A DNA stretch of 64,000 nt from Brachionus manjavacas (taxonomy: Eukaryota; Rotifera; Eurotatoria; Ploima; Brachionidae): positions 3,348,001 through 3,412,000 of the forward strand of contig JAHQIY010000003.1 in the NCBI GenBank assembly GCA_019054805.1, read 5' to 3'. Made by a program: the position numbers and the translations under genes. Numbering within the stretch: position 1 is the stretch's first letter; each line of letters opens with the position of its first letter. This document shows positions 1 to 64,000 of this stretch, piece after piece. The notes below the pieces were generated by a model. That model was not told the DNA's origin, did not search any database, and worked only from the letters and a program-made list of their open reading frames with translations.

Positions 1-1062
1 ATATAAAATAACTGCAGGTGTTCCTCAAGGCTCAGTAATTAGTCCTCTTTTATTTAGTATTTATATTAATGACATCCCAAAAAGAAACAAAACAAATAAT
101 GAATACTCTGTGCTTTTCGCAGATGATCTAGTTACATTCTTCATTTATAACAAGAAAGGGAACCTAGAAAATAAGATTAATAAATACACCAACGAACTAG
201 AACAATGGCTTATTAAATGGAAAATGAAGATATCAGTTGAAAAGTCGTGTTCAATAGTCTTTTCTAGGTACAAAAAAAAGGGTGATAATCTAAACTTAAA
301 AATCTATGGTAACAGAATAGTGAGCCAAAAAGAAATCAAGTTTCTTGGTATTAAATTTGATTCTAGGTTAAACTTTAATATACTAGTAGACGAAATTAAA
401 GAATGCTGCAACAAAAGGCTAAATATTATTGAGAAATTGTCAAACAAAAAATGGGGTCTCAATCAAAACACACTAGGAAATTTATATAAATCTTTAGTCG
501 GAACGATTTTAGACCATTCTTTTCCTTGCTTGAATTCATTTTCAGTAAATAATATCAAAAAACTACAAGCAATTCAGAATACAGCAGTAAGATCTATCCT
601 TAAGTTAAAATATGATACTCCCTCCAACATCGTGCAACATGAAGCTTTTAATAAACTAAAATTACTAACAGTCTCAAATCGTCTTTTTGAGTTGAATGAG
701 AAATATGTTGGGACAGGACTGAGTCATTTTATTCCATTGGTTGAAAGACTGGTGAAGGAATACAAAGAAGGTTTCGAATCAAGATATTATTGAATACCCA
801 ACTCCATTGTGTAATTGCTACCTTACTATTTCTTCTTTTTTTCCTGAAACTTGAACTATTTAAACATGTGCCACATGTAACAATCTTTTCCAATTTATGT
901 CTTTTCAACTTTCATTTTTTTAGCTTATTTACTCTATTTTGAATCATTTTTTTATCTAATTTTATTAACTTTAACTTTATTTTTATTTAATTTTTTTTGT
1001 TTTATTTTTAACTTATTCTGAAGGAGCTTTAGTTCGGTACAGAAAACAAAAAAATAAATAAT
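1..1062 (+). mobile_element. LINE family A copy, 5'-truncated (C-terminal half of reverse transcriptase plus 3' end)
   Basis: The window opens inside a non-LTR retrotransposon of Jockey/CR1 type. Translation begins in the RT motif TAGVPQGSVISPLLFSIYIN, followed by the catalytic FADD box (near 115-125), the maturase-like thumb and the conserved tail ending GFESRY, with the reading frame open to a stop near 791. It lacks endonuclease and ORF1. The 3' UTR ends with the family signature TCTGAAGGAGC...GGTACAGA (about 1018-1045) and an A-rich AAATAAAT tail. The same family recurs at 5.6-7.2, 15.8-17.7, 55.1-55.9 and 60.8-63.8 kb. The frame is open through this part, so the copy is fairly young. Clade assignment (Jockey versus CR1) is from RT motifs only. 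Confidence 0.9.
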
Positions 1063-2130
1063 TAAATTTTTATTGTGACTACTAAAATTTTCTTAAGATC
1101 TCTTTTTTTGACTTAAAAAATTTAAATTCCCACTATTTTAAAAGGTTTTAGGAAAAATTTAATTTATTACTGTTTGTTTTTGATCCAACCTTCGGCAAAT
1201 TATTTTAATATCAAAGTTTTTCTTTTAGAAAAAAAAATTTAGAACTTACATTATTAGGTAAATATAGTTAACTTTATTTGATAAATTTATAAACCATGCT
1301 GTAAAATGTAATATATTTTTTAAAAATTATGGTGACTCTTCAATTTATTTAAAAAATTGCACCCATTCTAAATTTTTTAATCTTTGAATGATACAATTGA
1401 ATGATACATTCAAAAAAGTTTTAAAATAACTGATATTTAAAACTAATAAATTTTAAAATATAATTATCCTAAATTTTGAGACTAAATGATAATAATGTTT
1501 GAAGAAGAAGAATGTCGTGGAGAACTGGTTGGCTTTTGGTAATTTGGTTCGATGTTGAGAGGGAAGGAGACTTCGGGTCCGATGCCCCAGTTGGCTCAGG
1601 TGATAGCGTGTTCTATCTTTAGAGCACAGTCACTTCCCCAGCTCTGCTTTTTTGAGTTCCTTCTTGTTCTTCCGTTGACTTCATACCTTTAAGACCTAAG
1701 ACTTTAATTCTAAAATAAGAAAAATTATCAAACCAAAAAATTAGCAAAAAGCCAAAGTATTTAATCTTAAAAATAAAAACATTTTTTCCATTATCTTTAG
1801 CCTTTTTCTCTCTTTTACCATTCTCTGTTTTTAAAAAAATTAAATCACCGAGCATTAATAATGAATGAGAGAGATGAGGTTAAACGAATGAAGTACAATT
1901 TTGAAGCCTTCACTTATCTCATTGTCAGAAATGCAATTAAGGTTTTGGTACCGCTATTTTTAATTTTAAAAAAAACGCTATTGTAACAAAAACTTATCTT
2001 AATTAAAACTGGGTGCAGCCAGTCGGAGCCCGTGGCGAAGCCATGGTTTAACATTTGCGGTAAGCAGAAGATTACTGTGTTTTTAATAACTTATCTTAAA
2101 ATTTTAAAAGACAGTAATCTTGAGGCTTAA
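1063..2130. other. Non-coding A+T-rich spacer with a higher-GC island
   Basis: No convincing gene. The stretch 1500-1690 is noticeably richer in G+C than its surroundings. Read on the minus strand it gives a peptide-like frame (around ANWGIGPEVSFPLNIEPNYQ) with one stop, but I do not recognise it. A second small GC-rich patch lies at 2008-2060. The rest is A+T-rich and featureless. Confidence 0.4.
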
Positions 2131-2385
2131 TTGGCTCAGTTTGCTAAGTCTAATCCAAATCCTATTAAGAAATATTTTAAAAGCAAGAGTAAAAATTTGC
2201 TCTCTGGTGCTATTCGGGAGATTAGAGATCTAGATAATAACATCATAAATGACTCAGGTCAGATTGCGGGTATTTTGAATAATATTTTCATTCAGTTTTT
2301 ACGAAAGATGATTATTCGAAACTTTTGCCTCTAGTTTGGAAGAAAGCGAATGTTGCACCTTTATATATATAAAAAAATGTTAAAT
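2131..2385 (+). pseudogene. LINE fragment (linker to N-terminal RT, CR1-like), internally deleted
   Basis: The frame without an ATG reads like the region just upstream of RT in CR1/L2-type LINEs (NPIKKYFKSKSKN..., then GQIAGILNNIF). It then shifts frame and jumps to PLVWKKANVAPLY, the RT motif normally 60-80 residues further on. So the piece has an internal deletion and a frameshift. It is too short to assign to the families seen elsewhere in the window. Confidence 0.55.
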
Positions 2386-2935
2386 TACATAAAATTAAGT
2401 TTTTTCACGTCAAGCTAAACAAAAATACTGACGGAAGAAAAATTCTAATTTATAGAACAAATACTTGATTTTTTTTAAAAATTTTTGGTTTAATAACAAT
2501 TTTTTTACAACTCAAAATTTTACGTCTTGATACATTTATTGAATAAATTTTTATAAAATAATGTTATAGACTTTAAAAAGAGGTAATTTTTTATAATAAA
2601 ATGAATTTTTCGGGATATCATTTTTTTTTTATCAAAGGATCATTTAAATTTTTCATAGGGTTAAATATTTTTCATAAAATAATCCATTTTTTTGTTGTTG
2701 AAACATGAACATTCTTTGCAGAATCTTCTATCACATAAATTGTTCCGGTTTCTGAAAGAACATAAGTCACACTTTGTCAAAACGAGCTCATCGGACAGCT
2801 GTTGAGGAAAACATTTATCCAGAAGATTTTTTTAAAATGTCAACTAATTTTCAATTATTTTCAAATGATTTTTCGGATGGAAAAAAATATGGCTACCTTT
2901 AACTTTCGCCACTAAATGGTTTTACAGACTAAAAC

Positions 2936-3720
2936 ATAATAATAATAATAATAATAATAAAGTTCCTATTTCTTCGAAGTCGAAGTTAGGGACGAGATTG
3001 CGGCTTTTTGTCTTCTGAGCATTGAAATTCACATGAGTAATCTTGTGAATGTCTTTGTGCTTGTAAAAGGTACTGCAAACGCTCAAGTTGTTGACCATAC
3101 ACAGTTCCAACAGCCTTTCACCATTGTTCCGCAGACCATGCTTTCCAATGATGCCCCCCATACCTCATAATCATTGCCGACCCTGGCGTTAAAATCACCA
3201 ATCAGGAACACCATGTCTCTTTTAGGTACCTTTTGTAAAACGGCTTGCAGCTGTCCATAAAAGCTCTCCTTTTGCTCTAATGTTGCCTCTTCTGTTGGTG
3301 CGTAGCAACTTACAATCGTTGTTGCAACATTCCGCGAGCTAAATTTGACCCAGATAATGCGCTCATTCACTGCGCCCCATTCTGTCAAAGCTCCTTTGTG
3401 GCGCCGTCGCACTGCAACTGCAACACCACCGTATGCCTCCTCTGACTCCTCAACTCCAGAATAGAAGACCTCGTAGTCTCTTATTCCCCGTCTATCACTG
3501 CCTTTCCTTCCGCTTCCTCTGCAGGCTGTCACCAGTCGGCATCATTCGCGATGAATTCCTTGCTTTCCGACCTGTTTGGCCTCTCAAATCTCTCGTTTTC
3601 ATAGCAAATTTGCTTGCGTTATTAGGTTGCTAGCCCAAAGCGCGATGCACTGGCAGTACCGATTGGCAAGCGACTCGATAGCGACTCTGATCTCCTGCGT
3701 CGGCCAGACAGCGAAGCTGC
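2936..3720 (-). mobile_element. RTE-type LINE endonuclease fragment with (TTA)n tail
   Basis: On the minus strand an apurinic-type endonuclease domain is readable: VNERIIWVKFSSRNVATTIV, then SCYAPTEEA, then the GDFNARVG motif, followed after a frameshift by the LLELC..NNLSVCSTFYKHKDIHK segment. This block is typical of RTE-clade LINEs often annotated 'craniofacial development protein 2-like'. The coding frame then runs into RNLVPNFDFEEIG and a run of TTA triplets (2936-2961), which looks like the 3' terminus. The whole RT domain is therefore deleted. Base composition is far richer in G+C than the surroundings, which fits a recent arrival. It is a dead copy. Confidence 0.8.
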
Positions 3721-4438
3721 AAAATGCAGAATTTTTCTGATTTTTTTAGAAGATACAATTATATTGGGCTAAAATTTTTTCAAATAAATAAATGAATGAT
3801 AATTAAAAGCAAAAATTAAGTGGAAAATTTTTTTGATAAAGATTCATCACCCATTCAATGAAGATAATTACTACGATAATATAAAAAAGTTACAATAAAA
3901 ATAAAAATGGCTATGAAAAATATCAATTTTTCCTTTAACAATTATTTTAATTGTATTGATTTTTTGGTTTTAAAATTTTACTTTATGATCAACTTATAAA
4001 TCTACCGACTAAAGAACAAGATCAACAAAATCCATTTAAAGTTAAAGTGATGGAACAAAGAAAAGAAAGTTTGACTAAATCTTCTGAGGAACTGAAAAAG
4101 CGATATGATTTTTCCTCAACCCGAAGAATCATTTACCTTTATGAGAAATGATTTCAATTTTAAAAAATGAAGAAATAACTAAAAGAAATTAATTTAAAAA
4201 TGTTTACAAAAAGCTAAAAATAATTAATTTGAAAAGGATTCACAAAATTTAAGTTTTTCTTATTTAACAGCTAACTTTTGTCTAAACTTTATGATTTTAA
4301 AAATGTTTATAAAAATCAAGAGGTTTCGATTGATGTAAGGGTAAAAATGAAATCCTTTATTATTTAATCAAGAAAATTGTTTGCTTAAACCATACTATTT
4401 AATTTCAAAGAAGGAATTTTAAAATTTAATGAAAAAAA
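3721..4438 (+). other. Upstream region of the EB/lectin gene; short unassigned frame
   Basis: A+T-rich. One open stretch (about 3976-4150) encodes a hydrophilic peptide (KEQDQQNPFKVKVMEQRKES and on to SSEELKKRYDF) that I do not recognise. It has no good start, so I do not call a gene. No TATA box stands out directly before the ATG at 4439. Confidence 0.3.
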
Positions 4439-7400
4439 ATGGAAAAACCAATACAATCAAATAGAAGATGGTTCCAAATTGAGCCTGAAGTTTTGGAAAT
4501 ACCACTGGCTCTACCTATTTATAACAATTTTGAAAGCTATCAAAAAAATATCAGGCAGTCAAAGGTAATAGGACCGAAAAAAGTTTCACCCAAGCCAAAT
4601 GAATCAGAAAAAAGTAAATTGAATTATGCCACAGAAAAGAAAGAGCCGTTCTTTAAGAAAAATCAAAACAAAATAACTGTATTTTTGTTTTCTTGCTTTT
4701 TTGCTTGGATAATAATTTTGACTATAATGATTGTAATTTTTGGTGCATTTCATTTCGTTCCGAATTCAATTCACCTTTTCTTAACAAATACAGTGTCTAA
4801 TGATAATTTATGTCTTCGAACAGCTAATGGTGAAATGTTTTGGAACGGAAAAGAATGTGAATCAGCATTTGACTTTGGAAGCATATGTAGTAACCATAGA
4901 CAATGTCAAATTATCACTCAAAACGCATTTTGTCTTGACAATACTTGTAAATGCAAAGATGAAACAAGGTAATAATAATACTTTATATAGATATAATAAT
5001 TTTTTCAAGTTTTGATTTGTTAAAATAAAGTTGAATATTTTTTCGCGATCAATAAATTATATTCAAGATTATATATCATTAATTCATTAGTAATGAATAA
5101 AAGTAATATGAGATGCTTGAGGAGATGACTTGCGCCATCTATGGTAGTTGCATTTCGATAATTTAATAAAGATATTATGTCCATCAAATTGGCAAAAAAA
5201 ATTATTTTTTAAGTGTAGATTATAAATGCAAAAAAAAATTAAAATTGAGCCTCTAGTTGCTTAAGGCTTCACAAAATTTAAGTTTAAAATTTGGACTTAA
5301 ATTTATAGTCCAAAGTTTTGAGTCTTTTTTTTTTGGTATTAAACTGCAGTGCGTCTATTTCTTGTTAATATAATGTAATCATTTGAAAATTAGTTCAAAA
5401 TTTATACATTTTTTAAAAGAATCTAATAATTAAAAAGAGATTTAGCTGAATCTCAATTCGAAAATTTGCGACTCTGATGAGGAATTTTTGTAGCTCTTCT
5501 CTGAAGTTTTTCCAGAGTCCACGCAGAGAATCCAAACTCAAATAATACTTAATTTAAATTAATTTTTTTTTCTTTTTATTTGTAACGAGCTAATGCTCCT
5601 TCAGAATAAAAAATATAAGAAAAAAAAAAGATAAGCTAAAAGAAGCTAGAGGTTAGACATGTTTAAATATTTGATAGTTCAGGAAACAAAGAAGATTTTT
5701 TTTAGAAATTACACAATGAAATTGAATATTCAATATATCTTTATTCAAAACCTTCCCTATATTCTTCCACCAGTCCTATATTCTTCAAGACCAATATAAC
5801 AAAATGACTCAAACTTACCCTGACTTATTTCTCGCTTAACTCAAAGAGTCCATTGTAAACAGCGCTCTTTTAATTCATCCACCATTGGACTAATTGAAGT
5901 TTTAAGTATAATGTGATTCCTAAGAATTTGACTTTTTCCTCATTATTAAAATTGTGAAGATATGGAAGCACGGCTTTATAATTGCGAGTAACGAGGCGTT
6001 AACTTTCAGCTTTAATGTTATGTTTTATTTGCAAGTTTATTATAATTTATTAGTTTCGAAAAAGTAAAAAATAACATTTAATTTATCAATTAATGTGTAT
6101 AGTCTATTGACGATTTACGTCCAGAATTTTTTTAATAACTATTCAGTATTTGTTTTTTTTTCACGTATGTCTATGCTTAATATGCTCGTCACGCACCGCT
6201 CGTTCCTCGCAAATAATTAATTTTAAGGTAAAGATTGATTTGAATTTTTATTTTTTTTCTCAAAGATCATGTAAAAAGACTTTTCAATAGAATTTATCAT
6301 TTTCCATTTGAAAAGCCATATTTCAACTTCTTTTAGATTCTTATTAATCACTTTTTCAAGATTTCCTATCTTTTTAAAAGTAAAAAAGGAGCCAAATCAT
6401 CTGCAAAAAGAAGTAAATATTGACTGTTTGTTTTATTTCTTTTTGGTTTGTCATTTATAAAAATGTTAAAAAGAAGTGGACTCCTAATTACTGACCCTTG
6501 TGAAATTCCTGCTTTAATAGGGTATTGATCAGTTAGGTGACCATTTACATTTACTTTAAAAGATCTTAAATGCAGAAACGACCTTATCCAATAAATAAGA
6601 TAAGGAGATAGATTAATTCTAATTAGCTTGTAAATTAGTCCATCGTGCCAAACTCTATCAAAAGCTTTAGAAATGTCAAAATAAAGACAACAGACTTTTT
6701 TCTTTCTACTAAAAGACTCTAAAACTTTTTGAATAAGAAAATAAAGATTATCTGCATCGCGTCTATTTTTTCTAAATCCTCATTGCTCTTGAATCAGTAA
6801 TTTATTGTTCTCAAGAAAATTATATTTTCTGGTGTAAATAATACGTCCAAGTTATTTGCCAAGACATCTTGTCATACTAATTGGACCATAGTTACTAGGG
6901 TCTTGAGTCGGGGAAGATTTCTTAGGGATCATGGTAATACTTGCTATTTTTCAAGATTTTGGGACTTGGCTTTGTTCCAAACTCATGTTAAAGAGTTAAC
7001 TTATTTCAAATAAGTCTCTATTGGTAGATTTTTTAACATTTGGTTGTGGAAAGATTTTTCCTTTATCTATATCCGTATTAAATTCTTTACCATCTTTAAA
7101 AAGTGATGGGATTTGTCTTGAAGATTTCTTTGATCTGAACTTATCTATTTTCCTCCAAATAGACAATAATTAGTATTTATAATACAGTAATTTTTATTTC
7201 CCTTGAACAATTATATGTCTTGAGCTAAATTTAGCTCACTTCATTTCTGCCGGACATTCAAGTTTTTTTTTCAGTTAATTAATAGAAAAAAAATTTATAA
7301 AATAAATTTTTTATTTGACACTTTCTTTCTATATTTATAATTAAAAAAAAATTTTCTTCAAAATTTATTTTAAAAAAATGAAAAAATGTCTAATTTTTTT

Positions 7401-9355
7401 GAACGAGCCTCATTACATTCAGACTTAGCCGTGAGTTATCATAATTTATTGTTAAAATAAAAAGTAATTCATTAAAAAATGATTGAATTTATTTTTTTTC
7501 AATTTTCAAGAGAATATTTTAATGGTATCAAATGTGTTGCAAAGAAAAACTATTTGGAGTCATGCACGGAACCACAACAATGTCTGGATTCGGAATCAAC
7601 TTATTGCAATTCTACCCACTGTGTCTGTCAGGAAACAGAATATTTTTCAATAAACAAATGTGTGTCTCGCCTGGGAGAATTAGAAAAATGCTTTTTCACC
7701 GAAATGTGTCTAAAAGACATGGTCTGCAATGGCACTAATTGTATGTGTCTAGGAAATAAGTACTATGATAATACAACTAATCAATGTACTGATCAAAAAA
7801 TAGTTAATAATTATTGTGACAAAAATTTGGAGTGTAGATCTGATTTGGGTCTTGTGTGCACTGGTAATCGTTGCATTTGTGGCTCATCATCACATACATG
7901 GTCAAACACAAATCAAAAATGTTTATTGACTTATTCAGAGGGATCTTGTCTGACAGGTGATGCATGTAACCCGGATCAAAATCTTAAATGCATTAACGAT
8001 GATTGCAATTGCCCTATCGCATCAGTTGATGGTATATGTGACTGCAGTAGAGTTGAAGGTTCTGAAGAATTCTGGGACGGATCATTTTGTTCTTCGGCTA
8101 AAAATTACACAGACCATTGTTCAAATGAATTCGAATGTCAGACTAAGACACAAAATACACTCTGTATAGCTGGTTCATGTATTTGCTCTAATTATTCAGT
8201 GTAATTTTAGTCTTTATTTTTTCTTTTGGCAATAAAATATTTTTTTTAACAAGAGAATTTTGGAATGGAAATAAATGTCAGGGTAAAAAAAGACATTTGG
8301 AAACTTGTAATCAAAAGTCCGAATGTCTAGATTCAGATGCTACTGACTGCATAAATTATATTTGTTCATGTCCACCCGGTCAATATTATCATGAAGGATT
8401 TAAAAAATGTGTAGCCCGCCTGGGAGAATTTGAAGCTTGTGACAATGATACAATGTGTTTAGAAGCAATGACTTGTCATTCAATGAACAAGTCTTGCCTT
8501 TGCAATTCTGATCAGTATTTTGAAAATATTACTTCAGAATGCAGAGTAAAAAAATCAATTAATTCAATTTGTGACAATGATTGGCAATGCTCAAGTCTAA
8601 AGGGTTTGACATGTCAAAATAATAGATGCATGTGTACTTTAAATACACATACTTGGGATACATCAAATCAAGAATGTAGATTAACATATTCCACATTATC
8701 ATGCAGTTCAGATGATGACTGCAACACTTCTGAAAATCTAGTTTGTACTGATTTCACAGAAAGATGCAGCTGTCCATCAAATCAAACATTGAAAATTTGT
8801 GATTGTTCAAATTCTAATGACAAATATTGGAATGAGTCGTCTTGTGTCGATGGAAAATCTTATGGTTTACCTTGTAATTTTTCTTATGAATGTAAAGTTA
8901 AACAAGAAAAATTGACTTGTCGAAATAATATTTGTCAGTGTGAAGAAAATGAAAAGTTCGAAAATAATGAATGCATTGAAAAGTGTCCGATTGGAACTTT
9001 AATTTTTGATAATCAATGTTTTTATTTTTCGAATATAGCGGAAAAACAAAGTGATGCCAAGTCTGATTGCGATAGTCTAAAATTAAATGGTCATGAAAAC
9101 TGGAAAATAGCTATAGTCAAAGATTCTTCTACCAATAATTTTTTAAAAGAATATTTTCAAAGTATAGGAAATACAGAGGTTTATTGGTTAGATGAAATAG
9201 ATAATGGCGAATGGAAAGAAAATAAAATTAATACTGATTTTTCATTTTGTCCGTTAAGTAATACTAGAAAAGCGACACATTATTTTGTTGATTGCTTCGA
9301 TAACAGCATCCATAAAGATGATGATCATAAATATATATGCCGCAAAACTTTTTAA
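4439..9355 (+). CDS. Type II membrane protein with EB-like cysteine modules and a C-type-lectin-like domain (3 exons)
   Basis: Exons 4439-4968, 7511-8198 and 8254-9355. Exon 1 encodes a ~78-residue basic cytoplasmic N-terminus, one strong transmembrane segment (about residues 80-104) and the first extracellular Cys module. The exon 1/2 junction (ACAAG|GTAATA ... TTTCAAG|AGAATA) joins in frame to ...DETREYFNGIKC. Exons 2 and 3 each hold several CxxxxxC...CxC modules of EB type and align with one another along their whole length, so they are tandem duplicates. Exon 3 continues into a C-type-lectin-like domain (CPIGTLIFDNQCFYF ... YICRKTF) without an obvious EPN/QPD or WND sugar site. The exon 2/3 join is a problem. 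The only nearby donor (GTGTAA at 8199) leaves exon 2 in phase 0, while exon 3 needs phase 2. Read-through instead stops at 8204, giving a ~407-aa protein without the lectin domain. It is probably a cell-surface recognition or adhesion protein; the ligand is unknown. Confidence 0.7.
5576..7165 (-). mobile_element. LINE family A copy, decayed, interrupted by a MITE
   Basis: Read on the minus strand from the right, this shows the linker (WNKLF-like region near 7000), RT with the KAFDRVWHDGLIYKL block (about 6620-6680), the PQGS-equivalent region (about 6480-6510), the FADD-equivalent (about 6390-6410), the thumb (NNEEKVKFL near 5930) and the 3' UTR. It ends in the 3' signature (5584-5612, read as CTGAAGGAGCATTAGCTCG). 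Many stops and indels make it non-functional. It lies antisense in the first intron of the EB/lectin gene. It is clearly more decayed than the copies at 1 and 15.8 kb. Confidence 0.8.
5982..6212. mobile_element. 231-bp MITE with terminal inverted repeats inside a LINE
   Basis: The ends TTGCGAGTAACGAGGCG and (reverse complement of the right end) TTGCGAGGAACGAGCG form imperfect ~16-bp inverted repeats. ATAA flanks both sides (5978-5981 and 6213-6216) as a likely 4-bp target duplication. LINE sequence resumes on either side (NNEEKVKFL to the left; the CTATTGAAAAGTC equivalent to the right), so it landed in an existing LINE. There is no coding capacity. Superfamily not assigned. Confidence 0.7.
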
Positions 9356-10955
9356 ACAAAATTTTTAGTTTATTTGAATGTTAAAGGGCCAGTTTATAAA
9401 AAAATTTAAAAAGTTAAAAATAAAATTTTTATTAAAAATGTGCAGACTTTTTGCTATCCTATCAAAAGAGATTAAAAATAAATTTAAGAAATTAAGTTAA
9501 AAAAAAAAAACAAACTGAATGATTAGGTTTGTCAGATCAATAAGTAATTGCGCATTTTTAGAAAAAATTTAAGCGAAGTCTCTCATGTTTTGTACAAAAT
9601 AAGCATGTCCAACCAAAAATTTAAAGCTAAATTGTAAAATAAAGTGTTTTTTAAAAACTGTCAGCCATTTTTCGCTCAGTCAGATGCATCTTAACACGAA
9701 ATTGGCTCTTTAATTGAACAATGCAGACCTGATAAAAAAAATAAATTCATGTCAATAATGTTTGCAAATATTTGTCCTATCGCATAAGGCCAAAATAAGC
9801 ATGTCTTTAAATGAGTGTAAAGAGTTCCATGTTTATTTGATGAATAATATTAAAATTAATTTAAATAAAAAAAAGAGGAAAAGATTACAATTAAATGTCT
9901 ATTGTAAAATTGATTAGTTTAGGAAAGATTATTTTCCTCGAGGTATAACATCACATGTAAAAAGTTATGCGTGACCATAAATTTTTCTCAAATTTTTGGC
10001 TTCCGACCATACAATGGACTTCGAAACGTTGACGAGTTTTGATCCGAGTACAGGTACAATACTCGAACTCTAGCTCGTACTCGTTGTTCAAATTATTTTA
10101 AGCTTCGGAAAAATATTTAATATCAAAGTTTTTTTTGAAAAAAAAATTTAGAACTTTGAAAATAGATTAGTGATGTTGGTTTTGCTTGGTTTTGTGGTCA
10201 ACCAAAAATCAGGTTAGCCAAAATTTTACGGTTATTGATTTAAACTTTAGTTATTCATATTAAATCCAGTCGGAAACATCTGGTAATTTTTCTTTTAGAC
10301 GGTTTAGTCTAAAAGTTGTTTTTTATTGTAACTCAAATTAAAGAGATTGAAATTTGAGTCTAGGAAAGCCTCCTCGTAAGCTTAAAAAATCTGTACTGAG
10401 TTATTTTTAGTCAAAGCGAATTGACTTGTTTAGTCTTCTACATATTATTGTCGGAATTTTCCTCCTTGTCAAAAAAAATTAAAAAATTTATTTGAGTAAA
10501 ACAACAAAGCTACTAAATCTGAACAATGCTTTCAAACATGCTTCAAAATTCTGAAATAAAATTGATAACAAAAATTTGCTCAATTTAATTTTAATTTTGT
10601 TTATTTATATGGAATCCTTTTATTTTCTTTAATTTATCAAATTTAATTGCTAATAATTTTTTTTTTAAATTTTCTCTTTAATAAAATGAATCGTAAACCA
10701 AATCAGATAACAAGGCAAAAAAATGAACAGGACATTATCAGCTCCATCTTGTTCAAGAACAATTCTTGATTCGTATTCACGTGCAAGTGAACATAGCAAA
10801 ATTTAGCAATTTCCTTAGCAAATTCTGATACAGCAAATGAAAAAAAGAAAATTAGGAGAAGAAAATTTAATCATAACTGATACGATTCTTCTCTTTTTCA
10901 TTATTTTAGCTTATTTTCCATTTAGTATTCTTACAAACAAATATTTCATAAAGTT
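9356..10955. other. Intergenic A+T-rich spacer
   Basis: No gene recognised. It holds the likely 3' UTR of the EB/lectin gene (AATAAA-like hexamers near 9417-9425). A short run rich in ACTCG-like units lies at about 10030-10085. The sequence leading into the hAT remnant (10680-10955) may contain its degraded N-terminal BED-finger region, but I cannot read one. Confidence 0.4.
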
Positions 10956-12286
10956 ATGTCGCTTGCTAAACAAGGACTATGTAATCCTACTAAGGTTCGA
11001 ATAAAATCAACAATGAATGATGTTTATTCAATTCAAAAAAATAAACTTTTGAATATTCTAAAATCAATTCATTTTATAAGTTTAACAAATGATAGCTGGA
11101 CATCATGTCAGAATTATACGTATCTTTTCATTACAGGACATTATCTAGAAAACTTTGCATTCAGATCTTTTGCTTTGGGTTTTAAATGTATGACTGAAAG
11201 ACACCGTGCTGAAGATATAAAAGAAATTGTGTTTGAGATTTTGAGTGAGTATGGAATTAGGGAAAAAGTTTTTGGAATTTTTAAAGATAACAACAGTACG
11301 GTAGTTAAAGCATCTAGACTTATGAAAGAAGAAATTGGTTGTCTTCCTATCCGTTACATGGGACATGTACTCCAGCTAATTGTAAAAAAAGTATTGAATA
11401 ACTGTAACTCTTTCCAACATAGCCATTTAGATGAGCTCGATGAAAATGATCCAAATTTTAGTTTTAAACAATCGGCCATAATAATGTCAAAATCACGATC
11501 TATATTGACCTCATTTAATCATTCTTCCCAGCTTAAATGTCTATTAGAAAAATATCAAAAAAATTCTGAAAATGTTTTAATGCTCACTCAAGATGTTTCA
11601 ACAAGATGGCATTCTACTTATTTAATACTAAATTTTAAAACTTCATAATTACATTGACGCAATTTTCCACTTACCAGAATATAGACATCTTGCTTTAAGT
11701 TTATTAAATCAAGAAGAGTTAGAGATTCTTTCTCTAACTTTAAAATATTTGAGTCTTTTTAATAAGTTAAGTGAAACAATGAGTGGAGAAACTTATGTGA
11801 CTACTACTAGTATGAAAATACCTGGATTTAAATTTATTGAAACAAAATTAGTGTTAAAGGAAGATGATATTAGGTTAAGCAAATATTTAAAAGTTGCTTT
11901 AAAACAATCTTATGATCACTATTGTATTATATATGATCTCGAATCAAATGATTTCTTAATAGCATCAACTTTCCTACACCCTTTTTATTAAGAATTCAAG
12001 TTCGTAAACCGAAATGAACGTTATTTTACAATCAAAAAGGCTAAAAATTTTCTTATTGATGTTTTCAATTCAATTCAATAAATACAGGAAAGATAGAAGT
12101 AATATCGATGTGTTGGATCACTGTAGGTTTAATAAATCCCAATTTCCTATACTATCTAGTTTAGCTACAGTTGTTTTGGCGATCCCAGCAACAAGTGTTC
12201 CAACGTTTATACATGCAGGCTATCAACTTTGGGACCGAAGAAATCGTTTGTCAAAAAAAAATTTTGAAAAGATAATTTTTATTTAA
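10956..12286 (+). pseudogene. hAT-superfamily transposase remnant
   Basis: Three open blocks in different frames read as one hAT transposase. Block 1 (10956-11648) has SLTNDSWTSCQNYTYLFITG, the DNN stretch after KVFGIF, the GHVLQL motif and the RWHSTYLIL box. Block 2 (11652-11991) follows after a frameshift and ends with ASTFLHPFY at a stop. Block 3 (12014-12286, frame-shifted) is the hATC dimerisation domain, with FPILSSLATVVLAIPATSVP and YQLWDRRNRLSKKNFEKIIF. The usual SxxERxFS segment is damaged. At least two frameshifts and one stop make it inactive. No terminal repeats or 8-bp duplication were identified. Confidence 0.85.
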
Positions 12287-12544
12287 GAAAATAGATTCAC
12301 ATTAGATTAATTTAAAATAGACTTAGCATAAAAAATTGAACATATTCCTCTTATTTTTCAAATTAAAATAATTTTTTTTTAAATTTTATTTAATTTTATT
12401 TGTAATTAACTAAACAATTTATTATAGTTTTTTTTTAAATTTATTCTTGAAAAAACCTTTTCAATAAATTATTTAAATGAACTATTTTTTCTATTAAATA
12501 AGAATTTATTTGAATAACTTAAACCGAAACCAAAATTTACAAAA

Positions 12545-13210
12545 ACAAATTTTAAAATAATTTTTGGCTAACCAGATTTTTAAGTCTAACTAAGGACGAA
12601 CCTTTGTCACAAACAACACCACATATTTTTCTCTTATAAAATTCGTACTTGTTTAATATTTGTTCAATGCAATCTTTTATCGATTCAGCATTTGAAGAGC
12701 CATTTGTAGGTACCATGCCAATCACTCGAATTTCTTGCGAAAATCCTAAAAAATTACAGATACTTCTAAACCAAGAGTATTCTGATTAGATAAATTTTAC
12801 CATAGATCGACGATTAAACACATTGATTGAGCGTCTTTTAATTTTTCTTTTAAACGATTTGTTAAATTACCCGAAACTTGAAGTAATATTTTACCCATAA
12901 AAGTCTTTCGACTTGGTAAATTAAAAACTTGTAATTAACGTAAAAATGGATTCTCGAGTTCATTCGCTGCTGAGTTTGAAGATAAAAATATTCAATTAAA
13001 AGAAACAAATTTTTATCAAATTTCCATTTATCACTGACTCTATTTTTGAATGCCAGATACGAATCAATCCAATTTTTAAGATTAAGATGTTCGTCCAATT
13101 TTTAAGATTAAGTGCTTTTTAAATTTGACGACTCACCTAATTTTGCATTTAATTTTTTTGAGCATTGTAAGCAATATCTGAAACAACGATTATTTTGTCA
13201 ACCGTTGCGT
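12545..13210 (-). pseudogene. Second hAT-like transposase remnant, opposite strand
   Basis: The minus strand reads through a BED-finger-like start (LGESSNLKS...HL, about 13100-13150), then SGNLTNRLKEKLKDAQSMCL and DLW, the GLEVSVIF block, and the region KICGVVCDKGSSLVRL with a hAT-type second Asp near 12600. Several stops and frameshifts. Motif order matches hAT transposases, but the sequence differs from the copy at 10.9-12.3 kb, so it is a different family. The C-terminal dimerisation domain is missing. Confidence 0.6.
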
Positions 13211-13634
13211 TTATGATATTATTCGAAAATTGATTATTTTTATCAAATTGTATGCTAATTCTGTTTAATTGTGTTAATTTTGGTAATTTAAAGACCAAAA
13301 ACTATAAAATGCTAATCATAAATATACAATATCAGTATTTTTGGCACTGAAATATCTAATTAAGATTAAAAGAAAATTTTAAATATTTTTGTAATTTTTT
13401 TCTTCAAAATAAATTAGCAATTATTTATAAAAGAAAATTTAGCAGTGTTTAAGAAATATCCCTTAGACTTTTTGCTTAACCAGGGCTAAGCCCCGGACCC
13501 CTTTATTTTTTCTTTGATTTTGTTAAATTAAATCTAATCTTACATTTCGTTTTATATCTTTTGTTCAATAAAAATTTTTTAAAAGCTTTTGAAAAATCGT
13601 CTATAAAATTTTATTTAAAAATAACTTTAAGAAA
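13211..13634. other. Intergenic spacer
   Basis: A+T-rich. A short GC-richer run (13478-13503) stands out, but no gene is seen. The 3' end of the minus-strand gene at 13635-14357 falls here. Confidence 0.4.
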
Positions 13635-14357
13635 TTATTTAACTAAAGATAACATGTTATAGAAACCACTGTAATATGAATTCAAATTATTCAGACTATT
13701 GGTGTAGTTGAAAGTGTTGTTCTGAAAACCAGGATAATAATTTAATTTTGACTGTGAATAGAAAAATTTTGGATAGTCTTGCTTGTAATTCATGCTTGTT
13801 TGAATTGAAGGAATACCTTGAATTGGAAGAAATCTGTTCGGATCCAGAACCTGAGTAACTGATCTTGGGCTAATTTCAATTTCCAAGTTTTCCACTAATG
13901 TCTCTTCACTTGGCAATCTCTCGAATTTCTTTGATTGCTTTGAAAATTTGAATAATTTGACTTCCATGTTTAGCAAGTCATACAAGTCGTTGATCGATAT
14001 GGGTTCTCCATTAACTCGAAAGTCCTTTTTCAGCACAATTTTTAAGTATTGGTAAAATGGCCGTGTATGCTTCTTGGCCATTCTGGCGTGCAAATAATAC
14101 ATTTCAATGTAAAAAAACACGTCAATTAGGACATAGATGAAGTTTTTCTGATTCAAATCATCTAAATCGTTCAAAAGACAAACATTTTTGTAAGCTTGAT
14201 CATAGTAGAGTTTGAAGCTTTTGAATGTGTCTTTGTTGGTTTGCAGATTGTTGGACTTGGGGTCATAGAACTGAAAAAAATAGTCCAAAAATTCGTTCAA
14301 ATGACTCAATTCAATTAGATTGGCATCGTTTTCCACTCTTGACTGTGTATGAGACAT
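13635..14357 (-). CDS. Hypothetical protein, 240 aa, no recognised family
   Basis: An intact single-exon frame starting MSHTQSRVENDANLIELSHL. It has no signal peptide and no transmembrane helix. The first ~150 residues look globular and helical (many aromatic residues: FLDYFFQFYDP, VFFYIEMYYLHARMAKKHTR). The last ~80 residues are low-complexity, rich in Tyr, Asn, Phe and Ser (SLNNLNSYYSGFYNML). Base composition is richer in G+C than the flanks and codon use looks coding, so I believe the gene is real. The start is chosen as the first ATG after a T-rich leader. It lies head-to-tail with the UQCC4-like gene 490 bp upstream on the same strand. No function is inferred. Confidence 0.75.
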   Translation of the reverse strand: MSHTQSRVENDANLIELSHLNEFLDYFFQFYDPKSNNLQTNKDTFKSFKLYYDQAYKNVCLLNDLDDLNQKNFIYVLIDVFFYIEMYYLHARMAKKHTRPFYQYLKIVLKKDFRVNGEPISINDLYDLLNMEVKLFKFSKQSKKFERLPSEETLVENLEIEISPRSVTQVLDPNRFLPIQGIPSIQTSMNYKQDYPKFFYSQSKLNYYPGFQNNTFNYTNSLNNLNSYYSGFYNMLSLVK

Positions 14358-14848
14358 TTTTTAAATTTTTTTTTTAAATAAGAAATTTCTAGTATTTATG
14401 AAATGGAATGACAAAATTTAATGAATGTTAATTGTGAAAGTAACGCTTCACTTGGTACAAATGTACGAGCACTGTTCCTCTAAAACAAAAATTTCTTTTT
14501 AATCCTGATTGACTTTAGGGCTTAATTATTTTAGAATATTTTTTCAAATAAATAATTAGAACTTTATTTTTTTATTTTGTCAATTAGTTGAAGTATTCTT
14601 TAATTATTTGTGAGTTGAATGTTTTTTAAACCTTCATGAAAAAAATGTTCACCCATTAAAAAAAACAATTATCATTGCCAAATATCATGTTTCAACCAAT
14701 TTTAATTTTAATTATGCAATATAAAATTTATGTCATAAATACTCAGCTTTAATTAAAATATCTTGTACATCTAATTAATTGAATGTTTATTAACCAACAC
14801 AATTAAAATTAAATAAAACTTTTCAAATATAAAATAAAAATTGGTTAT

Positions 14849-15277
14849 TTATTTGTTTTTTTTAAGCTCGATTTCTTTTCTCAAAGCTTCTCTCAACTCA
14901 CGTGTGTCTAGACCCATTTGTTGATACTGTAAAATTTGATGCTTGAGAGTCATTTCTTTGATGTCGGGCACACTCTCTTCCAATGGTCTGGAAACTTTTT
15001 TGTCCAGCGTGTTTTCTTCTCTAATCAAAATGAAATAAGCTAGGAAAATAAATGTGCTAAGAGCCACAATGAACGGCTGAGAGGTTGGCTGAGTTCTGGT
15101 AGTTTTACTGGTAAATGAATCAATTGAATCCCAAGTTTTTGCTTTGCTTGTCGAATATTTTACAGGTTCGTCGGTGAGGGTTGAATTCTTGGCATGCTTA
15201 TTAGAAGTTGAAAGTAAGCTCCTTTGGCCGAGTACTATTCGGACCACTTTTGGGAAGTTCAATTTCAGGCACTGCAT
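14849..15277 (-). CDS. UQCC4: UQCC4/CCSMST1-like mitochondrial inner-membrane assembly factor
   Basis: 142 aa, single exon. The N-terminus is basic, Ser/Leu-rich and lacks acidic residues (MQCLKLNFPKVVRIVLGQRS), typical of a mitochondrial presequence. The segment DEPVKYSTSKAKTWDS matches, from memory, the family hallmark 'DEPIKxSxSKA' of CCSMST1 (UQCC4). One hydrophobic helix follows (PFIVALSTFIFLAYFILI), then REENTLDK and a charged C-terminal tail. In vertebrates this family helps assemble respiratory complex III (cytochrome b maturation). Length and layout agree with the family, although the charged tail (about residues 105-142) is longer than I expect. Alternative: another single-pass mitochondrial assembly protein. 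Confidence 0.7.
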   Translation of the reverse strand: MQCLKLNFPKVVRIVLGQRSLLSTSNKHAKNSTLTDEPVKYSTSKAKTWDSIDSFTSKTTRTQPTSQPFIVALSTFIFLAYFILIREENTLDKKVSRPLEESVPDIKEMTLKHQILQYQQMGLDTRELREALRKEIELKKNK

Positions 15278-15727
15278 TTAACTCAAAAATAAATAATATT
15301 CTCTACATACTTGTTTTAAGAGTTAAATAATTTTGTTGTATAATTTTGAAATATTACATGAATAAATTTTGTTCAAGTTAAATCAAAATCTACCAAATTA
15401 ACAAATGTACTGATATTTGTCTTTTTTTTAAATTTTTTGGTTTTAGTATAGTTTTTTTTGTTGTTGATTATTTAGGAATAAAAAAAAAGATAATCTTAAT
15501 GAATGATGTCAGACAGCCCTCAGCTGGTATCATGTCATATCAGATTTTATCAGCTAAAAGTAATGGGTATCACGTATTAGAAGATATCGTTTTGTCCCAT
15601 TTTTTTTTGCCAAAATTGATATCAGCTGATTTCGAATTCAATCAGATGATATTAGCTAAAAACAGAATCTATCATTTTATTTTGATTTTCGAAAATTTTT
15701 CGAAAAAAGAACAAAGTAATCAGATTA

Positions 15728-18264
15728 CAGTAAAGTACGGTTATAACGAACACGAATGTAACGAAAATTCGTTTATAAAGAAAAATAAAACACTGTTGTT
15801 CAGAACAATAAAACTTTTAATTATTTATTTATTTGTTTTCTGTACCGAGCTAGAGCTCCTTCAGAATAAGTTAAAAATTAAAAAAATAAAATAAAAATGA
15901 AATAAAATAAAATAAAAATAAAATTAAAGTTAATAAAATAAGATAAAAAAAAAAAAAAAAAAAAAAAGAATTAAAAAAAGTAAATAAGCTAAATAAATGA
16001 AAATTAAGAATATATAAAATTGGAAAAGATTGTTACATGTGGCACATGTTTAAATAGTTCAAGTTTCAGGAAAAAAGAAGAAATAGTAAGGTAGCAATTA
16101 CACAATGGAGTTGGGTAGTCAATATATCTTGATTCGAAACCTTCTTTGTATTCCTTCACCAGTCTTACAACCAATGGAATAGAATGACTCAGTCCTGCCC
16201 CAACATATCTCTCACTCAATTCAAAAAGCCGATTCGAGACTGTTAGTAATTTTAGTTTATTAAAAGCCTCATGATGTACGATGTTGGAGGGAGTATCATA
16301 TTTTAACTTAAGAATAGATCTGACTGCTGTATTCTGAATTGCTTGTAGTTTTTTGATATTATTTTCTGAAAATGAATTCAAGCAAGGAAAAGAATAGTCT
16401 AAAATTGATCCGACTAAAGATTTATATAGATTTCCTAGTGTGTTCTGATTAAGACCCCATTTTTTGTTTGACAATATCTTAAAAATATTTAGCCTTTTAT
16501 TGCAGCGCTCTTTAATTTCATCTACCAGTATATTAAAGTTTAATTTAGAATCAAATTTAATACCAAGAAACTTGATTTCTTTTTGTCTCTCTATTCTGTT
16601 TCCATAAATTTTTAAGTTAAGATTATCACTCTCTTTTTTGTACCTAGAAAAGACTAATGAACACGACTTTTCAACTGATATCTTCATTTTCCACTTAATA
16701 AGCCATTGTTCTAATTCGTTGAGGTATTTATTGATCTTATTTTCTAGGTTCCCTTTTTTGTTATAAATGAAGAATGTAACTAGATCATCTGCAAAAAGCA
16801 GAGAGTATTCATTATTTGTTTTGTTTCTTTTAGGGATGTCATTAATGTATATACTAAATAAAAGAGGACTAATTACTGAGCCTTGAGGAACACCTGCAGT
16901 TATTTGATATTCTTCGCTCAAATGGTCATTCACATTTACCTTAAATGTCCTAGAGTCTAAAAAGGATTTTATCCAGTTAGTCAAGTAATGAGGTGGATTT
17001 ATTTTAATCAATTTAAAAAGTAAACCTTCATGCCAAACCCTATCAAAGGCTTTAGAAATATCAAAAAAAAGGCCGCAAACTCTTTTTTCTATTAAATGAT
17101 TCCACAATTTTTTGAATTAAGAAGAAAAGATTATCTGCTGTTCGCCGGTGTTTCCTAAATCCAGATTGCTCCTGGATAAGGAGTGAATTTTGCTCTAAAA
17201 ATTGTATAATCTTGAATATACTATGCGTACCAGTAGCTTTCCTAAACAACTCGTTATACTAATTGGTCTATAATTTAAAGGATCGTGTAAACTAGAGGCC
17301 TTTTTTGAATCATAGTAATGTAAGATGTTTTCCACGCTTTCGGGACTCTACCTTCTCGAAGAGTTAAATTAAAAAGTTCTATGATTTCTATTAATGAATT
17401 TCTAGGTAAGTTTTTTAACATTAAATTATGAATTTGGTCAGGTCCTGATGCCGCTTCATTTTTTAATCTCTTTAAAGCCATAATTAATTCATTTAAGCAA
17501 ATTGGATCATTAAAATTAGACTGGTTATAATTCCTAAAGAAAACAGAGTTAGAATTTAGAATTTCGATATCTTTCTCAGTATCAATTAAATCAGAATTAG
17601 GACTAAATATTGACGATAAGAGTTCTCCAAAGCATTTTCCCTTTTCTTCATTAGTTTTGAATTCCCTTTCATTCAATACATTTTCTTACGGTTATAACGA
17701 AGCATTTTTTGATAATTTTCAATGAAATTTTATTCGCTTGTAACGAAAATATTAAAAAATACATTTGAGAAATATTGGTTTCTTAATTTTTAATAATAGA
17801 AATCAGCAAATAAGTATGAATTTTCTTGAATACCGAAATCTTAAAACTAATCCCTACTTAATGATCAATTAATATTCTGAAAAATCACACATTAACCTTT
17901 ATAAAATAAAAAAAAAAAAGGAAAAATATTATGTTAAAAAAATGTTAGAAAAAACAAAACCAACTAAACGTAAGGTTTTTACGTTGCATGAAAAAGTAAA
18001 ATACATAAAGCTTATCGAAAGCAAAAAAAAAACTCAGACCGAAGTCTGCGAGGAATTTAAAATTCCAGTAGGTCTCCGATTATTTTAAATAATAATATAT
18101 AATTTTTTTTCATATTTATCATTATTATTTCTTTTTTAATTCGTTTTAATTAAATAAAAACTTAAAAAAAAAATTTTTTTGTCTTTTTCGGATGGAACGA
18201 AGTTCGGTTATAACGAACCGTTTTTTGATTCCCCCAGCGACTTCGTTATAACCGTACTTTACTG
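15728..18264 (+). mobile_element. Tigger/pogo DNA transposon, interrupted by a LINE
   Basis: The left end CAGTAAAGTACGGTTATAAC (15728) and the reverse-complementary right end (...ACTTTACTG at 18264) form a ~23-bp perfect terminal inverted repeat. TA lies outside both ends (15726-15727 and 18265-18266), as expected of the Tc1/mariner-pogo superfamily. Inside, 17942-18088 encodes a 48-aa CENP-B-type helix-turn-helix start (RKVFTLHEKVKYIKLIESKK ... EVCEEFKIP) of a Tigger transposase; the DDE domain is missing. A LINE A copy (15829-17686) splits it. Just right of that LINE, a second TIR-like GGTTATAACGAAG (about 17688) suggests either a rearranged element or two overlapping Tigger copies. Confidence 0.85.
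15829..17686 (-). mobile_element. LINE family A copy, longest in the window (linker, RT, 3' UTR)
   Basis: On the minus strand three frame blocks make one protein. 17676-17275 covers the linker and RT blocks (NEAASGPDQIHNLMLKNLPR, GRVPKAWKTSYITMIQK). 17249-17061 covers FLEQNSLLIQEQSGFRKHRR. 17107-16004 covers ISKAFDRVWHEG, AGVPQGSVISPLLF and LLFADDLVTFF through the thumb to the end. Two frameshifts separate them. Endonuclease and ORF1 are absent, so it is 5'-truncated. The 3' signature (TCTGAAGGAGCTCTAGCTCG, reverse complement near 15845-15866) and the AAATAAAT tail lie at its left end. It is inserted in the Tigger element, so it is younger than that element. Confidence 0.9.
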
Positions 18265-18289
18265 TAGCTTTTTATAGTTTGTACCTCAA

Positions 18290-18490
18290 GCCAAATTGGT
18301 TCCCTCAGACAACAGATTCATAAAAGACTTAACTCTATCAAAAGACTTTTTTATCTTTCATTCAATATAAAAATTCAATTTTTCAAAGCTTTCATTTTGC
18401 CGTATTTTGATTACTGTTCAACGTTCTTAATTTATTTCCCAAAAGAATCAATACAAAAATTAGCTAATATCTACTATCAATGAATGTTCA
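18290..18490 (+). pseudogene. LINE RT C-terminal fragment
   Basis: The frame reads INSIKRLFYLSFNIKIQFF then KAFILPYFDYCSTF and QKLANIYYQ. This is the 'FFKAFxLPYFDYCSxL' block found just after the RT thumb in CR1/L2-type LINEs. It abuts the right end of the Tigger element. Short and isolated. Confidence 0.55.
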
Positions 18491-18742
18491 AATCAAATTC
18501 AAATTTGATATTGAATGTTCAAATGATTTTAACTCGTTTAATATTTTTTTAAGTAGATTTAATTTATCTTGTTTCCAAAAAAGAATTTTAAAAAGTTTGA
18601 ATTTTATTCAATTTTTATTTTATTTATGAAGTTTAAATCTTATATATTTTAGGTAATAAAAATTGTTATAGATAAAAATGGTGATTGGTCTGACCATTAA
18701 AACTTTAGCTATTAGCGTTAATTTAAAAAACTTTATTTTTTA

Positions 18743-19085
18743 CTAGTGTTTTTTACTAAAATTTACTTTTTTTTACTTAAAATTACCATTTTATAATAAA
18801 AAATTACGTAAAATTACGTAAAAAAACGTTTTTTTTTTTTTGTTTTTTTTTTCATAAAATTTATAAAAAAAATCAAAAAATTCAAAAATTCACCAAAATT
18901 GGACTTTTTTTGGCCCTTTTGAAGATTACCAAAATTGACGAAAAATCCGGTAAAATTACGTAAAATTACGTAAAATCTGGTAAATTTACATTATTTTACT
19001 TTAGTATTTTTACGTAATTTCACAGATTTTTTCCGATTTTTACGTAAAATCTAGTAAAAACACGTAATTTTTAGTAAAATCACTG
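18743..19085. mobile_element. Foldback/MITE element with repeated TTACGTAA palindromes
   Basis: The left end CTAGTGTTTTTTACTAAAA and the reverse complement of the right end CAGTGATTTTACTAAAAATT form imperfect inverted repeats, with TA outside each. The interior has at least six copies of the palindrome TTACGTAA in both halves, so the element can fold extensively. Non-coding. The CAGTG start resembles hAT ends, but no 8-bp duplication is seen; TA flanks would instead suit Tc1/mariner. Confidence 0.5.
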
Positions 19086-19439
19086 TATCGTAGCAGTACT
19101 GTATGTCGTTTGATTGAATTGAAATAACAATAATAATGGAATAAATTAAAATTTAAAAATGTTATTTTTCCGTTTAAATCAAATTTTTTGTAAAAATATT
19201 CGGTATGGATCGTAAGCTTTCTTTAGTGTACCTAATGCCATAGCTAAAAGTTGCACAGTTCCGATATTACATCTCAACATCCCACTGATCACAATTTTAA
19301 AGTCCTTATATTTAATTATCTTTTCAGTTTCTTTTTATATTTGTTTTCGAATCATCTGAAACGCCTATATCTATCAACAGACATTTTTATATCTATTATC
19401 ATGAAGAACTATATCTTAACAATTATCTAAGATGGTTCT

Positions 19440-20070
19440 TTTTCTTATTGTGCAAAAGTCAAAAAAAAAAGTTTTTTAAAATATTTTTAAAAATTGAAAA
19501 AAATTGAAAAACTTTTTTTCTAAAGGTTAAAACCTACTTCTGTAAATGCGACATGGTGCAACATTCAAAGTTGCATCAAATACCAAAGTTTGCTAAATTT
19601 GCAGAGGTCAGCAGAAATTAAATTTCAATATAATCGAGCGTAGTGCATTTGAAGAAATTTGGCACATCATTAGCAGACTTTTACTGTTGATGCAGCTTTG
19701 AATGTTGCACTTTGTTGTATTCACAGAATTTGATATTTTTTTTATTTTTTCTGTTCTTTTTATCATTTAGTACTGAATTTCGTTTGAGTTGAAAAGAAAA
19801 AGAATTAAAAAAAAAAAATAAAATAAAATAATTAAAAGTTCTTGCTTCGGAACGACCTTGGAAATGCATTTCTTATAAAAATAATTTTTGTAGTGAACTA
19901 AGTCAAAAAAAAAAAAAAACTAGAAAATTGAAGAAATTTTCTAATATTAAAAAATATTAGCAACTAATCAATATCAAATTCCCAAGCACTCTAGAAAGCT
20001 TAGTATTTAAACTGATAAATTAAAAAATTATAAGCAGTTGACATCTGAGTTGAAATTTTTTTTTCAAATT
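19440..20070 (-). repeat. Palindromic repeat family P, copy A
   Basis: The core 19536-19730 is itself an inverted repeat (TTCTGTAAATGCGACATGGT at left; its approximate reverse complement ending GTTGTATTCACAGAA at right). Sequence out to about 20060 matches, in reverse orientation, 49190-49800, including the GGTCGTTCCGAAGCAAG-like and GAGTTGAAAAGAAAAAG-like blocks. No coding capacity. The structure suggests a non-autonomous DNA element with long terminal inverted repeats. Confidence 0.65.
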
Positions 20071-20229
20071 TTGAAATCGATAGATTTGATAGTTTGTCCA
20101 ATTTATCGAGAGATTGAAAAGCAATTGTCTTATTTCAATAAAAGAACACTCTAAACATAAAGAGTCTATCAAAAAGCAGCAAAAAAATGACGAAAACAAC
20201 CCAAAAAATTTGAGAATGTGATAATTTGA

Positions 20230-21060
20230 ATTTCACAATTTTAAAAAATTTTAAATCAAACAATGCGCAATTTCAAAGATTGGTGCGAACAAAAATCGAG
20301 TATTCCCGATGGAAGTGATACTGTATTCGTTGGACACTAGAGTATTGTATTGATTCGGAATACCAAGCATATCCGAATCAATACTTTAATATTTTTTTGA
20401 CAACCAAGAGACTAATCAAGTTTACAATTCAGAATCCATAGTGCACTTTAAAAGCAAAAAAAATTTCATTTTAACTTGATATTATAACAAATATTAATAA
20501 ATATGCTGCCTTAGATGTTAAATAGGCTACCGTCATCAAGGTCTGAAGCTATCCCATCTAGCTCAAAATTTGAATGTAAAATCCATGTGTGGGGTGGTAT
20601 CTCGTATTACGGAGCCACCGAATTCGCAGTTCGGTGGCTCCGTAATACATTTCTTATTCTTTAGCAAATTAAAATGAAATTTTTTTTAGCTTTTTAAGTG
20701 CACTATGGATCCTGAATTGTATAAGGATATTTTAGCTGAATATTTACTCCCATTTGTGTCTGAAAATAACTGAATTAATTTTAAATTGCATCAAGACAAG
20801 CTAAATTTAATGAAATTATAATTTTACGTAAAAATGGTAAATTTCAATAATCAAATCGAAAGGAATTTATAAATCAAATAAAAAAAGGCTATTTTGTTTA
20901 ACTCAGTGAAGTCCAGAACAAGTAAGTCAGAAATTGATGATATTGATATAAGCTGTGAATTGCTGTTAGGCAAAATTAAAATAAATAACTCTCATGTTAA
21001 AATTGAGAGCATTCTAGCCAAGACTTTTAAAATATTTGGTTGGAAATGATTTTGTATGCT
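20230..21060 (+). pseudogene. Tc1/mariner-type DDE transposase remnant, rearranged
   Basis: Readable pieces include KIHVWGGISYYGATEF, then (after a 24-bp palindromic insertion) a frame containing MDPELYKDILAEYLLPFVSE and LHQD (the second catalytic Asp of the IS630/Tc1 fold, as in HQDNAxxH). An inverted copy of part of the element (about 20423-20474 against 20669-20721) and a perfect 19-bp snap-back hairpin (20604-20648) break it. No terminal repeats found. Non-functional. Confidence 0.7.
20604..20648. repeat. Perfect 19-bp inverted repeat with 7-nt loop
   Basis: Left arm 20604-20622 (GTATTACGGAGCCACCGAA), loop 20623-20629 (TTCGCAG), right arm 20630-20648, its exact reverse complement. The left arm is native transposase sequence (coding SYYGATEF). 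The right arm is extra and interrupts the reading frame, so it looks like a templated snap-back insertion. Confidence 0.85.
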
Positions 21061-21429
21061 TAATTTTTCAAAATTTGAAAAATTAGAGACTAATAAACTA
21101 TTAAAATTTTAATTGAGAAAAAAAAATAAGCATTCATTGTGTCCTAATTTAGCTCTTTTATTTACTTTGAACATTCTATCGAGTGTGTTTTATTTTTATT
21201 GTGATAAATTAAGTAGATACCAAATAAAAGTATAATAAGTCATGGATTTTTGAGAAATATGGCTTTAAGTGCATAAATAATTAAAGTTTTAAAATTATTG
21301 ATTATAATTGGCTTAATTAAAACATGTTTGAATTTTATTATTAACACTATATTTTCTAAGATATTAATAGCATTGAAAATACGAATCATTTAAAACCAGT
21401 CCCGTCACCTAAATTCATATTGATTGGAA

Positions 21430-23130
21430 AAAAATGCTATAAGGTTTTAACAATGCCTATGTAAGAAGCAAAATGAGAGTAAAGAAAGAAATAAGAGTGT
21501 TAAGAACAAAAGAGGGTGAAGGAATGAGTGACAAAAAACTGATAGCTGAGCTACTAAATGATCAGTTTCATTCAGTCTTTAATAAAGAAACCAATGATAA
21601 TATTCCTTTTTTTTCTTTACGTAGTTCCTCTACTTTCGATATTGAGAATGTAATGCAGGAGCTAAACGAAAATCTGATTGAGCGGAGACTAGAAAAATTA
21701 AATGGCAACAAATCGATGGGCAAAGACCAAGTACATCCACTGATACAGAAAAACTGCGCAAAAAAGATGTACAAAAATCATTAGAGACAGGAAAAATCCC
21801 AAAAGAGTGGAAAAGAGCAAATAAAAAAGGAAGTAAATTAGAGCCAGTAAATTATTGATCCGTATCACTTACGTCAGTCGCTTGTAAAGTTCTGGAAGGT
21901 ATTGTCAGGGAACGACTAATGTTTTACCTTCAATAGAGAATAATCATGTAATTGGAAGTCAACATGGATTTGTTCCAAAGAAAGGGTGTGTAACGAACCT
22001 ACTACGTGGTTATGGGCTTGGAGAAAAATTAGTAAGGTGGCTCGAAGACTTTTTGAGTATGAGAACTCAGCGAGTTGTACTTGTTGATGGAGTTTGTAGA
22101 TGGTCAGAGGTACTGAGTGGTGTTCCGCAAGGCTCTGTACTTGGACCCCTGCTATTTGTTCTGTACATAAATGACCTACCTGACTGCGTTTCAAATAGAA
22201 TGGAGTTGTATGCAGATGACTCAAAAATACTCGGTATAGTTAATAATGTTTATGAGAGAGCAATGTTACAGAAAGATTTGGATGCAGTATGTCTATGGAT
22301 AGAGGTTTGGGACTGTGCGCTAACAAATGTAAAGTAATTCATTTCGGCAGACTAAATGAAAGGCGTAAATATTCACAAAAAAGCAAAAGGAATGTTAAAG
22401 TAGCCACAACAGAGTGTGAAAGGGATCTTGGAGTGATGGTTTCATCAGATTTAAAACGGATCAGCCAAGTGAAAAGTGCTTGTGTGAAAGCGAGTAGGGT
22501 ACTTGGAATGCTAAAGCGAACGTTTACAAGTAGAGAGGAAAGACTTTGGGTAAGATTGTATATATCCATGATTAGACCCCACCTAGATTACGCAGTGCAG
22601 GTTTGGAATCAAAGTATTAAAATGGACGTGAATGCGTTGGAAAAGGTGGAAGAGAGGGCAACAAAAATACCTTTGTCTGTAAGAAACATGCCGTATGAAA
22701 TGAGGCTGACAAAATTAGGACTGACAAAGCTGAGTGAAAGAAGAGTGAGAGGGGACTTGATTGAAATGTACAAATTAGTGAATGGAATAGAAAAGGTAAG
22801 CTTGGTCAAGAATCTAGTGAATAAATCAGAAAACAAAGGACCAGCCGGGGCGTTAAGAGGAAATAGCATCAGAGTCCAGAGAGAAAGTTTCCCAGCTCAA
22901 ATTAGAAACGATTTTGCGGTAAATGCCAGACATGTATTTTCTCAAACAGAGTAGTTCCGCATTGGAATAAGTTGCCAGAAAATGTGGTGAAATCCAAGTC
23001 AAGTAATTTTAAATTGGCTTTAGATAAATTCAATGGAATCGGCTGCTACAGCTCTACACGGCCAATTGGCGGTGATGGGCTTAGACAATCTACATGTTAG
23101 GTGTCGCAGCAAGAACTACTACTACTACTA
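21430..23130 (+). mobile_element. L2/CR1-type LINE (family B), internally deleted, (ACT)n tail
   Basis: The frame at 21473-21784 is the pre-RT linker (GNKSMGKDQVHPLIQK). RT pieces follow (KIPKEWKRANKKGSK, VTNLL). Then there is a direct jump to GLGEKLVRWLEDFLSMRTQR, so the first catalytic YxDxxKAFD block is deleted near 22005. RT resumes with GVPQGSVLGPLLFVLYINDL and the second catalytic box YADDSK (22210-22225). After a frameshift near 22320 the thumb and C-terminal domain (RPHLDYAVQVWNQSIK) continue. A final frameshift precedes VVPHWNKLPENVVKSKSSNF. The 3' end GTGTCGCAGCAAGAACTACT runs into ACT triplets (23112-23130). This family is unlike LINE A and is much richer in G+C than the surroundings. 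Dead copy. Confidence 0.85.
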
Positions 23131-23716
23131 TTATAAGAAAATTGTCAAAAAACTATTTGGTTAAAGAAGTTTGCGAGTGCAAATATTTCAGGAAGGATTA
23201 AACGTATGGCCATTTATTGGCACTTAGTAGTTTATTAGCGTAAGATAATTTTATCAATAAACCCAAAAAAAAAAGAGTAAAAAAAGAAGGCATTATATCG
23301 AGATAATTTTTAAAACTATATATTTTTTTTTGTTTAAAATCAATTTTTCTAAAAATTTAAAAAAATAAAAGATTTAATACCAAGCAAAAATTGATTACTT
23401 TATTTAGATATTAAAAGGTTTTCTGTGTAAAAAATTTGTTATTTTTTAAACTAATTCAAACTGATTAAGGATTTTGGTTCAATGAAAAAAAAAAAATTTG
23501 TTCATACTTTATTTACTTTTTTTAAAATTTAACATTGCTTAGTATTCTTTAAGAAAAATTTAAATTCTTGCTAATGCTTGTCGAATATCATCTCTTATTT
23601 ATGTGATTCTCAATCTCAATGATGTTTTGTTAGTATTATTTTATAAACAATATAAACGTATTATTTTTATTTTTCACTAAATTTTTAATGAATTAAAATT
23701 TTAAAACGAATCTATT
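23131..23716. other. Intergenic spacer
   Basis: A+T-rich, nothing recognisable. It contains the presumed 3' UTR of the minus-strand receptor gene; AATAAA-type hexamers on the minus strand occur near 23665. Confidence 0.4.
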
Positions 23717-25471
23717 TCAATACTTGGTAAGAGCAGAATTTCTTGATGATTTCTTCAAATCATTAGCATCAGATTTTGTGTTTGATTTTACTCTTGATTT
23801 TAGATTCGGTACAAAAGATATCATTATAAAAACACCTTGAAGTGAATTGAAAACTATGTACACATACCAGATAAAGGAATACTTATCATTTACCAAAGAA
23901 CTCAAAATTCCTAAAATCCACGTTATTCCAGTAATAAGAAATAATTTCAAAAAAAGAATTATCCTATTTCTATTCTTTCGCTTCACTTCCGAATCTAATT
24001 TTAAGGATTCATTTGAATTGTCAATTTTGACTATGAGCCCAATGCCTACAATGACCAGGATGAAATTAATGGCCAATATTATAGCTATTGGCACAATGAA
24101 AAAAAATAACAAATCAAGACTAGAAGATATGAAACAGTTGTTTTGGCCATAGGATATTCTTTTGTTATTTTTGACCAGCATGATAATGATCAAAACTAAA
24201 GGACTGACCCATCCGTACACAAGATATTTGATGAACAACTTTGAGCTTTTGTAAATATGCATCAGCATTGTGGACTGCGCAAACATTTGGTACAAGTCAA
24301 AAGCCATAATGTTCGACCAGAGAAAAAAAGCCAAATAAAAATAGTGAATGAATAGACCACTTAGATAGCATGGCAAAATTAATTCTATATTTTTTAATAG
24401 TTCTTTTGACGAGTTGAAAATTTGAATAGGCTTTTCAACATTTTCATTTTTAGACCAAAACATCGAAGCTAGGAAAAATATTTGAGAAAAAAGCAACGAA
24501 AATGTCAGATTGATGACTATTTTTCCGGGTATGTTGGTAAAAAGATTTCTAGTTTTATAAAAAAATAATAAAACAAGCAAACATATTATGGATGTTGATT
24601 GACCGACTATTGTCATATATTTTTTCATTTTGTCTATTTTTTTCTCGATTTTTTTGTCTAATTTAATAGATATGTTATTGCTAGAAATAATTTCAGCATT
24701 ATCTTCCAATTTTGCAGACAAACTATACTCTTTTCCTAGATTAGTTAAATCGAATAAGATCTGCAAACTAAAGCCAGCGTGCAAAGATGGTATGCCTTGC
24801 TCTGTAATCAGGCAGTACAAGTCATCTTCCATTTGATTGCATTTTGCACAATATTCATTTTTGTAAATTTTGCCGCTGTTTCCAAATCTGTATGCGGTAA
24901 AACTTGAGCACAAATTTGCCAGTTCATTGTCAGTATTTGGTGGACATGTTTCAATTGACTTGAAGCACGATCTCGGCTTAGGTTCAATGTCTGGTGGTAT
25001 AATCAAAAAGGCTGATTTTAAGGAAATATTTAGAGAAAATCTGTCGGGAATAACTTTAAAAAAAACGATTTTGTTTGTTTCTAAATTTTCTATATTACAT
25101 AAAGCGCAGAATATGTTTTTGTAGAAATAATTTGTTTGATTTGAATAAACCGGAGTAATGTGCCACAAATCAGTTTGTTCTTGTTCGCACCCAGACTTAA
25201 TACTAGGCTTGATTGAATTTCTACATTTTGCCATCAGAAAAGTGCCAAAAAATTCATTCACATAGATGCATTCATATTGATCTGGCTGATAATAGTTACT
25301 TGTGTTTTTATATGTGGTATCTTGGCAGCAATCAGAAAATTTGTCACAATCAGTGCAAAAACAGCACGGCTTTAATTCAGAACTTTGATTAAAGCATTTG
25401 TCATTACAAAAAAATGTAAACACAAAATTAAATTGAATTAGAACCAGAAGAAACAGGATTTTTTTAGACAT
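23717..25471 (-). CDS. Family-B-like (adhesion/Methuselah-type) seven-transmembrane receptor
   Basis: 584 aa in one uninterrupted exon. It begins with a signal peptide (MSKKILFLLVLIQFNFVFTF). The ~265-residue ectodomain has about 20 cysteines. Its start (CCFCTDCDKFSDCCQD) matches the somatomedin-B pattern C-x-C-x-x-C-x(4)-D-C-C-x-D, and several further Cys pairs (CALCNIEN, CAKCNQ) follow. Seven hydrophobic helices lie between about residues 290 and 550. The sixth contains FLKLFLITGITWILGILSSL, close to the family-B 'GxxWxxG' helix-6 signature, and the seventh has FNSLQGVFIMISF, the 'NxxQGxxIF' signature of adhesion/secretin receptors. I see no GPS autoproteolysis motif (no HL/T-S). The short C-tail is Ser/Lys-rich. 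Probably a plasma-membrane receptor; the ligand is unknown. Confidence 0.85.
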   Translation of the reverse strand: MSKKILFLLVLIQFNFVFTFFCNDKCFNQSSELKPCCFCTDCDKFSDCCQDTTYKNTSNYYQPDQYECIYVNEFFGTFLMAKCRNSIKPSIKSGCEQEQTDLWHITPVYSNQTNYFYKNIFCALCNIENLETNKIVFFKVIPDRFSLNISLKSAFLIIPPDIEPKPRSCFKSIETCPPNTDNELANLCSSFTAYRFGNSGKIYKNEYCAKCNQMEDDLYCLITEQGIPSLHAGFSLQILFDLTNLGKEYSLSAKLEDNAEIISSNNISIKLDKKIEKKIDKMKKYMTIVGQSTSIICLLVLLFFYKTRNLFTNIPGKIVINLTFSLLFSQIFFLASMFWSKNENVEKPIQIFNSSKELLKNIELILPCYLSGLFIHYFYLAFFLWSNIMAFDLYQMFAQSTMLMHIYKSSKLFIKYLVYGWVSPLVLIIIMLVKNNKRISYGQNNCFISSSLDLLFFFIVPIAIILAINFILVIVGIGLIVKIDNSNESLKLDSEVKRKNRNRIILFLKLFLITGITWILGILSSLVNDKYSFIWYVYIVFNSLQGVFIMISFVPNLKSRVKSNTKSDANDLKKSSRNSALTKY

Positions 25472-27680
25472 CTTTATTTTTTTTTAAGGAAAAAAAATGA
25501 AATAGAAATTTTGAATGAAAAATTTGCTTAAAAGCTTTAAAATGCTTGCTTAGTAAAATGAGATAACAATTGGAAAAAATTGAAAAGGCGTTAAAATATT
25601 TTTATTGATTTCTCAAATGTAAAATTTTGAATTAAATGAATTGAAATTATTTTTATTCTTTTTTTATTTATTTAAAAGGCTGATAACATGACGTTTTTAG
25701 TTAAAATACACCAAACAACAAAAAGACCGCATTCTTTAATAATTTGTGTAGGGATGACGCTTTGCAAAACGCAATTAAAAAAATTTTCTACAAAAAAAAT
25801 TTTTGTATTAAATCTTTTCTATTTTATTTAAAGGCTTTATAGAAAAAAATGAAATTAAAAAAATTTTTTTTTGACTCTTAAATTTCAAATCATTATTAAA
25901 TTTCAGATGATTTTTATTCATTTTGGTATTCTAATCGTATGAACTTTTTTTATTTTTTATAAAATTTTATTGATAAGTACAATGAGAATAAAAACCTACA
26001 TTTATTTTTGAAGTATAGTTTTATTTTTCTATTTGTTTATTTATCTGTGACGAACTAAATTTTCTTCAGGTTAAATAAAAAGAAAAATTAAGTAAAGTAA
26101 AAATATAATCACTATGCTCACCATTAACAGGCATTGTGGATTTTCATACAAAAATTCCAATACAAAAATTAAATTCTTAATAAAAATATGAATTTGTACT
26201 ACATATTTTTCTGTAAGCTTTAAAAGGTGAAACAAACAATGTTGCATTTAAGAGTCCAGTTTAAAGAAAAAATTTAAAGAAATATTTTACAATAATTAAT
26301 TATTTTTAATCAAATTGTATGTTAATTTTAAAATTAAAAATTAGAAATCTTATTCAAAATTGTTTCAGAAGCGATGATAGAATTTTAGATCATTTAAATA
26401 AAATAGTTTTACAAATTACAAAAAAAATTCTAATTAAAATAGATCATAGAGACAAAAATAAATAATTTACAAAATATTTTGTTGAATTTATTGAAGCATA
26501 TTTTGTTTCATGTTGTTTCGTCACAGAGTTTCAAAAGCTCAATTTTGTTAATTTAAATTAATGAAAAAGAATTTAATTTTTGTAATTTTATTTACTCTAA
26601 AAGATCTTGCTTTAAGAAATTATATGATCCTATATATTTGATAACGCAGCAGGTTGACAGCTATTAATTTAAAAATTCAGCTTAAATAATCTAATTATTT
26701 AAATCACCATAACATACTTTGTCAAAAGCTTTAGATATCGAAAAATAAATAGCAAATTTTTTATTTCTTTTAAAAGATTCAACAATTTTTTGAAATAAGA
26801 AAAAAATCAGTACGCCTGTGCCTTCTTAACACTCAAAAACCGATTTTTTTATACGTTAAGTACTAAGAGGGTTCGAAAAACCCCTTTTAAAAATATGCTT
26901 TTTTGATAACATTACAACAACTGTACAATTAGGATCCTATTGCTCTAAAAGCTAAGACTGGTCGAAAAGCTAATGCAAAAAATGTTTTGTTAAACAATAA
27001 AATATTTAGACATTTTTTTATTAATTTGGACTTAAACTAATTATTTTATTTTATTTATCTATGATAAATAATCTTAGACAGAAATTAATTATTTTCGACA
27101 TTTTTCATCGACAGGTAAAATTTTCTTTTCCTCTAAATCATTATCAAAGTTTTAACTTTTCTTATAATCATTATAAATATCATCAGAGACTTCTTGCTTG
27201 GTATAATCCGCATCGAGACTTGGTTCAAAAAGTTATTATTTATTATAGGAAATATTGAAATAAGTAGAGTTTGGAATTAAAAGCATATTAGCCATTTCTT
27301 TGATTCATTTATCAAAATAAAAGACAATATTTTTGGATGGTCAAAAAATCCCTCTTCTGGTTTAAATTATACTTTTTTCAGGCATTTAAATAAAAATATT
27401 TTGTAATCAAAATTTATCAACATTTTTTTGATTTTAAAAGGAAAAAAAATCGTCAAAAAAAATTAAACTAATTGAACAATAAGCAAAATGAGCACCAAAA
27501 ATCAATTAGTAAGACTGCGGGAACTATTGGGAGGCAATCTAGTCGTGAAACATTGGACCGACAAATCGATTCTAACATCTAAAAATAGGAACAACAATAA
27601 CAACAGTTATCATTTTTTCCCCCAAAATAATAAAGTACAATAAAACTAACTACCGAAAAATTTTAGTGAAAATACTAGAT
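25472..27680. other. Intergenic spacer with LINE A scraps
   Basis: A+T-rich. It holds a decayed LINE A 3' signature on the minus strand (26046-26076, TTCAGG...) and an RT fragment (26700-26830). On the minus strand 27055-27230 gives a hydrophilic frame (DADYTKQEVSDDIYNDYKKS) that I cannot assign. No confident gene. Confidence 0.45.
26700..26830 (-). pseudogene. LINE A RT fragment
   Basis: The reverse complement reads like the block around SKAFDKV preceded by KIVESFKRNKK, matching the region 'QKILESFNRKKK...ISKAFDRVW' of the copies at 17.1 and 61.7 kb. Short and decayed; orientation agrees with the 3' signature scrap at 26.05 kb. Confidence 0.55.
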
Positions 27681-27681
27681 C

Positions 27682-28210
27682 TTGAATTGTCCGGACGTCT
27701 GTGTTTTAGTGAGACTTTATATACAGAACAAAACCACTCAGCGAATTGATGGTTATAAAATTTTTGTCAGAAATAAGAATCAAAAAGCTTATGAAGATGC
27801 CTGTGTTTATATTAAGAGTGATATCAGAACTTGTGAATGTAGAGATAGTGATTTCATCAGCGAATCAATTGAAAAAATTTGGTGTTAACAATTTTTGATA
27901 ATGATAAGGTACTAATTGGCTGCATACATAAAATACCTCACTTCAGGAAGATTTTACCAATCTTTGAATCAATTAAACAAAAAGACGCCTTCTAGATTTA
28001 AAACTAATGAGTGGAATAATGATCTGCAGTAATTTTAACCTCCAAAATGTTAGTTGGGATGAAGATTGTATACCTTTTACCAAAATTAAGGATCTAACTT
28101 CAGCAGAGATGAAGATGATAGAAACGCTAAAGGATGTTTTCTTTGCTCAAAATGTCATTTTCAAATCTTAAATAAAGGAAAACATTTCAAAAATACTCTA
28201 GATTTAAAAA
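27682..28210 (+). pseudogene. LINE endonuclease fragment (family C)
   Basis: The frame contains RIDGYKIFVRNKNQKAYEDA then CVYIKSDIRTCE (the 'GGxCIYV' block of LINE endonucleases). After a frameshift it reads SNFNLQNVSWDEDC (the GDFNxPxIxW motif) and DVFFAQNVIF. This is the middle of an apurinic-type endonuclease domain of a CR1/L2-like element. Stops and frameshifts make it dead. It lies just upstream of an ORF1-bearing fragment of similar type but is probably a separate copy. Confidence 0.65.
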
Positions 28211-28329
28211 AAAAATAGTTTTAATAAGAAAAAAAAAACACACCAAAATATAAGCACACTTAAGCCAAAGACCAGGAAAAGAAAAGCATAAGTAAGCCAA
28301 AATAAAATAAAAAGCACGCATTTTTTGTC

Positions 28330-29910
28330 AAATGGACTCAAATTTTTTGCTTGAAAAAAACTGAACAACGTTTGGACATGGTACCGTATCTGGGCATTCA
28401 AAAACTTTGCATGAATGGTGCGGTAATATTTCCAAATTTGTCCTGGAGCTTTCAAATCATGTGAAACATCTAGAGGAAAGAGAATTGGAGAAATACATTG
28501 AAATAAACAAACTGAAATCTAAATTGGCAGCAGCAAATAAGCAGCAATTTCATCCAACATCAGTAGTCAGTGGGTTCGAGTGGTAAAATAAAAATGCAAA
28601 AAAAACCAGCCGACCAGATAGCTGTAGCAAATGCAACCATTAGCGAAATGAATGAAAGAATCAAGAGAAGAAAAAATGTGATCATTTATGGTGTGCTAGA
28701 ATCAAAGAAAGAGATTCTAACAGACAGGAGGGCAGAAGATAAAGAAAAAATCAAACAAATTCTGACCACTTTAGGAAAAAGTGATTTCAAACCAGCGAAT
28801 TCGAGACGTTTGGGATCTAAAGACCATAGTAAACCAGGCCCAATTCTAGTAGAACTCAAAGAAGAAGCAAACAGAAATCCACTACTCCTAGCAGCCAAAA
28901 ACGTGCGAGATTCAAATACTTTCAAATCTTTTTATATTAGTCCAGATTTGACTGAAACCGAAAGAGCTTTAGACTATGAATCGAGAAAACAAAGAAACGA
29001 AACAAATAATGGTCTTTCACAAGACTCGCCTTTTCGATATGGCATCCGTGGGAATCAGATCACCAAATTCAAGAAGCAATAATCGTTTATCAAAAGCGTC
29101 ATCACCTGTGGATAATCTCGAATCTTTAAAATTAATGCATTTAAGTGTTACTTTCTTGGACAGTAGTTAACTTTTACTGTGAAAAGTATTTAGTTGGCTG
29201 TCTTTAGAGGCCAAACGATTTTGTTGATATGAACGATTTTGATTTAGTCTTCAAACAAGCTAAAGACTATGTGGATGAAAGAGGTTTTAAGGATATTCTA
29301 ATAATGGGTGACTTTAACTTTCCACCAATCATCTGGTCAAATGGCTGTTTTTCAGAAATCTTAAACGAAAATGGCATCGAACATAAATTCAGCGAGACGC
29401 TAAGCGACACTTTTCTATATCAGCATGTAAATGTTCCAAAATTGCAAATGTCAGACAAAAAAGCTGACGACACTTTGGATTTGATTTTGACGACTTAGTC
29501 GGGCAGTGTGTATGTAATCGATACAAAATTTGTGCTTGGTAACATTAATAAAGGACATCTGGTTATCTTTTTCAATTTTGTACTCAAAAACAAGGTTAGT
29601 AAGGAATCATATATTATTGAAAAATTTCTTTATAGTAAAGCTGACTTTGAAAAAATTTCTGATTTTTTATCAAATATTGATTGGGTGCACTTATTTGAGA
29701 ATTTAAATATTCAGGAAATGTACAATGAGTTTATTTTATATGTCAGCGAAGCTGGTAATCTATTCATTCCAGTGACGGATGGCTCTAAAAAGAAAATTAT
29801 ATCAAAACCTTGGATAAAAACGATCTCAAAATCATGTCAATTAGGATTAAAAAATCTTAGAAAAAGGAACTGTTCATGTAACTGGATGGATATCAATCTT
29901 GAATAAAATT
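28330..29910 (+). mobile_element. LINE family C: ORF1 protein plus C-terminal half of endonuclease
   Basis: 28330-28570 (frame-shifted) encodes a coiled-coil-like piece (HVKHLEERELEKYIEINKLK). 28570-29082 gives 170 aa of the RNA-binding core typical of LINE ORF1 proteins (RRKNVIIYGVLESKKE, then PANSRRLGSKDHSKPGPILV, ISPDLTETERALDYE, SPFRYGIRGNQI). ORF2 then starts in the middle of the endonuclease: KDILIMGDFNFPPIIW at about 29290 and LDLILT at 29478. A linker-like frame runs to 29906. The first half of the endonuclease and all of RT are missing. Confidence 0.75.
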
Positions 29911-30875
29911 AATAAATAAAAGACTTTAAATTAAATTTACTAAAATTGAAAAATTTAGAGAAAAAATTAATTTTTTTTTTTTTTTGAAAGATGTAGATTT
30001 TTTTTTTAAATTAAATGTTGATGTCGAACACTTAATGCTAAATTTTTCTTTTTTTGATATTTAAAAACAAAATTAAAAAAAAAATTTAAGTCAAGTCACT
30101 GACTTGACTTTTAAAAGACTTTAAAATTACTTTTTTTTTGACTTTTGCCCAAGTCTGGATATTTCCTTTAGAGTACAAGCACCATGCACTCAAATATAAA
30201 GACTTTGAGAGGTAGTGGTCAAAAAAATTCTTTTTTTCATAATTTTTTAAAACACTTTTTTTTTAAAACAACTCATCCTTATCTATTTATTGAAGATACA
30301 AAAAAGTTGAATTTACGAAGAATGTAATACACCGTTAATATAGTGTTAAATTGCTTTAAAAAAATGTTTGTTAAAATCTAAAGTTATCAGGCACATATCA
30401 GTTACATTGAGAACAGTAAAATTTCTGTTTATTATCAAAGTAGTTCACCTGTTAAATTAGCTACTAAACAAATGGTGTCTAATTTTAGAATCTAGTTCGA
30501 TGATGTGTGAGCATTTTGAGAAATTAAATGGTTTTATTGCTCTATCACCATAAAGAAATGAGCGGACAATCTTTTACCAAGCGATTTAACAGTCAATCAG
30601 CATAGATTTTTGGATAATGTATCAAAATGATTTACATCAATGATAGAAAAATTTATTTCAATCTCACAGTTAATAATTATTGTTTTAAAAAAGATAAGTA
30701 AGGTCTTAAAAATAAACCATTTGTTCAAGTTTTAAGTTTTGGAATGGAATTTCTAAAAAGAAAAGCTATTTCCAGCCAAAAATTTGAAAATTGGTGTCGC
30801 CACTAGCAAAATATTTCCAACCAAAAATAAATAAAAATAACAAAATCTCTAAAAAAAATGTAAATTTAAATACAA
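29911..30875. other. Intergenic spacer upstream of the tandem-exon gene
   Basis: A+T-rich with long T and A runs. A small inverted pair (AAGTCA...TGACTT) lies at 30088-30112. No gene or transposon recognised. Confidence 0.4.
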
Positions 30876-30884
30876 TATAAAAAG
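30876..30884 (+). promoter_or_regulatory. TATA box of the tandem-exon secreted-protein gene
   Basis: TATAAAAAG lies 66 bp before the ATG at 30950. A start site 25-30 bp downstream would give a ~45-bp 5' UTR. A canonical TATA box suggests a strongly or cell-type-specifically expressed gene. Confidence 0.6.
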
Positions 30885-30949
30885 GGAATTGCTTTCATTC
30901 ATTTCTTATCAAACTAGTTTCCAAATAATTTAATTTAACAAAATCAACC

Positions 30950-32876
30950 ATGAAGAACTTGTCTTTGGCCATTTTGATTATCGGCACTATTGCCTTGAAT
31001 AGTGTATCTGCAAATAGTAAGATTATTAAAAATTAGACAAGAAAATATTTAATTGTTCATTCCAAGTCTGGAATCAGTGGAATAAAAGACAAGATGGAAA
31101 GTGGAAAGATTGGAAAAGACAAGTTGATCAAATGGAAGAAACAACAACTGAAATGCCAATGGCCCAAGGAGTTATGTCTGAATTGACAACTGAGCCACCA
31201 ATGGATCAACAAGTCCAAAGTGGTCTAGATGGTCAAGGAATGTTGCAAAGAAAACGTAATTTTTTTTTAAATCTTCTTCTGCAATTGTTTATTCTCTAAA
31301 AAAATAATTTGGTCCAGGTCAAGCAGATGGAAAGTGGAAAGATTGGAAAAGACAAGTTGATCAAATGGAAGAAACAACCACTGAAATGCCAATGGCCCAA
31401 GGAGTTATGTCTGAATTGACAACTGAGCCACCAATGGATCAACAAGTCCAAAGTGGTCTAGATGGTCAAGGAATGTTGCAAAGAAAACGTAATTTTTTTT
31501 AAATCTTCTTCTGCAATTGTTTATTCTCTAAAAAAATAATTTGGTCCAGGTCAAGCAGATGGAAAGTGGAAAGATTGGAAAAGACAAGTTGATCAAATGG
31601 AAGAAACAACCACTGAAATGCCAATGGCCCAAGGAGTTATGTCTGAATTGACAACTGAGCCACCAATGGATCAACAAGTCCAAAGTGGTCTAGATGGTCA
31701 AGGAATGTTGCAAAGAAAACGTAATTTTTTTTAAATCTTCTTCTGCAATTGTTTATTCTCTAAAAAAATAATTTGGTCCAGGTCAAGCAGATGGAAAGTG
31801 GAAAGATTGGAAAAGACAAGTTGATCAAATGGAAGAAACAACCACTGAAATGCCAATGGCCCAAGGAGTTATGTCTGAATTGACAACTGAGCCACCAATT
31901 GATCAACAAGTCCAAAGTGGTCTAGATGGTCAAGGAATGTTGCAAAGAAAACGTAATTTTTTTTTAAATCTTCTTCTGCAATTGTTTATTCTCTAAAAAA
32001 ATAATTTGGTCCAGGTCAAGCAGATGGAAAGTGGAAAGATTGGAAAAGACAAGTTGATCAAATGGAAGAAACAACAACTGAAATGCCAATGGCCCAAGGA
32101 GTTATGTCTGAATTGACAACTGAGCCACCAATGGATCAACAAGTCCAAAGTGGTCTAGATGGTCAAGGAATGTTGCAAAGAAAACGTAATTTTTAGTTAA
32201 ATCTTCTTCTGCAATTGTTTATTCTCTAAAAAAATAATTTGGTCCAGGTCAAGCAGATGGAAAGTGGAAAGATTGGAAAAGACAAGTTGATCAAATGGAA
32301 GAAACAACCACTGAAATGCCAATGGCCCAAGGAGTTATGTCTGAATTGACAACTGAGCCACCAATGGATCAACAAGTCCAAAGTGGTCTAGATGGTCAAG
32401 GAATGTTGCAAAGAAAACGTAATTTTTTTTTAAATCTTCTTCTGCAATTGTTTATTCTCTAAAAAATAATTTGGTCCAGGTCAAGCAGATGGAAAGTGGA
32501 AAGATTGGAAAAGACAAGTTGATCAAATGGAAGAAACAACCACTGAAATGCCAATGGCCCAAGGAGTTATGTCTGAATTGACAACTGAGCCACCAATTGA
32601 TCAACAAGTCCAAAGTGGTCTAGATGGTCAAGGAATGTTGCAAAGAAAACGTAATTTTTTTAAATCTTCTTCTGCAATTGTTTATTCTCTAAAAAATAAT
32701 TTGGTCCAGGTCAAGCAGATGGAAAGTGGAAAGATTGGAAAAGACAAGTTGATCAAATGGAAGAAACAACAACTGAAATGCCAATGGCCCAAGGAGTTAT
32801 GTCTGAATTGACAACTGAGCCACCAATGGATCAACAAGTCCAATTATTAGTGCCTTTAAGGTCGTTGGAATGGTAA
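30950..32876 (+). CDS. Secreted multi-unit precursor protein built from eight near-identical exons
   Basis: Nine exons: 30950-31016, 31067-31255, 31318-31488, 31550-31720, 31782-31952, 32015-32185, 32248-32418, 32480-32650 and 32710-32876. All introns are phase 1 with GT-AG ends; the joined frame is open for 482 aa. Exon 1 is a signal peptide (MKNLSLAILIIGTIALNSVS). Exons 2-9 each encode one unit of about 57 aa: QADGKWKDWKRQVDQMEE, then TTTEMPMAQGVMSELTTEPP, then MDQQVQSGLDGQGMLQRK. The last C of each exon joins GT of the next to code Arg, so each junction reads QRKR|QADG, a basic proprotein-convertase-type site. A second KR lies in WKRQ. The last unit ends in a different tail (QLLVPLRSLEW). 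There are no cysteines and no known domain. I infer a repetitive prohormone-like or secreted matrix protein. No homologue is recognised. Confidence 0.85.
31256..32709 (+). repeat. Tandem ~232-bp exon+intron repeat array (eight units, seven introns)
   Basis: Unit starts are spaced 232, 232, 233, 233, 232 and 230 bp (31318, 31550, 31782, 32015, 32248, 32480, 32710). The introns (59-62 bp) are as conserved as the exons. They differ only in the length of a T run after GTAAT (7-9 T), an AG interruption in the intron after exon 6, and 6 versus 7 A near the 3' end. All share the acceptor TTTGGTCCAG. This points to whole-unit duplication with recent homogenisation. Confidence 0.9.
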
Positions 32877-32881
32877 TTGGG

Positions 32882-32887
32882 AATAAA
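32882..32887 (+). terminator. Poly(A) signal AATAAA
   Basis: AATAAA begins six bases after the TAA stop of the tandem-exon gene; a second copy lies near 32945. Either could direct 3' end formation, giving a very short 3' UTR. Confidence 0.5.
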
Positions 32888-33315
32888 TTTTAGCGATTAA
32901 ATTTCAAAAAATGTTTAATGGCAAAAAATAATCTTAATTTTTTGAAATAAACTCTTGCTTATTAATTTTATTGTGATATTTTACTTGCTTCAATGTCATT
33001 TATTGGCATTTTCTCTATTTTGTAAGTGTTAAACTAATAAATCAGTTGAAAAGTATTTTTCAATGGTAAACAATAAGGAAAATTCTCATCTTATAAAGGA
33101 GTCTATTGAAATAAAATCATTAGACCTAAAAAAACTTAGTTACATGATACAATCCTCAATCCTAAGTTTAATTTTATTTCAATGATAAATGAAATTAAGG
33201 AACATGGTGATTCAAGGCTAAATTTTATATCAAAAAAAGGATTATATCAAGACAAATAAGCTTTAATTTATAATTTTTAGGAAACTTTTAAACATTTTTA
33301 GTTGTTTTTTTTTTA
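32888..33315. other. Intergenic spacer
   Basis: A+T-rich with no recognised gene or repeat. Confidence 0.4.
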
Positions 33316-33317
33316 CT

Positions 33318-34610
33318 CGACACCAAACGACTACTACCAATTCAAGAGCTGAAGCTCTTAAAAAGGCAGTTCTTAAAATAAAGCCCTCTAAGTGTAGATG
33401 GTTTGCCAAGAGAATCAAAGCCCAAGGGTATGTTATCACTGGTAAAACTGTCGAAATGGTCCCGACGAAAGTTGAAGCTATAAAAAACGAGCACCACCAT
33501 AAATTTAAACCAGTTTCTCAGTTTCTTTGGAACGGACTTGTTTATAATTCACAAAAATTAAAGTCAAAGTTTGAACTTGACTTCAATTTTATTTTTTAAA
33601 GTTCGGTCAAAAAAACGGAAAATATGATAACATTTAAAAAAATGTATTTTATTTAAATATTTTACTAAAAGGCACATGATAAAGAATTTTAAATGTTTAC
33701 CAGTAAAAATTAATTCATTTTTAAAAATAAATGTCTTAAGAAGGAAAAAATTAGAAAAAAATTTAAAAAAAAAGAATAATTTCAAATAAAAAAAAGGAAA
33801 TAGAAAGAACTGTAAAATTTTTAATTTTACGGTTTTTTTAAGCAAATTTTTATAACTTTTCAAAATGTTTTCTAGATTGCTGATTACGAATTTGACATTA
33901 GTCGAAAAAACTATCTGCTAAGACGTTGACCTTAAAAAACGTTAGTTTAAGCTTCAAAAGCGTTTTTTGAGTCACCATTTCAAAAACTGGTGGCTCAAAA
34001 AGACAACCTAACTTCAAAAGAAACTTTATAATTAACGCAGATATATCTTGCATTCCTATTGTAGCAAGACTGGCGCAGGTAGACGAGTTGGTAATGGAAT
34101 ATTTTTTGTGCTTTTCTTCAGGCTTTATACAAAACACGAAGTGAACTACACAATATCTGGTAAGGAATGTCTCTCGGTTGTTTTCGGATTTATAGGGTTT
34201 CGGAAATACGTATATCGTACAGTTGTTGAAAAAGTCATGAATCGAATTGCGTTAAAATGATTAATTAGTATAGAAAATCTTACGGCGAGATTGGCTACCA
34301 TGTTACAAGATTACCACAAAATTACACATCAAAAAAATATGGCACTTACAAGCGGAAACCGCTTATTACAGACTAAAAAACGATTATTACTGGCAAAAAT
34401 GTGGAGATATATTATTAAGTTTGTGAACAAATGAAAACCTCGTTGCAACACTAAGTATTCACCATTTGAAATGACATTTGGTCGAAAAATGAACCAATTC
34501 AATAATTGGTCAGTAACGGATACAACTTCATCGAAATCACTAAAAATCAAAATTATATTGTAGAAGACCAGCAGGTTTCCTTGTAATTCTTCCAGTAACA
34601 TGTTACATTT
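33318..34610 (+). pseudogene. Ty3/gypsy retrotransposon pol remnant
   Basis: 33318-33600 reads LKKAVLKIKPSKCRWFAKRI then KAQGYVITGKTVEMVPTKVE and PVSQFLWNGLVYN. This is the C-terminal RT block of Ty3/gypsy elements (KxxKCxF...LGxxI...K...I...P...FLGxxxYY) in damaged form. 34030-34260 gives RNase H pieces (NYTISGKECLSVVFGFIGFR then KYVY). Near 34450-34490, KYSPFEMTFGRKMN is the end of the integrase core (SPFxLxFGR). Order RT-RH-IN is right. Stops, frameshifts and deletions are many, and no LTRs were seen. Confidence 0.7.
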
Positions 34611-35385
34611 TTTTAACTTTAAAAAAATCTTTTATTTATTTTTAAATCAAATCAATAATTAAAAAAAATTCTTCTTTTGTTTTTTTGTCTTTACGTTGCA
34701 TAAAAGCTTCTAAGCTTATACTATGTAATTTTTTTCACATTTTAATCCATGCCAAAAATTACTTGGATTCCATTAATTATTGTTTCAAATGTCTTGTATA
34801 ATTTTAAAAATCAAAATACTAAAAGCTCACTTAATTAAATAAGGAATTTTGATATTATCCTGAATTATATTTTAAATTTACAAAAAGAATTTAAATAAAT
34901 TTTTAATAACTTATTAATTCAACCATTTGACACCAGAACCCGATAGATTATATTGCAAGGTTTTACGCAATTATCAAGTATTAACGATATGAACATATAA
35001 TTTTTTTATTGTTTTTTTTTCTCATTTTGCTCATTATATTAATGTCACTTATTTTAACCATTTTGCCTATTTCGTTGTTTTAAATTTTTGACTTTTAATA
35101 TTTTTTTCTAAATACTTTTTGTTACTTTTCAAATCAAACATTTAGCTTAATTAAAGAAATGGCTTAATTTTTTGTGTTTGAATACAAAATGTATCAAATG
35201 TTGAAATAACATTGAAAAAGTACGATGTTTCAAATATTTTTTTCAGTTTCAAAAAAAATTGTTTTAAGTTAATATTGTAAGCATTTTCATTTTTGAAATT
35301 AAACTTTTTAAAAGAAATAGATTAAGTTTAATTGTTGTTAGAAGATTTCAAAAAAATCTTAAAAATTCTTTTTTAACTTTTAACC
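34611..35385. other. Intergenic spacer
   Basis: A+T-rich, no gene or repeat recognised. Confidence 0.4.
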
Positions 35386-36010
35386 CTTAACCGTCGAAAA
35401 TAGAAAAAATAACGTTGAAGACGAAAATGGGGTCATTTTTGACGCAAAAAAAAAAAATAATTTTATTAAAAATACCCAATCTGTGTGATGAAATGACTCG
35501 CAAGACCACATTTGGTTGACTTTGACGTCATTTTTCCCAGTTACTCGGAATTACAACAATAAACCAATTAAGGATTTCAACTACATTTCGGATGTAAAAT
35601 CTTCTTTTTTAGTTATTCTTTTATTTTTGTATAAAACAATTTTCCTAATTATTGAAGAATCAATAAAATAAGAAAAAAAAAAATGGCTCATTTTGGTACG
35701 GTTTCTTACCCACGAATTGAGCATTGATTGATGATTTTGTACATCAGATACATTTGGATAATATTGAGTATTATAACTCCATCTATATCATTTTTCTTTC
35801 ACATAATAAATATGATTAGAAGAATTTATATCTTCTGAATTTAGCGTAATTGTAGCTGAGCCAGGAATTCAATGCTACATTTCACCATTAGAAATTCGAT
35901 CATTATCTTCGAAGTTTCGAAACCACCAACTAACTCTTTTATTGATGGCTAAACATAATCGAATTCATCATTGCTTATTTGTTCTAATTCGTTGTTCAGT
36001 TCAGGTGAAT
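35386..36010 (-). mobile_element. Possible piggyBac-like remnant
   Basis: The left boundary has TTAACCCTTAACCGTC followed about 40 bp later by GGGGTCATTTTTGACGC. This layout (TTAA target, CCC start, GGGTCA sub-terminal block) is reminiscent of piggyBac-type ends. To its right the minus strand carries an acidic frame (ELNNELEQISNDEFDYV), as at the start of piggyBac transposases. No matching right end was found and no catalytic domain is present, so this is tentative. Confidence 0.3.
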
Positions 36011-36438
36011 AATTAATAAGATTAAATTCATAAAACCTAATTTTTAAATTTAATTTTTTTAAAATCATTGATTTATATAGCAATTTTTTTTTCTGAGAAA
36101 TTCATGAGCATGTTCAAGTATCCACTAACTTTATCCATTTTTTTATCATATGAGAAATGGGGATGTTCATTTCAGGGATATATTTAATTAATTGAATTTT
36201 ATTACTTATGTTAAATTTTGTGATAATTTATTTAAAATGCTTGCACATGCGCAAGAGAAAAAGTAAAGGTTCTAGAGCATGCTTTATTTAATTGATTATT
36301 TAAAAAAATTTATATATTTAAAATATAAAAAAAAAATTATAAAAATTGGATTGAGTTATTGATTTAATATTCATTTGAAAAAATTTAACAACATGTTATT
36401 TAAGTTAAATAATCCATTTTTAGAAACAAAATCTGTAA
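36011..36438. other. Intergenic spacer
   Basis: A+T-rich, nothing recognised. Confidence 0.4.
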
Positions 36439-36446
36439 ATAAAATG

Positions 36447-37305
36447 GGGTCTTGTCCAATATGTGATCACTTGATCACAAAAAATGTGATCATTTTAATA
36501 ATGCTGGTTTTGTGAACAAGACTGATCACCAAATCGATGATCACACAGTATGTGATCAAAAAAAAAAATAAAAATTAAGGAAAAAACTTTTGTGATCAGT
36601 GTTTTTATTTATGTGATCTAAGTTTTTATTTTTGTGATCAAAGATTCATTTAAAGTTTTTTAAAGAAAAAAAATTAACTTGAAATTTAACTGTGTTTTTT
36701 AGCGATATAGAGTTTGATACCAAATTTTTTGCCATTAAGCGCATTTCTGATCGTTTTTGTTTAAGCAAATCTTGGCTATTTTCTCAAAAAGTTATAAATC
36801 TTCACTTTCAAAATTCATTTTTTATTTTTTGATTCGAGACATTCATTCATTTTATATATTACAAATTTTAAGCTTGGTGAGCGTAAGAATGATTATATAA
36901 AAAAGATTTCAAAACTGAAACACTTTTTATTTTATTTTATTTTTTTTTTAACATCGCCAAATTTTGCGTAATTTTTTGAAATAAATAATAATAATTTATA
37001 TTTATATAAATTTGACATCTTTTTATCAAGAAAAGCTAATGGGAAAATTTTATATTTTAATGATTAGTATATATCATAAAAATTGCCATTTTATTCATAT
37101 TTTTGGTATGAGATTATCCAAATGAAATTTATTCAAGCGTGATCAGTAAAATTTTTTTAGTGATCGGTGTTAAAATTCTCGTGATCAATCATTTGATCAC
37201 ATATTGTGTGATCATCAATTTGGTGATCAGTCTTGTTCACAAAACCAGCATTATTAAAATGATCACATTTTTTGTGATCAAGTGATCACATATTGGACAA
37301 GACCC
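36447..37305. mobile_element. 859-bp non-autonomous transposon with 112-bp TIRs and 8-bp target duplication
   Basis: The terminal inverted repeats 36447-36558 and 37194-37305 match at about 110 of 112 positions, starting GGGTCTTGTCCAATATGTGA. ATAAAATG is duplicated exactly outside both ends (36439-36446 and 37306-37313). The TIRs and sub-terminal regions carry many TGATCA palindromes, mostly as TGTGATCA, possible transposase-binding sites. The centre is A+T-rich with no open frame. An 8-bp duplication fits hAT or P superfamilies; the GGGTCTTG start is not the usual hAT CAGNG. Confidence 0.92.
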
Positions 37306-37699
37306 ATAAAATGTATGTTATTAAAAATTGAAAGCTTAAACGTTTTAGTTAACCAAATTTTTAGTATAGTCGATTTAGTTACACAAAGAGTAAAAAATAG
37401 TTAATATGAAAAAAGCAGATGTTTTTTGCGAAGCAGATCTCAAGTTTAGTATTAGTTTAAGAAAAAAAAAGTTGTTGTGGTAGGAGTGAGATATCTTAGT
37501 GAGACAATATAGGGATAGCATGAAATCATGGGGACGCCAGATATAAGAGGAATAGTGAGAAAAAAAATTTTTTTCAATGGAAAATTTAATACATATGATG
37601 AAAAAATAGATACAATCAAATTACAAAAAAAAAACAAAGCTAATTTCTTTGAAGTTTGAGTCTAAGTTATAAATATTATTTTGTAAAAATTTTCGAATT

Positions 37700-38430
37700 T
37701 TTGAATGAGTCATTTTTCTTTAATTTTTCTTTTAGATTTTGCGGAGAATTGAAATATAATAGACATTCATAGGAGAAAGTAGGCATCCTTTCAAAAATTC
37801 TATGTTGAAATGTAAAAAGACTATACTTTTATAAAGCGTTAATTTTTTCATTAAAGCTATTTGCTTCAAGCTTAACATTTAAAAGCTATTTGAAAGAGAT
37901 AACTAATTTATTTATTGCTTCTTGTGAAAAATAGCATAAAAGCGTAGAGCAATAGTTAAAATACGGGAGGAAAAAGGTCTTAAAAAACTGGATCTTTACT
38001 GAAGTAGCAAGATAGAAAATTCTCTTGATAGAAAATAATTTCTTATGAAATTGAATTGTTAAATAGACGCAAATTTGGTAAAATTAAGATCTTGATCAAT
38101 TATGAAAACAAATAAACAGATTTCCTTTACAACTAATATGTCTTCATTACATACTCTAATCTTATCTGGAAATAATTTTTTCAAAAATCATGTAAAAAGA
38201 TTTTGACTTGTTTTAATCAATTCTGTTAAAAATACACCATTCATTTAAATTTTTTGTTGTAATATAAATTTTATCAAAGCTGTTTCAAGGTCTTTTTCAG
38301 AGATACTTATTGCTTTTTCATCTGCAAACATTTTTATACTAAATTTTTTAAATAAAAATAATAAATCATTAATAAAAATAAGAAATAGCAGTAGACCCGG
38401 GACTGATCTCTTTCGATATTTGATTGACAT
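37700..38430 (-). pseudogene. LINE RT remnant
   Basis: The minus strand reads RSVPGLLLFLIFINDLLFLF, then KMFADEKAISISEKDLETAL (38245-38420; FADD has become FADE). Further left come the KTSQNLFT and DLNFTKF blocks and a 'FFxxFLxPxxNYCSTL'-like stretch (37930-38000). This is the second half of a CR1/L2-type RT with stops and shifts. It is similar in type to the fragment at 18.3 kb but not to LINE A. Confidence 0.65.
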
Positions 38431-39015
38431 CCTCTAGCTTAAAACCGAATTTGGTGCTCAAATATGAATCGTTGAAATGCCTATCATCTCTTGATTTTCT
38501 TTATTGACGTACAATTTTATTATCATCAATCATTTTTACAAAAACAATTTATTTTAATATGTCAATCAGAACAATCTACTAGAGTTACTTAAGACTCCGA
38601 AATTAAAGTAAAAGACAAAAATATTGAAATGCAAGGAAAAGCTACAAATTTGAATTTTTAAAATTTCAAAATTTTAGCTAATCAAAAATTCAACTATTCA
38701 AAATTTCAAATTTTCAACTTAATTTTTTATAGCATATTTATAATTATTAAATTTTTTTGAAAAATATAACTATCACAAAAAAAAAGTTTGGCAAACTACT
38801 GTTGATCAAGTGTTAGATTTTTAAAACGGCTATATATATATATTAATTTTTTTTACTTCTAATTCAAATAAAAATTTTTTTTTTTTAATGAATATTTTTT
38901 AATTACTAATAAGTATTAAATGAAAATTATAAAAAATGAAAGCCAAAATCAGATTTACATTTGCTTAGGGATTCACATTTGCAAAAGCATCAAGTGAAAT
39001 TGGAATATAATTTAT
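38431..39015. other. Intergenic spacer
   Basis: A+T-rich, with (TA)n near 38830. No gene recognised. Confidence 0.4.
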
Positions 39016-39600
39016 ATGGAATTTCGTAGTTTCTTTATAAAATTATTGACAATTTTAAAAAGGCATCGTTTCTCTGTTTTTGGAGGAAAAACAGAAATAT
39101 TTACAGTTGATGCTGGATTAAACAAGCAAAACCAGAGAGTTTATGCTTTGAGTCGTGAAGAAAATGATCGAAAAAGAGGTAAAATTGTTTCAATATAATA
39201 GTTTTTTGATAATTTTTCATTTTGATGTAACAAGGGATCTTTGGTGTCATGAATAAGCCTATTCTGTAATGGTTTGGATAGGTATGACAAAATAATGACT
39301 CATCAAAGCATATTTTTGTCAATAAACGTAAATTTAACTTTAACATTTTAGAATTAGAGTTAAATAAAATCCTAAACATGAGAAATAAATGCTGAATATT
39401 GAAAGCGTCGTAATTTACCTATGGCGAGGAATGAAGGAAATCGTTTATGTGGCTCACGCAGATGGGTTTTTCAACAAGATGGTGCAAAGCCTCATACAGC
39501 GAATATATCCCAATCCTTTTGTAGAAATAATCTCCATATGTTAATGGAAATGAGTGTCTGGCCCCCAAACTCTCCTGATTTAATTCCATGTGAATACTGA
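39016..39600 (+). pseudogene. Mariner-like transposase remnant
   Basis: 39016-39198 carries FSVFGGKTEIFTVDAGLNKQ then NQRVYALSREEN, resembling the first catalytic Asp region (DEKxFTxDxxxNxQNDRxYA). About 240 bp later 39460-39600 reads WVFQQDGAKPHTA and VWPPNSPDLIPCEY, the second Asp (FQQDGAxxHTA) and the WPPNSPDLNPxDY motif. Between them the sequence is degraded. The D-to-D spacing cannot be measured. No TIRs found. Confidence 0.75.
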
Positions 39601-39607
39601 TATTATT

Positions 39608-39658
39608 AATATTACTTTCATTGATTAACTTCACAGGGAAATCAATGAAAGTAATATT
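39608..39658. repeat. Perfect 19-bp inverted repeat at a transposon junction
   Basis: Left arm 39608-39626 (AATATTACTTTCATTGATT), loop 39627-39639, right arm 39640-39658 its exact reverse complement. It sits at the join between the mariner remnant and a LINE fragment. Confidence 0.8.
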
Positions 39659-40440
39659 TCCAAAGTTGGACATCTTATAAGTAAATTTGATTTTAATTTA
39701 CTCCGTAAGCTTGACAGTATAGAGAATAAGTGGGGTTTTAAAAATAAAAAACCATTTTAAATGTTATAGAAGAATGTTGTCCTTTAAAAAATCTAAACAT
39801 AAGAAAGATGAGCAGTCCCCTTGGATCGATGGTGAGTTAAGATCATTAAGTTATTGTAGGGATTATTGCTGTCAGATTTATATGAAGGATAAAACAGAAC
39901 ATAATCTATTTCATTAAAAGGATGCTAGAAGGGAGTATAAAAAACTAAATCGTCAAAAAATAAAATTATATTTTGAAGCAAAAATTCTTAGAAATTCTGG
40001 AATTTAATAAAACATCCATAAAACTAAGAGGAGATGCTGAATTTGACAGCTTTCCAGATGAACTATGTTGGGATGTTAAAAATCCTCTAGTACTGTTGAT
40101 CACGTGGAAATGTTTAATTGCTGGTTTGATTCTATTGAATCTTCCTCTTTGTCGAGTGAAAGTGAATCAACATCCACAGAAATCAATGAAAAACTTTTTG
40201 AGTATATTACTAAAAGTTAAAAATCTTTTATAATAGTTGGTGATTTCAATGCATGTAATATAAACTGGTTTTGTCCTAAATCTAAAAATTTTAAAAATAA
40301 TACATTAGCGGTTTCTTATCTCATTCTAAAGCTTATAAAATTCAAGAGAAAAATTTTAACGCCTGGGACACTGAGCTCAAAGAATAGCAGGTACGTTTTT
40401 GGCCCGAGAAAAGTCCAAGTATACACAAGTCAAAACCAAT
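39640..40440 (+). pseudogene. LINE fragments out of order (linker, then endonuclease)
   Basis: 39640-40010 encodes a linker-like region (SPWIDGELRSLSYCRDY, then DARREYKKLNRQKIKLYF), which normally follows the endonuclease. 40060-40330 encodes endonuclease sequence (STEINEKLFEYITK, then SFIIVGDFNACNINWF). The order is the reverse of an intact LINE, so two copies or a rearrangement are joined here. Neither is functional. Confidence 0.6.
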
Positions 40441-40697
40441 ACCAAAAAAAAATCAACTAGAAGAGCTAGTTAACAAGTGTGTAAAATTTCAGCCTTCTCC
40501 GATTATCCTTTTATATTTTTTTTTAACTTAGAAATTTGTCCAAAACATTATGACTCACCGGTTAGTATTTCTTATTCTTGAGTATTTCTGTTATTCCATC
40601 TTTGAAAGCATCACTTGGCCATTTTCTCAAGTAGTCCATTTTAGATTCATCTTTTGTTTTTAAGATTAAATCACCTTTTGTAATAGATTGCTTTTAG

Positions 40698-41986
40698 GTT
40701 TTTATTTATCTAAGTAATCCTGAAGCTCAAAATATTGGTGATTTAAATGATGAAGATCCTTTTTATTTTGGAATTCAATTAGGTGATGGTAGCGATGATA
40801 ATCATTTCCATTTAGGATTTACAAGTAAAACCTTATTGTCTTTTATAGAAAAAGGTAAATTTATTATTTAATATCTAAACAATTTTTAAAAAATATACTT
40901 AAGGACAAATGTTCCATATTGACTGTACCTATAAAATTGTGAAGTATGGGTACCCACTAATAGTCTTTGGTACAACTGACCTAAACCGCAAATTTCACCC
41001 GATAGCATTTATGCTTACGTCACATGAACAGCAAAATGATTTCGATTATTTCTGGACTCAGCTAATTAATGTCTGTAATGTACTAAAAATAAGTATAGAT
41101 GTAATCAATTATATTTGTGTTGATGCTGATTATGCAATGGCTAATAGTTTAAAAAAAAATTTGCCTAACTCGAATATAATTATGTGTTGGTTTCACCTTA
41201 AATCAAATGTAATTTTTCTTTTAAACTCATTTTTTTACATAACTAATTATTCAATTAATAAAGATAAAAAAAAATTGTGATAAAATACCTGTAAATTTAC
41301 GTGAAAAAGTAAACTCATCTATTAGCGCATTGCATTCATGCACATCGAAAGAAAAATTTAATTTACTGATTGAATCAACATTAAAAAGTTGGAATGGTTA
41401 CAAAGGGAAGAATAATCTCAAACAGTTTATAAATTATTTTAGTAAACAATGGATTTATTCTCCATTCAATAATTGGCAAATTTTTAATACGCCAGGAGGA
41501 TATGCTATGACGAATAGTCCTATCGAGAGTTATAACAATATCATAAAAAAATTTTTTACAGATCGTATTAAATTAAACCTATTACCGGTATGCGAAATTT
41601 TTGAAACGCAAATTTTGATCCATTCAAGATCATTCTCGGCTTTTCCAGAATATATCTCGATTCCTTTGAGTATTAAAAAAATAGCAATTACAAATGACTG
41701 CATCAATAAAATCACTGAATCAGGGACAGATTTTGATGATAATGGTAATATTATTTTTATTTTTGACAATCGTTATCAAGTTGCTGTAAGCGATGAATGC
41801 TTTTGCGTTGATTGCTGCTATTGTTCGTGTTCATATTTTATGGACAAAGGAATGTGTGTACATCTAATCTCTTGTTTATTCAAAAATAAAATTAATTATC
41901 CCGGCTTATTAACTACAAAATATTTTCAAAATAGACCTAAAGCAGGTCGGAAGCGAAAAGCTGGTCCTTGTTTACAATATGATTAA
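40698..41986 (+). CDS. MULE-type transposase with SWIM zinc finger, spliced, 5' end not found
   Basis: Three exons join without a stop: 40698-40854, 40904-41208, 41264-41986 (phases 1 and 0; introns of 49 and 55 bp with GTAAAT...TTAAG and GTAATT...AAAG). The product, 394 codons long here, contains the MULE domain (MFHIDCTYKIVKYGYPLIVF, then DLNRKFHPIAFMLTSHEQ, with Asp in IDCTYK and DADYAMANS, and MCWFHLKSN). The conserved NSPIESYNNIIKKFF follows, and then a SWIM-type zinc finger (CYCSCSYFMDKGMCVHL). The C-tail is basic (KAGRKRKAG). The N-terminal exon(s), perhaps with a FLYWCH/BED finger, are not visible upstream; exon 1 here follows an AG acceptor at 40697. It is either a recently active Mutator-like element or a domesticated gene. 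No TIRs found around it. Confidence 0.75.
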
Positions 41987-43200
41987 TGTAGAAATTAAAA
42001 TTAAATTAATGCTGTTTATCTTTTTTTTCAATTGATTTTATGTGTTTTTTCTCTTAAATTAAATTTAAGAATTAAAAAGTTTTTGGTTTAGGCTTAAGTG
42101 TTTTATCCTTTTTATTCAATTGGATATATCTATTTTTCTTTTATAAAATTTTTGATTTTGGTTTATGTGTTTTATCTTTTTTATTCAACTGATTATATGT
42201 TTTTTTCCCTGAAATAAAATTATAATTTTGCTTTATGTTTTTTTTTCTTTATATATGTTTTTTTATCTTTTTATATGTTTCGTTCTACCTCTCTCTTCTT
42301 GAATTTATTTGTGTAAACTTTTTATTTTTGTTCAGTGGATTTATAATGATTGATATTATTCATTTGATTTGAAGCATTTTTACTTGAGTTTGATGCTTGA
42401 TGATAGTGTTGAGGATTTTTTTTGGGAGCGTAGAAGGGAGCGTGTCTATTTTTTTCTAATTGAGGTGGATAATATTTCAAGTTATTACTAGGGGTAACCC
42501 GGGTTGGCAACTGCAAAGTATTGGTTGTCTAAAAAATTATTGGTTTCGTGGACCATTCGTGCAGTTTCGAATAGCTGCACGCTATTCGAATGATTCAGCA
42601 CTTTTGAGATGATTTATGAAAATTTTATTTGAATTGATTTCAAGAAAAATTTTCAAATTTCAAAAACAAATTAAATAAAACTCCAGTAAATTAAATATTG
42701 GATTGGTAAAAGTTTTAAAAGAAAAAAGATAACTATTTAGAACTAATTAATTTTTATTATTATCATTATCATATTTTCATGAGGGATTTACGTTTAAATC
42801 AGGTAGCTATTATAACGCTACATGTTACCTTGCTTTTCAGTTAGACTGCGGTAGCTTTTATTATTATTATTATTATTTGCAAAGAAGTTAGAGATTAAGA
42901 CTAATGACGAAAAAAAATTTTGAATTTTGAATTATAAAAATATTTTTAAAATTTTTTTAAAGAGGAAAGTAATCAACATTTCAAATAATTTATGCCGCTA
43001 TGTTTATGAATAGGTTTGAAATATTTGGATTCAATGAATTATCTGAATTTATAAATATAAATTCAATTAATTCACGGAAAAATGTTGACTTCAACATTGA
43101 CTTTATATTTTATTAAAATATTTTGAACATAATAGCTGGTTAACAAACGCAGTAATATTTCTATCAAATAATTATTTGATAGTTTTCTAAAAAATTATTC
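41987..43200. other. Intergenic: degenerate ~75-bp repeats and a (TTA)n run
   Basis: 42020-42260 has about three decayed copies of a unit around TTATGTGTTTTATC followed by a TTTTTATTCAA-type run. On the minus strand 42322-42540 gives a short hydrophilic frame (MQLPTRVTPSNNLKYYPPQL and a Gln/Asn/His-rich tail) that I cannot assign. A (TTA)6 run at 42858-42880, preceded by CAGTTAGACTGCGGTAGC, may be another RTE-type 3' end. No confident gene. Confidence 0.4.
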
Positions 43201-43239
43201 AAGATTCTCGAAGCATTAAGAAAAAATTGTCTCAAAAAG

Positions 43240-43975
43240 TAAATAAAAATCATTTGGGTTTCAACTTTTTATTCGACCGAGATGGGAAAAGAAAAATGTG
43301 GCCAATAATTCCAGGTAATTAAAATTTATAATTTTTGAAACATGTCATAACCAGCTGAATTAAGGTAGAAAAGTGTGACCATCGGGTCGGGTTTGTGAAT
43401 CAAAATGGAAAATTTTGGAGCCTGACATGTATAAATTTGAAGAATCTTTTTTCTCTGATTTAATTTAAAAAAAAAGAGTTTTCAAATGATTAAATTCTTG
43501 GATAGATCGTTTTCTTATATAATTTTCATGAAACACCAAAGACCTTCAATCGGATTCAGTCCAAAGTGAAACTAATGAAAAAATATAATGTTAAAAGAAT
43601 TCCATTTTTCAGCTAATATTTTCGATTTATATTTTTTTTGGAAAATCTGAGAATTAAAATTGATCAGCATCCAGCTTTCATTTAAAAAAAATAAATTGAA
43701 AATATTAGCTGAAAAATTTAATTCTATTAATATTATATTTTGTCATTAGTTTCACTTTGGACTGAATCCGATTGAAGGTCTTTGGTGTTTCATGAAAATT
43801 ATAAAAGAAAACGATCTACTCAAGACTTAAATTATTTGAAAACTCTTATTTTTAAATCCAACAAAAAATTTAAAGAAGACGAAATAATTTTTAAAATATG
43901 GAGAAGATATATGGGAGAGGTGGTAAATATCAAATGGTTCTACAGAAATACTTTTGTGAAAAAGCAGATATAAAC
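43240..43975 (+). pseudogene. Tc1-like transposase remnant with inverted duplication
   Basis: 43750-43973 encodes the C-terminal part of a Tc1-like DDE transposase (GLNPIEGLWCFMK, equal to the SPDLNPIExxW motif carrying the third acidic residue; then FKIWRRYMGEVVNIKWFYRN). A 58-bp segment of this (43743-43800) recurs perfectly inverted at 43521-43578, with weaker homology out to about 43480 and 43850. Degraded upstream pieces start near 43240 (FDRDGKRKMWP-like). Non-functional. Confidence 0.7.
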
Positions 43976-45162
43976 AACATTGTTAAATAAAATTTTTTAG
44001 TAGAATCAATAGTAAAAATAAATTTTCGGTAATTAAGAGCTAGAATTTTATATTTTATATTTTCGTCATTTTTTTGAGTAAAAAAGCTAAAAAATTTAAA
44101 CAATCTGTATATTTTTTACTTTTTCTTTAAAAAGCCAAAAATTGCACAAGAGTTGAAATTTTTTTCTCAAAAAATGGCTCCCTAACTTTGTTAATTTTGA
44201 TCTGAGGAATTCAACGCAAAACGAATTATTAGTCCATCTCGTATGCTTGATAAACCTTTAAAGGTAAAAAAACACTCAATTTATAAAATTGAATATTCAA
44301 AAGTTCAAAATATTCAAAAAAATCCAAAATTGCATTTTTCTAACCAAACTTGACTCGCTTAACACGAATTTGCAAAAAAATTTGGTCCAAAATCTTATTC
44401 TTGGAGACCTTGATACAGGATACCCTTACTTATGGGGGTTATAGCTTCGTACGGAGTCAAGGGAAGGTCCCTTTTTTTTTAGAAATCACTTTGATTGACC
44501 TTCATTATCAAAATTAGGGTATTGGTTTTGTCAAAAAATGCGAGTTCAAATTATCTGCAACCTTAGTATGCGAAAAATCAGCATAAGAATTCCTAAATTT
44601 TGACTTTAAAAGACATTTTGCCTAGTAGGGTTTTTTGATCAATCCTTAAACGAATTTAGGAAGAGTAGCAGATAAAAATTAAAAAAATAAATTATATCTT
44701 TAGCAAAATATTAAAATTTGAAAAAAGTATGAAAATTACAACACACTTATCTAAATTTTTGAAAAAAAATTAAACAAAATGAATTAAAATGACAACAAAA
44801 TTAAAAATTAAAATAAATTGAAAGGGATACAAAAAATTTTTAGAACAATATTTAAAGAGTTATTTACTGATTTATCGACAGACATTTTGATTTAAAAAGT
44901 TTGCTTAATTTATTCATTTTCAATTCGTAAAGCTTTCAAACTTTTTTAATTTTTTCTTATTATCCAAACTCGATAAATAAAATATTAGCATTTAATTTTT
45001 AGCATCATTATTTATTTTGTTAAAATTATTGTGAAATGTTTCATCACAAGATCGACTCACTACTACTTGCCTCGTGATCATGCCATTAAATCAAGCATTA
45101 TTTAAAATTTAGAACATTCTAAAAATTTTCTAATCTTCTATTAAAATATTTACTTTAAAAAA
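43976..45162. other. Intergenic spacer
   Basis: A+T-rich. 44390-44475 is somewhat richer in G+C (CTTATGGGGGTTATAGC) but not recognisable. No gene seen. Confidence 0.4.
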
Positions 45163-45802
45163 ATGATCCGCTTTCTTAGCAACTATTTAAAGCCGAGCAA
45201 CAATCTTGTTTTAGCCAACCGACTATTAAGTAATTTTAAGGTATTTTTCATTTTTGTCTTTAATTCAAATTTTATAAAATCATGAGCTTAGTAAGTAGTA
45301 AAAATTTTAAATTGAAATAATAATTTTTTTTCCATAGGAAGGAAGTCAATTGCCAAACTCTGTCTTGTACGAAGAAAGTCCTGCCAATAAAGTGAACATC
45401 CGCGATTTATTTGCTGGTAAAAAGGGAATTTTACTTGGAGTCCCAGGCGCATTTACACCAACATGCTCCAACAATCACTTGCCGGGATTTATCAAGAATT
45501 TTGATCAAGTCAAATCAAAGGGCTATGAGGTAGTCGCCTGTGTGACTGTGAACGACGCTTTTGTCGCCGGCGCGTGGGCCAAGGACCGTCAGGCCGAAGG
45601 AAAGGTTCGCATTTTGGCCGATCCTCAGGCTGAATTCACCAAGGCTATTAACATGGACAAGGACCTCGCTGTGCTAGGTGGAGTGCGATCAAAGCGATAC
45701 ACCATGATCATTGACAACAATACTGTCAAAAAAGTATTTGAAGAACCCGATGGAACTGGCGCAACGTGTTCATTAGCCGACAATGTTTTGAAAAATATCT
45801 AA
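45163..45802 (+). CDS. PRDX5: Peroxiredoxin-5, mitochondrial (2 exons)
   Basis: Exons 45163-45240 and 45338-45802 (97-bp intron, GT...ATAG, phase 0) encode 180 aa. Exon 1 is a mitochondrial presequence (MIRFLSNYLKPSNNLVLANR). Exon 2 is the thioredoxin-fold peroxidase domain: the peroxidatic Cys is in GAFTPTCSNNHLPGF, and a Cys equivalent to the human resolving Cys151 is in TGATCSLADN. It should be an atypical 2-Cys enzyme that reduces hydrogen peroxide, alkyl hydroperoxides and peroxynitrite using thioredoxin. Length equals the family norm. Base composition is clearly coding. The ATG at 45350 within exon 2 would give only an incomplete protein, so the upstream exon is favoured. Poly(A) signal AATAAA at 45839. 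Two paralogues lie downstream. Confidence 0.92.
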
Positions 45803-45952
45803 ATTTTTTCTAACTTTATTTTAAAAGACTTTTAATTTAATAAAACTGCTGAAAATCCCTGAATTCTTTTGGATTTTTTTTTTTAAATTATTAATAGCGT
45901 TATTCCTAATTTTAATTTTTAGTGTTATTTTTATTTTTTATGTTTTTTTGGG

Positions 45953-45960
45953 TATAAAAG
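45953..45960 (+). promoter_or_regulatory. TATA box of the second peroxiredoxin gene
   Basis: TATAAAAG lies 44 bp before the ATG at 45997, so transcription would start about 10-20 bp before the coding region. It shows that this gene has its own promoter, despite lying only 194 bp after the first peroxiredoxin. Confidence 0.55.
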
Positions 45961-45996
45961 TGTCATATTATTTTAGAAATATATCCAATTTTCAAA

Positions 45997-46467
45997 ATGG
46001 TTAAAGAAGGAGATAAAATACCAAGCGAGCAAGTCTACGAAGGCAGTGTAGACAACAAAATAGACTCAGCTGAGCTATTCAGAAATCATAAAGGCATTCT
46101 CCTTGGGTTTCAGGGTGCTTTTACGCCAGTATGCTCACAAAAGCATCTTCCTGGATTTGTGGATAAAATGATGGATTTAAAAGTAAAAGGCTATGACTAT
46201 GTGGTATGCGTGACTGTGAATGACCCGTTTGTAACAACTGCATGGGCCAAGAATTTCAATTTGCCAGCCAATGTTAGAGTTATTTCAGATCCATGTGCTA
46301 GATTTACCAAGGCGCTTGCAATGGACAAAGACTTTCCTGGTCTAGGCATAAGATCAAAAAGATTCACTTTGGTTGTTGAAAATAACGTGGTCAAAAAAGT
46401 ATTTGAGGAACCTGATGGAGAAAGTGGAACAGTCAGTCTTGCTGAAAATGTTATTAAAAATTTATAA
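45997..46467 (+). CDS. Peroxiredoxin-5-like, cytosolic, 1-Cys type
   Basis: 156 aa, single exon, no presequence. The peroxidase core is complete (GILLGFQGAFTPVCSQKHLP with the peroxidatic Cys; CVTVNDPFVTTAWAK). The position of the resolving Cys (TCSL in the neighbour) is Val here (SGTVSLAEN), so it cannot make the usual intramolecular disulphide. Other cysteines (YVVCVTV; SDPCARF) remain. It should reduce peroxides but probably depends on another reductant or partner thiol. It is a tandem duplicate of the mitochondrial gene upstream. Confidence 0.9.
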   Translation: MVKEGDKIPSEQVYEGSVDNKIDSAELFRNHKGILLGFQGAFTPVCSQKHLPGFVDKMMDLKVKGYDYVVCVTVNDPFVTTAWAKNFNLPANVRVISDPCARFTKALAMDKDFPGLGIRSKRFTLVVENNVVKKVFEEPDGESGTVSLAENVIKNL

Positions 46468-46527
46468 TTTAAAAAAAATAAATTTAAATTTTATTTTGTT
46501 TCATTTCTCAGTTTGATTTAACTGTGA

Positions 46528-46547
46528 GTCTCTATGGCGCAATCGGC

Positions 46548-46584
<37 letters not shown>

Positions 46585-46601
46585 GAATCCACCTAGGGAC
46601 G
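46528..46601 (+). tRNA. tRNA-Asn (anticodon GTT)
   Basis: A 74-nt cloverleaf: acceptor stem GTCTCTA/TAGGGAC (one mismatch or wobble pair), D arm with A-box TGGCGCAATCGG, anticodon stem TTCGG/CCGAA closing the loop CTGTTAA (GTT), and T arm GGTGG-TTCGAAT-CCACC with the B-box. No intron. Discriminator G. Confidence 0.95.
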
Positions 46602-46605
46602 AATA

Positions 46606-46611
46606 TTTTTT
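46606..46611 (+). terminator. RNA polymerase III terminator (T6)
   Basis: A run of six T starts four bases after the tRNA-Asn. Confidence 0.75.
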
Positions 46612-46734
46612 CTTTTTATTTCAAATATTTATCTTGCAATTTTCAAATATTTCAAGCATTCAAATAGACATTTTTAAAATTTTTTCAATCAAAGTGTTTA
46701 AATAGGAAATGTAATTTTTAAAATTAAAACAAAA

Positions 46735-46990
46735 ATGGGTAAAAAAGACGAATACATTTTAAAAAGTTACTTTCGAGCCCACAAAGGTGATTTCAATAAT
46801 ATTTTGGTCAATTTTTTTTCATTTTTATCTAGACAAGGACCTCGATGTCGAAATGTGTCTATCAGCCTTGGGCATTGACATGATTTTTAAGGTAAATTAC
46901 CCTCAAAATAGCAAAAGTGCTAAAATTGAAATGACACTTGAGCCAAAAAAAGATCTCCGAGTGACAAAAAAAATTAAATTTAAACATTGA
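46735..46990 (+). CDS. Hypothetical small protein, 69 aa, two exons
   Basis: Exons 46735-46786 and 46833-46990 join in frame across a 46-bp intron (AAAG|GTGATT ... TTTATCTAG|ACAAGG). The product starts MGKKDEYILKSYFRAHKDKD, continues LDVEMCLSALGIDMIFKVNY and ends basic (RVTKKIKFKH). It has no signal peptide or membrane helix. The composition and the very short but well-formed intron suggest a real gene. I do not recognise the family. It lies 134 bp after the tRNA, in a compact cluster with the peroxiredoxins. Confidence 0.5.
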
Positions 46991-47862
46991 TTTAAGAATA
47001 AATTTTTTTTCAAATTTTGAAATAATCCTGTTTTTTTTTTACCTAAAACTGCCTAAAGTTAAAGTCTAGATAGTTTTAATCTAGAGTTTGAAAATTAAAA
47101 TCAAGTGTGTGCTGTCAAAGACTGATTTCGAATTTACATTGGAAAATATTTGATGATTTCGAAAATTTAGTCTCTTCAAAAAATTAAATTTTTTTATCTA
47201 AAGCCTATGATTTTGCAAAAAATTTTCTTAATATTAAAATTCTTGCAATCTGGAATGAATTTCGTTACTCTACGTTGTAGTTTTTCCTTCTTATCTTCTT
47301 CCAAGCAAGAATTCCAGACCATGACTCCATATTCAATAAAGGGTTTAGAACTTGAAAATATTTCCTTAAAAAAATAAAAGATATCAAGAATGTTTAAAGT
47401 CTCTTTTTTTTTAATTTAAAATTTAGTTATTATAAAGGAATAAAATGTAACATAAATTTTTGCATCTATTGTTAAATTAAAAGCATTTTATAAATGTTAA
47501 AAAAATAAAATAAATTTCTTTTATCGTTTTTTGCTGTTCTTTGGTACCAAGAGTTCACAAAACAAATATTTACTAAAGGCGTTTTTCGATTAAAATGAAG
47601 GAATTCATTTAATTAAAATATTATTTGGCTCCGCTATTTGGCAAAAGCGAATTTTTTTTACAACATTTTGATTAAATTAATTTTATTAGCTTTAAATAAT
47701 TCTTAAAATAAATGTTCCAATATATTAAATCAAAAATAAATCATGAAGTTTAGTAAAAAAATTTTCTGAATTTTTTAATTTAAGCCAAATGTAGAATTAA
47801 TTTAATAACAATAGAAAAAAATATTTTTGCTTATTTATTTAAATTAAATAAATGTGAAAATA
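46991..47862. other. Intergenic spacer with a LINE scrap
   Basis: Besides the LINE fragment at 47190-47390 it is A+T-rich and featureless. The 3' UTR of the minus-strand peroxiredoxin lies at its right end. Confidence 0.4.
47190..47390 (-). pseudogene. LINE RT C-terminal fragment (L2/CR1-like)
   Basis: The minus strand reads SSSKPFIEYGVMVWNSCLEE then DKKEKLQRRVTKFIPDCKN. This matches the 'RPxLEYAxxVWNPxxxxDxxxLExVQRRATKxIP' block of L2/CR1-type LINEs. Isolated. Confidence 0.65.
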
Positions 47863-48333
47863 TCAGAGAAAAGTAAAAACACTTTCTGCTAATGAAATCG
47901 AAGTATATTTTGGATCTGGTTCAAGAAAAATTTTCTTTGCTCTATTGTTATCAATAATCATAGCATATTCTTTTGATCTCAGTCCCAATTCAGAATATTC
48001 CTCATCCATTCCGATTGCCTTAGTGAATGTGGCGCGTGGATCTGCAATTAAACGAATATTGCTTGGCAAGTTATAAACTTTCTCCCATTCTGATGTTACA
48101 AATGGATCGTTTACCATCACACATACCACATAATCATATCCTTTTTCTTTTAATTGATTAATCCTGTCTATATAGCTAGGCAAATGGTGTTTGGAACAAA
48201 TTGGAGTAAATGCTCCCTGAAAACCAAGAAGAATGCCCTTTTTGTTTTCGAAAAGTTGATGAATACTAAATTTATTCTCTACGCTTCCTTCGTAAACATC
48301 CTCGTTTGGCAACTGATCTCCTTCTTTTAACAT
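47863..48333 (-). CDS. Peroxiredoxin-5-like, third paralogue, 1-Cys type
   Basis: 156 aa, single exon, oriented opposite to the other two. The peroxidatic Cys is kept (GAFTPICSKHHLPSY). The resolving position is Ile (YTSISLAES). Several positions conserved in the other two are altered (GLRSKEYAMIIDNNRAKKIF; the C-terminus ends VFTFL; EPDPKY replaces EPDG), so it is the most diverged of the three. Codon use is more A+T-rich than in the mitochondrial copy. The start is the first ATG of the frame and matches the start of the cytosolic paralogue. Confidence 0.88.
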   Translation of the reverse strand: MLKEGDQLPNEDVYEGSVENKFSIHQLFENKKGILLGFQGAFTPICSKHHLPSYIDRINQLKEKGYDYVVCVMVNDPFVTSEWEKVYNLPSNIRLIADPRATFTKAIGMDEEYSELGLRSKEYAMIIDNNRAKKIFLEPDPKYTSISLAESVFTFL

Positions 48334-49189
48334 TTTTTAATTCAAAGTTGTTTCATCTATTTTTGAACGTTTTATAGAATTTTTTAACATTTTAAGCATT
48401 CCTTCCTAATTTCAGAGTCGCTATTTCTAGAATTTATTCAAGGATAGTTAATAAATAATAAGCAGTATAATTTTTTATATTTAAATTATTTATAGATATC
48501 TAAAAAAAGTCACATTGACTTTGCATCAATCATCTAGAGTATCTTGCAGTGTAGATATTTGCAGTTGATTGTCTTATTAAGTTTGAACGCTTTGTATTCA
48601 AAACATGTCTTAAAGTTTACCTTTGATAGCACTGCTGTTGCTGAATTAAAATTTTTCGAAAGTCAATTCTTAACCTTAATGCTTGCTAAAAATCCATTTG
48701 AATTATTGTTTATTAATTTTTAAATACGGTATGTGGCTTTTATTTAAATAGCCATTAAAACATAAGTCATGTGCATCAAGATTTGGATTTTCGTGTTCAA
48801 TAATTGACTTTTTAAATCTTATTCAATTTTTGAATTGCTTAACTTGCCTGTTTTTTAATTTTTCAAAAATTATTGGAAACGTTTTATTTAAAAAAAAATT
48901 TAATTTAATGAATGGTTTACACTTTGCCATTCAGATTTGGTCAAAATTTAATAAAATGGTAATTAATAGTTTGATTTTAAAAGCTAAATAATTACAGTCA
49001 ATAAACTTGAGATAAAATTTTTAATTAAAATCTATAGCTTTTTCAGAATAAAAATATAAAATCAATAAAAGTTAAATAAAATAAAATTCCGAGTAACAGG
49101 TTTAAATATTTAAGGTTTCAGGAAAAAATAATAAATTATTAGGGAAAATAATTACACAATGTTTTTGAGATTGGATTTTTTCACTCCTA
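48334..49189. other. Intergenic spacer with a LINE A 3' UTR scrap
   Basis: A+T-rich. 49090-49160 resembles the 3' UTR of LINE A on the minus strand (TTTAAATATTTAAGGTTTCA and AATTACACAATG). No gene seen. Confidence 0.45.
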
Positions 49190-49880
49190 ATTAATCAAGT
49201 CTTTATTTTGATTTTAAAATTTAAAAAAAAAATTCAACTCAGATGTGGACTGCTTATGTTTTTCATTTATCAGTTTAAATACTTAGCTTTCTAGAGTGTT
49301 TGAGAATTTGATATAGATTACTTGCTAATATTTTTTAATATTTCTTCAACTTACTAGTTTGTTATTTTTTTAGTAAGTTTATTACACAAATGACTTTAAT
49401 AAGAAATGCACTTCCAAAGTCGTTCCGAAGCAAGACCTTTTAATTTTTTTATTTATTGCTTTTTTATTAAGGTTTTTTTAAAATTCTTTTTCTTTTCAAC
49501 TCAATATAAATGATAAACGAACAGAAAAACATGGAAAAAAACTAATAACTTTTTTCTTGGTTTTAAGGTCTAAACATAGTTCTGTAAATGCAACATAGTG
49601 CAGCATTCAAAGTTGCATCAAATATCAAGGTCTACTAAATTTGCAGAGTTTAGCAGAAATTAAATTTCAATATGATCGAGCGTAGGGCATTTAGCAGAGA
49701 TTTTGCTCACCATTAGCAGACTTTTACAGTTGATGCAACTTTGAATGTTGCACCATGCTGCATTCACAGAACTAATTTTAAACTTTTAGAAAAAAAGTTA
49801 TTTAATTTTTTTAAACTTTGTTCTGTTCTGTTCTTTCGTACTGAACTTCACAAAACTTTCTTTTGAACAAAATCAAAGTT
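49190..49880 (+). repeat. Palindromic repeat family P, copy B
   Basis: The core 49578-49773 starts AGTTCTGTAAATGCAACATA and ends as its near reverse complement (GCTGCATTCACAGAACT). The outer arms also pair: a TTCTTTTTCTTTTCAACTCA block at about 49487-49506 and a CTGTTCTTTCGTACTGAA block near 49828. It is homologous to copy A at 19.4-20.1 kb in inverted orientation. Non-coding. Confidence 0.7.
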
Positions 49881-50109
49881 GATTAAATCAAAAAACACAT
49901 AAAATTTGTGGTTACGAGAGAATGAAGTAATAAATCTTTGATTTAATGGCTGATAAAATATGGACAATTATTTAAGAGAAGTTTGAAGGGTACCATTCTG
50001 AGTAGGGAAATTTTTTGCATCTTTTCTGAATAGTTTCTAAAATTTATTGAGCAAGCAATTGACTATTTAAAAGGTGTAAAGAAAATATGTTGGGTTTTTT
50101 CTAAGAGCA

Positions 50110-50490
50110 TTTGTTTTAGTTGACTCAATTGAAATTCACTCAAAAGAACAGAAAAAAGTGTAAAAAAATAAGATGACTTTTTTTCTTAGGATTTAAAATT
50201 AGTTCTGTGAATGCAGCATAGTGCAACATTCAGAGTTGCATCAACTGTAAAAGTCTGCTAATGGTGAGCAAAATCTCTGCTAAATGCACTACGTTCGATC
50301 ATATTGAAATTTAATTTCTGCTAAACTCTGCAAATTTAGTAGACCTTGATATTTGATGCAACTTTGAATGCTGCACTATGTTGCATTTACAGAATTAAGT
50401 TTTAACCTTTATTGCATTTTTTATTTCAATTTTTTTGCATTTTTTTTCTGTTCTTTTTATCATTTTGTACTGAATTTCACAAAACCATTG
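50110..50490 (-). repeat. Palindromic repeat family P, copy C
   Basis: The core 50201-50396 is the reverse complement of the copy B core (e.g. GTGAGCAAAATCTCTGCTAA here against GCAGAGATTTTGCTCACC there) at high identity. It lies only ~430 bp from copy B, so the two form a large inverted repeat. Confidence 0.7.
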
Positions 50491-50865
50491 CTAAAATATC
50501 AGTTTAATTATTAGCCTAAATATTGTGCACTTTTTAATAAAAAATTTTCAAAAAATCAATCAAATTAAATTCGCTCTTTTTTAAATTAATTAATTAATTA
50601 ATAGATTAATTTGAATAATTCGAATAAAAAAGCCAGTTACTATGTCTACTAAATTTATTTGAGAGGCAAAACTTAATATGCATATACAATTATTTTAACT
50701 TGGCGAAAATTTTTCCCCAGTACAACCTTTGTAAAAAAAATAAGTATTTTTGAATAATTGTCAAGTTTTTTTTTACTATTTTATATTTCAAAAAATAATT
50801 GCGTAATTATATTTCAAATTTTAATTTTAAGTATTGAGTTTTAATGGAACAAAGTAATTTCAAAA

Positions 50866-51971
50866 GGGTGGTATTTATTGTATCATCAAATATCTAAAAT
50901 TTATCATCAAAAAATTGAGTAAATAACATCAAAATTTTAACATCAAAAAAATGAAATTTATCGCCAAAATATTTTTATTTTCATCACCAAATTTATTAAC
51001 ATTTCATCAAAAAAAAATATATATGAATCAATTAAAATAAAATCATCATTAAAAAACACGAAAATTTAGATTAATTAAATAGAAAGTATGCATCAAAATT
51101 TTTTTTTATCATCAAATAAAATAATTAGTATAACCAAAGTGGAATATAAAATATAAAAAAAAACAATCTCAATTAAGTTCTTTTTTCACTAACATCAAGT
51201 GTTCTAGGATTGTCAGAATTTTGGTAAATTATTCTGAACAGCAATATAATATAAAATGTTTGCATTTTTAACATTTTGAATATCTTGGACAATCATATAA
51301 AATTCTCGTATTATTATAACCAATTATTTTCATTTACATCAGATGGTATTATATGCTTTCATTATTTACAAAATAATCGAAATATTTTCTAATTTTTTTC
51401 ATATTCAAATCTTGGGCTTTTTTGAACTAACTATTGATTTAATTTGAATTGTGAATTGAAAGATGTCGATTAAAAATAAAATATACAATTATTTGCTTTC
51501 AAAATTACTGGTATAAGTATTTATAAATCATTGTAAAATTCCATAATTTTTACAAAAAATAACGTATAATCAGTAGTAATAGATTTTGCGAGCTTGATTA
51601 TATTTGTCAATTAGATATTAAATTGAATTTTTTTTTGATATAAAAAAAATAATTAGATACTAAAATTAGATACATAAATAAAAAAATAGATAGCTTTGAA
51701 AATATAAGCCTTGATTTCAAAGTAATTTAATTTTGAAGTAAAATTTTAATTAAATGCTTTATTTATATATTTTTGAAGCGTAATTTTTTTTTGATTTAGA
51801 AAAATTGATGTAAAAAAATATTTTGTTAAGTTATTTTTTATTTGTTGTTAAAAAAATATTTTTGATGACAAAAATTTAATTTTGGTGGACAAAATTTTAT
51901 TTTGATGATAAATTTGAGTAAAAATTTGATGCCAAATTCTGATTTATTTGATGATGAAAATATTTATTCCC
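50866..51971. mobile_element. 1.1-kb foldback element with 9-bp target duplication (MULE-like)
   Basis: ATTTCAAAA occurs exactly outside both ends (50857-50865 and 51972-51980). The ends begin GGG and finish CCC. Both arms, over several hundred bases, are built of degenerate CATCAAAA-like units pointing inwards (ATCATCAAATATC..., ATCATCAAAAAATTGAG at left; reverse complement at right TTTTCATCATCAAATAAATC). Nine-base duplications are the mark of Mutator-like elements. No coding frame. Confidence 0.75.
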
Positions 51972-51980
51972 ATTTCAAAA

Positions 51981-52554
51981 TTTCAAAAGTTAAAAAGAAA
52001 AAAAAATGCTAATTGTATTTTATTAAGCATTGTTCGTACCTCCTTATCAAGAGGCAATGATCGTTGATGACAAGTATATTAAATATTAAATTCTGAAATT
52101 TTATTTATTTGAATATAAGAGTCAATAAAATTATTAAGAATTATAAGTCCAATGTTTTTTTTTATTTACCTTTCATAAATAATGTTTAAAAAAAAAGAGA
52201 AAAAAACTGATAATAATTTAAATATAACCATGCCGTTTTGTGTGTGTGTGTACGTGTGATTGTGTGTGAATCCGAACAAAAATCAGCCATCCTGTTAAAT
52301 TTTTAATAAATAAAAAAAAAAACAAAATACTATTTACATTTATCTTAAGCCAATTTGATTCAGATCTTTAAAACTCGACACACGTCCAAATAAGAAGCAA
52401 GAAAAAGAGCTACACATTCACACTTGTCAAGAGAAGAAAAAAAATTAATTAGTTAATTAATTAAAACCACCGGACACTACGGAATAAAAAAAGGAAAAAA
52501 GAAAAGCAAAAAAAGAGAGAGAGAGAGAGAGAAACTCGGGTGAGTAAGAAGATT
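51981..52554. other. Spacer and 3' UTR of the kinase gene, with microsatellites
   Basis: (TG)n at 52238-52270 and (GA)n at 52514-52532. The second lies just after the stop codon of the minus-strand kinase, so it is probably in its 3' UTR. Nothing else recognised. Confidence 0.5.
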
Positions 52555-55500
52555 TTAAAGCTTTAGCTGCGGCAAACTGGTTGCATTCGCTTGCTGGAGT
52601 ATATTCTTGAGGAGATTTTTGGGTATTGGATTGTTGGCCTGTAAATGGTGCAGAATTGTGTTGAGCCAAAGATGGGTCTTGGCAAAAGCGGGCCGATTCT
52701 CGGGATCGAGCTCGCAGCAAGCGATGGCTATCTTGATAAACTGCTTGGGACAATCGGGCTCGCAGTACTTCTTGCGGAACAACTCCACGTTGAGTCCGAA
52801 GTCGCTTGTGCGCGGCAAATAGTCCGGGTCGGCCTGCACCCGCCCAATGATCTCACAACAAATGATGCCAAACGAAAATATGTCCACTCTCTCGTCGTAG
52901 ATCTGGTGCTTGAGCATCTCGGGCGCCATCGAAAACGAGTTGCCCACAACTGCGTATCGGCGCCTGTGCGTGTTGATGGCCCGCTTTTTGAGCTTGCGTT
53001 TCGCCGCCACTATGAACGAGTTGGTCGCCGAGGACGACTCGGGCGACTCGCTGTGCATCATGCGCACAAACGAGCACGACGACGCACACTCGCTCACAAA
53101 CAGCGACGAGTTGTTCTTGTTGCCGCTCGAGTTGGAGTATTGGACAATTCTGCTGAGGCCGAAATCGGCCACGACCACACTCCGGCCGTTCTCCCTGACC
53201 AGACAATTGTCCGATTTGAGATCGCGGTGTATTATGTTGAGCGAGTGGAGGTACTGCATGGCGGAGGCGATGTCGCGCGCAAAGCCCACGCGCAGCTTCC
53301 ACTGCAGCGGCGCGTTTATGTTGTGAATGATGTCCTTGAGAGTGCCGCCGCTGATGTACTCCAAAATTAGGTTCAAATGCTTTTCCTTGGTGAACATGAT
53401 GCCGAGCATTTTGATGACATTCGGATGGCTGAGATTGCGCAGCACTTGGGCCTCCTTGAGAAAAGACTTGTGCGCCGAGTTCATCTCGGCGTAGTTGAGC
53501 GGCTCGGACTTGGAGTCCGGGTCGGCCTCGGGCTTGTCGTCCTTTAAATTGACAAAGTTCAGCTTGAGCTCTTTGAGCACTATTTGCGGCTGGTTGGTCG
53601 ACGCTTGTTTGAACTGGATGCGGCGCACATTGGCAAAGAAGCCCTCGCCCAGCTTTTCGCCGAACACAAAGTCGTTCTCCGAGTAGACGAGCTTTGTTTG
53701 CGTGAGGTCTTTGAGCGAGCGCACGCGTCTTATGTCGACGCGGGCCGTGTGCAGGCAGTGGGAAGTGCCGGGCGCTCGCTGAGCCGCCGGCTTGGCACCG
53801 CACGAGCTGTTGATGGTCGTGTCCGACTTGTCCGCCGAGTGTTTGGACGCGGACTGGCAGTGAGCGGCGCCGGCCTCCGTGTCGAGCTCTTCGTCGCCGC
53901 TCAGCTCGTCCAGCTCGTCTTCGGACTCGCAGCTGAAGTCCGAGTCGGACGGCTGGTCGCGCACATTCGGCGACGAGGACACTGGCTGCTTGGAGGCGGC
54001 GGACGCGCACGTGGCCCCGCACGTACACTGCGTGTTCAGCAATATTGAGTTGAGCGGCAAGTGGTTGAGACTGAGCCGGTAGAAGTTGAAAAAGTTGGCG
54101 CTGTGGTTGGTCGAGTTGGACGCGGGCATGGTTGCACTGCTGTTCGAGTGGTTGTCGCTGCTGTTGTAGCCGGAGGAGGAGGACGTGTGCTGGGAGTGGC
54201 TGAAGCGGCTCGTGTTTATTCTGTTCAGGTGGCTCAAGTAGATGTTGTTGGCCAGGTTGGAGTTCAGCTGGCCGCTTGACGATGTGCTCAAGTTGTTTGT
54301 TTGTTGATTGTTCATGAAGAGCATTAGGTTGCGTTGCTGCGAGAGCTTTTTCAGCTCGTATTTGTTCAGCGCCATAGAGGTGTTCAAGTAGTCCAGTAGA
54401 GAGTCAATGCTGGAGAGAGTAAAAATAAAAAATAAAAAATTAAGTTAAGTAAAATTAAAAATTAAAAAGTTAAGTAAAATAAAATCAAAAAATAAAAATA
54501 AAAATATGAATAAAGTTTGTTAAAGTTAATAACCTGGAATAAAAAATAGATATATGATAATGAGAGTTTTAGGTCATTCAGGTTTACATAGTTTAGGTTT
54601 CAGGAAAAAAAGAGGAAATTGTAAGGTAGCAATTTAATTTTTTCAACCACTTGCCGCTCAACTCAATGTTTTTGGCTAAATTAGTTTTTGAATTAGTGAT
54701 AAAATTAAAGAAAAGTGATAATCTGATTGAGCCAGTGTCACAAACCAATTATGGTGAATAAGCCTTTGAATGCTCATTTATTAATTAGTTTGTCTAAACC
54801 GGACATTTAAAAATATGTATCCTGTTATTCTCTATATCAATATATCTAATTTTTATTTTCTTCTATTTTAACTTTTTTTATTTTTTTTTTTTTTTTTTTT
54901 TATATATTTCTTTTCTTATTTTAAACTTTATTTTGGTTTTTTTTGTTTTTTTTTTTTTTAATCTGAAGGAGCCTTAGCTCGATACAGATATACAAATAAA
55001 TAAATAAATAAACCAAAATTATATTTAAAGTAAATCGAAATACAAGAAACAAAATTCTGCATGCAATCGCAGATAGATCGACAATCCAAAAAGGCCTTAA
55101 AAACCTAACAATAAACTATTTAACTCGCTCAACTACAATAATTAAATCAGTTTAAAAGTCGTGTTCAGTAGTCTTCTCTAGGTACAAAAAAGAGAGTGAT
55201 AATCTAAACTTAAAAATTTATGGAAACAGAATAATGAACCAAAAAGAAATCAAGTTTCTTGGTATTAAATTTGATTCTAAGTTAAATTTTGATATATTAG
55301 TAGGCGAAATTAAAGAACGCTGCAACAAAAGGCTAAATACTATTAAGATATTGTCAAACAAAAAATGGGGTAAATATTAGTCTATTCTTTTCCTTGCTTG
55401 AATTCATTTTCAGAAAATAATATCAAAAAACTACAAGCAATGCGGAATACAGCAATCAGATCTATCTATAAGTTAAAATATGATACTCCCTCCAACATCG

Positions 55501-58500
55501 TGCATCATGAAGCTTTTAATAAACTTAAACTACCAACAGTCTCAAATCGGCTTTTTGAGTTGATTGAGAGATATGTTGGAACAGGACTGAGTCATTCTAT
55601 TCCATTGGTTGTCAGACTTGTGGAGGAATACAAAGAAGGTTTTGAATCGAGTTAAAATTGAATATCCAACTCCATTGTGTCATTGCTTCCTTAATATTTC
55701 CTCCTTTTTTCCTGAAACCTGAACTATTTAAACATTTGCCACATGTAACAATCTATGTCTTCTAAACTTTCTTTTTTTTATCTTATTTTATTAACTTTAA
55801 TTTTTTTTTTGATTTTGATTTTTTAAATTTATTCTGAAGGAGCCCTACTCGATACAGAAAACAAATAAATAAAAAAAATAAATAATAATTATTGAAATTA
55901 AAAATTAAACATTTTAAATTAGACTTTTGTTTTTTGTTGTTTCAAACTAATTTTTTTTGTCTCAATATTTCAACACAACGTTTTTAACTTGAAATATTTT
56001 ATTTTTTTTCTTTATTTTTATTCTGAAGGAGCACTAGCTCCATACAGATAAACAAAAAAATAAATTCATCAAGACATTAAGGAAATTGTTAACTCATACA
56101 ACAATTCATCTATTAAATCTATTCAAAAAAGTCTCGACTAAACAAAATTCTTCTTTTTTTATATATATAATTTTATTTTTTTTTTTAAGCTTTATTTAAA
56201 AAATTTTTAATTATTTAAATTTTTATAATTTGTAAATCAAGCAGGCTTTTTTTTCTGTATAGCGCTTATCTTGCATGTAATAAAAAGTGGGTAGAGGATT
56301 AAACTCACATAAAAAAGAGAAAATTAAAAAACACCAAATAAATATTAAAATTAAAAGTTGAACATATTAGAGCAGAGAAAAAAAAAACATAAAGTTAAGC
56401 ATTATTTTTTGAAAAAGTTAAAACAACATAAATTGTTTCTTCAATAGTGAAAAAAACATAAGTTGTTGTTTCAACTGACAAAAACACATAATTATTTTTT
56501 TGGCTTACTCGAACGTTAAAAAAACAAAAATGAGGAAAAAATTAGAATGGATTTTTTTGACCGCTGTGTGCAGAGAAGTTGAATAAGATTTTTTCTTTAA
56601 AAAAAAAGAAAATTTAGATTTGGCATGATTTTTTGATAAAAATTCAGGCAATTGTTTAGAGTATGATTTTAACCAAAAGTACACAAAAAACATTAGTCCT
56701 AAGTGCTTTTGCACTAATTGTATGTTATTTTAAATTTATGTTTTTAAGATAATGAATTACGACTTAAATATTTATGTTTAATTCAGTTTTTTTCTTTGAT
56801 AAATAAAATTGTTTTTCTAATGTGTCTGTCTCTTTGTTTATGTTTTTTTAGCTCACAATTAGCGTTGGATACGGTCAAGACAAACCGGTCCAACACACGG
56901 ACGATTTTTGCGGTCATTTGGTACTAGGCGGTCTATTTTTTGGGCCGGTCTATAAACGGTCTAAAATATACGGGAGGCCAAAAAACCGACCAACTTTTTG
57001 GAGGGCGGTCACAAAATTTTTTGTAAAATTTTGAAAAATAAAAAAAAATCTTAAAATTTTTATTAAATAAATAAAGAAATTTTTTTTTATTTTTTTTATC
57101 AAATTGATCATTATTTTTTTTTAATTAAAAACATCTTTTCGAAAAAATTTCAATTTAAGTGGCTAACCGCCAAAAATTTGGCCGTTTTTTTTTCTTGACC
57201 GTCCGTATTTTTTAGGCCGGTTTTTTTGCCGCCTATTTATTTCAGACCGTTTATTTTGGCGGTTCAAAAATTTGACCGGCCAAGTGACACGTCACGGTTT
57301 CTGAGAATTTTGGCCGGTTAAGTGCCGGTAATGTGAATTTCAACCTATAGCTAAAAGGTGAACACATTTTAAAACTATTGACAATTATTTAAGCTTATAT
57401 AAAATTATTCTCAGTTTTTAGTAGCAAATCATTATTTTATTTAGTATCATGTCACTAAATTCGATTAATTACGTTATGTAAAAAGCGAATTTTTTAAACG
57501 GTAAAATTCAGTAAAATTTAAAAAATTTTGGTAAAAATGTGTAAAAAAAAATTAAAAATTTGAATCAAATGTTTACAGTGCTTTATCTTAAATAATCTTT
57601 TTGAAATTTAGATTAAAAAAAAATTTTCTAAGGTACCCCAAGTCATAAACACTAGTTTTGGATTTAAAATTTTTAGCTTTTCCAAAAATTTGAAATCTAA
57701 TGTAATTTTGTGCGTAGAACTCGAATCTGAAATCATTTTATTCATATGTCATCTTATTTTTGCTGAATTGCATGAAATAAAAATACAAATTTAGTGCATA
57801 AGTTTGAACTGATTTTTTCGAAAAATTAAACTGACTTGGAAACTTAATTTTTTTTTCTTCAGATAGTAGAGGAAATGTACTTTCTAATCTTGTGTATTTT
57901 TTTTCACCCATTCAATAAAAATCCCTAACAATTTAAACGCAAAGTTTTGAAAAAATTCGCTGATTTAGCATTTTTGGCGTTTTATTTCTCCCGTAAAATT
58001 ATTTCAAAATAGATAATTTTTTTTATTTAAGAGAACTAAGTCTCCTCTATAGAAATAGATGGGGGTTTGTTGATATCTTGTCTTAAAAGCATTCTATTTA
58101 GATTTAAAATCAGTAAAATATTAAAAAAAAATGATCAAGATTTCAACAAGTTCTGAGACTTAATTTTAGAGGCCATAAATGAATATAATAAAATATAGAT
58201 TTGAAAATTTAGCTATGGAATAGATTCTGGAGAGCTTTGGGAATGTATCAAAGTGGTGCAAGCTATCAAAATGTCTTAGAAAAGCTATTTGGAGCAAAAT
58301 CGAGTAGTAAAGTTATTTCTCATAAAAAAAGCAAAGATTTTAATACATTATTATATTCAGAACAATAAATTTCCTATATGAATCTATCTAAAAACTTTAT
58401 ATTTATTACATAGGTATCTTTAAATGCTTGTATTTTACTAAATAGACAATATTATCCAAAAAGCCCACCTATTCCTATTTCTTAATAAATTAGCTTTAAT

Positions 58501-60227
58501 TTAAGCCCAAAATCACCCTACTTGAAAAAAGTCTTATATACGAAATAAAATTTAAAGGCATATTTAAAAAAAAAACATTTTTTCTAAAAATCGCCAAAAA
58601 AAAAGGGAAAATAAACTAATGGATGATAAAAAACGACTAATCCGAGTAAATTTAGGGTAAATTTTCATAAAAAAAAAAAAAAAAGTAGATTTCTATATGC
58701 TTCACATTTTATGAAACAAAACGTTTTTTTGAACCCCCCCCCTGAAACTCGGGTATAAGATATAAGAACCCAACTTTTTCACTAATAAAATCGAATTCTG
58801 CGTCATAATTAACCTAAAAAAAGTTTTTGGGGTGAATTTTTGATAATCCTAGCTAACTAGTGTTTATGACTTGGGGCACCTTACAAAAACTTAGATTAAA
58901 CCGGGCTCAAAAATTAAATTAGTTTTTTCGACCGATTTAATTTTTTTAAATAAGTTTGATTTATTTAATCGGTCTACTACCCTTAATTATAGCATTTCCA
59001 ACAATTATCATTGCTCTCATCTTTGGTTTGGAAAAATTACAGACGTTTAGTACTAAATGTAAACCTTCAGAATTAAGCCAATAATTTTTTCATGGTATTT
59101 TTATTAGATTTATGGTACATAAGTTAAAAATTTAATTTAATAATATTTTTGTGAACTTATGGTAAGGGTACGCTTGAATTTGTAAGAACAATCATCAGTT
59201 TGAATTGATATTAGGACCGATCGTTGAGTAGAATCTTTCACATTTTTTTTATTAAATTTACAATTAATTTTAAATGAATTGAAATTTTAATCTTGATTTA
59301 ATTTGATGCGGTCTCAATATTTCAGTAATCAAAATAAAAGACTCTGTTTTCTTCTTTTTTTTCTATCTCTGATTTAAAAGGAGATAATGTGTTTAAAATA
59401 AAAAATTAATTTTAAAAATTGAAATTAACGATTTTTTTATATCTAATTGAAGTCATTTAAATCAGAGATGAATAAAATTTAAAAAAATTTAAAAGAATAT
59501 TCTTTTCAGTTCCTTCAATTAAAGTAACAAAATTTAAAAAAATTTTTTTTTTTGCTAATTTTTAAGGGTGATGAAATGCAATGAGCATTTTTACCCATCT
59601 CTCTACAAGGGTCTTCGGAATATTTTTTTCTAATTTTTATTTTAATTTCAAGGCAAAAATCTTTTTATTTTTTTTCTCTAAAATTCGAGCCAACTATTTA
59701 GACAATCTCAAAAAACAAAAAATTCATAGGACTTACTTGAATTTGGCTGGCAGAGACTTGGAGCGCTTGTTACCACGGCGCATCTTTTTCACAATTATAT
59801 TGCATTTGGACGAGTGAGCTTTGTAATTGATCCAGCTCATGTTTATTTGATTGTTAGCACAATTTAAATTAGTTGAGCTGGCGCCAGAGTCCATGCTGGC
59901 ATTTGCGCCGATTTTGGCTTCTACTTTGGGGCCGGAGTTGAATCGATTTTTTATTGCATGTCTGTCGAATGAGGAAATGGGCGACGATTCGGAATTGCGC
60001 GCCCGTCTCGAGTCCAATTCGAACACTTGCCTCGATCTGTGAAATGCCGAGCTAGGCGTTGGCTGGTTGGACAAATTCCTCTTGCCAAAGGACATTTTGG
60101 ACGTCTGGTTCTTGAGTGTTTGCGATTCGAATTTGGACTTGAGGCCGCTTAGGCCGGTGGATTCGCGCGCTACCGGCGACGAATTGCGAGAATTGCGTGC
60201 CCCTATGTTACTTGCTGAATGTATCAT
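52555..60227 (-). CDS. LIMK/TESK-family protein kinase without LIM or PDZ domains (2 exons)
   Basis: Exon 1 60227-59737 and exon 2 54409-52555 join in phase 2 (TTCAA|GTAAGT ... CTCTCCAG|CATTG) to give 781 aa. Residues 1 to about 410 are low-complexity (Ser/Asn-rich, then acidic DELDELSGDEELDTEAG), with KRSKSLPAKFK just before the splice. The kinase domain (about 411-756) has GEKLGEGFFANV, the VAIK-equivalent VLKEL, HRDLKSDNCLVRE, VVVADFGLSR, SMAPEM, and the LIMK/TESK hallmark RVQADPDYLPRTSDFGLNVE. It should phosphorylate cofilin-like actin regulators if it is a typical member. Oddities: the activation loop carries a ~50-residue Ser/Asn-rich insertion; the LIMK1 Thr508 position is Ala (RRRYAVVGN); PYW after GN is SFS. 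No LIM or PDZ domains are visible. The ATG at 60227 is the first in frame. Exon 2 is strikingly GC-rich. Confidence 0.88.
54575..54640 (-). mobile_element. LINE A 3' UTR scrap
   Basis: TTTAGGTTTCAGGAAAAAAAG and GGAAATTGTAAGGTAGCAAT match the reverse complement of the block just after the LINE A stop codon (ATTGCTACCTTAC...CCTGAAAC). Confidence 0.6.
54940..55012 (+). mobile_element. LINE A 3' end only
   Basis: A T-rich run, then TCTGAAGGAGCCTTAGCTCG and ATACAGA, then (AAATAAAT) repeats. A very short 5'-truncated copy. Confidence 0.7.
55150..55885 (+). mobile_element. LINE A copy with internal deletion (subfamily D)
   Basis: Starts at AAAAGTCGTGTTCAGTAGTC (RT thumb). It has the family's SFPCLNSFSENNIKKLQAM and LKYDTPSNIVHHEAFNKL blocks (55398-55655) and ends with the 3' signature at 55838-55862. 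Between AACAAAAAATGGGG and TCTATTCTTTTCC a stretch of about 55 bp is missing, leaving TAAATATTAG. The identical deletion is present at 62.85 kb. Confidence 0.85.
55995..56068 (+). mobile_element. LINE A 3' end only
   Basis: TCTGAAGGAGCACTAGCTCC then ATACAGA and an AAATAAAT-like tail, following a T-rich stretch. Confidence 0.65.
56860..57335. mobile_element. Foldback element rich in CCGGTC/GACCGG
   Basis: The left half (ACGGTCAAGACAAACCGG, GGCGGTCTATTTTTTGGGCC) and the right half (GGCCGGTTTTTTTGCCGCC, TTTGACCGGCCAAGTGAC) are imperfect inverted repeats. They are made of units around CGGTC, much richer in G+C than the surroundings, around an A+T-rich centre at 57010-57160. Non-coding. Target duplication not resolved. 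Confidence 0.5.
57631..58881. mobile_element. 1.25-kb element with 27-bp TIRs and TA flanks
   Basis: Left end 57631-57657 (starting AGGTACCCCAAGTCATAAAC) and right end 58855-58881 are reverse complements with one mismatch. TA lies outside each (57629-57630, 58882-58883). There is no coding frame inside. Consistent with a non-autonomous Tc1/mariner-type element. Confidence 0.75.
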
Positions 60228-60824
60228 TATTGTTCGTTGATCACTTGACTAAGTGCTTTATTACATTTTGTTTAAATGAATCATTTTTGTCAAAGACAAT
60301 GACTTAATGCTCTAAGAAAAGACAAATTATCTTAATTTTGGTATCTAAAGAAACTAATTTTTTTAATGAGTGAAATCTTGTTTAGAGAGAGGGGGTGTTT
60401 GGGTATTTTTGGCTAATTGGAGATTAAGTTATCTATTCGCGAGCAGACGACGCCCTTTCGAATCGCTCTCACGGCTAATTAGACAAGCGGTGAGCTAATT
60501 TCATTATCTGGTCAAACTGAGGGCTTATTGATGTGTGTTTTTTAAGTTTGAAAAGCAAAATATTATAATTTATTACTGAGGTTAGGATTAAATAAATTTT
60601 CGTTTGGTTACATTTAAACGCTCTAGATTTTTTCTTCATTTTTTTTGCTAATTGCTTGTACGAGATTTATTAATTAAATGTGCAAAGTTTAACAGCCATA
60701 ACAAATTAGAACTCGAAATTAACTTAACATTTGCGCACTCCCAATCATCCCGTCTTCTTCTTTCCTTGATCAATCCAGTCCGCTCTTTTAAAAACACATT
60801 AATTTCTTAGAATAAAAAAAATTA
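60228..60824. promoter_or_regulatory. Presumed promoter/5' region of the kinase gene
   Basis: Directly upstream (minus strand) of the kinase start. 60385-60530 is clearly richer in G+C than the rest (CGCGAGCAGACGACGCCCTT; CTCTCACGGCTAATTAGAC) and may be a 5' UTR or core promoter. No TATA box stands out. A further 5' exon cannot be excluded. Confidence 0.35.
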
Positions 60825-61622
60825 ATGTTACTTGATCTTTGAGAAAATAACTAAATTTAAAATAAATCTTATCCTAAAAATTAATGACAGTAAATTAAAT
60901 AACGAGGATAAAGTGAAATTTCTAGGTATCACGTTAGACTCAAAACTTACACTTGGTCCAATGGTGGATGAAATGAAAGAGCGCTTTAATTCAAGACTTG
61001 ATATAATAAATATCTTTCAAATAGGAAATGGAGTCTAAAACCAAAAACATTTGGTAATCTTTACAAATCCTTGATAGGATCAATCGTGGATTATTCTTTT
61101 CCTTGTTTACATTCATTCTCAGAAACTAACATAAAAAAAATACAAGTAATTCAAAATTCAGCAGTTCGATCTTTTTTGAAGCTGAAAAATGATATACCCT
61201 CTAATGATGCACCAAGAGGCCTTCAATAAACTTAAACTACTAACAGTTGCAAATCGACTTTTTGAGTTGAGTGAGAGATATGTCAGGGCAGGATTGAGTC
61301 ATTCTGTTCTACTGGTCGTCAGACTGGTGGAAGAATACAGAGAAGGTTTCGAATCAAGATATATCGAATATCCAACTCCATTGTGTAATTGCTACCTTAC
61401 TATTTCCTCCTTTTATCCTGATTTTTAAAATATTTAAACATGTCTAACCTCTAAAATTAAAAATCAATTTATTTCATATCTTTTCTTTTTTTAATTTCGT
61501 TTATTTTAATCCTAATTACTTTATTTTTATTTTATTTTATTTTACCTTACATTATTTACTTTTTTTTTTTAAACTCTGAAGGAGCATTAACGTGGTACAG
61601 ATAAACAAATAAATAAATAAAA
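60825..61622 (+). mobile_element. LINE A copy, 5'-truncated, divergent
   Basis: It begins in the thumb (NNEDKVKFLGITLDSKLTLG). Frameshifts follow, then the LRLL-equivalent (HQEAFNKLKLLTVANRLFEL) and GFESRYIEYPTPLCNCYLT. The 3' signature at 61575-61602 has a broken hairpin (GGAGCATTAACGTGG). It differs more from copy 1 than the others do. Confidence 0.85.
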
Positions 61623-61627
61623 TAAAA

Positions 61628-62695
61628 AATTAGTATCAACGCATTCATAATGTATCTTTTTAATTTAAGTCTAAGAGAAGGTAAAATACCGAATGCATGG
61701 AAATCTTATTCAAAAAATTTTAGAATCATTTAATAGAAAGAAGAAAGTTTGTTCCCTATTTTTTGATATCTACAAAGCATTCGATAGGGTTTGGCATGAT
61801 GGTCTTATTTATAAACTAATAAAAATGAACCTTCCCTCTTACCTATTGCATTGGATTAATTCGTTTTTAGACTCAAGATCATTTAAAGTAAATGAAAATG
61901 GTCACATAAGTGATGAATACCATATTACTGCAGGTGTTCCTCAAGGCTCGGTAATTAGTACATTACTTTTTAGTATTTTTATCAATGATATTCCTAAAAG
62001 AAATAAAACAAATAGTGAATACTTTCTTCTTTTTGCTGATGACTTGGTCACATTTTATATTTTTAAGAAAAAAGGAAATCTAGAAAATAAGATAAACAGA
62101 TACTTAGATGAACTAGAAAAATGGCTCTTCAAGTGGAAGATGAAAATATCTATTGAAAAGTCTTGCTTCATTGTCTTCACTAAATAAAATAAGGAAAATA
62201 ATGACTTAAAATTAAAAATATATGAAAATAAAATTAAGAGTCAAAAGGAAATAAAGTTTTTAGGTATAAAATTTGATTCAAAATTAACCTTTACCCCAAT
62301 GATTGATGAAATAAAACGGCGTTGTAGTTCACGGTTGAACTTAATAAAAATATTGTCAAACAAAAAATGGGGTCTTATTTATTACACACTAGGAAACCTA
62401 TATAAATCTTTAATCGGATCTATAGCGGGAGGACTGCGTCATTCTGTTCCATTGGTTGTCAAGCTGGTTGATGAATATAAAGCGGGTTTTGAATCAAGGT
62501 TTGTTGAATACCCAACTCCATTCTGTAATTGCTATCTTACTATTTTTTCTTTCTTTCCTGAACTGTTCAATACTTAAATACTTTGCACATGTCGCCTCTT
62601 ACAATTTATTAATTTTTAATTTTCTTTTTCTTTTATTTTTTCTTTACATTTTTATTTTATTTTTTAATCTAAAACAGATAAAACAAATAAATAAA
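61628..62695 (+). mobile_element. LINE A copy with two internal deletions
   Basis: A remnant of the block before RT (LSLREGKIPNAWKS) jumps directly to LIQKILESFNRKKKVCSLFF, so about 60-70 residues are deleted. Then IYKAFDRVWHDG, AGVPQGSVISTLLFSIFIND and LLFADDLVTFY are intact to an in-frame stop at about 62185. A second deletion joins YKSLIGSI to GGLRHSVPLVVKL. The 3' signature is reduced (only AACAGATAAAACAAATAAAT). Dead. Confidence 0.85.
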
Positions 62696-62699
62696 ATTA

Positions 62700-63362
62700 T
62701 ATCAGTAAAGTGAGCCAAAAAGAAATCATGTTTCTTGGTATTAAATTTGATTTTAAGTTAAATTTTAATATACTAGTCAACGAAATTAAAGAACGCTGCA
62801 ACAAAAGGCTAAATACTATTAAGATATTGTCAAACAAAAAAATTGGGTAAATATTAGTCTATTCTTTTCCTTGCTTGAATTCATTTTCAGAAAATAATAT
62901 CAAAAAACTACAAGCAATGCGGAATACAGCAATCAGATCTATCCTTAAATTAAAATATGATACTCCCTCCAACATCGTGCATCATGAAGCTTTTAATAAA
63001 CTTAAATTACTAACAGTCTCAAATCGGCTTTTTGAGTTGATTGAGAGATATGTTGGAACAGGAGGACTGAGTCATTCTATTCCATTGGTTGTCAGACTTG
63101 TGGAGGAATACAAAGAAGGTTTGAATCAAGATATATTGAATACCCAACACCATTGTGTAATTGCTACCTTACTATTTCCTCTTTTTTTCTGAAGTTCAAC
63201 TTTGTAAAATTGTGTCATATGTAACACTCTATTTCAATACATGTCTTTTTAACTTTCTTTACATTTTTTTATTTGTTAACTTACTTTATTTTTATTTTTT
63301 TTATAATTTATTCTGAAGGGGCTCTAGTTCGGTACAGAAAACAAATAAATAAAAATAAATAA
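62700..63362 (+). mobile_element. LINE A copy with the same internal deletion as the 55-kb copy (subfamily D)
   Basis: Starts GTGAGCCAAAAAGAAATCAT. It has the AAATATTAGTCTATTCTTTT deletion junction (about 62848-62868), then MNSFSENNIKKLQAMRNTAI and LKYDTPSNIVHHEAFNKL. It ends with the 3' signature (TCTGAAGGGGCTCTAGTTCG at 63311) and AAATAAAT repeats. Confidence 0.85.
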
Positions 63363-63364
63363 AG

Positions 63365-63752
63365 GAGATTATCTTTTTCCCATGTCTTAACTCTCTTTCA
63401 GAAGATAATATCAAAAGATTAAAAGCAATTCAAAATTAGCAGTACATATATCAAGTGCATCAGGGCTGGACCAAGACATTGTACGCCATTGGTCATTGGT
63501 CAAGAATATAGAGAAGGTTTTGGATCAAGATATATCGAATATTCAACTCCATAGTGTAATTGCTACCTAACAATTTCTTCTTTCTTTGCTGAAACATCAA
63601 TCATTTAAATATATGTTTTGTGTAACTCTCTATCTAAATAAATCTAATTTTAATTTTAATATTTTTACTTTATTTTGATTTAGATATTATTTTTTAATCT
63701 CAAGGAGTTTTGGCTCAATAACAGATACAGATAAAAAAATAAATAATAATGT
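63365..63752 (+). mobile_element. LINE A scrap, heavily deleted
   Basis: Short matches in family order: CTTTTTCCCATGTCTTAACT...TCAGAAGATAATATCAAAAG, then GAATATAGAGAAGGTTTTGG and GTGTAATTGCTACC, and a degraded 3' end (CAAGGAGTTTTGGCTCAATA). Follows the previous copy directly. Confidence 0.7.
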
Positions 63753-64000
63753 TTTCGCATATAATAAGACAAATAATCAGACAATACAAGCTTTAATTTT
63801 AGTTTAAGGCTTAATTATTGGAATGAACTTTTTTAGGATAAATAAAAAAGTAATAATTTTGCTTTATTTTTTTGCACACATTTTGCGTTAAGTATGATCC
63901 GGAGTTCACTAAAGAATGTGATCAGAAGAATCAAGTCGATTTTTTGCTTTTTTACTGATCAAAAATAAAAATCTAATAATTAGGATTTAAATGACATTTT
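63753..64000. other. A+T-rich end of window
   Basis: No gene or repeat recognised in the last 250 bp. Confidence 0.4.

Follow-up and report, generated by a model that had tools for sequence, protein, structure and literature searches.

Here we describe a putative nine-exon gene on the forward strand at 30950-32876 of the window, the 64-kb stretch of Brachionus manjavacas DNA that was analysed, and we read it, tentatively and at a little short of an even chance, as encoding a multi-copy secretory peptide precursor that is cleaved. On this reading the signal peptide would be removed, KR and RKR would then be cleaved on their C-terminal side by a proprotein-convertase-type protease, and every exon would yield a QADGKWKDW along with an acidic peptide of 43 residues; the released peptides would all start with Gln, likely as pyroglutamate, and unequal crossing over would have copied the exons, giving more peptide copies per transcript and keeping them alike. 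Cleavage and peptide activity are what we infer from the arrangement of the sequence. If expressed as predicted, the gene would be an invertebrate case in which one exon corresponds to one processed cassette and introns are homogenised alongside exons, so that copy number could change without breaking the frame. The array also gives concrete peptide masses to seek and a locus at which unequal crossing over could alter the dose of a signal.

Predicted gene structure and spliced product

Splicing in silico joins a signal-peptide exon to eight repeat-bearing exons, all in phase 1, and gives a coding sequence of 1449 nt (482 aa plus stop) with no cysteine, as the sequence-only reading had proposed. 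All eight predicted introns run GT..AG in phase 1 (50, 62, 61, 61, 62, 62, 61 and 59 nt). If left in place, seven of the eight would bring in a stop in frame and the remaining one (59 nt) would cause a frameshift; without splicing, the longest stop-free runs in 30900-32900 are 113 codons in sense and 55 in antisense. Because the repeat period (232/233 nt) is not divisible by three, successive unspliced units fall out of frame with one another, and the repeat stays in frame only when ~61 nt are removed.

Exon 1 (30950-31016, 67 nt, ending in phase 1) encodes the putative signal peptide, MKNLSLAILIIGTIALNSVSA/N, the slash marking a cleavage site predicted by the -3,-1 rule. It is the strongest hydrophobic stretch of the protein; judged by hydropathy and the same rule it would act as a signal peptide, and the 482-aa product, ~53 kDa if it stays whole, is probably secreted. 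Intron 1 (31017-31066, 50 nt, GTAAG..AAG) differs from the seven other introns, which are near-identical and 59-62 nt long (31256-31317, 31489-31549, 31721-31781, 31953-32014, 32186-32247, 32419-32479 and 32651-32709). Exon 2 (31067-31255, 189 nt) carries IWNQWNKR and the first unit, and is followed by six full 57-codon units of 171 nt, namely exons 3 (31318-31488), 4 (31550-31720), 5 (31782-31952), 6 (32015-32185), 7 (32248-32418) and 8 (32480-32650), with exons 5 and 8 being Met-to-Ile variants. Exon 9 (32710-32876, 167 nt) holds the terminal unit and the stop TAA at 32874-32876. The predicted layout is the signal MKNLSLAILIIGTIALNSVSA, NIWNQWNKR, QDGKWKDW-KR-(43 aa)-RKR, six units of QADGKWKDW-KR-(43 aa)-RKR, and finally QADGKWKDW-KR-(33 shared aa, then LLVPLRSLEW). 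The earlier description of eight nearly identical 57-codon exons thus holds for the six full units, whereas the first, with its own 5′ end, lacks the Ala codon and the last aligns over only 134 nt (99.25%) before its unrelated tail.

A TATA-box-like sequence, TATAAAAAGG, lies at 30876-30885 on the same strand, 65-74 nt 5′ of the ATG, and is a candidate promoter element; it is the sole exact match in the window, with 0.8 expected by chance and at least one found in 53 of 100 shuffles. A candidate poly(A) signal, AATAAA (32882-32887, forward strand), begins 5 nt past the stop.

Basic sites and predicted peptides

The way in which basic residues are distributed speaks for a precursor that is cleaved. 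Sixteen di- or tribasic sites are present, and Gln follows all 16, although these represent only some three independent kinds of site and Gln makes up 15% of the protein. Five of the seven basic residues in each unit fall within KR or RKR, the 43-residue spacer holding none, and clustering of this kind was rare under permutation (0.000405 for the run, 0.021 for adjacency and 0.000205 for both); the peptide copies are in this sense dibasic-bounded, as in multi-copy peptide precursors. At the exon borders the final Arg codon of RKR is divided between two exons, which makes one exon one cassette. The predicted cleavage products are seven copies of QADGKWKDW, one of QDGKWKDW and 43-residue acidic peptides, in keeping with the seven copies and the acidic peptide noted earlier from the letters alone. 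The spacer has a charge of about -8, while QADGKWKDW is near neutral (about -0.2).

An amidation signal (G[KR][KR]) was sought in the protein and is absent, with no Gly before any dibasic site. C-terminal amidation signals are common among peptide precursors but are not required. With no amidation sites, a neuropeptide is no likelier than an exocrine gland product, and the absence of an amidating Gly, together with a low-confidence helix across the KR site (see below), weighs against a classic neuropeptide. The sequence-only reading had left open whether the product is prohormone-like or structural; the basic residues tilt that choice towards a cleaved product, and the missing Gly and the helix pull the other way.

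Comparison with known precursors

The nearest precedent that we found for tandem exons with near-identical peptides is the frog skin peptides. Caerulein, magainin and hymenochirin precursors have a signal peptide, an acidic spacer and tandem exons encoding near-identical peptides, possibly homogenised, and unequal crossing over has been proposed as the means of exon copying in the caerulein and magainin genes (PMC3899252). The likeness, one of anatomy, extends to the acidic spacers, which resemble the 43-aa spacer; in contrast, the frog peptides are antimicrobial and come from another phylum, whereas QADGKWKDW is near neutral. The locust SG-SASP precursor has a signal peptide and multiple copies separated by Lys-Arg, is listed with a sequence that lacks an amidating Gly, and is a salivary gland product (PMC5533153). 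Its peptide differs, and cloned-exon copies are not described in the sections of that report consulted (PMC5533153); as an exocrine case, it indicates that precursor anatomy is no proof of a neuropeptide. In Nasonia, nasonin-6 consists of exon-duplicated defensin-like repeats, one per exon, with phase-1 introns (PMC2853521). It is alike in having one repeat per exon in phase 1, and unlike in that its repeats are defensin-like and without protease processing signals. The APGW/AKH precursor of B. plicatilis was also considered and set aside as a different gene, described as intronless (PMC10730642).

A possible intact secreted repeat protein

The main alternative, to which we give a substantial though smaller share of belief, is an intact secreted repeat protein that is never cleaved and acts, as a surface coat, matrix or glue, in the manner of the mate-recognition (MMR) proteins of rotifers; identical units would then multiply a helix and a flexible acidic Thr/Pro/Gln linker, with copy number setting length and avidity. 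MMR genes encode a signal peptide, a short leader and near-identical repeats with a net negative charge, for which concerted evolution has been proposed, and the last repeat is truncated and followed by a few unrelated codons; the UTRs of the MMR-B3 transcript are very short (PMC2746195, PMC3495898). The present gene shares the signal peptide, the short leader, the head-to-tail near-identical repeats, the net negative charge, the truncated last repeat with an unrelated end, and the lack of a known domain. MMR-A and -B, however, have no introns, units of 87-92 aa and 55-60% non-polar residues (PMC2746195, PMC3495898), against 34% or 42% non-polar content here (two ways of counting), and the excerpts of the MMR reports make no mention of dibasic cleavage. 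Full MMR sequences carry the accessions GQ374516-GQ374518 (PMC2746195).

A single-sequence AlphaFold model of the unit predicts a helix at residues 2-20, spanning the KR site, with a mean pLDDT of 61.5 and a pTM of 0.30, and such a helix would suit an intact protein. Against this, the helix leaves out 37 of the unit's 56 residues, and pLDDT is below 70 at 41 of the 56. By charge-hydropathy the composition falls on the disordered side (mean H 0.366, boundary 0.432), a point in favour of the precursor reading. An amphipathic helix crossing the KR site is weakly supported: permutation gave 0.028 for residues 1-18, 0.040 for residues 5-16 and 0.069 for the first-unit variant, and the 9-mer QADGKWKDW by itself is not amphipathic (0.40). 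The residues picked by eye for such a helix are A2, W6, W9, V13 and M16. Transglutaminase cross-linking is one use of Gln and Lys, and contents of 15% and 7% would suit it in an intact protein. That reading leaves the clustering of basic residues at KR and RKR, each followed by Gln, as evidence against it.

Variation within the array and its origin

Tandem Repeats Finder places the array at 31092-32843, with a period of 232/233, 7.5 copies, 98% matches and a score of about 3400, far ahead of every other array listed for the window, all of which score below 200; a further copy of the unit was sought in the 64 kb and none was found. The seven complete unit bodies (the last 164 nt of exons 2-8) are identical except at two positions, a silent one (Thr) and one that exchanges Met and Ile. 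The seven repeat introns comprise five distinct sequences, differing in the lengths of T and A runs and by one two-base change. The introns show almost as little variation as the exons, so the array has been recently homogenised, and the sameness of the units is in consequence no evidence of function; the small intron-over-exon excess of variation is too little to show selection. Dosage amplification by exon cloning, as suggested earlier, is a plausible idea, yet the near-identity of the units needs no cause beyond recent homogenisation.

Taken in order along exons 2-8, the two variable sites read A-G, C-G, C-G, C-T, A-G, C-G, C-T, and exon 9, which differs from exon 3 at one of 127 compared bases, at the first variable site, continues this with A-G. 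The ordered block C-G, C-T, A-G is thus present twice, in exons 4-6 and 7-9, as would be expected under unequal exchange of multi-unit blocks. We think it unlikely that the tandem duplication is real but belongs to an unexpressed gene, encodes a nonfunctional product, or owes its copy number to assembly. The close likeness of introns to exons would fit that account, as would the lack of a clear coding signal from codon usage (trained on seven genes): among 1564 overlapping stop-free windows that lie outside the training genes, 175 equal or exceed the score of the unit. All eight units nonetheless keep an open frame in consistent phase, with GT..AG splice sites, and the repeated mosaic is not what a simple assembly echo of a single unit would produce. 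The unit's two other sense frames outscore the coding frame, yet hold two and four stops.

Two ideas concern the origin of the ends. There is a suggestive but weak case for NIWNQWNKR as a diverged copy of the KWKDWKR module, which 228 of 5000 codon shuffles, and likewise 26 of 6208 sampled forward-strand segments, resemble equally well; a frameshifted unit end as the source of the exon 9 tail is unsupported, with 1164 of 6208 segments equally good.

Searches for relatives

Pfam, NCBIfam and PDB searches with a shortened protein gave no convincing relative (best E-values 0.055, 0.012 and 0.082), which bears out the earlier statement that no known domain is present. Of five pattern matches to the unit among viral contigs two were confirmed (46% over residues 2-27); one viral match (L001), alike mainly in ADGKWKDW within otherwise dissimilar sequence, was taken as chance. 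A collection of genome contigs gave 25 pattern matches and no relatives. Within one paper library, outside which most subscription journals lie, a search for the peptide string found no paper and topic searches found no title naming such a gene. The failure to find a relative, and with it any sign that the peptide part is conserved, counts against the precursor reading.

Six published MMR primers (some shortened, ambiguity codes fixed) found their best sites in the window with 3-8 mismatches, none of them in this gene; the third-ranked site of one primer does fall here, with mismatches at 9 of 26 positions. An apparent match to the N-terminus of the mate-recognition pheromone, MRP, (0.0095) lay in the signal peptide and came to 0.49 by shuffle for the mature protein. 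We do not file the gene as an MMR, from which introns, unit length and the available sequence fragments set it apart, although it may work like one. Membership of the MMR family through divergence beyond recognition is very improbable despite the similar gene plan, given intronless MMR-A and -B with longer units against 57-codon units with 59-62-nt introns here, and a comparison, made by primers and the Edman N-terminal peptide only, that left both unmatched.

We regard as a very long shot the idea that the exon array makes a waterborne peptide signal, such as a monogonont density or sex-induction cue, whose dose and species identity would shift with exon gain, loss and homogenisation. The mixis trigger of many monogononts is described as a poorly characterised secreted peptide or protein of small size, and the N-terminus of the B. 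plicatilis signal as resembling a mammalian steroidogenesis-inducing protein (PMC3701536).

Other features of the window

Of the 32 2-kb steps, 31 have a GC content of 0.21-0.34 and one reaches 0.48; reported figures for Brachionus genes are 26.4-29.2% GC and introns averaging 118-392 bp (PMC6555955). The GC-rich step reflects an island of 48% GC, in a window of ~28%, that holds a protein kinase gene (52555-54444, reverse strand). A Cys-rich EB-module frame at 8192-9352 lies within 4433-9355, where the preceding frames seem to belong to that gene too; its end appears C-type-lectin-like by eye, and an apparent 53-nt GT..AG intron (8201-8253, by eye) is similar in style to those of the repeat gene. 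A single open frame of 588 aa at 23717-25483 (reverse strand), Cys-rich at its N-terminus by eye, has a 7tm_2 domain and suggests a secretin/adhesion-type receptor. Reverse-transcriptase-like fragments occur at 16004-17116 (reverse strand, with RVT_1) and, by eye, at 21888-22954 and 61675-62577, with no Pfam match at 0.001 for 22256-22951. Transposase-like frames were seen by eye at 10926-11648 and 40903-41986, and the pieces 10926-11645 and 41243-41983 had no Pfam match at 0.001. Three peroxiredoxin-like genes lie in 45338-48336, two on the forward strand that match Redoxin and a third on the reverse strand recognised by eye, and a tRNA-Asn (GTT) gene is located at 46528-46601.
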